Below are positions 1 to 30,587 of a stretch of DNA of 30,587 bases, piece after piece. The notes below the pieces were generated by a model. The model was not told where the DNA came from, searched no databases, and saw only the letters and a program-made list of their open reading frames with translations. Within the stretch, counting starts at the first letter, position 1, and every line of letters begins with the position of its first letter. The stretch spans positions 1-30,587 of the IMG/VR virus record IMGVR_UViG_3300021091_000280. One strand, 5' to 3'. Both the position numbers and the translations under genes were made by a program. The stretch is from a virus.

Positions 1-68
1 GCGTAGATAGCATTAGGAGATTTTATTCTGATTGGACCGTTAATTGTGTCAACTCTTAACAAACTCAT
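1..68 (-). CDS. Start of a further fibre-like virion protein, cut by the window edge
   Basis: Only the first 22 codons are in the window. They read MSLLRVDTINGPIRIKSPNA and then IY before the edge. The ATG overlaps the TGA of the gene before it in an ATGA (4-nt overlap), and GGAGA lies a few bases upstream as ribosome binding site. The opening M-S-x-L-x-V-D-x-I resembles the starts of the small fibre-like proteins common in marine T4-like phages and of the two genes just upstream, so a third member of the same cassette is likely. The function cannot be judged from so short a piece. Confidence 0.7.
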   Translation of the reverse strand, partial: MSLLRVDTINGPIRIKSPNAIY

Positions 69-613
69 CCTGCAATCTCCCTTGCCCAGCCCCAACTATG
101 TCCAACTTCTTGCCCATCTGTACCCGCGCTGTTTAACGATCTATTGAGGGCATAGGTATATGTTCCTGATGAACTACTTCTTACAGCCAAACTATAAGTT
201 CTTGCATTAGTATTTGTCGCTGGATCAAACCAATTTATTGTACTCTGTTGTGGAGTTGTGCTATAATCATTATCATATGCTGGAGTTAATATATTAGACC
301 AACGAACATTTCCTCTATATGTATTATATCCTATTAAATTAGTATCTCTTAAAACTACAAATCCACAATCATGATGCATTTCATAAAATGTGGTCCAACG
401 TAGCCAAATAACACTGTCTGACCTCAATGGAGTAATAGTTAAATTAAGTTGTGTTATAGCTGTTCCATTTCCTGAATTTTGAGCAGTGTACGTAGCTCTT
501 ACACTAGTGCTTGCCTGAACATATTGAACCACTGTGCCTTGTTGAATAAGACCATTGTTTATGGACAGTTGACTTCCTGTAGCAGATGTCAAACCACTAA
601 GTGTAACTGTCAT
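65..613 (-). CDS. Putative fibre-tip/adhesin-like virion protein, paralogue of the gene before it
   Basis: A 182-residue protein with no membrane segment, rich in Thr, Ser, Asn and aromatic residues, as in beta-structured phage fibre tips. The N-terminal 35 residues look like a short attachment segment (polar, then QQGTVVQYV). The rest is clearly related to the 188-residue protein encoded immediately upstream: both share an HHD motif (YEMHHD here, YECHHD there), an L/V-I-G-Y/F-N segment, GNVR-W/Y-S, YSLxxRSS and a C-terminal EIA. The ATG overlaps the TGA of that gene by 4 nt (ATGA), pointing to translational coupling. I infer a role at the distal end of a fibre or on the baseplate, possibly host recognition. 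The family cannot be named from sequence alone. Confidence 0.85.
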   Translation of the reverse strand: MTVTLSGLTSATGSQLSINNGLIQQGTVVQYVQASTSVRATYTAQNSGNGTAITQLNLTITPLRSDSVIWLRWTTFYEMHHDCGFVVLRDTNLIGYNTYRGNVRWSNILTPAYDNDYSTTPQQSTINWFDPATNTNARTYSLAVRSSSSGTYTYALNRSLNSAGTDGQEVGHSWGWAREIAG

Positions 614-1176
614 TGTGCAATCTCCTGAATCATACAGTAGCTTACTCCGCCTTCATGATCATCTTGAAATGCTCCCCATGCTCTATTTACACGTATATCA
701 TAGTTGGTGCCTGTACTACTTCTCGACCCTAAACTATAAACATGAGGACCTACACTGCCAGGAGTATCGACCCAGGCCATGTGTGTGTAAGATGGCGTAC
801 TATTTTGGTCATGACTATGCTCATATTCTGCACAGCCTATTCCGCTATATCTTACATTTCCTACTTCTTGATTAAACCCAATTACTGTATTACTTCGTTT
901 AGCTTGAAATGTAATATCATGATGGCATTCATAAAACAACCACCATTGTAAGTATACACGACTATTTGCTCTTTTTAGTGTAATAGTGGTGTTTAGTCCT
1001 GCAATATCTCTACTATTGTTGTCATTATAGCTGTTATAAGTAACATGATTATCCATTTTACGCCAAACACATTGTATAACCTGTCCAGGCGCATATAAAA
1101 CTTGGTTGCTAGGAAAAGTAATTAAATGGTCATTATCTTGTCTAGCAGCTAATTCATCAGTAACTAATGTACTCAT
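610..1176 (-). CDS. Putative fibre-tip/adhesin-like virion protein with HHD motif
   Basis: A 188-residue protein related over most of its length to its downstream neighbour. An N-terminal segment (about 1-38) has the pattern LITF...LYAPGQVIQCVW, much like the stalk-joining starts of small marine phage fibre proteins. The C-terminal 115 residues hold YECHHD, VIGFN, GNVRYS, a His-rich stretch (YEHSHD), YSLGSRSS and QEIAQ. The His/Asp clusters could bind a metal ion, as happens in some fibre tips, but that is inference. The start codon shares one base with the TAA of the preceding fibre-like gene (TAATG), so the genes are probably translated together. Likely a trimeric receptor-binding or baseplate-peripheral protein; no exact family recognised. 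Confidence 0.85.
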   Translation of the reverse strand: MSTLVTDELAARQDNDHLITFPSNQVLYAPGQVIQCVWRKMDNHVTYNSYNDNNSRDIAGLNTTITLKRANSRVYLQWWLFYECHHDITFQAKRSNTVIGFNQEVGNVRYSGIGCAEYEHSHDQNSTPSYTHMAWVDTPGSVGPHVYSLGSRSSTGTNYDIRVNRAWGAFQDDHEGGVSYCMIQEIAQ

Positions 1177-2084
1177 TAAACTATACTCCAGTCTCCATTT
1201 ACAGTAACTGTATTACCGCTATTGATAGTTATAGGACCACTACTCATACCATTTGTGTTTGCTGGTATTGTGAGATTTTCACCTATTGAATTAGCATTTG
1301 TTCTTATAATTGAATTTGCTCCAAGTGTAGGTTGTAAGGTACTTAAACTAGACTGAGTTACTACGTTTGATCCCGCTGATGTAATTGCCCCTTGGACATT
1401 TAATGTCAAGCTTATTCCTACTCCGCCAGTGACTACTAAAGTACCATTACTAAAAGCTGTGCTAGGAACATTGTCATTCATTAAAATACTTGATGCGTTT
1501 TTAGTATTATTTGTAGTTCCGTTCAAAGTAAGCTGACCACTTGCACCACTGCTACCTGTAACTGTAGTATGTTGTCCTATAGTAGAGATAAGCCTATTTT
1601 CACTAGGAATAAAACTAAGTCCAGTATCCACTCTCATAGTAGATTGAGCAGCAAGAGGAAGTGAACCTTCTGGTGCTGAACTAGTTCCGAAGAATACATA
1701 ATGTGTATTGCTGTTAGATCCTGCATCACTAACAGTTAGTGCAGCAGTTGGCACTGTTTGCCAACTAGTTACTCCAGTGCCATCAGTCTGTAAAAAGGCA
1801 CCCACTGATCCGTTAGTACTAGGAAGTTGAAAATTTGTATTACCAGTTAGTCCAGCTAAGGATTTGATAGCAGAATAGAACGTATTTGCCGTGTTAAATG
1901 CTCTAAGCTCACCATTAGTTCTTAGCTGCATTCCTCCTATAAACTGCACCGTACCAGTTCCATTAGGATCAAAAATTATATCTTGATTTGTAACTGCTGT
2001 AGTTAGTAGATTCTGACCAGCTGCATATATAGATCCTAGGCCAGCTCCGCTTCCTGCTACTCCTGTACTTATGTGTCTTCCCAT
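1176..2084 (-). CDS. Fibre-like virion structural protein
   Basis: A 302-residue protein, very rich in Thr, Ser, Asn and Gly with few charged residues and no hydrophobic membrane segment, as in beta-helical or beta-prism fibre shafts. An N-terminal 45 residues with small residues is followed by IIFDPNGTGTVQF; a close relative of that phrase (IEFDPSGTGKVKV) also occurs in the 382-residue protein at 18197-19345. The C-terminus SGPITINSGNTVTVNGDWSI is a type of ending often met in fibre-like proteins of T4-like marine phages, probably a small folding or trimer-tip module. GAG lies 7 bases before the ATG. It is probably a side or tail fibre subunit that carries or sits beside the two small tip-like proteins encoded next. 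Confidence 0.85.
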   Translation of the reverse strand: MGRHISTGVAGSGAGLGSIYAAGQNLLTTAVTNQDIIFDPNGTGTVQFIGGMQLRTNGELRAFNTANTFYSAIKSLAGLTGNTNFQLPSTNGSVGAFLQTDGTGVTSWQTVPTAALTVSDAGSNSNTHYVFFGTSSAPEGSLPLAAQSTMRVDTGLSFIPSENRLISTIGQHTTVTGSSGASGQLTLNGTTNNTKNASSILMNDNVPSTAFSNGTLVVTGGVGISLTLNVQGAITSAGSNVVTQSSLSTLQPTLGANSIIRTNANSIGENLTIPANTNGMSSGPITINSGNTVTVNGDWSIV

Positions 2085-2097
2085 TTTCTCATTCCTA

Positions 2098-2445
2098 TTA
2101 TGCTGTCGTTGTCTCTATACCCATTATAGTAATACTTAACGCCAGTCCTGTACCTGCTCCTCTGACGCTTACATATTTACCTGAATCTAAAACAAGTCCT
2201 GTGCGCTCTAAAACACCATTTGCAAGAATTTGAGAATCAAATTCTAAAAATTCTGCGTCTGTTGGTGCAGAAGGAGCTACAGATGTTGTAATAGCTATTC
2301 TAATTGTAGCTGTATTCGTAGAACTACGATTAGCAACGCTGACTGTTATCACCGAGAATGTATTCGCCGGAACTTGATAAGGAGTATAGTATGTGTTTGC
2401 TCCTGCACTTGTTATATCCTGAATTCCTAATCTTCCTGTCGCCAT
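2098..2445 (-). CDS. Small beta-rich virion protein
   Basis: A 115-residue protein beginning MATGRLGIQDITSAGANTYY, followed by alternating hydrophobic/polar strands (FSVITVSVAN, ATIRIAITT, ALSITIMGI) that suggest a single beta sandwich. A segment with LDSGKYVSVRG near the end resembles the placing of KLVLESNDSIACTC and KLILAENCSLRIVC in the two other small proteins of this window (17851-18186 and 16912-17241), so it may be a distant relative; this link is weak. GGAG lies 9 bases before the ATG. Small proteins of this sort are common in structural clusters of marine T4-like phages. A virion decoration or fibre-connector role is inference from position between the giant protein and the fibre genes. 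Confidence 0.8.
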   Translation of the reverse strand: MATGRLGIQDITSAGANTYYTPYQVPANTFSVITVSVANRSSTNTATIRIAITTSVAPSAPTDAEFLEFDSQILANGVLERTGLVLDSGKYVSVRGAGTGLALSITIMGIETTTA

Positions 2446-2461
2446 TTAAATCTCCATATTA

Positions 2462-5400
2462 TCAATTATTTAAGAAGTAATTCCAGGCTACAGGTAAACC
2501 TTTAACTCCGCCTGTAAAGTTAAAATTAGCGCTCATAGTAATTGCTTGACCAGTAGTTGTAGAAATAGTCGTTCCTGCAATTTCAATAAAGCCTGCTACA
2601 ACACTATTTACATTGATTGACGCTCCACCTCCTCCAATTTGCGCAGCAATATAACTACGTATTGCTCTTTGAGTAGGTACCACACTATCACTGTTGGAAG
2701 TAAAGAATGGATCTGTGCTAAATTCTGTAATAGTTGCACTTGTTCCGCCTAAGGTAACAGCTCCCAGTGTAAGTTCTGAAAGTCCTGAAATATTAAATGC
2801 ATCTGCATTTAATGTAGCTACACCTGTGGCTTGTTCAATAGTAAACAGTTCTCCAACTCTAAAATTTCCGTCCTGGTCAGTTGAAGTATAGAAAACTCTT
2901 CCTCCGTTGTTGTCAACAGTTTCATTAGCCTGAATAGGAGACTGAAAAGGTGTTAAAGGATAGTTGGTTTCTGTAAAACTACCAGTGCCTATATCTAAGA
3001 AATCATGTCCAGTAAGTCTTACTTGACTATACCTAATTCTTGTAGTTGCACCCGTACCGTCTGGAGGGGAATCAAACGTTGATAATTCAGGGCTAATTTG
3101 GAAAAAAGCCTTAATAGAACCAATATTCGTTCCTTGTAATGATAACACTTGAACTAACTTGAAAGTTCTATTTGGTAAATGTGCGAACACCACATTTGCT
3201 CCTGATGATGGAGTGCCTGTAAGCCTCCTAACAGAAACAAATTTTCCAGATTGGAAATTACTTGCGAATCCATCGCCACTATCTATACTTGCTACAACAT
3301 TATTATATCCTATACCCCTATTTTTAAAACTAGGTTGAGCTAAAATTCCAAATCCAGTTCTCACTGTAAATGGAGCTTCATAGATATTATTTGGATCTGT
3401 AATCGTCATTGTAGGAGTAGAAGTGTAAGCAGAACCTGGTTCTATGATACGAATTGAAAATATTTTTTCATCTGTTACAAAACATCTTGCTAGCGTAGTG
3501 GCGCCTAAGTTTGCGTATGAACTTGAAGTCGTTGAGGCACTTGGTATCGCTGTCCATATTGGAGTATTCAAAGGATTTCCAATCACTGATTTTTTAAATC
3601 CTGTGCCGCTTGCACGATTTAACACTCTATTTGTCCAAATAATCCCGTCCTGGGAACTACATGCAGTATTCGAATCATTAGTAGCTAAGAATATTCCTTG
3701 ACCATATGATATATTAGTATAACTTGCTGTAGTGCTCAATGAAGTTTGTATCCAGGTTAAGCCATCGAAGCTATAAGCGGCTATGTCTGTAGAATTAGCA
3801 GCCACAGCAACAAATCTATTTTTTCCGTAAGCAACACTGATCCATTGATTTGCAGTACCTCCCGAACCGATATCCGGTAATTGTCCTCCGGAGGTCCATG
3901 ATATTCCGCCGTCAACAGTAATAGCAGTATTTCTTGTGCCATTTGCAATTGCTACAAATCTTCCAGCTCCATAAGCCAAACTGCTCCAATTATCTTCTCC
4001 TGGCATTAATCCACCTACTGCCCAACCGGCTATACCTCCTGTACTGCTATAACTTGTTTGTTGTGATCCTGCTTTTATTACCAACCATCTGGTTGCTCCA
4101 TTTGATAATGTTCCGTATGCGATTGCAGTGTTATTAACAGAGGATCCTGTAAGGTTTTGCCCAGCACTCCATGATACACCACCGTTTTTACTATAAGCAG
4201 TTGCATTACTGCCGTTAGCAATGGCTACGGTTAAGTTTTCAAATGCAGTTGCAGTTCCTGTTCCAGTGCCTGATCCAGTAGCATTAAAGAAATCTCCTAC
4301 CTTTACTGTCAAATTACTGGCTGCAGGGTGCCCAATTAAAGTCCACTGTGTGGTAGCTAGAGCAGCAATTTTGTATGCTCTTCCTACTATAAATGATCCA
4401 GCCTGCGTAGGAGTAACTTCAACTATTTCACCTGTAGCCATTGCTGTCCAATTAAGACTAGCAGGTAATACATTAGGTCTATTAATCCAGTTAATACCAT
4501 CATTAGAAGTAATTACTGTTTGGCCAGTAGCAGGTAAAGCTATAAAGTTCCCAGCTTCAGCAGTACCGCTGATTTCAAAATCAACAATATTACCATTAAT
4601 TGAATTTACTGATGTAATTGTTAATGTTAGGTTGTGTACTCCATCAGTACCACCAACATTAGATCCTAAAATAGTTATAGTATCTAGTCTTAGATAATTA
4701 ACACCAAGATATCCAGGAATAAGTGTTACTGAAGAATATTTGGAGCCTTTTTTAGTTACTACAAATCTTGCACCAGATCCTCCTCCACTTGTATTACCTG
4801 TAATTGGGTAAAATACTCTTAGAATACGCGACCAATTTAAATCGCTATATACAGCGGCAGTGGATAATGTCATTGATGTACTGCTGTAGTCTGGATTACT
4901 AAAAGTTATTTTAGGTTCAATAGTGTAACTTGAACTGGCATCTGGAGCTACGATAGGGGTTCCTGCAACAAAATGGTCAAATCCGGCTGAGCCATCACTT
5001 TCTTTTACAATTGTAAGATCTTTAGTACCAATATTGTAGGAAGTTATGCTAGCATATTGACCTGCTCCTGATCCTGCTGTAATTACTATTCTCATACCTA
5101 TATATGCTGCTGCCACTTCTGGATCTACTGCTGCAATTTTAATTGATGTTGTAGTCCCTGATTGAGCAACGTTACTGTTTGTAATATATCCAAAACCTCC
5201 AAAATTACCAACAGCTTCTGGCGCATCTGTACTATCGTCCGTTAGGTCTGTCAACCTAACTTGCATTACTCCACGATCTCTAAATTCATCTTGTTCTACA
5301 GATAATTGTGTGCCATTTCCTCCAAACGCCCATGCAGCGGTGGTGTAGTTATTACCTGCATTTGAATATTCAATAGTGAAAATTTTGTTAGTTCCATCAC

Positions 5401-8400
5401 CTAAAACAGATCCTACTTCTGCGATAAATCCATTGTTATTAATTTCAGCAACAATAGGAGTTTCAGTGTTATCAAACCCTTCTGCAACACTGCCGAAATC
5501 ACCATAAGAGTTGTTTCCGTTAGTGCCTCTAATTCGCCCACCATTTTCCGCTAAGTACCCCACGTGAGAATAGTAAGTGAACACAGAAACTAATTCAGCT
5601 CTAGCATTGTTTGTTACCCAGGCACCTATACCATCACTGATAATTTGTGTGAAATCGTTTGAAGTTAATGATTTATTTCCACCATTGTGTAAACTCCCAT
5701 CTATTTTTTGGCCAATAGCAGCGTTTCCAAAAGTGGCTACGTTTTGAATGTAAGGACTTCTGGTAATAATCCATGTATGATAATCTGCTGGACCGTATCC
5801 TGGATCTAAAGAACAGTAGGCTCCAGCACTTACTCTGCTTGTTCCAAAAGAATTAGGTGCAAGTAGATCTCCTTTGAGGCCTTCTAGTGTTTGATTACGA
5901 ACACCGGTAGCATTTCTAAGATAATACATGTCTTCTTCAAAACTACCAATTACAGAATTAGCATAGTATCTAGCAGCTAAACTTGATTTATAATTACCAG
6001 TGAATCTAAGATCATACTTGATTGCATCAACGTATGCTGTAATATCTCTTGCACATGCAGTTTCATCATAGTCTAACATTACCATCATAGTGCCAGAACT
6101 ACCAGTAAGTGCCAATGGTTGCGTTGCGTCTTTAGTTAGAGCAATAGTAAATGTAGCATTATTGATAATATTTTGTATGTAATAAACTGTTTGTAAACTT
6201 AAACCGCCAAATAAGGTTCCTACAAATTTTACTGCGGCATTTCTTGACATCCATGCTGTTGACGAACAAGTGAGCGTACTAGTTGTTGTCAATACAACTG
6301 TACTGCTAAATGTCTGAAGATTATAAGCATCAATTTCATCTGTAATAAATTTCTTATTAAGTTCTAATAGATGAATAGCATAATCAGTATTAGCTTCAGG
6401 CTGACTACAAGGAATACCTTCAACTGTAGCACCAAATAATATATCATCTATCGTTTGCATTAAAGTAGTCAGTCTTGTTGCAGCAGTTGTATTAGAACTA
6501 ATCAAAGTCAATGCTTTATTCTTTGCAAAGGTTAGAGCATCTCTTGTTACCTGTTTCTGATTCAAACTGAAAACTTCGCTGCTACTAGATCTCAAATATG
6601 AATATCCTGCCTTTACTGTTTGATGATTTGAATTTAAACAAAAATCATAACATACAGCATCTAATATTATTGCTAAATCTCTACTACATTTTGCTTGATT
6701 ATATTTGAAATCACTAAATGTATCCGTAATATATTGTAATGTGTTAGATGTTATAATATTTTTTTCTAATTTTACTAAATTTAAAGCTGTTTGTATATCA
6801 CTAGCAGCCCATGTAATAATAGGAGTACTTTCTGCAGGTATTATTGTTGCATTGTCTGCGACTATGGCTGCATTTATCGCTGTTGCTAAAACTGTAATCT
6901 GTGTTTGTTCCGTAGCGCTAGCTGGATTACCACTAGTATCCTGTCCAGCATAAAGCTCTCTAACAACTTGTCCACATATATTGCCTAATTGAGCATAAAC
7001 TGCTGCATTTGCTGTTTTTGCTCCTGCATCAGGCAGCACAGATACACCATTTACTTGATTAAAAAGTGATCTAATTATATTTCTTGTAGCTAAATTTCCA
7101 CCGTATTGTACATCATAACTAAATGCATCTACTGCGTACCCTATGTCTCTTTGGTATGTAGTTTGACCTCCAGCTCCTAAACCTTGCCAATATGCATTGT
7201 AATTGACAATAGTATATGTTACGATAGTGCTGATAATAAAAGCTCTATTAATCTGTAGTTGTTCTCTAGCATATAATTTATTATTGTCTACCCCAGGATC
7301 AGTCCATACAATAGAATCAGCTGCTGCATATCCATTATTAATAATGTCCAGAATTTCATCATAACAATTGTTTACTCTTGTTACTGTTGTTGGGCTTGTA
7401 GAAACTTTTGCAGAAACTTCTTGTTTTATAAAAGCTATACTGGCTAATTCAGGATCTAATTGGAAGTTTAGCACAGGCAGTGATTGTGGTCTCAGGTATG
7501 ATATTCCGTTTTGTATTGCCCAGTAGTTTGAACCAAATGCACTGTCATAAAAACTTGCATCAATTAACAATTGAATATCTCGCCTGCAAAGAGAACTGAT
7601 ATAAGTATAGCTTCCAAAATTACTATTAATGTAATCTATAGTGTCAATTTTTATTTGAGGCACTGCAGAACTTAGAGCAGCAAAAGAATTTATTAATGCA
7701 GTAGTTGTTGTTGTTCCATTTGTTAAAGGAGGACGAGATACAGTATGAAAACTTATAGAAAGTCCTGTTCCATTTACCAAAGTTATACCTGGTCCATTTA
7801 AAGACAGACTTACTTGGAAACTACTAGCAGATAATCCATTAGGCAGCACAAAATATTTTTCACCATTTACTATTCCATTTAATGATGTAGCTAGTGCAAA
7901 TAATACGTCCCCTGCTGCTAACCCGTGTGAGGACGTAACTGTTAGCGTATTTGAACCAGTTATTGAATTTACAATAATTGTTGGTGTTGCATTAGTACTT
8001 CCACCTATAAGTATGTTTAGAAGGATATCCATACAATTATTTAGGTAGGTTTGTGCAGTTGTTCCATTTGTAAGGTACGTTGTATCTCTAAATTGAACTG
8101 CATTATTTCCTGTAGTTTTTGTAACAGTAGTATTGCTTACAATTTGTCCTAAAATAACTTTCATTCTTTGATACGCAGCAATATTTGCTGAAAATTCAGT
8201 GCTATCTATAACTGAACTAGAACCTGGTCCATCAAAGTAAGATAATGCAGCATCTAACGACTCTGATTTTCCTCCGTAAGTAATATCATAAATTAGTGCA
8301 TCAACGACATATCCTACATCACGCTTGCATTTAGTTCTAGAATATTTAACATTAGGATAAGTAAAGTCTACAAATGCACAGATTTCACTTTTAATAAATT

Positions 8401-11053
8401 CTTTGTTTTCTATTAAAAGAGTTCTGGCATGGTGATGTCCAGCTAAAAACGTAGTTCCAAATCCAGATGGTAACGTATAATATATCATATTAGTTTGAGC
8501 AGTTAGAAAATCAATTCTATGCTGCATCAATCTAGTTAATCTTGTTGTAAGGGTTCTTTGCGCACTTTGTCCAAGTGGAATCTGAATTACTTGATCAGTC
8601 ATGTTTGTTTGACTTCTTACCACTGGAGTACCGGTAACAATATTTCCGAGTATAGATTCTAGCCGTCCTAAACTTTGTATACTAAATTTTGTATCAGTAG
8701 GATCGGTGATACTACCTATAGGACCAGCATTTGTAGATCTAACTTCGTCTCCTAGAATTACTGTACTTTCTGGCACAATTATAGGTAATACTTCTCTATA
8801 CTGTCCAGTGAGTACATGCACAGTATTAAATGCTGCGTACCTTTCAGGTATATTTACTGCTGTTTTATCTAATAAAGTTTGTGTAATTATACCCATTAGT
8901 TTTGTTATTTCGTCTAAAGCGCCAGATTCTCCTGTTAACTTAGTTTCGAAGTATTGCACAATTATGTTTGTAGAATCTTCAGCTACATTTTGATATGCTA
9001 CAGTAGGAGGATCATTGTTTAAGCATTGTTGAATTAACGTTAACGCATAATTATAAGATGCTATAGACTTAGTGCTTTCAGCATTTAAATTTGTATAAAA
9101 TCCAGTTCCGCTCTGTTCATCTTCTGTCAAAGCGTTTACAAATGCTTGCGCTGCTCCTCTTGTGCGTACATTTCCTCCGTGACACAGGTCAAATGTTATA
9201 GCATCTAAAACCCATCCTATATCTCTTTCGCATCTTTCTTCACTATATTTGAAATTTGATGCGAAAGGAGCTATACTATTGCTAATTTGATAATTTGTCC
9301 ACTGAGTGGTTTCTCTTTGAATAAACAATCTATTCATTTCAAGCAATCGTTTTGCTTGAGGAAATCTAGCGCCTTTTTCAATTTCCATACAAGCATATCT
9401 AATTGTTTTCCACGGTTTATCTATTGTGCCACCATGAGTAGGCCATGGTAAATCAACTCCGTGAACACCAACGTAATATACTCTATCTGTTAATCCCCAA
9501 GATATCCATTCAGGCTTTAAATCTTCACTTACTCTAAGTATTTGACCTTCTGTACCTATAGGTAGTCTAGCCGGACCTGCACCATCATAGTACACTAGAT
9601 CTCCTAGTTCTGTTAAAGTTGCTGTTTCTGATCCTACACTAAGAATATTCCAATAAGTGCCTAATATATCTTGATCTGGTCGACTTAGTACTTGCCCTCC
9701 ACCAGTACTAGAAACTGTTGATCCATCATCTGCTTCTGACCTGTGTGCAAGAACACAGATATATGAATTATTTAAATATCTTACAGCATCACCTAGTACA
9801 TATTCTCTATCATCTACCCAATAACCTCTCCAATTTATTCCATTAGCTAATAATGTCCAAGTAGCTGTGTTAGGAGGTTTAAACGAAAAATTAGCTGTCA
9901 TAGATCCTGAACCAGTATTAGGTTCAAAAACTGGACCACCTAAAAAGTCTGAAATTTTAAATAATGTTGCTCCTGTTATTTCTTTAATGTAATAGGTAGC
10001 ACCGTTAAACACATTTCCAAAAGTCACACCTGAAAATTGTATTGCCATTCCTACTGTCATATTGTTAGTTGCAGCAGTTGTGAATGTATCGTTAGTTGAA
10101 CTCGATGCTGTTACAGATACACTGAAAGAAGGACTATCTAAATTTGCAACATAACTATATGAATTTAATTTAACAACTTCTCCTATGTAATAAGAAGTAG
10201 CAATGTTCCAGTTGGATCTAAAATCTAAACCTTCGCTAAATAAGTTCCAATTAGCTGTTCCTGTTACTGGATTACTATTTGTATGAAGTGTCTTTGATAC
10301 ATATTGATTGCCACCATACTTAACTATGTCTCCAGGTTGATATGAATTAGATGAGCTCCAGACAGACTCAAATTCTAGTCCTTGTATAAATGTGTTCCAA
10401 TTGGCTGTGTCTCCTGTAAAAGTATTTGAAGTATGATAAGTTACACAAATCCACGTTCCAGCACCAAATTTTACCACGTCATTAATTTTGTAACGTGTTC
10501 CAGTTGACCAATTGCCTTTGTATTCAACACCGGTACTGAAAATCTGCCATTTGGCAAGATCTGCTTCAAGTCCTTGGCTTAAACTTAACGCTGAAGTATG
10601 GTAAGTAATACAAACGTAATTTAAAGCTCCGTATTTTACGATGTCATTTATCTTATAACGAGTAGAAACACTCCAATCATTTTTCCAATCAAATCCTTCT
10701 GCAAAAAGCTCCCATTTGTCAGAATCTGTTTCTAAGCCTGAACTTACAGTAGATGTAGATGTATGATAAATTATAGCTAGGTATACATTACCACCATATT
10801 TGACAAGGTCTCCTTTTTCAAATATTGTGTTTACTGACCAATCACCCCGCCATCTCTGGCCATCTGCCATAAGATTCCATCTTGTAGGAACTAAATTTAG
10901 ATCTGTATTAAAATTTGGTGATGAAGTGTGCCCTAATACACACATATAAGTTTTACCGCCGTATTTTATTACGTCATCTTTAATGTATGTAGTAGATGAG
11001 TTCCACTCATTTTTCCATACAAATTTAATTCTACCTAATTTAAATTCAGCCAT
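2462..11053 (-). CDS. Giant modular virion protein (2863 residues), expanded paralogue of the 1808-residue protein
   Basis: Likely an exposed tail or baseplate appendage. Domain order by residue: seven Trp/Tyr-rich modules at 1-470, pattern W-x5-Y-x2-GD-x-V-K-Y-GG-x2-Y-x-C/A, resembling carbohydrate-binding CBM5/12 repeats; a pectate-lyase-like beta-helix opening at 520-560 (KPWKTIRYA) resumed near 738 (VLTGQYREVLPIIVP); six copies of a helical C-x-RD-x5-DA-x2-YD module near 602, 902, 1149, 1297, 1450 and 1659; a highly conserved beta-helix-like block at 1700-1860 (GQKIDGSLHNGGNKS); an Asp-box propeller at 2166-2450 (S-x-DG-x-x-W); and a conserved C-terminus from 2678 (YTSTDQDGNFRVGEL, then VPTQRAI). 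Beta modules sit inside other domains. No catalytic residues can be assigned. It follows its paralogue by a 38-base gap with a candidate late promoter. Confidence 0.9.
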   Translation of the reverse strand: MAEFKLGRIKFVWKNEWNSSTTYIKDDVIKYGGKTYMCVLGHTSSPNFNTDLNLVPTRWNLMADGQRWRGDWSVNTIFEKGDLVKYGGNVYLAIIYHTSTSTVSSGLETDSDKWELFAEGFDWKNDWSVSTRYKINDIVKYGALNYVCITYHTSALSLSQGLEADLAKWQIFSTGVEYKGNWSTGTRYKINDVVKFGAGTWICVTYHTSNTFTGDTANWNTFIQGLEFESVWSSSNSYQPGDIVKYGGNQYVSKTLHTNSNPVTGTANWNLFSEGLDFRSNWNIATSYYIGEVVKLNSYSYVANLDSPSFSVSVTASSSTNDTFTTAATNNMTVGMAIQFSGVTFGNVFNGATYYIKEITGATLFKISDFLGGPVFEPNTGSGSMTANFSFKPPNTATWTLLANGINWRGYWVDDREYVLGDAVRYLNNSYICVLAHRSEADDGSTVSSTGGGQVLSRPDQDILGTYWNILSVGSETATLTELGDLVYYDGAGPARLPIGTEGQILRVSEDLKPEWISWGLTDRVYYVGVHGVDLPWPTHGGTIDKPWKTIRYACMEIEKGARFPQAKRLLEMNRLFIQRETTQWTNYQISNSIAPFASNFKYSEERCERDIGWVLDAITFDLCHGGNVRTRGAAQAFVNALTEDEQSGTGFYTNLNAESTKSIASYNYALTLIQQCLNNDPPTVAYQNVAEDSTNIIVQYFETKLTGESGALDEITKLMGIITQTLLDKTAVNIPERYAAFNTVHVLTGQYREVLPIIVPESTVILGDEVRSTNAGPIGSITDPTDTKFSIQSLGRLESILGNIVTGTPVVRSQTNMTDQVIQIPLGQSAQRTLTTRLTRLMQHRIDFLTAQTNMIYYTLPSGFGTTFLAGHHHARTLLIENKEFIKSEICAFVDFTYPNVKYSRTKCKRDVGYVVDALIYDITYGGKSESLDAALSYFDGPGSSSVIDSTEFSANIAAYQRMKVILGQIVSNTTVTKTTGNNAVQFRDTTYLTNGTTAQTYLNNCMDILLNILIGGSTNATPTIIVNSITGSNTLTVTSSHGLAAGDVLFALATSLNGIVNGEKYFVLPNGLSASSFQVSLSLNGPGITLVNGTGLSISFHTVSRPPLTNGTTTTTALINSFAALSSAVPQIKIDTIDYINSNFGSYTYISSLCRRDIQLLIDASFYDSAFGSNYWAIQNGISYLRPQSLPVLNFQLDPELASIAFIKQEVSAKVSTSPTTVTRVNNCYDEILDIINNGYAAADSIVWTDPGVDNNKLYAREQLQINRAFIISTIVTYTIVNYNAYWQGLGAGGQTTYQRDIGYAVDAFSYDVQYGGNLATRNIIRSLFNQVNGVSVLPDAGAKTANAAVYAQLGNICGQVVRELYAGQDTSGNPASATEQTQITVLATAINAAIVADNATIIPAESTPIITWAASDIQTALNLVKLEKNIITSNTLQYITDTFSDFKYNQAKCSRDLAIILDAVCYDFCLNSNHQTVKAGYSYLRSSSSEVFSLNQKQVTRDALTFAKNKALTLISSNTTAATRLTTLMQTIDDILFGATVEGIPCSQPEANTDYAIHLLELNKKFITDEIDAYNLQTFSSTVVLTTTSTLTCSSTAWMSRNAAVKFVGTLFGGLSLQTVYYIQNIINNATFTIALTKDATQPLALTGSSGTMMVMLDYDETACARDITAYVDAIKYDLRFTGNYKSSLAARYYANSVIGSFEEDMYYLRNATGVRNQTLEGLKGDLLAPNSFGTSRVSAGAYCSLDPGYGPADYHTWIITRSPYIQNVATFGNAAIGQKIDGSLHNGGNKSLTSNDFTQIISDGIGAWVTNNARAELVSVFTYYSHVGYLAENGGRIRGTNGNNSYGDFGSVAEGFDNTETPIVAEINNNGFIAEVGSVLGDGTNKIFTIEYSNAGNNYTTAAWAFGGNGTQLSVEQDEFRDRGVMQVRLTDLTDDSTDAPEAVGNFGGFGYITNSNVAQSGTTTSIKIAAVDPEVAAAYIGMRIVITAGSGAGQYASITSYNIGTKDLTIVKESDGSAGFDHFVAGTPIVAPDASSSYTIEPKITFSNPDYSSTSMTLSTAAVYSDLNWSRILRVFYPITGNTSGGGSGARFVVTKKGSKYSSVTLIPGYLGVNYLRLDTITILGSNVGGTDGVHNLTLTITSVNSINGNIVDFEISGTAEAGNFIALPATGQTVITSNDGINWINRPNVLPASLNWTAMATGEIVEVTPTQAGSFIVGRAYKIAALATTQWTLIGHPAASNLTVKVGDFFNATGSGTGTGTATAFENLTVAIANGSNATAYSKNGGVSWSAGQNLTGSSVNNTAIAYGTLSNGATRWLVIKAGSQQTSYSSTGGIAGWAVGGLMPGEDNWSSLAYGAGRFVAIANGTRNTAITVDGGISWTSGGQLPDIGSGGTANQWISVAYGKNRFVAVAANSTDIAAYSFDGLTWIQTSLSTTASYTNISYGQGIFLATNDSNTACSSQDGIIWTNRVLNRASGTGFKKSVIGNPLNTPIWTAIPSASTTSSSYANLGATTLARCFVTDEKIFSIRIIEPGSAYTSTPTMTITDPNNIYEAPFTVRTGFGILAQPSFKNRGIGYNNVVASIDSGDGFASNFQSGKFVSVRRLTGTPSSGANVVFAHLPNRTFKLVQVLSLQGTNIGSIKAFFQISPELSTFDSPPDGTGATTRIRYSQVRLTGHDFLDIGTGSFTETNYPLTPFQSPIQANETVDNNGGRVFYTSTDQDGNFRVGELFTIEQATGVATLNADAFNISGLSELTLGAVTLGGTSATITEFSTDPFFTSNSDSVVPTQRAIRSYIAAQIGGGGASINVNSVVAGFIEIAGTTISTTTGQAITMSANFNFTGGVKGLPVAWNYFLNN
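4241..4429 (-). other. Gly/Thr-rich module inserted inside a propeller blade
   Basis: Residues 2209 to 2271 read EIVEVTP, GRAYKIAAL, TQWTLIGHP, VKVGDFFNAT and GTGTGTATAF. The flanks, WTAMATG and NLTVAIANGSNATAYS, together align with the unbroken WRCVAAGGNRFVALKYNSNA of the 1808-residue paralogue. Modules with the pattern Y-x-I-x5-W-T-x-IG-x-VG-x2-F-x-AT-G-x-GTGTA are a recurrent insertion in phage virion proteins, as I recall; the insertion itself is visible here by comparing the two paralogues. Confidence 0.75.
6080..6310 (-). other. Third beta module insert, inside the sixth helical module
   Basis: Residues of about 1581 to 1657 (TLTCSS, AVKFVGTLFGG, VYYIQNI, ATFTIAL, GSSGTMMV) separate FITDEIDAYNLQTF from YDETACARDI, which are adjacent parts of a helical module in other copies. 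It matches the order of elements in the first insert well. Confidence 0.6.
7750..7970 (-). other. Second beta module insert of the giant protein
   Basis: Residues of about 1028 to 1101 read in the same order as the insert in module six: NTLTVTSSHGL, VNGEKYFVLP, SSFQVSLSLNG, GTGLSISF. It lies between the second and third helical Cys-Arg-Asp copies. Similarity is by pattern of strands and spacing, not by strong identity. Confidence 0.55.
9640..11053 (-). repeat. Seven N-terminal Trp/Tyr-rich modules of the giant protein
   Basis: Residues 1 to about 470 hold seven units of 50 to 60 residues, longer where the sixth unit is interrupted. Each contains W (often after a basic or polar residue), Y-x2-GD-x-V-K-Y/F-GG, Y-x-C/S and HTS, ending in W-x-L/I-F/M-x3-G. 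The pattern is like the CBM5/12 carbohydrate-binding fold; sugar binding is inferred, not shown. The sixth unit is interrupted by about 80 foreign residues. Confidence 0.8.
9887..10126 (-). other. Beta module inserted inside N-terminal module six
   Basis: Residues 310 to 389 of the 2863-residue protein interrupt the sixth Trp/Tyr module: the module runs to YVANLDSPS and resumes at KPPNTATWTLLANG. The insert contains the phrases FSGVTFG, ATYYIKEI and ATLFKIS and ends in GSGSMTANF. Two related inserts lie at about 7750-7970 and 6080-6310. Confidence 0.65.
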
Positions 11054-11082
11054 TCTGTACTCCGGTTTTTATGAAGTTTTAT

Positions 11083-11090
11083 TATTTATT
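11083..11090 (-). promoter_or_regulatory. Candidate late promoter before the 2863-residue gene
   Basis: The minus strand reads AATAAATA, one mismatch from the T4 late box TATAAATA. It lies directly after the stop of the 1808-residue gene and 30 bases before the next ATG, leaving room for a short leader with GGAG. In so AT-rich a genome a 7-of-8 match can be chance; the position in one of the few gaps is the supporting point. Confidence 0.4.
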
Positions 11091-11091
11091 A

Positions 11092-14000
11092 TTACCTGGG
11101 CCTGAAAGATCTGTAGAAGTAATTTTGTGCTAACCATGATCCCTGAATATTTACATTAGGACCAGAAAAATCTGCTACTACAGGTATTTGATTAGTAAAA
11201 TTTGCAGTGTTACTTATTTTATTAGGCCCTACTTGTACAACCCCTGCTATAAAACTGGCAGTAAGTAAATCTTCACCTCCTACATTAAGTTTATTGTTTA
11301 AAAATGCAGCAATAGCTCTTTGCGTAGGAACAATATTATTTGAATTAGCTTGAAATGTAATATCTGTACTGAATTCTCTAATAACTGTTGCTGTTCCACC
11401 TACAATAATACCACCTAGTGCAAGTTCTGTTAGACCACTTAAATCAAAGAAATCAGCACTAAGTGTGACCGCCCCTGTGGACTGTTCAACTGCAAATAAT
11501 TCTCCTGCTCTAAAATTACCATCCTGATCGGTAGATGTGTAAAATACCCTGCCGCCATTCAGTTGTCCTACTTCATTCTGCGGTTGTCTATCAAATTCAT
11601 AATTTGTATATAAACCGGGATAATTAGTATCTACGAAATTTCCGACTCCAACATCTAAGAAATCATGTCCTGTTATTCTAACTTGACTATAACGTTCTTT
11701 TATGAGTACTTCTTGATCATCCTGTATTTCATCGTTAAAAGTTATTGCAGGACTTACTTGAAACTTTGATTTGAATGTTCCGTCTCCATTTTGACTAGTT
11801 TCAATGTCAGTTTTCACAGCAGTAATAAAATTACTTTTTCCTCCTATATAAAACTGAGCACCTGGTCCAGGAATTACACTTAGCCCATCAATAGTAACAA
11901 GTTTTCCTACTGGTTGCACATCTGCAAAGCCATCTCCTACTACAGTAACTTTTGTTGTATTAGTTTTCCAATATAATCCTCTATTGAAGAAAGTTGGCTG
12001 AGGAATCACTCCATCATTTATTCTACATCTAAGAGTAGCTTCTATTGTATTGTTAGGATCAACCAATGTGCATGTTGCAGATCCTGCATATCCTGATCCA
12101 GGATTCCACAACCTTATTTGTTGAATATTTCCACCTTCAACTATTGCTCTTCCTAGTGCTCTGGCTCCTGTTATTATTTTGTTAACTGCATTTGTTAAAT
12201 TTTTTCCGCTGGCAATAAACAACGGTGTATTGTTACTGATAGTAGAATCCCCAAGAGTAATGTCAGGAGATCCGAATGTTGCTATACTCCATTCTAGACT
12301 GGTGTCTAGAGTCCTAATTGTCCATTGGACACCATTTTCTGACGTTGCTGCAAAAGTTGTTGCCGTATTAGTTTGACTGGCACATAAAGCTAAAAACACT
12401 CCATGACCATATATAATTTTTTTCCAAGTCATTTCTACTCCTGGAGCCGGTCCTGGCATTCCATGAGCAGTGCTATACCACTGATAACCGTTAAAACTAT
12501 ACGTGGTATACCCAGTGCTTGACAAAGCTACAAATTTTCCTGTGCCATATGCAATACCAACCCAATCTTGAAGAGTAGAATCTTGAACTTCTATAACATC
12601 TGCTGTCCAATTCATTTGACTGGTATTCGAATTATAAACACCCACAGCCAGCGAGTTACCACTATTTGCTATTACATAAAATTTTCCTTGCCCATAAGTA
12701 ATATCAACCCATTCATTTTGTGTAGAATCTCCTATTGCTGGTAACTCAGTAAACGTCCATGTTTCACCTCCATCAGTACTAAATGCCCCTGCGTCTTGAT
12801 TACTGCTTATAGCAACAAAAATTCCATTTCCATAAGCACAGGCTTTCCAGTTATTTGTTGAAGGAAGTTGAGCTAGGTTCCAAGTAATCGCATCTTCAGA
12901 ATAAACTGCCGCATTACTATTGTATTTGAGAGCTACAAACCTATTTCCACCTGCAGCTACGCATCTCCATTCTCCTACAATGGGTAATATTGCTCCTGTC
13001 CATGTTTCTCCTTGCCTGCTGGTATATATAGTATCACCGTTTAGAGAAAATATAAGAAATTTTCCGCTTATACCTAACCCTTTAAAAGTAAAGTTAGTAA
13101 TTGAACCGCTGTATGAAACTCCAGTTACAGTAATTTTAATATCATGCTCAAAATCGTTGGCAGATATTTGACTACCTACAATTGTTAACACATCTCCTAC
13201 TTCATATCCAGTACCTGCTGCTGCAAGTGTTACACTATAAGTTCTATTAGTTTTGGTGATATTAAAAAGCGCAAGACCATTATCTGTAATTATACCATTA
13301 AAAGTTTCTTTTGTTTCACCATAAACAAGAGCTCCCCATAAATTATCTGTTGGTAGATTATATTCAGTTGCTATAAATCCAGGATGACTAAAAATTGGTC
13401 TAGGTTCAAATCTATATCTTGCTGTGCCTGTTAAAACATTTTTTATTGGTAGTCCAGGAATAATGTGGTCCCATCCAGGAGTATCATCGCTTTCTTTGTA
13501 CACAGTCACCTGTTTTTCATTTTCATTGTAAGCATACACGTAACCATATTGCCCAGTACCGTCACCAGCAGTTAATATAAGTCTTGTTCCTAAAATACTT
13601 GCTTCTGTGGCTAGATCATTTGTTCCTAAAGTTAGGGTTAAATTATCACCAAATTGTGCATTAAATCCTCGAATAATGTAACTTACGCCTTTAGTAAGCA
13701 CTTGGCATTCAAAAATTGCATTATCCCTAAATTCTTCTTGAAGTAGACTCAATCCACTACCAGAACCTTGAAATGTATAATTAGCTGAGGTATAATTTTG
13801 TCCTGCATTACTAAATTCTAAAGCAAATATTTCATCTGTAGCTTCACCACAAAAAGCAGCAGCTACCTGGGCCTGTTGATCTCTCGCATTTATTTTTCCG
13901 TACCTTGGAGTTTCTGCAGGATCATCTCCGTCAGCAACAGCTCCAAATGTACCATATGAACTATTACCGTTAGTAGCCCTTATAATTCCTCCATCTTCCG

Positions 14001-16518
14001 CAAACATACCAATTTGTGAATAATAGGTAAAGACTGAAACCAGTTCACCTCTTCCACCATTTAATACCCATGCTCCAATTCCATCACTAATTACCTGTGT
14101 AAAGTCATTACTGGTAATAGACTTATTGCCACCATTATGAAGACTACCGTCTATCTTTTGCCCAACTGCTGCATACCCAAATGTAGTACAGTTTTGAACA
14201 TAACAACTTCTAGATGTGATCCAAACTCTAGTATCTGCTGGTCCCCAACCTGGATCAAGGCTCACATAATTACCACCGGTAACTCTACGATAAGGTTCTC
14301 CAGTAATAGCAGGGGCAAGTTCTCCATTCAAGCCTATTAGAGTCATATTACGTACACCAGTAGAATCTCTTACGTAAAACATATCTTCTAAAGCATTTCC
14401 CACAACAGCATTTCCGTAATATCGCCCTGCTAGAGTCGATTTGTAATTTCCTGGATACCGTAAATCATATATAAATGCAGATATAAATCTATCAAGATCT
14501 CTTAAACATACTTCATCATCAAACTGATATGTAGTAGGAGTTGCTTTTACAAACCATAATGCTTCCTGTTTTATAAATTCTTTATTAGCTAAAAGATTAC
14601 TTACAGCACCTAATCTTCCTACATCAGTTGTAAGAGTATTATTTCCTGTTATATCTGGTTTTGTAGTAGATAATCCTATTTTAAAATCTATAAATTTTGT
14701 TGCATCTGCAATTAAAGCTTCAACAATATCAGACTCTGTTTCAGTAACTAAAGAACTAGTATTTTGAACTAAAGTGTTTCCTGCGCTTCTTGAAATTAAG
14801 ACACCTGTAAATAGGTCAGGCAATATTGTTTGAATTCTAACTAATGCTGCTTTTGTTTTAGCAGGATCTGGCTGCATTGCTGTTATAGGTCCTCGAGCTG
14901 CAACAATGACAGAACGAAGTTCTTCCCCCAACAATGCAGTTCTTGCAGGCACAATTATAGGTAAAATTTCATCATATCTGCCCGTACGAATGCTTATAGT
15001 AGTAAATCCTGAAAAATTGTCATCTGCTTTTTCTGTTGCAAATCTTATTGTTTTGTATGGTTTAAAATAATTTATTCCTCTCTCGGGATCAGTTTCGTCG
15101 TCTACTCCGTCTGGTGCTACATGAAATCTCCGTGCTAGATCTCCAAAACTTTGCCATACAAAATTTCCTTCTTCAGAATCATTTATTGTTAAAACATGAT
15201 CTTTTTGTCCTATAGGAATCCTTTGTGGTCCTCTAGAACTATCGTCTCCCAATACAGTTTTACCAAAAGTTAATAAATCTCCTATTTGGTCTAAACCACC
15301 TTGTTCATTTTCTATTAATACTGCCCAATATAATTGTCCTACTATAGGATTTGTATTAGATGTTGATAAATGAGGAATGAGGCATCTGTATGCACTTCCT
15401 CTATGATAAACTACATCTTCACTATTGTAGTAGGTGAATTCGTCTTCATCATCTGTTAAGGACCAATTACCTCTAAATTCATTTCCTGGTATTACTATTT
15501 CCCAATTACTATCGTCTAGATACGCAAGTGTACTATCATTTGTTATTTGATCAGTAAGTGCTACCCATAATGCACCACCTCGTTTTACTAGATCACCTTT
15601 TTTATAAAATAGATTTGAAGAAAAATTACCAACAAAATTTACAGCACTTACAAGATGATTCCAATCGGGATTTCCATTAGGATAAAAAACGGTATTGCCT
15701 GGTTCACTGTTAATATTATTTTTTTGTGCAATATACAGACTACTGCTAACTCTTACTATATCTCCGGCCGCATAATATGCAGTATTACTCCAAGAATTAT
15801 TATAGTTAAAGCCGTAAAATAATATTGTAAAATAATTATTATTAATATTTCCTATTTGGCTGGCCGAGGTGTGTTCATCTGTGCAAATAAATAATGATCC
15901 ACCATATTTAACTACATCATTCTTTCTGTACAATGTAGATATTGTGTAACTACCTCTATAGGAAATATTTTCAGTTACTATTTCCCATGTTTCGTTAGCA
16001 CTGTCATTGTCTCCACTATAATTTCCTGCATTTATACCAGATGAATAAGATGTATGTTCTAATATACATCTATAGGTTATTCCATTGTATCGAATAACAT
16101 CACCTATTTTATATCTATATCCGCTAGTCCAAGTGTTAGTCCAATTTTCACCAACAAAAAATAACAACCATTTATCATAATCAAGATCAAATGTTATCGA
16201 GCTTACATGTCCTATGGTACAAGTATATATATTTCCACCATGACTGATTACATCTCCATCAGTATACACCGTCGCTGCTGACCAATCTTGTTTAAATTCT
16301 AATCCTCCGGTCATTCTTGACCAAGCCGGAGAAATTAAAGTGTCTGTAGGAGCAAATTTGTAATTTTGATCAGCATAAAATGTAGTAGATGTATGAGCCC
16401 TAATGCAAGTCCACCCTCCCCCTGCATTAAATACACAATCATCACGTCTATAAGCATAATTAGGTTGCCAGTTTCCTATCCATCTGTAACGTAGTCTGCT
16501 GATCTTAAACTCTGCCAT
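11092..16518 (-). CDS. Giant modular virion protein (1808 residues)
   Basis: Probably a tail or baseplate appendage that contacts the host surface. Domain order: seven Trp/Tyr-rich CBM5/12-like modules at 1-403 (for example YKIGDVIRYNGITYRCILEH); a pectate-lyase-like opening near 475-525 (KPYKTIRFA, then RTGRYDEILPIIVP); one helical Cys-Arg-Asp module near 664-703; a beta-helix-like block at 710-860 that is almost identical in places to the larger paralogue (VGQKIDGSLHNGGNKS); a propeller at 1151-1440 with Asp-box phrases (STDGGETW, SENGVQW) and repeated YG-x-G-x-F-V/Y-A; and a C-terminus from about 1609 (YTSTDQDGNFRAGEL, VPTQRAI). The next gene is its tandem copy. No enzyme active site is evident, so binding rather than cleavage is the safer inference. 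The exact family is not recognised. Confidence 0.9.
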   Translation of the reverse strand: MAEFKISRLRYRWIGNWQPNYAYRRDDCVFNAGGGWTCIRAHTSTTFYADQNYKFAPTDTLISPAWSRMTGGLEFKQDWSAATVYTDGDVISHGGNIYTCTIGHVSSITFDLDYDKWLLFFVGENWTNTWTSGYRYKIGDVIRYNGITYRCILEHTSYSSGINAGNYSGDNDSANETWEIVTENISYRGSYTISTLYRKNDVVKYGGSLFICTDEHTSASQIGNINNNYFTILFYGFNYNNSWSNTAYYAAGDIVRVSSSLYIAQKNNINSEPGNTVFYPNGNPDWNHLVSAVNFVGNFSSNLFYKKGDLVKRGGALWVALTDQITNDSTLAYLDDSNWEIVIPGNEFRGNWSLTDDEDEFTYYNSEDVVYHRGSAYRCLIPHLSTSNTNPIVGQLYWAVLIENEQGGLDQIGDLLTFGKTVLGDDSSRGPQRIPIGQKDHVLTINDSEEGNFVWQSFGDLARRFHVAPDGVDDETDPERGINYFKPYKTIRFATEKADDNFSGFTTISIRTGRYDEILPIIVPARTALLGEELRSVIVAARGPITAMQPDPAKTKAALVRIQTILPDLFTGVLISRSAGNTLVQNTSSLVTETESDIVEALIADATKFIDFKIGLSTTKPDITGNNTLTTDVGRLGAVSNLLANKEFIKQEALWFVKATPTTYQFDDEVCLRDLDRFISAFIYDLRYPGNYKSTLAGRYYGNAVVGNALEDMFYVRDSTGVRNMTLIGLNGELAPAITGEPYRRVTGGNYVSLDPGWGPADTRVWITSRSCYVQNCTTFGYAAVGQKIDGSLHNGGNKSITSNDFTQVISDGIGAWVLNGGRGELVSVFTYYSQIGMFAEDGGIIRATNGNSSYGTFGAVADGDDPAETPRYGKINARDQQAQVAAAFCGEATDEIFALEFSNAGQNYTSANYTFQGSGSGLSLLQEEFRDNAIFECQVLTKGVSYIIRGFNAQFGDNLTLTLGTNDLATEASILGTRLILTAGDGTGQYGYVYAYNENEKQVTVYKESDDTPGWDHIIPGLPIKNVLTGTARYRFEPRPIFSHPGFIATEYNLPTDNLWGALVYGETKETFNGIITDNGLALFNITKTNRTYSVTLAAAGTGYEVGDVLTIVGSQISANDFEHDIKITVTGVSYSGSITNFTFKGLGISGKFLIFSLNGDTIYTSRQGETWTGAILPIVGEWRCVAAGGNRFVALKYNSNAAVYSEDAITWNLAQLPSTNNWKACAYGNGIFVAISSNQDAGAFSTDGGETWTFTELPAIGDSTQNEWVDITYGQGKFYVIANSGNSLAVGVYNSNTSQMNWTADVIEVQDSTLQDWVGIAYGTGKFVALSSTGYTTYSFNGYQWYSTAHGMPGPAPGVEMTWKKIIYGHGVFLALCASQTNTATTFAATSENGVQWTIRTLDTSLEWSIATFGSPDITLGDSTISNNTPLFIASGKNLTNAVNKIITGARALGRAIVEGGNIQQIRLWNPGSGYAGSATCTLVDPNNTIEATLRCRINDGVIPQPTFFNRGLYWKTNTTKVTVVGDGFADVQPVGKLVTIDGLSVIPGPGAQFYIGGKSNFITAVKTDIETSQNGDGTFKSKFQVSPAITFNDEIQDDQEVLIKERYSQVRITGHDFLDVGVGNFVDTNYPGLYTNYEFDRQPQNEVGQLNGGRVFYTSTDQDGNFRAGELFAVEQSTGAVTLSADFFDLSGLTELALGGIIVGGTATVIREFSTDITFQANSNNIVPTQRAIAAFLNNKLNVGGEDLLTASFIAGVVQVGPNKISNTANFTNQIPVVADFSGPNVNIQGSWLAQNYFYRSFRPR
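15310..16518 (-). repeat. Seven N-terminal Trp/Tyr-rich modules of the 1808-residue protein
   Basis: Residues 1 to about 403 hold seven units with W, Y-x2-GD-x-V/I, GG-x-x-Y/W-x-C/A and a closing W. None is interrupted here, unlike in the larger paralogue, so this copy shows the likely ancestral layout. Spacing between units varies, with linkers such as NYSGDNDSANETW. Confidence 0.75.
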
Positions 16519-16548
16519 AATTCTTCCTAAAATCTCATATTAATTACT

Positions 16549-16902
16549 TTATTCTGGATATGTATATTTTTGATTTATTCTTACGACGAAACTTCCGTCA
16601 TCCGATACATAATAATAAATTGATCTAGAATCCCACCTATATTGACTTAAAAACAAATTCTGAAAAACTATTTCATGATCTTCGTTCACATTATCTACAT
16701 AGTCCAACCCATATTCAAATTCTACATAATCTTCATCAGGAGGTCCAGGATTATTAATAACAATGCTTGTGCTAGCCTGTATTAAATTATTTCTTGTTAA
16801 AAATAATTCACCGTCATCATTTCTCCGCAGCCCATAAAAAAACTTAGGACTATTTTCTCCAAATATTGCATCATCTGTACTAAAAATATAATTTCCTGAC
16901 AT
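16549..16902 (-). CDS. Small virion protein with FGEN...FYGLRR motif
   Basis: A 117-residue acidic protein: MSGNYIFSTDDAIFGENSPK, FYGLRRNDDGELFLTRNN, a proline-containing loop (NNPGPPDEDY), and a Tyr-rich C-terminal half with SQYRWDSRSIYYYV and VVRINQKYTYP. It has no membrane segment and looks like one small beta domain. AAGGAA lies 6 bases before the ATG. Proteins with this opening occur, to my recollection, among small structural genes of marine T4-like phages, but no function is established that I can name. Its place, 30 bases before the giant 1808-residue protein, suggests a partner or connector of that appendage. Confidence 0.85.
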   Translation of the reverse strand: MSGNYIFSTDDAIFGENSPKFFYGLRRNDDGELFLTRNNLIQASTSIVINNPGPPDEDYVEFEYGLDYVDNVNEDHEIVFQNLFLSQYRWDSRSIYYYVSDDGSFVVRINQKYTYPE

Positions 16903-16911
16903 ATAATTTCC

Positions 16912-17241
16912 TTAAATTATTTCAGCATAACTAATAATTGCATCTACACTTGAAGAAACGTCACAAACAATTCTCAGACTACAGTTTTCAGCTAAAATTA
17001 ATTTTTCACCGTTAGTTACTACCTTCAAACTACTGTTTGCTGGAATAACGATGCCTTTTACATAGTAAGCTTCAACGCTATCTGAATCAACTACAGATAT
17101 ATCAACCGTTGTATTATCCTCAACAATATTTGCAAGATTACATCCTAAAATCGTAAATCTATTATTAGCATTTGTAGCAATGATATCTGTTGGTATAGTA
17201 CCTACACCCTGAACTACCTTAGTTCGAAAAAATGTTGCCAT
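16912..17241 (-). CDS. Small beta-rich virion protein, related to the 111-residue protein upstream
   Basis: A 109-residue protein with alternating beta-strand pattern. It aligns with the 111-residue product at 17851-18186: ILGCN with IIFCN, then VIPANSSL with TVPTGETF, then EKLILAENCSLRIVCD with EKLVLESNDSIACTCS. They are therefore paralogues two genes apart. The ATG is preceded only by a weak GGAT site, but a candidate late promoter lies 27 bases upstream, in a 64-base gap. A role as a virion decoration or fibre-joining subunit is inferred from size, fold pattern and neighbours; no named family is recognised. Confidence 0.85.
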   Translation of the reverse strand: MATFFRTKVVQGVGTIPTDIIATNANNRFTILGCNLANIVEDNTTVDISVVDSDSVEAYYVKGIVIPANSSLKVVTNGEKLILAENCSLRIVCDVSSSVDAIISYAEII

Positions 17242-17267
17242 GTTTTATCCAAAAAATCTACTAGTCG

Positions 17268-17275
17268 TATTTATT
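17268..17275 (-). promoter_or_regulatory. Candidate late promoter
   Basis: The minus strand reads AATAAATA followed by CGAC, one mismatch from TATAAATA, 27 bases before the ATG of the 109-residue gene. It lies in one of the four longer gaps of the window. No terminator hairpin is seen just before it. Confidence 0.4.
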
Positions 17276-17305
17276 AAAATCCAAATACATGTAGTTTTTT
17301 GAATA

Positions 17306-17851
17306 TTATCGATCAAAGCCGTTGATCACATAGATGTTTTTAGACGTTGGGACATTACTGCCAAAATGAATATATGCTCCTGCAGGGGAACCCGTTGGAG
17401 GTGTAAGTGTAATTTCATAATTTACATTAGCTACTTGTATCACATTTTCTACTATTACTAGTAATCTTTGTGCTGCTTCTAAAGTAGTTATAAGATTATT
17501 AGATCCTTCTTTTATAAAATTGCAAGGATTCACATTTAATGGACCAAATGTATCACCTCCGCCATGATTTTCAAATGACTGAAAGCTTATTGTAGTAGGT
17601 TCTTTAAATTTTACTTTTCGCCATGCAGCTGAGTTTAATAAACCATTACCTTGATAAAATTCAAATTCGTTTTCAGTTGTGTTGTATCTAATCATGCCTT
17701 CAATAGCTGGCACAGGTCTAGTTGCTGTATTACCTTTTGGTATAGATAAACTTAAATTTCCATCCATGGTCACTCTACCATCAGTTTCTACACTAACACT
17801 TTTATCTTTCACATTTCTAAAATTAAGCTGACTTTTTTTAAGAAATTTCAC
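17306..17851 (-). CDS. Structural protein with MDGNL/IRYNT motif, probable GTG start
   Basis: I place the start at a GTG that shares its G with the TAG of the gene before (TAGTG), giving 181 residues beginning MKFLKKSQLNFRN. An in-frame ATG at 17911 would add 20 residues (opening MFCRYRKFSHD, Cys- and Phe-rich and unlike the rest) and overlap the previous gene by 61 bases, so it is less likely. An AAGGG site lies 7 to 8 bases before the GTG. The body has VSVETDGRVTMDGNLSLSIP, then EGMIRYNTTENEFEFYQGNG and W, a motif set resembling the stalk or adapter segments of marine T4-like structural proteins. The C-terminal 80 residues (VIQVANVNYEITLTPPTG) look like a beta domain. Likely a fibre- or baseplate-associated protein. 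Confidence 0.75.
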   Translation of the reverse strand: MKFLKKSQLNFRNVKDKSVSVETDGRVTMDGNLSLSIPKGNTATRPVPAIEGMIRYNTTENEFEFYQGNGLLNSAAWRKVKFKEPTTISFQSFENHGGGDTFGPLNVNPCNFIKEGSNNLITTLEAAQRLLVIVENVIQVANVNYEITLTPPTGSPAGAYIHFGSNVPTSKNIYVINGFDR

Positions 17852-18186
17852 TAACTTACCCTTAAAGAACTCACAGTAGTCATGACTAAATTTCCGGTAC
17901 CGGCAGAACATGTGCAGGCTATTGAATCATTTGATTCTAAAACTAGTTTTTCAGTATCAAAAGTAAATGTTTCTCCTGTAGGAACAGTAAGTGATTTAAT
18001 AATCTGTGTCTGAGGATTCGTTGCAATTGATTGACCAGTTTTTAATACATATACATCTAAATTTCTATCAACAGTATCCGTATTACAAAAAATTATGCAA
18101 GTCACTGCATGTTCTTGGCTTGGTCCTGGACAAGTAAAAATTGTAGTAGGTCCTCCAGTAAGTAATTCTGCGTTTGAAATTGCCAT
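17851..18186 (-). CDS. Small Cys-containing beta-rich virion protein
   Basis: A 111-residue protein, MAISNAELLTGGPTTIFTCP at the start, with strands VTCIIFCN, NLDVYVLKTG, KSLTVPTGETFTFD and SIACTCSAG. It is paralogous to the 109-residue product two genes on (see that entry for the matched segments). There are several Cys residues, but in a cytoplasmically assembled phage disulphides are not expected. AAGGAC lies about 8 bases before the ATG. The stop codon overlaps the probable GTG start of the next gene by one base. Structural role inferred from context only. Confidence 0.85.
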   Translation of the reverse strand: MAISNAELLTGGPTTIFTCPGPSQEHAVTCIIFCNTDTVDRNLDVYVLKTGQSIATNPQTQIIKSLTVPTGETFTFDTEKLVLESNDSIACTCSAGTGNLVMTTVSSLRVS

Positions 18187-18196
18187 CTTTTTGTCC

Positions 18197-19345
18197 TTAA
18201 AATATCATACTGAACCCTAGAGCTCTTCGTCTACTCACTAGCTCGCCACTGGTATTAGGATTAGCAAAATACAATCCTGTCTTTCCCATACCTAACGTAG
18301 ATTCACTGTAAAGGACATTGTAACTATTATTTGTAGCAGGCACATTTGTTTGATTGCCTATTTGCACAACACCTGTTGTTTCTAAATCACTCGAAACTTT
18401 TACTTTTCCTGTGCCACTAGGATCAAATTCTATATTTCTGTTACCACCGCTTACAGATATAATAGCATTAGTACCATCATGACTTAATTTCAAAACATGA
18501 TCTCCTGTGAAACCAGTATAACTAATAGGAATATTAAGACTATTAGCATCTATAGTTGCTCGTTGATAAGCATCAACCTTAAAATTTATATAACTAGGAT
18601 TATTAAGACTTGCGCTATCAGTGCTGTTAGCGTCAAACACTCTTACTTCTGTATTATCATTAGTAATATGAGTGATGTTAGTAAAATAAGAATAAGATTT
18701 TACATAATCTGCCATACCAATAACGTTTACTAAAGCGTCTTGTAATGCATCACTTGAATAAAGACTTATAGGTCCGTTACTAGGTTGATAAGGATTTCCT
18801 GGCGTATGACCATCAGGGTAATCTAAAATATTTACTTCGTAGTTATTTGTTCCTTGTACAGTTACAACACCTGTGCCTTGATTTATAAGATATAGATTTT
18901 GATCATTAGCAACATTTATGCTTGACACGTAAATACCTGCTCTTGATGTACCTATTCTAAAATCAAAGCTTCCGTTAGTAAGCGAAAAACTGCTATTCCT
19001 ATGACTTAATTCGTTATTAAATATAAAAGCAGCATTTCCAGGAACTCCTTCAATTTCAATACCAGATATTTGTGTACCAGCAGGGTTCAAAGACAATGAA
19101 GCGCCACCACTATTTAAAGTTATTACCCTGTCTAGTATATTTGTATTTGTAGTTTGTAGGTATGAAGTACTTCCTTCTACAGTCAAATCACCGTATATCC
19201 AAACTTTGCCACTTGAGGATCCTAATTGACCCCGTGTATCTAGAATGATTGCTGCTGGAGTTGTTGGAGGAGATGCTGGATCAGAATCTCTTCCTACTAC
19301 GATTTTATAATCGCCATTGCTAACATTTAATACTTTTAAAGTCAT
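18197..19345 (-). CDS. Fibre-like virion structural protein
   Basis: A 382-residue protein, rich in Ser, Thr, Asn and Gly. It begins MTLKVLNVSNGDYKIVVGRD and contains KVWIYGDLTVEGSTSYLQTT and ILDRVITLNSGG, a pattern seen in fibre and peripheral baseplate proteins where an early segment leads into repeated beta strands. Near the C-terminus, IEFDPSGTGKVKV resembles IIFDPNGTGTVQF of the fibre-like protein at 1176-2084, and the ending GKTGLYFANPNTSGELVSRR may be a folding tip. It follows the 234-residue structural gene by 11 bases. Its role is inferred as a virion surface or fibre component; no exact family is claimed. Confidence 0.85.
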   Translation of the reverse strand: MTLKVLNVSNGDYKIVVGRDSDPASPPTTPAAIILDTRGQLGSSSGKVWIYGDLTVEGSTSYLQTTNTNILDRVITLNSGGASLSLNPAGTQISGIEIEGVPGNAAFIFNNELSHRNSSFSLTNGSFDFRIGTSRAGIYVSSINVANDQNLYLINQGTGVVTVQGTNNYEVNILDYPDGHTPGNPYQPSNGPISLYSSDALQDALVNVIGMADYVKSYSYFTNITHITNDNTEVRVFDANSTDSASLNNPSYINFKVDAYQRATIDANSLNIPISYTGFTGDHVLKLSHDGTNAIISVSGGNRNIEFDPSGTGKVKVSSDLETTGVVQIGNQTNVPATNNSYNVLYSESTLGMGKTGLYFANPNTSGELVSRRRALGFSMIF

Positions 19346-19356
19346 TGCTTTACTTA

Positions 19357-20061
19357 TTATCTATTATCAACTTTTACCACGCCGTTAGTTGCTGTTGCAA
19401 AAGACCAAGGAACAGTTTTTCCAGATTCATAAGCATGTCCTGCTTGACCGAAAGGAACTAATCTTGCTCTACGTGCTGTTAACTTAGATACATAATATGT
19501 ATTTGATAAATGATCTACTGCTGTGATATTCATCTCACCTGCTGCGTTAGCTACATCATCAGTGACAAGCTTACAGCGACCAATACCTTGTGAGGTCTGT
19601 ACTATAAACTTATTTGAACCAACTTGTCGTATAATATCGCCTGTCACAGCTGAACTGCCGCCTGCACCACTGATAAAACCAGCTGAACCACTAGCTGGAA
19701 TAAAAGCTGTAACTGTAATAGAATTTTGACGTCCAGTAGTTAATACTGCTGTTGCTGTGCCTGATGTTTCTGCGCCAGCATCCGAGTCAACAATAGTTAC
19801 TGTAGGTGCTGATGTATATCCCGAACCAGAATTTGTAATTGTTACTGCTGTAATTGCACCTGCTGCGATTACAGCAGTACCAAGGGCTGTTTCACCACCT
19901 GGTATTTGTGGAGCGCTAAATGTTACTGTAGTAGTGCTAGCTGTAAAATTAGCCCATGTACCTGAAATGGTTACACTGGCTACTCCTTCACCTCCTACGC
20001 CCTCACCTGTTGTGCCTACATTTGTTTGTCCGAAGTATTTCTTATGTATTGGTCTTCCCAT
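19357..20061 (-). CDS. Virion structural protein opening MGRPIHKKYFG
   Basis: A 234-residue protein. Residues 1-30 (MGRPIHKKYFG, GVGGEGVASV) and about 125-234 (GDIIRQVGSNKFIVQT, NTYYVSKLTARRARLVP, VPWSFATAT) form a pattern that I recognise from structural proteins of marine T4-like phages. Residues 32-122 look like an inserted beta module: TFSAPQIPGGETALGTAV, then ITNSGSGYTSAPTVTIVD, the GxGYtxxPtvtI phrase also present in the C-terminal parts of the two giant proteins. It is the first gene after the gp23 terminator and the perfect late promoter, with AAGGAGAAA upstream of its ATG as a strong binding site. Its molecular role is unknown. Confidence 0.85.
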   Translation of the reverse strand: MGRPIHKKYFGQTNVGTTGEGVGGEGVASVTISGTWANFTASTTTVTFSAPQIPGGETALGTAVIAAGAITAVTITNSGSGYTSAPTVTIVDSDAGAETSGTATAVLTTGRQNSITVTAFIPASGSAGFISGAGGSSAVTGDIIRQVGSNKFIVQTSQGIGRCKLVTDDVANAAGEMNITAVDHLSNTYYVSKLTARRARLVPFGQAGHAYESGKTVPWSFATATNGVVKVDNR

Positions 20062-20134
20062 TTGTTTTCTCCTTGAGTATACAAGCGTTCTAAGCTCTAC
20101 GCGGTAGGATTCCGCATAATTTTACCTTACAATG

Positions 20135-20142
20135 TATTTATA
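20135..20142 (-). promoter_or_regulatory. T4-type late promoter, perfect box
   Basis: The minus strand reads TATAAATAC, an exact match to the T4 late promoter box recognised by the phage late sigma factor gp55 with its clamp-dependent co-activator. It lies 10 bases downstream of the gp23 terminator stem and 73 bases before the ATG of the 234-residue structural gene. It probably restarts late transcription for the fibre and appendage genes. Confidence 0.75.
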
Positions 20143-20151
20143 AGAAATAAT

Positions 20152-20174
20152 AAAGGGCGCACTTGGCGCCCTTT
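20152..20174 (-). terminator. Intrinsic terminator after gp23
   Basis: On the minus strand AAAGGGCGC, a 5-base loop CAAGT, and GCGCCCTTT form a perfect 9-bp stem with six G-C pairs, followed by the T-rich tract ATTATTTCTTAT. It begins about 26 bases after the gp23 stop. It separates capsid from appendage transcription and overlaps closely with the late promoter that follows. Confidence 0.88.
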
Positions 20175-20200
20175 TGGATCCAACATAATCTTGAATAATT

Positions 20201-21373
20201 TTAGAAGAATGTTGGATTTGCGATTGTGACTGTTCCTAAATAATCCTGCGCATTACCAAGAGAACTTGCAGTATTTGTTAACTCTACATAACCATAACGA
20301 GTCATAAAGCTAACTACTGGTTCAAATGTACTAGGATCAAGTACAACACCACTGCTCATTAATGGAATATATGGGCAGTAGAATGCTGCTGCATCACTTT
20401 CTGTACCGCCTTTGTATCCTACCAGCACAGCGGCATTGTCAGCTGCGTATGTATCTACATATACTTTCATAGCACCATTTAATGTTCCAGCAAATTTAGT
20501 GTTTGTTGGAGCTTCAAATGTGCCTTCAGTTGTGCGGGCAAAAGCAGAAGTTGTAGCACTCTGTAGCATTGTAAGCACTAGTGGACTGACTACGGCCCAA
20601 TTACCAGCGCCACGGCGTGTACGCTGAGCGATTACATTTGCAACACGATTGATAGCAACTGCTAGAGCTGCGTGCTCATCACCAACGAACGTAGCTGTAC
20701 CGCTTACAGCAGCTTGGTCAAAAGCCTGTTGATTTTGCGATCCTGCTAGACTGCGTAGACTTGAAAGAATTTCACGATCAATCTCAGCAGTAATTTCCTG
20801 TGCAAGAGCAGCCATAATCTCTGCTTCTACATCTATACCATGCTGAGCTTGCATATCTTGAGCAGCTTCAAATGTCCAGCGAGCGCTTAACTTACGAGTT
20901 TTCGCTTCAACTGTTTGCTTTAAGATTTGAATGCTCATTCTGTTACCAGCTACACCTTCTAAAGAGGCTGTAGCTGCTGCTTTACCTGGAGCTACTCCAG
21001 AATAGCCTTCAGCAATTTTAAATGGACTAAGTGCTTCTTCGCCTGCTGTTGTGCTGCCACCTGTACCGTCTGTAAAGTTATCAGCATAACGAACTCTTAG
21101 TGTATGGATCTGTCCAACTGGTCCTGTCATAGGTTGAACGCCAACTATTTCATTGGCTATTACCGTTGGCATGACGCGACGGATTACTGGAAGAATAACA
21201 CGATTTAATGTTGCAACGTTGCCGGCAGAAGTAGCACCAGCGGTAGCACTTTCTGAAAGATACTTACGAGTATTCTCTAGAGTGGCTGCCATAACTGATT
21301 TTTTGGTGCCTTGTAGGCCTTCCAAAAGAGCCTCTTTTGTCTCTGCCCAACGGCTTGTTAGTAGTTCTGACAT
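20201..21373 (-). CDS. 23: Major capsid protein, gp23 family
   Basis: A 390-residue HK97-fold shell protein of the T4 gp23 family, assembling as hexamers around the gp22 core. Family hallmarks are at about residues 35-95: NTRKYLSESATAGATSAGNV, ATLNRVILPVIRRVMPTVIA, IVGVQPMTGPVGQIHTLRVR. Further on are RWTFEAAQDMQAQHGIDVEA and AEIDREIL, then SGVVLDPSTFEPVVSFMTRY near the end. T4 gp23 has 521 residues, so this copy is short and probably lacks most of the inserted surface domain. LSE at residues 39-41 fits the gp21 cleavage rule (I/L)-x-E, predicting a mature N-terminus at Ser42. AGGAGA lies 7 bases before the ATG. It follows gp22 by 25 bases and is closed by a strong terminator. Confidence 0.96.
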   Translation of the reverse strand: MSELLTSRWAETKEALLEGLQGTKKSVMAATLENTRKYLSESATAGATSAGNVATLNRVILPVIRRVMPTVIANEIVGVQPMTGPVGQIHTLRVRYADNFTDGTGGSTTAGEEALSPFKIAEGYSGVAPGKAAATASLEGVAGNRMSIQILKQTVEAKTRKLSARWTFEAAQDMQAQHGIDVEAEIMAALAQEITAEIDREILSSLRSLAGSQNQQAFDQAAVSGTATFVGDEHAALAVAINRVANVIAQRTRRGAGNWAVVSPLVLTMLQSATTSAFARTTEGTFEAPTNTKFAGTLNGAMKVYVDTYAADNAAVLVGYKGGTESDAAAFYCPYIPLMSSGVVLDPSTFEPVVSFMTRYGYVELTNTASSLGNAQDYLGTVTIANPTFF

Positions 21374-21398
21374 TATATTTCTCCTAATTGTCTTAAAC

Positions 21399-22490
21399 TT
21401 AAATTCCAGCTAAACGACGTATATCTACGATATTACTGTCTTCTTTGCTGCTACTTACGCTGTTGGTTTGTTTATTGCCTGTAACTTCTTTTGCCTCAAC
21501 TAATGCCTGTTTTTTTCTTTGCGGAGCATCTCCAGCTATAACCGCCGGTAGATATTTTTCAAAACTACTGCGCAATTTAACTGTGTTTGTACTTTCCAAT
21601 AATTCTTTCATAATTGCTTTTTGATTTGAAGCAAGTGGAGCAATTAATTCATTAATTACGATTTGACGTTCTTGACTTTCCTTAAGAAGCTTATTTTCTC
21701 TTTCTTTGCTCTCTGTAATTACCCTTGCTTCTGCTACAGCGTTTTTGGCAGCTGCAAGTTCTAATTCTTTAGTGTCTATGACCTTCAGCAAACGAGATGT
21801 TTCTGATTTTTCATTTAAATAGCTAGTTTGATATTCATTTGCAAATGCTTCAAACAATTTGCGTCCGAAATCATTACGACGAGCACTTTCGATATCTTCT
21901 TTCAGTTGTCCAATTTCCTTAGAAAGTGTTTTTTCAACTGTAGTTTCTACTAATTGTGCAGCACGTTTAACAAATTGTTCTTTCATTTGTAAAAATGCTT
22001 CACGTCCTTCTCTAACTAAACGAACTTTAGTTTTTGTTAAATCCTGTTTGTCTAAATGAAATTCTGCGATTTCTTGAGCTAGAGCTTCTACTACAAACTT
22101 TTCTAGAGTTCTAAATTTGTTTGCCATTTGTATTTGATCTTCATGAAGTTCTTTTACTTCCACTGCTAGCTGTCTAGTAATAAATTCTTTCATTAAATGT
22201 CCGACTTTTTTACCTTCAACAACTACTTTAGCCTTAGCTTTTACAAGTTCATTCCGATCTTCTATAAATTGCTTTATTTCGTTTCTCAGTTGATCACCAA
22301 GCATACGATCAATCGCTTCGACCATAACAGACTTGTCATGTTCATAGCGTTGTGCAAATTCTTCACGTAGTTCTTGAGTAACTTGAGTTCTGGCTTCGTT
22401 TACACGAGCCTCCCAAGCTTTCTCAATATCAGCTTTTACCTCTTCTGAAATCACATTATTTTCAAATAAATTTTTTAATGCGTCCAACAT
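21399..22490 (-). CDS. 22: Prohead core scaffolding protein, gp22 family
   Basis: A 363-residue scaffold. It is almost wholly helical and highly charged (MLDALKNLFENNVISEEVKA, then long Glu/Lys/Arg/Gln runs), as expected for the coiled-coil core around which gp23 assembles; in T4 it is later degraded by gp21. Segments of heptad-like hydrophobics run to about residue 270, then a looser part (VTGNKQTNSVSSSKEDSN) and a C-terminal DIRRLAGI that may be the capsid-contact end. T4 gp22 is 269 residues, so this one is longer. It lies between gp21 (14-base gap) and gp23 (25-base gap), the fixed order of the family; GGAG precedes the ATG. Confidence 0.93.
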   Translation of the reverse strand: MLDALKNLFENNVISEEVKADIEKAWEARVNEARTQVTQELREEFAQRYEHDKSVMVEAIDRMLGDQLRNEIKQFIEDRNELVKAKAKVVVEGKKVGHLMKEFITRQLAVEVKELHEDQIQMANKFRTLEKFVVEALAQEIAEFHLDKQDLTKTKVRLVREGREAFLQMKEQFVKRAAQLVETTVEKTLSKEIGQLKEDIESARRNDFGRKLFEAFANEYQTSYLNEKSETSRLLKVIDTKELELAAAKNAVAEARVITESKERENKLLKESQERQIVINELIAPLASNQKAIMKELLESTNTVKLRSSFEKYLPAVIAGDAPQRKKQALVEAKEVTGNKQTNSVSSSKEDSNIVDIRRLAGI

Positions 22491-22504
22491 GTGATTCTCC
22501 TATT

Positions 22505-23131
22505 TTATCGGAGCTTGTCTATTATTTTTAATAGACTCTCTTTGAGATATTTTTGTGCCTTAGGATCGCCCTTGACTTCCTGCGCTATACGTAGGCTACG
22601 ATATCCCATGCGTGTATTCATAAGATGTTCGTAAATAGGTGTAGGATACGCTCCTGGAGCACTTGGTTGAGCTACCACATCAATTGTGATAATCTCGAAA
22701 TCTGAAACTTCACCGGAACCATCCTCTCGGACGTTTCCGGATCCGCGACTACTTACTCCTAATTTCACACCACTTTCTAACATAGTTTTCACTAGGTTGC
22801 CCATTGGTGTTGGTAGGATTTTTAATTTTCCATAACCGTCTGCGCCTTCCATCCACATTTTTGTGACCATATGGCACACACGGTCAAGGTTAATTCTTAG
22901 GTCATCTGGATGATCTACTTCGCCGAGAACTGAATATCCACCTTCAATTTGATCGTTCAGGGTTTTGACAGCCCTGGCGATTTCTTTCGCAGGATAAACA
23001 CGCTGATTCTGATTCCTTTTATCGCCTTGAATGAAAATTCCTGTCATATGAAGGGATTTGTCATTGTCCGCGTCGGATTCAACGACCATTTTTGCTTGGT
23101 CGAAACTCAGATTTTCACGAAGATAATTCAT
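22505..23131 (-). CDS. 21: Prohead core protease, gp21 family
   Basis: A 208-residue serine protease that matures the prohead by cutting after (I/L)-x-E. Core motifs are visible: NQNQRVYPAKEI near 42, GEVDHPDDLRINLDRVCHMV with His74, GVKLGVSSRGSGNV with Ser127/Ser128, and DFEIITIDVVAQPSAPGAYP with Asp151. His74 and one of the two serines are the likely catalytic pair of the herpesvirus-protease-like fold. The C-terminal 35 residues are basic and helical (KYLKESLLKIIDKLR). Length agrees with T4 gp21 (212). It sits 8 bases after the gp67-type core gene, as in T4 where core genes precede the protease. Confidence 0.95.
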   Translation of the reverse strand: MNYLRENLSFDQAKMVVESDADNDKSLHMTGIFIQGDKRNQNQRVYPAKEIARAVKTLNDQIEGGYSVLGEVDHPDDLRINLDRVCHMVTKMWMEGADGYGKLKILPTPMGNLVKTMLESGVKLGVSSRGSGNVREDGSGEVSDFEIITIDVVAQPSAPGAYPTPIYEHLMNTRMGYRSLRIAQEVKGDPKAQKYLKESLLKIIDKLR

Positions 23132-23139
23132 TTACAACC

Positions 23140-24066
23140 TTATTTGGCCCTTTTTGGAGCACCGTTTAGTAGACTATCGGCACTTCTGTCAGGCTGCTCT
23201 TTTCCTAAGCCACTTGGATATGTTGGCTCTTTATGTTTAAATGCTGTCTTCCCAGCATTTCCACCTGGAACATTAATGTTTCCCATATTATCCTCTTTTG
23301 GATTTCCTTTGAAAACACCATTGCCTTTTAGGTGTCCTTTGTTAGCTTCTACTGGTGCGCTTTCTACACCTCCTTTAAGATTAGCTACAGTGCCACCCAT
23401 GTTGTTTTTCCCTGCTACAACACTTTTAGTGTTCACACCGTTATCTCCCATTTTTCCATAAGAAGTGTAGTCTTTACCGCCAACTTTTTCAACGTATTCA
23501 CGCATAAAGTTGTCTGTTTCGAAACTCATTTTATCTTTATTGTCATCCATGTCCATGTCATCATTATCCATGTCCATGTCGTCATTACCCATGTCCATGT
23601 CGTCTTTTCCTGACATCATATTTTCAAATTCTTGTTTTAATTCATCAAGTGCATCTTCAAGGTCAACTACACGATCTTCTAGGTCACCTTCGCTGTCCAT
23701 GTCCATATCATCTTCATCACTAGACATATCATCAGCTTCAAGGTCATCAATCATGTCATCACTGGCATCGCCGCCTACATCGCCGCCTACATCGTCGTCA
23801 TCTCCGCTGCCTTCTTCAAAGCCAAAACTCTCGTCCATGTCCTCTTCGTCATCTTCGGTGTCTTCATCGACTTTTTCATCGTCATCATCACACTTTGACT
23901 CGTCTTGTTGCTCGTCATCTTCTTCATTAAAATCTTCTGCTAAAATTTGTTCATAAATTTCACGCGATTTAGCTACTACTATTTGGTGAAAAAGATCTTT
24001 GGCTTTGTCACTTTCATCATTAATAAGATGTTCGAGCATCTGCTCGAATTTGTTTCGATCAGTCAT
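23140..24066 (-). CDS. 67: Prohead core protein, gp67-type, with long acidic extension
   Basis: A 308-residue internal core protein. Residues 1-45 (FEQMLEHLINDESDKAKDLF, QIVVAKSREIYEQILAEDF) match the pattern of the short helical head of T4 gp67 (80 residues, ending in an Asp/Glu run). Here the acidic region goes on to about residue 190, with a helical stretch (LEDRVVDLEDALDELKQEFE) inside it and a threefold DDMDM repeat, and a Gly/Asn/Lys-rich basic tail follows to residue 308 (PKRAK at the end). AGGAG lies 8 bases before the ATG. It is therefore nearly four times the T4 length. The order portal-core-protease-scaffold-capsid supports the call; gp67 in T4 is needed for core assembly and is cleaved to internal peptides. 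Confidence 0.85.
   Translation of the reverse strand: MTDRNKFEQMLEHLINDESDKAKDLFHQIVVAKSREIYEQILAEDFNEEDDEQQDESKCDDDDEKVDEDTEDDEEDMDESFGFEEGSGDDDDVGGDVGGDASDDMIDDLEADDMSSDEDDMDMDSEGDLEDRVVDLEDALDELKQEFENMMSGKDDMDMGNDDMDMDNDDMDMDDNKDKMSFETDNFMREYVEKVGGKDYTSYGKMGDNGVNTKSVVAGKNNMGGTVANLKGGVESAPVEANKGHLKGNGVFKGNPKEDNMGNINVPGGNAGKTAFKHKEPTYPSGLGKEQPDRSADSLLNGAPKRAK
23548..23610 (-). repeat. Three tandem 21-bp repeats within the core protein gene
   Basis: Three in-frame 21-base units of the type CATGTCCATGTCGTCATTACC on the plus strand encode a seven-residue DMDM-rich repeat (DDMDMGN, DDMDMDN, DDMDMDD). Copies differ at a few bases only. Such a tract can gain or lose units by slipped replication without breaking the reading frame. 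Confidence 0.9.
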
Positions 24067-24101
24067 GTTTGGTCTCCTAAAGGTTGCAAGGCTGTCATTA
24101 A

Positions 24102-24109
24102 TATTTACA
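24102..24109 (-). promoter_or_regulatory. Candidate late promoter before the gp67-type gene
   Basis: The minus strand reads TGTAAATA, one mismatch from TATAAATA, 36 bases before the ATG of the core protein gene, in a 78-base gap. A weak hairpin precedes it, as at the gp23 terminator. Support is positional; an AT-rich chance match is possible. Confidence 0.35.
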
Positions 24110-24122
24110 TAAAATTTAAATA

Positions 24123-24139
24123 AACCGTTAGTAATGGTT
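24123..24139 (-). terminator. Weak hairpin after the MptE-like gene
   Basis: On the minus strand AACC-A-TT, loop ACT, AA-C-GGTT form a 7-step stem with one A/C mismatch, followed by TATTT. It lies 6 bases after the stop of the 195-residue gene. It could be a leaky terminator, but the stem is short. Confidence 0.3.
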
Positions 24140-24144
24140 GATTT

Positions 24145-24732
24145 TTAACGTATTTGATGCCAAGATTTTATTAAATTATGTAAAATAGAATATGTAATAT
24201 GTTTGAAATTTTTATAATTCCATTCTGGATCAAAAAAATTTTCTTCCACTACTCTGTAATAGTTTATACTAGGATTATTTTTAATTACTTGATCGGTTTG
24301 TCTTCTCCAATTTCCAAAATAGGTTGCCACTTCATCTGATTTTTTATAATTTGGTGTATCTGCATAAACATTATTAACTAATCCAGTTTTCGTTCCTGTA
24401 TAGTCAAATCCAAAAATGTAAATTTCTGTAGCGCCATGTTGTGTAGCTAGATTTAGTGCAGTAGGTCCACTACTCCATCCAAGACTAGGTTGAAAGTAAT
24501 TAAAATTTTTAAATTTTTTATATTTGCTATTAACATTTGTCCAAACTTGATGTGTCAGCTGGTAATTTTTATTTTCTATTTCGAAAACCATTTTAGGATC
24601 AACTGCTATCAAATAGTCTGGGTCGAACTCTCTATATATTGCATTACATCCGTAAATATAACCAAATGGTTTTAAATCTATAGGTTGTATATTAAGTCTG
24701 CTACGACCATTTCCTAGCACAAATCTGCGCAT
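24145..24732 (-). CDS. MptE-like / GT42-like sugar-nucleotide fold protein, function unknown
   Basis: A 195-residue soluble protein. A Rossmann-like opening RRFVLGNGRSRLN holds G-N-G-x-S (residues 7-11), followed by YIYGCNAIYREFDPDYLIAV then DP at 45-46, and LGWSSGPTALNLATQHGATE leading to IYIFGFDYTG at 104-113. This succession (GNGxS; CNxxY; PDYxxxxDP; SSG...A...LG/HGxxEIYxxGxD) is shared by the DUF115/MptE-like family and by bacterial GT42 sialyltransferases such as Cst-II. Family membership is inferred from motif order only. A His at 178 (FKHITY) could stand for the GT42 catalytic base, but this is speculative. AGAGGAT precedes the ATG. It is an unexpected gene inside the capsid assembly operon and may be a transferred accessory gene that modifies sugars. 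Confidence 0.7.
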   Translation of the reverse strand: MRRFVLGNGRSRLNIQPIDLKPFGYIYGCNAIYREFDPDYLIAVDPKMVFEIENKNYQLTHQVWTNVNSKYKKFKNFNYFQPSLGWSSGPTALNLATQHGATEIYIFGFDYTGTKTGLVNNVYADTPNYKKSDEVATYFGNWRRQTDQVIKNNPSINYYRVVEENFFDPEWNYKNFKHITYSILHNLIKSWHQIR

Positions 24733-24753
24733 ATTTAATCCTCTTGTAATTAA

Positions 24754-24993
24754 TTATGCTGTTGGCGCAGGCGGAGGTTTGTACATTGATTCTATAAATT
24801 CTAATTCTTTTTCTTGTTCAAGAATGTATCGTTCGCTTGATTTACGCAGTTCATTTATCTGCCTTAGAGTTAGTCTAGTCTTCCTAGTATCACTGCGTTT
24901 CATTACACTATTGTCCTTCATAGGTGTGTACCCAAGGTCGTAGGACAATGCAGTAGATTCATTATTCCTATAAAATAATTCTCTAAGTATCAT
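24754..24993 (-). CDS. Small charged protein after the portal gene, unknown
   Basis: A 79-residue protein: a variable first third (MILRELFYRNNESTALSYDL), then a conserved-looking helical part (TRKTRLTLRQINELRKSSER, followed by YILEQEKELEFIESMY) and a Pro-rich end (KPPPAPTA). It holds the position of T4 gp67/gp68 directly after gene 20, but it is not acidic in the gp67 manner, and the gp67-type protein lies further downstream. It starts 8 bases after the portal stop with no clear ribosome binding site outside the portal coding sequence, so translation may depend on coupling. A head-assembly or core role is possible but unproven. Confidence 0.8.
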   Translation of the reverse strand: MILRELFYRNNESTALSYDLGYTPMKDNSVMKRSDTRKTRLTLRQINELRKSSERYILEQEKELEFIESMYKPPPAPTA

Positions 24994-25001
24994 AAAAATA
25001 T

Positions 25002-26726
25002 TTATGCTGTAGGTGGACTAATTGGAGCCTGAACAGTGGCCGCAGCAGGAGCAGCAGCAGCTGGATCGGTGGGCAAAGATCCTATTTCTGGAGGTGCTTC
25101 TTCATCAGCAAGATCAGTCATATCACTTTCTATTCCTGCCTGGCTTATACCAGCAGTTCTTAATTCTTCATTAGCGCTAGACGATATCTTAGATAATTTT
25201 CCGTTTTCTTCTGCCCACATTATTTGATTTTCAGCCATTTCTTCATCACTTAATCCTAAAAATCTTTTAAGGGCAAATCGTTTACTGATAAAAGGTACTT
25301 GCTGTAGAGTATTGAAAGTGTTTATACGTTGTCCGTCCATTTCACTTTGACGATAGGCAGCAAAATTTAAGGGAGGATTTAATTTTATGTCAAATAGTCC
25401 TGTATCTATATTAACTCCTTTATCATATAGATAAAGTTTAAATTCTTCATCAAAAATATCTTCCATTAAGCTTTGTAATCTTTCACAATATTTGTTGAAT
25501 CTCAGCTCTTGGATATAAGCAGTACCTACACGACCATCGTTATAACTAGCTTGACTATCATCTGCACCTGTGGGAAGATAACTGCTAGGAATTCGTAATC
25601 CTCTAAATAATTTATTAGTAAAATATTTTAAATCATCAATTTCGCCTAAATTGGTACCACCCGGTAAGGTATCAACTTTGCTTCCTCTACCTTCTGCTGT
25701 CTGAGGGAAAAAATAGTCTTCGTTAATACTAAGTGGATTGTAAGCACTATCAATAACATTTACTCCTCCACCCGTAGCACTAGGAATACGTCTTTGATGA
25801 ATTTCGTTCTTAACTCTTTCAACGAAACTCATTGCTAAATGTCCTGGCATGTTTCCTACATCAATATAAAATACTCTACGCTCAGGAGCTCTTTGAACTC
25901 TATAAATGATAATAGCATCTTCTAACAGTTCTTTCTGTTTATATACTTTGAATATTTGTTCTAACAAACTATTCCCAAATGGATAATTATTGTCCAATCC
26001 TTCACTTAAACTAAAATGAACTACATGTTTAGCTTCTATAGCTACCTCATTTAGATTATTTTGGAACCTTGAACCTGAAGATGAAGGATAAGAACTTCCT
26101 TGCCCTCTAGCAGCAGCTCCTCCTGCCACATAGGATGTTCCCCTATTATTTGTATTAGTTGTGTTAGGAGAAATTGTTGTTACTACCAGATCTACGAAAT
26201 TAGGATTTAAATCACGTATAACATACTGTTCAGGTTTCTTACCTTCACTTTCATTTACTATGACTTTAACAATTTTTCCTGGATCTACATGAAACCATTG
26301 TTTTGTTTCTGGGTCTCGAATAAAAAATCCATCTCCGTATTTAAAAAGATTACGCACTATTCTAAAAACTCTAGTGTCAAATTTATTTAATTTACACCAT
26401 TGTTGTAGATATTCTTTTAAGATTTTTGTTTCGCTTGTAGTTGCTCGTGTTTTAAAATGTAATTGAAATGGTGTCTTAGAATTATCGTTTGGTTGTGTGC
26501 AAAATTCTGCTAGTATGTCTAGGGCTGCATTAACTTCGCTATCCATATCCATAGTATCATATTGCAGATATCTATCTATTCTATTTGGAGCTCCAGTGTA
26601 AACTTCAGGTAGATAACTGCTGTAATTAGACCGTGCAGGTCCTGGTTTAGAAGAATTTCCCATCGGACTATAATTAGTTGGCGAATTGCCAAGAACGACA
26701 GGAGTAAAATATTTCTTCCAACTCAT
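25002..26726 (-). CDS. 20: Portal vertex protein, gp20 family
   Basis: A 574-residue portal that forms the dodecameric ring at the DNA-entry vertex, nucleates prohead assembly, and later docks terminase and neck. Family hallmarks are YDTMDMDSEVNAALDILAEF near residue 55-75, GDGFFIRDPETKQWFHVDPG, YRVQRAPERRVFYIDVGNMP near 276-295, the segment DDSQASYNDGRVGTAYIQEL and RFNKYCERLQSLMEDIFDEE near 400-424, and LNPPLNFAAYRQSEMDGQRI. The C-terminus (about 540-574) is a flexible Ala/Pro tail. T4 gp20 is 524 residues. The ATG starts one base after the stop of the large coiled-coil gene, so both are probably translated together. Confidence 0.96.
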   Translation of the reverse strand: MSWKKYFTPVVLGNSPTNYSPMGNSSKPGPARSNYSSYLPEVYTGAPNRIDRYLQYDTMDMDSEVNAALDILAEFCTQPNDNSKTPFQLHFKTRATTSETKILKEYLQQWCKLNKFDTRVFRIVRNLFKYGDGFFIRDPETKQWFHVDPGKIVKVIVNESEGKKPEQYVIRDLNPNFVDLVVTTISPNTTNTNNRGTSYVAGGAAARGQGSSYPSSSGSRFQNNLNEVAIEAKHVVHFSLSEGLDNNYPFGNSLLEQIFKVYKQKELLEDAIIIYRVQRAPERRVFYIDVGNMPGHLAMSFVERVKNEIHQRRIPSATGGGVNVIDSAYNPLSINEDYFFPQTAEGRGSKVDTLPGGTNLGEIDDLKYFTNKLFRGLRIPSSYLPTGADDSQASYNDGRVGTAYIQELRFNKYCERLQSLMEDIFDEEFKLYLYDKGVNIDTGLFDIKLNPPLNFAAYRQSEMDGQRINTFNTLQQVPFISKRFALKRFLGLSDEEMAENQIMWAEENGKLSKISSSANEELRTAGISQAGIESDMTDLADEEAPPEIGSLPTDPAAAAPAAATVQAPISPPTA

Positions 26727-26727
26727 G

Positions 26728-29700
26728 TTATGTACCTATAAAATTGTTTCTGTTATTAGCTTTTGTAGCTCTAATTTGATCAATGAATAATTTTTCATTC
26801 TGTCCAATTAATTCTTGTATAGACTTATTTAATACAGTTAATCCTTTTACAACATCATTTAAGGAAGCATCTTTTGTATCTGTAGTTTCCGTTCCCTTGG
26901 TCTCTGATTTTGCACTGTCTGATTGTTTTGCTGCCTCATTTTGTCTTTGTAATCGAGCTGTTTCAGCATCACTTTGATTTTCATCATTTTTCTTTGCTAC
27001 TGCGGCTGTCTGGGTTTTTAAATCTGCTCCGAATTGTTTCATTCCAGGCAGCTTAATTGAATTTAAATTAATATTTCCTTTATCATCAAAAAAAGGATTA
27101 GTAGTTTGAACCTGTTCATTAATTCTAGATTTCGTATCTTTAGGCAAATCTGTATAATATTTTTCTCCTGTTTCAGGATTTATTTTCACTCCTTTACTTA
27201 CAGTGCCATCTTCTGCCCGCACATCCATACCTGATGTATTTTTTTCTATATTTTTTTGTAGTTCTATAGCTTCTGCTAAACCACTAAATTCGTCTACCGG
27301 CAATGCTTTTTTGATATCTTCTGCTATAAAATCTAAACCAGCTATACTAGCATCTCCTGGTCCAGCACTGTAATTGGCATCATCTATCATACTGCTAAAA
27401 TTTTCATTTATGTCTTCAGCCATTTCGTTAGCTTCCAACATAAGATTATCCCTTGTCTGTTTTAATAAGTCTTCGACCTGTATAGGAGTAAAGTCTATAC
27501 CAGACATAGCATTTTTTACATCTAATTGTATATGTTCAACTTCTGAAATTAAAGCATCTTTAGTGCTAGTAACAAAATTAAGTATCTTGTTAAATATATC
27601 TTTTGTTTGAGTCGTTAGATCAGTATTGCTAGTTAGATTTTGTTTAGCGGCTTCTTTACTCAATACCTGCCCAGTAAGAAATATTTCTTTCAACATTTGT
27701 CCTTGACCGCGTAACTGAACTTCGTTTGTTTGTTTAAAAAAAACATCTGTTACTTTTGCTTCTGCTTCTGCCTGTTTTTTATAATTTTCTATATTGGCAG
27801 TACTGATAGAAACTTCACGATCAGCTTCTTGTTTTAGGAGTTGCTGATGTCTTAATTCATTTTGTTCACGTTTAGATAATGTTTGACTAGCAGCTTTTTC
27901 TTCTAGTTCTATAACTATTTTAGCAGCTTCATCTCTTGACTTAATCCAATGTTTATTATAGTCTTGTTCAGCTTTTAATTCTAAGTTATATGATTTACTA
28001 TCTTTAGACAATTTATTTGGATCTAAGAAACTCTGCAATTTGCCCTGCATGTCTATAAAGAAATCATCAACAGTTGATCCTTTAGGTAGCATTTTTTCTA
28101 TTTGATCGTCTGACATCCCAGAAACTGATTTTCCTATTACTGCTTTGAGTTCATCTGCCTTTATTTTAGCTTCTTTAATCTCATCTCCAGTACTAGTTTT
28201 TAAAACTTGTTGTAATACAGCCTTATTATCTCTAGTAATTTTTAATTCTTGTTCTACATAGGCCTTAGTTTCATTTAACTTTTGTTTTCTAACTTCTGCT
28301 TCAGCTTTAATAGCATCTTTCTGACGGTTTAAAATAGCTTCCTGTTCTTCAACGGCACTTTTTAATGCTTTAAATTGTTCATTATTATTAAGAGCATTTT
28401 GTTTGTCCTGAAATGTAGCACCAGCACCTAAATCTTCTCTAATTTTACCCTTTATGTCTTTTACCTTTTCACCATAATCATCCTTTAATTTTTTTAATTG
28501 AGCATTAATTTCCCTAACATCTGTTATATTTTCTTTCGGATTTGTTACTGTTTGCCCACCGGTAACTTTTTCAATAGAACTTACAGAAACATTAATGTCT
28601 TTACTGATTTTAGACATGTCAATCTTATTAGGCTCATTAGTTTTCATTCCGGAAATTTGATTCTTAAATTGATCTATAGCTTTAGCTGCTCCTTTGTCAG
28701 CCATACCTTTGGCAATGTTAGCCATTTCTTCAGGTTTCACAACACCTTCCATACCGTGAAGTTCTACTAATGTGCCTTGTCCCCAATTTTCAAAAAGTTT
28801 TCCTGTCATTTCAAGGCTTCCTCCTTGACGCTTTTCAACGTTTTGTGCTGCTGACTTAGCAAGAGGTTCTATGATATACTTATGGATTAATTTCAGCGGC
28901 TCTTCTAAAGTTTCCTTGGCTTTTACTGCTCCTTCTTTGATAGCCGGAGGTATTGCTTCTACTTCTGTACTAAGGTTTTTCATCAACCCTTGGAATCCAC
29001 CTTGAGTGACTCTTCCAAAAAAATCTCCAGCTTTTTCAATATATTCAGCACCTTTTTTAGTTCCTTGCTCAATTACGTTGGCTCCAGCATGCAGCCCTTT
29101 TAATACATCTCCACCAAGGCCTGTAACTTCTCCTAATGGTTTTCCTTCTCGTGCTGCCTGTGTCGTGTCAGCTATGGCGGCTCTTACATTCTTATTAGTG
29201 CCTCCAAAATTAGAACCTGCCTCAGATAACATTGTATTAAATTTTAAAAAAGGTCCATCTAGATTTCTTAAAGGCTGTAATAATGATTCATTTAAAGCAG
29301 CACTGACATCTTTAGCTCTTGCTTCAAATAAAATCATTGATTTGTTAAGTTCGTTTACACTTTTACCAGCATCATTTCTGCCTGCGGCTTCTTGTAACGC
29401 CTTTTCTATTTGTTTTTTTTGTGCTTCCTCATAGGAAACAGTTCTACCTAATCGTTTTTCTTCTTCTGCTTTAATTGCTTCTAGCCCTCTGATATAACTC
29501 ATATTAGCGGACTGAACTTCACTCATAGTTTTAGTTGCTACTCCACCAGCCTCACCTAAGGTCATCAACTGTAATTTACCTTTATTATTCATATCAGCTG
29601 TGGCAGCAGCTCTTGCTTCTCTTCCTGCTGCCGTTGCTTCTTGTTCACGCTTTAAACTATCTATAGAAGCATCTGCTGAAATTAGCGCTTGTTTTCGTGT

Positions 29701-30543
29701 TGCAGCCGACTGTTCTTGCATAAGAGCTGCTTGAGTAGCTGCCTCTTTACTCATTATTTGACCAGTAGCAAATATTTCTTTAAACATTTGCCCTTGGCCT
29801 CTTAATTCCGCATCTCTATATTGTGATCTAGCATTAGCTTCAAATTTAGCTGCTTCTTCAGTACTCATTCCTTGAGTTTTTAGCCGAATAGCAGCTTCAA
29901 ACTGCATGTCGGCTTGAGCTTTTTTCATTTGCTCCAGTTGCTGTTCTCTGCTTTTGCCTGTTAACCTGGCCATGAGATCCATTTCTTGACCTAGTTTAGC
30001 AGCATTTTCTGTAGCGACTTTATTACGCTCTGTTTCGTCCTTAAAACTTCCTCTAAGAGTAACTGCCTGAATTGCCAAAATTTCGTTCAGGTCTTTGGCA
30101 TTATAACCCAGCTGGAGTAAATTTTGAGAACTACGATCATCCATAAAAGCTTTGCTAAGTTTAGCAAATGCTTCTGCTCCTCTAGTTGCTGTACCACCTA
30201 ATCCTATGAAAACTTCGTTGTTTTCTTTAAGCACACCGGCAAATTCTGTAAGACTTAGTCTAGAATTGGCTGCTGCCGTACTCAGTCCTATTAGATCTCC
30301 TCTGAATCCTCCTCCAGACTTGCTAAGGTCTTGAAATATAATATTGGCGTTGCTGAGGCTTGTGTACATAGCATTGCCAACTAGAGGTATAGCTTTAAAG
30401 GCTAGTTCAACTGGGTTAACTGCTTTTTGTAAATTATATAAAGAATCTTGTAAATCACCTGTCTTAAGAGTAGGCGTGACAGGACTTGAGCTCATCTTTT
30501 TAAGATATCTTAGTATTGCATTACTTTCCTCTTCTTTTGCCAT
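26728..30543 (-). CDS. Large coiled-coil virion protein, possible tape measure
   Basis: A 1271-residue protein. N-terminal part (1-110) with a modestly hydrophobic stretch (LAFKAIPLVGNAMYTSLSNA); long Ala/Lys/Glu/Gln-rich helical runs at 180-400 and 660-900; a central compact part near 590-610 (WGQGTLVELHGMEGVVKPEE), a phrase resembling the L-x-G-x-EGVV-P motif found in many tail tape measure proteins; and a polar C-terminal 200 residues. A 22-residue motif beginning LRGQGQM is present twice (residues 247 and 944). Length, coiled coil and motif favour a tape measure or other long internal tail protein, but in T4 the tape measure gene 29 is far from gene 20, so the call is tentative. GGAAAA lies upstream of the ATG. 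Confidence 0.75.
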   Translation of the reverse strand: MAKEEESNAILRYLKKMSSSPVTPTLKTGDLQDSLYNLQKAVNPVELAFKAIPLVGNAMYTSLSNANIIFQDLSKSGGGFRGDLIGLSTAAANSRLSLTEFAGVLKENNEVFIGLGGTATRGAEAFAKLSKAFMDDRSSQNLLQLGYNAKDLNEILAIQAVTLRGSFKDETERNKVATENAAKLGQEMDLMARLTGKSREQQLEQMKKAQADMQFEAAIRLKTQGMSTEEAAKFEANARSQYRDAELRGQGQMFKEIFATGQIMSKEAATQAALMQEQSAATRKQALISADASIDSLKREQEATAAGREARAAATADMNNKGKLQLMTLGEAGGVATKTMSEVQSANMSYIRGLEAIKAEEEKRLGRTVSYEEAQKKQIEKALQEAAGRNDAGKSVNELNKSMILFEARAKDVSAALNESLLQPLRNLDGPFLKFNTMLSEAGSNFGGTNKNVRAAIADTTQAAREGKPLGEVTGLGGDVLKGLHAGANVIEQGTKKGAEYIEKAGDFFGRVTQGGFQGLMKNLSTEVEAIPPAIKEGAVKAKETLEEPLKLIHKYIIEPLAKSAAQNVEKRQGGSLEMTGKLFENWGQGTLVELHGMEGVVKPEEMANIAKGMADKGAAKAIDQFKNQISGMKTNEPNKIDMSKISKDINVSVSSIEKVTGGQTVTNPKENITDVREINAQLKKLKDDYGEKVKDIKGKIREDLGAGATFQDKQNALNNNEQFKALKSAVEEQEAILNRQKDAIKAEAEVRKQKLNETKAYVEQELKITRDNKAVLQQVLKTSTGDEIKEAKIKADELKAVIGKSVSGMSDDQIEKMLPKGSTVDDFFIDMQGKLQSFLDPNKLSKDSKSYNLELKAEQDYNKHWIKSRDEAAKIVIELEEKAASQTLSKREQNELRHQQLLKQEADREVSISTANIENYKKQAEAEAKVTDVFFKQTNEVQLRGQGQMLKEIFLTGQVLSKEAAKQNLTSNTDLTTQTKDIFNKILNFVTSTKDALISEVEHIQLDVKNAMSGIDFTPIQVEDLLKQTRDNLMLEANEMAEDINENFSSMIDDANYSAGPGDASIAGLDFIAEDIKKALPVDEFSGLAEAIELQKNIEKNTSGMDVRAEDGTVSKGVKINPETGEKYYTDLPKDTKSRINEQVQTTNPFFDDKGNINLNSIKLPGMKQFGADLKTQTAAVAKKNDENQSDAETARLQRQNEAAKQSDSAKSETKGTETTDTKDASLNDVVKGLTVLNKSIQELIGQNEKLFIDQIRATKANNRNNFIGT
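27649..27714 (-). repeat. Second copy of the LRGQGQM motif
   Basis: Encodes residues 944-965 with LRGQGQM, KEIF, TGQ and SKEA. It differs from the first copy only by four hydrophobic exchanges (F/L, A/L, I/V and M/L). Confidence 0.85.
29740..29805 (-). repeat. First copy of the LRGQGQM motif
   Basis: Encodes 22 residues (247-268) with LRGQGQM, KEIF, TGQ and SKEA. It is 18 of 22 identical to the copy at 27649-27714, and the DNA is also visibly similar, suggesting duplication within the gene. Confidence 0.85.
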
Positions 30544-30568
30544 TATTTTTCCAGGTAAAAACTGCGTA

Positions 30569-30576
30569 TATAAATA
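30569..30576 (+). promoter_or_regulatory. Possible plus-strand late promoter box at the right edge
   Basis: The plus strand reads TATAAATAC, an exact late-box match, between the first gene of the block and the window edge. It would direct transcription to the right, out of the window. Whether a plus-strand gene lies there cannot be seen; a chance match in TA-rich sequence is possible. Confidence 0.35.
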
Positions 30577-30587
30577 CTACTATATAT

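Follow-up and report, generated by a model that had tools for sequence, protein, structure and literature searches.

Paired giant fibre-type genes in uncultured large T4-like phages, the downstream one extended by phycobiliprotein-like modules

The stretch of DNA analysed here (the window) is the entire viral record IMGVR_UViG_3300021091_000280, a genome fragment of 30,587 bases. It holds two giant open reading frames, both on the minus strand and separated by 38 nt, which are referred to as the D (downstream) and U (upstream) copy. Small cassette genes lie on either side of the pair, and T4-like portal, protease, scaffold-like and capsid genes lie upstream of it.

2462..11053, minus strand: D copy, downstream giant fibre-type protein, 2863 aa (Pfam, PHROG, BLASTP)
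11092..16518, minus strand: U copy, upstream giant fibre-type protein, 1808 aa (Pfam, PHROG, BLASTP)
2098..2445, minus strand: 115-aa cassette gene directly downstream of the pair; a homologue follows the single cyanophage fibre gene
16549..16902, minus strand: 117-aa cassette gene directly upstream of the pair; a homologue precedes the single cyanophage fibre gene
16912..17241, minus strand: 109-aa cassette gene
20201..21373, minus strand: major capsid protein, most similar to capsid proteins from large T4-like phages

A first-pass annotation had described the giants as tandem paralogues with one shared plan, and had set beforehand that their similarity should extend beyond short low-complexity parts. 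In BLASTP the two copies are 37% identical across 1241 columns in the C-terminal part (E=0) and 32% identical in an N-terminal segment of 330 aa (E=4e-49); these alignments rule out chance or low-complexity similarity. The seven N-terminal modules claimed for each protein are CBM5/12-like: Pfam CBM_5_12 (PF02839) matched both giants (8.8e-29 and 5.1e-28; 99.7 and 97.3 bits against a cut-off of 26.2), and a module HMM counted seven in each, with one additional match in the U copy near aa 1186, inside the propeller. The KPxKTIR-x-A phrase, proposed as the entry into a beta-helix, is present in both copies, while the beta-helix itself is predicted only, in the form of long beta-rich stretches. 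The near-identical shared block could be confirmed through the phrase GQKIDGSLHNGGNKS, identical in U and D, a propeller is supported in both giants, and both carry the C-terminal motifs YTSTDQDGNFR[VA]GEL and VPTQRAI. Both match the tail fibre family phrog_9851 over most of the protein (2.5e-182 and 3e-134). A search for DNA repeats in the window returned nothing besides the U/D paralogy.

9689..11020, minus strand: D copy, seven CBM5/12-like modules, aa 12-455, with an insertion in the sixth (Pfam, module HMM)
15319..16485, minus strand: U copy, seven CBM5/12-like modules, aa 12-400 (Pfam, module HMM)
9392..9418, minus strand: D copy, entry phrase KPWKTIRYA
15037..15063, minus strand: U copy, entry phrase KPYKTIRFA
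5414..5956, minus strand: D copy, shared core including GQKIDGSLHNGGNKS, aa 1700-1880
13879..14421, minus strand: U copy, shared core including GQKIDGSLHNGGNKS, aa 700-880
3491..4546, minus strand: D copy, beta-propeller region, about aa 2170-2521
12184..13071, minus strand: U copy, beta-propeller, about aa 1150-1445, Ycf48/kelch-like
2624..3031, minus strand: D copy, C-terminal block YTSTDQDGNFRVGEL ... VPTQRAI
11269..11685, minus strand: U copy, C-terminal block YTSTDQDGNFRAGEL ... VPTQRAI

The capsid protein has its closest named relatives in Vibrio phage 2.275.O (71%; 349 kb), Sinorhizobium phage Phosso (70%; 469 kb) and Pseudomonas phage PA5oct (69%; 287 kb). Beside the portal gene lies a 1271-aa protein (26728-30543, minus strand) with no PHROG match, and PA5oct and Phosso have a long gene at the same position. 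Between the portal and head genes, a 195-aa open reading frame (24145-24732, minus strand) matches the phage alpha-2,3-sialyltransferase family phrog_4603 weakly (1.6e-6). At the other end of the window, two adjacent paralogous genes of 182 and 188 aa (65-1176, minus strand) both match the C-terminus of tail fibre family phrog_6942. Another contig, IMGVR_UViG_3300021376_000603 (L013), is identical to the window across the U copy and neighbouring genes. The photosynthesis gene psbA was rejected as a mark of a cyanobacterial host for this group, as it is missing from both of its large genomes (contigs of 280 and 364 kb), and the host therefore need not be a cyanobacterium.

Searches of viral contigs recovered 18 loci with single proteins and at least 77 by alignment. 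Both copies are found in at least 65 contigs including the window, with U before D every time and a gap of 18-74 nt, so the two genes are not always apart with distinct domain order, and a double-copy form in environmental phages stands beside the single-copy form of isolated cyanophages. The gene order is 109aa-117aa-U-D-115aa in the group compared with 117aa-S-115aa in cyanophages, where a single fibre gene (P-SSM2, S-CAM1, AG-345-P14) stands between homologues of the 117-aa and 115-aa genes. As these homologues bracket one gene there, the pair would have originated by duplication in place, inside an existing cassette.

In trees of the proteins the U and D copies formed two separate groups (SH-aLRT 90 and 87), and in a tree of a smaller subset the D copies were one clade with support 100. 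The distance matrices of U and D mirror each other (r=0.81, 0 of 5000 permutations). A single old duplication common to the whole group, and not particular to the genome of the window, fits these sequence comparisons best and is favoured, but it is not proven: in the AU test a tree with a separate duplication in the basal group stays compatible (p-AU 0.31), and a later repeat duplication in that group is possible. Gene conversion between the copies within genomes was also considered and left little sign, with U-D distances of 0.38 within and 0.40 between genomes.

The modular host-adhesion plan that had been proposed for these appendages stands in part. The plan of the giants is adhesin-like, and both are assigned to phrog_9851, but the shared plan is not fixed, since six basal U copies have no propeller (loci L027, L028, L029, L030, L076 and L078); four single-copy phage proteins likewise have none. 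In three loci the D copy is split into two genes (L049:15763-21854, L050:10612-18937, L093:12156-20389), of which the first holds the CBM modules and the first phycobiliprotein-like module and ends in a poly-glycine tail, and the remainder begins with MAT[VI]FE. Directly upstream of the pair in many loci, though not in the window, are giant relatives without CBM modules that share the core and/or the C-terminal block (L027:5069-11047, L038:1933-9257, L065:650-9284 and others).

A tandem duplication followed by growth of one copy by more than 1000 residues, as read in the first-pass annotation, agrees with the comparison of the two proteins, and the growth is located mainly at aa ~560-1690 of the longer one. 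What had been overlooked is its content. Judged from sequence and structure prediction, the added region is a tandem array of phycobiliprotein-like modules, marked by the pattern RD...DA..YD, with a single partial occurrence in the shorter copy.

8981..9358, minus strand: D copy, phycobiliprotein-like module 1, aa 566-691, CERD
8093..8434, minus strand: D copy, phycobiliprotein-like module 2, aa 874-987, CKRD
7358..7693, minus strand: D copy, phycobiliprotein-like module 3, aa 1121-1232, CRRD
6953..7270, minus strand: D copy, phycobiliprotein-like module 4, aa 1262-1367, YQRD (no Cys)
6455..6793, minus strand: D copy, phycobiliprotein-like module 5, aa 1421-1533, CSRD
5924..6169, minus strand: D copy, partial sixth module, aa 1629-1710, CARD, continuing into the core
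14359..14619, minus strand: U copy, single partial module, aa 634-720, CLRD

Across the group, D copies contain 2-8 repeats of about 167 aa, and in 58 complete D copies the length is described by 1771 + 167 x modules (r=0.84). The U copies have a median length of 1848 aa and contain no module or one, with two in one case.

Homology of these modules to phycobiliproteins can be regarded as established for practical purposes, on the strength of profile comparisons and a structural model. Pfam's Phycobilisome family (PF00502) had weak matches in 6 of 38 repeat regions and in 7 of 30 modules; the D copy of the window had none, and relatives of it stayed below the cut-off. A PDB search with the whole module region returned no useful match. 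With a profile of 30 modules, however, 33 of 35 PDB matches (E up to 10) were phycobiliproteins, the best at E 0.007, and the alignments are in register, with the C-x-R-D of the modules falling on the chromophore motif. A single unaligned segment of S-CAM1 gave 17 phycobiliproteins among 18 PDB matches. Alignment by hhalign of the 30 modules with cyanobacterial phycocyanins reached 94% probability and a score of 48.5, whereas none of 20 column shuffles scored above 15.2 and the reversed profile scored 14.3. Because the choice of these 30 had taken the motif into account, the alignment was redone with 126 unselected non-redundant modules, which gave 94.9% and a score of 49.3 (reversed 9.3); with the C, R and D columns masked, a score of 28.5 was kept over about 97 columns. 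Run against four whole cyanobacterial genomes (2.7-8.3 Mb), the phage profile found five matches, all of them phycocyanin genes (E 0.05-0.6).

AlphaFold2 without templates predicted the repeat region as all-helical (mean pLDDT 86.7). Among the 50 matches listed by Foldseek for this model, all those with probability of at least 0.9 (0.92-1.00) were phycobiliproteins except one phage capsid chain. TM-scores of the phycobiliprotein matches, normalised by target, were 0.50-0.70; the E-values were weak (0.4 and above), as the query is a long multidomain model. The phage modules share with phycobiliproteins and the bilin biosynthesis-associated globins (PF00502; PMC10151467) a common predicted fold, a unit of about 160 aa and the C-x-R-D motif. 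They differ in standing in tandem within a fibre-type protein, in an identity of only about 10-20% and in an invariant Asp 14 residues past the Cys position that is specific to the phages; as bilin binders they are putative.

In phycobiliproteins the Cys of this motif attaches the bilin, and Arg and Asp form hydrogen bonds to it (PMC10151467). In the 126 diverse non-redundant phage modules Cys is kept in 87%, Arg in 81% and Asp in 98%, which places the three among the best-conserved columns. The full motif is found in 94 of 126, so that about a quarter are without it; in the window it is present in four of the five full modules, module 4 having Tyr for Cys.

Genes for bilin synthesis or for a bilin lyase occur in some of the genomes with such modules. 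In the group's two largest contigs (280 and 364 kb), with 5 and 11 module matches, heme oxygenase and bilin reductase genes overlap and sit away from the fibre genes; the reductase shares 51% identity with its counterpart in Pelagibacter phage Mosig. On these two contigs (L207:4000-10425 and L208:4400-10264) the gene pair adjoins genes that, named by eye, appear to be of secretion/curli-like, Hsp20, DnaK and ClpS-like type. CpeT and CpeS lyases were not found in the large genomes of the group. Among the cyanophages, S-CAM1 has cpeT about 1.1 kb ahead of its 3693-aa module protein, ACG-2014j has it directly ahead of a 12-kb module gene (290 nt apart), and Sf-FP1 has a pcyA-type gene ending 37 nt short of a 13-kb module gene, and cpeT a little upstream of that pcyA-type gene. 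Cyanophages keep a conserved gene order, so these cpeT neighbourhoods should not be counted as separate events. In P-SSM7 and S-SSM4 a long distance separates the bilin genes from those with modules. That modules and phage bilin genes strictly go together was rejected, as there are counter-examples both ways: heme oxygenase and reductase occur in Mosig and P-SSM2, which have no detectable modules, and S-CAM1 carries modules along with cpeT and lacks both reductase and heme oxygenase. Vibrio 2.275.O, PA5oct and Phosso, of the same capsid lineage, have no heme oxygenase and no modules.

Taken together, the giants are best explained as paired host adhesins of which the downstream copy has grown by globin modules of the bilin-binding type (probability about 0.6). 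They would form a conserved paralogous pair of tail-fibre type, belonging to large T4-like phages of a lineage not yet cultured. Each protein has seven CBM5/12-like modules as its base, followed by a beta-rich shaft or core and then a propeller, and ends in a C-terminal block for attachment or serving as tip; on this plan they presumably sit on the virion tail and bind sugars. After duplication between the 117-aa and 115-aa genes, the D copy would have been extended by tandem modules of globin fold. Most likely these bind a linear tetrapyrrole and render the fibre pigmented, as suggested by the C-x-R-D kept in most modules together with the bilin-synthesis or lyase genes in genomes of the group or adjoining the module genes of cyanophages. 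Such a pigment could stabilise or tune receptor binding, and perhaps adsorption could even change with light, both of which are speculative.

Convergence on a helical hairpin, with a C-x-R-D arisen by chance, is a very improbable explanation of the modules: the single E-values are indeed modest (0.007 in the PDB, 0.05-0.6 in genomes), but the motif-masked profile alignment stays above the shuffles, a model built without templates independently selects phycobiliproteins, the module length agrees with theirs and all five whole-genome matches were phycocyanin genes. A more serious competitor is that the fold was retained without pigment, the modules being helical spacers that lengthen and decorate the shaft and keep C-x-R-D for folding or by descent. 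The scaling of D length with module number, the loss of Cys or Arg in some modules and the existence of bilin genes without modules in Mosig and P-SSM2 would all be in line with this. Against it stand the conservation of exactly those three residues which attach and hold bilin in phycobiliproteins (PMC10151467), and the bilin genes that adjoin module genes in several cyanophages; spacers of this kind are conceivable, at clearly lower odds than bilin-binding modules.

Alternatively, the modules could mimic phycobiliproteins so as to bind host proteins that handle phycobiliproteins or tetrapyrroles, or a surface receptor for them, instead of carrying pigment. Among 50,697 named phage records, one module of the window matches 143 and the S-CAM1 modules match 346, in each set all marine cyanophages except for one unassigned marine virus, and cyanobacterial hosts are rich in such proteins. 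However, the host of this group need not be a cyanobacterium, given the missing psbA, no such receptor is known, and it appears to be the bilin-site motif, not a surface patch, that is conserved, which makes mimicry quite unlikely.

If the modules do bind bilin, the growth of the D copy would suggest that the pigment genes of many aquatic phages have a new role. What phycobilin synthesis genes do in phages has been termed a mystery, and the role of phage cpeT has been described as unresolved (PMC3037559). For phages of hosts without phycobilisomes, it is an open question what the hemO-pcyA/X cassette does, and a bilin-binding globin has been put forward as one candidate partner (PMC11480375). 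For several cyanophages adsorption is reported to depend on light (PMC2984593), which is usually explained by host photosynthesis (PMC9229316). C-x-R-D modules in tail proteins would be one partner that could connect phage bilin genes, cpeT, hemO-pcyA/X and this adsorption. Tentatively, heme oxygenase, bilin reductase and the CpeT lyase might serve the phages' own fibres, yielding chromophorylated modules, pigmented adhesins and host binding that may respond to light, although this is doubtful enough to be offered as a suggestion. If true, pigmented adhesins would be a direct cause of the reported light dependence.

Tail fibres and phycobiliproteins are each known; in open-licence PubMed Central no paper was found on their combination as an expanding tandem array in one of two duplicated giants, nor any tying phycobiliprotein domains to phage tail fibres. 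The nearest known relatives are the phrog_9851 fibres of marine T4-like phages (S-CAM1, P-SSM2 and Mosig EXVC030M; Kyanoviridae), which likewise have an N-terminal CBM5/12 array, a beta-rich core and a C-terminus of the YxSTDxxGxFRxG / VPTQ type, and in most of which the 115-aa and 117-aa genes flank the fibre. In these named phages there is one copy and not two, with 5-6 CBM modules, and propeller and phycobiliprotein-like modules are undetectable in that protein. The same modules are instead carried by other cyanophage giants (phrog_5342 and phrog_4527; S-CAM1 AOV57775, S-PM2 T4-GC 830, S-WAM2), which lack the CBM5/12 pair plan and lie at another locus, some adjoining cpeT or pcyA. The module-bearing proteins of named phages are annotated as tail, short tail fibre or (virion) structural proteins. 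In S-CAM1 PF00502 lies above its cut-off, so database annotations may already list the module there.
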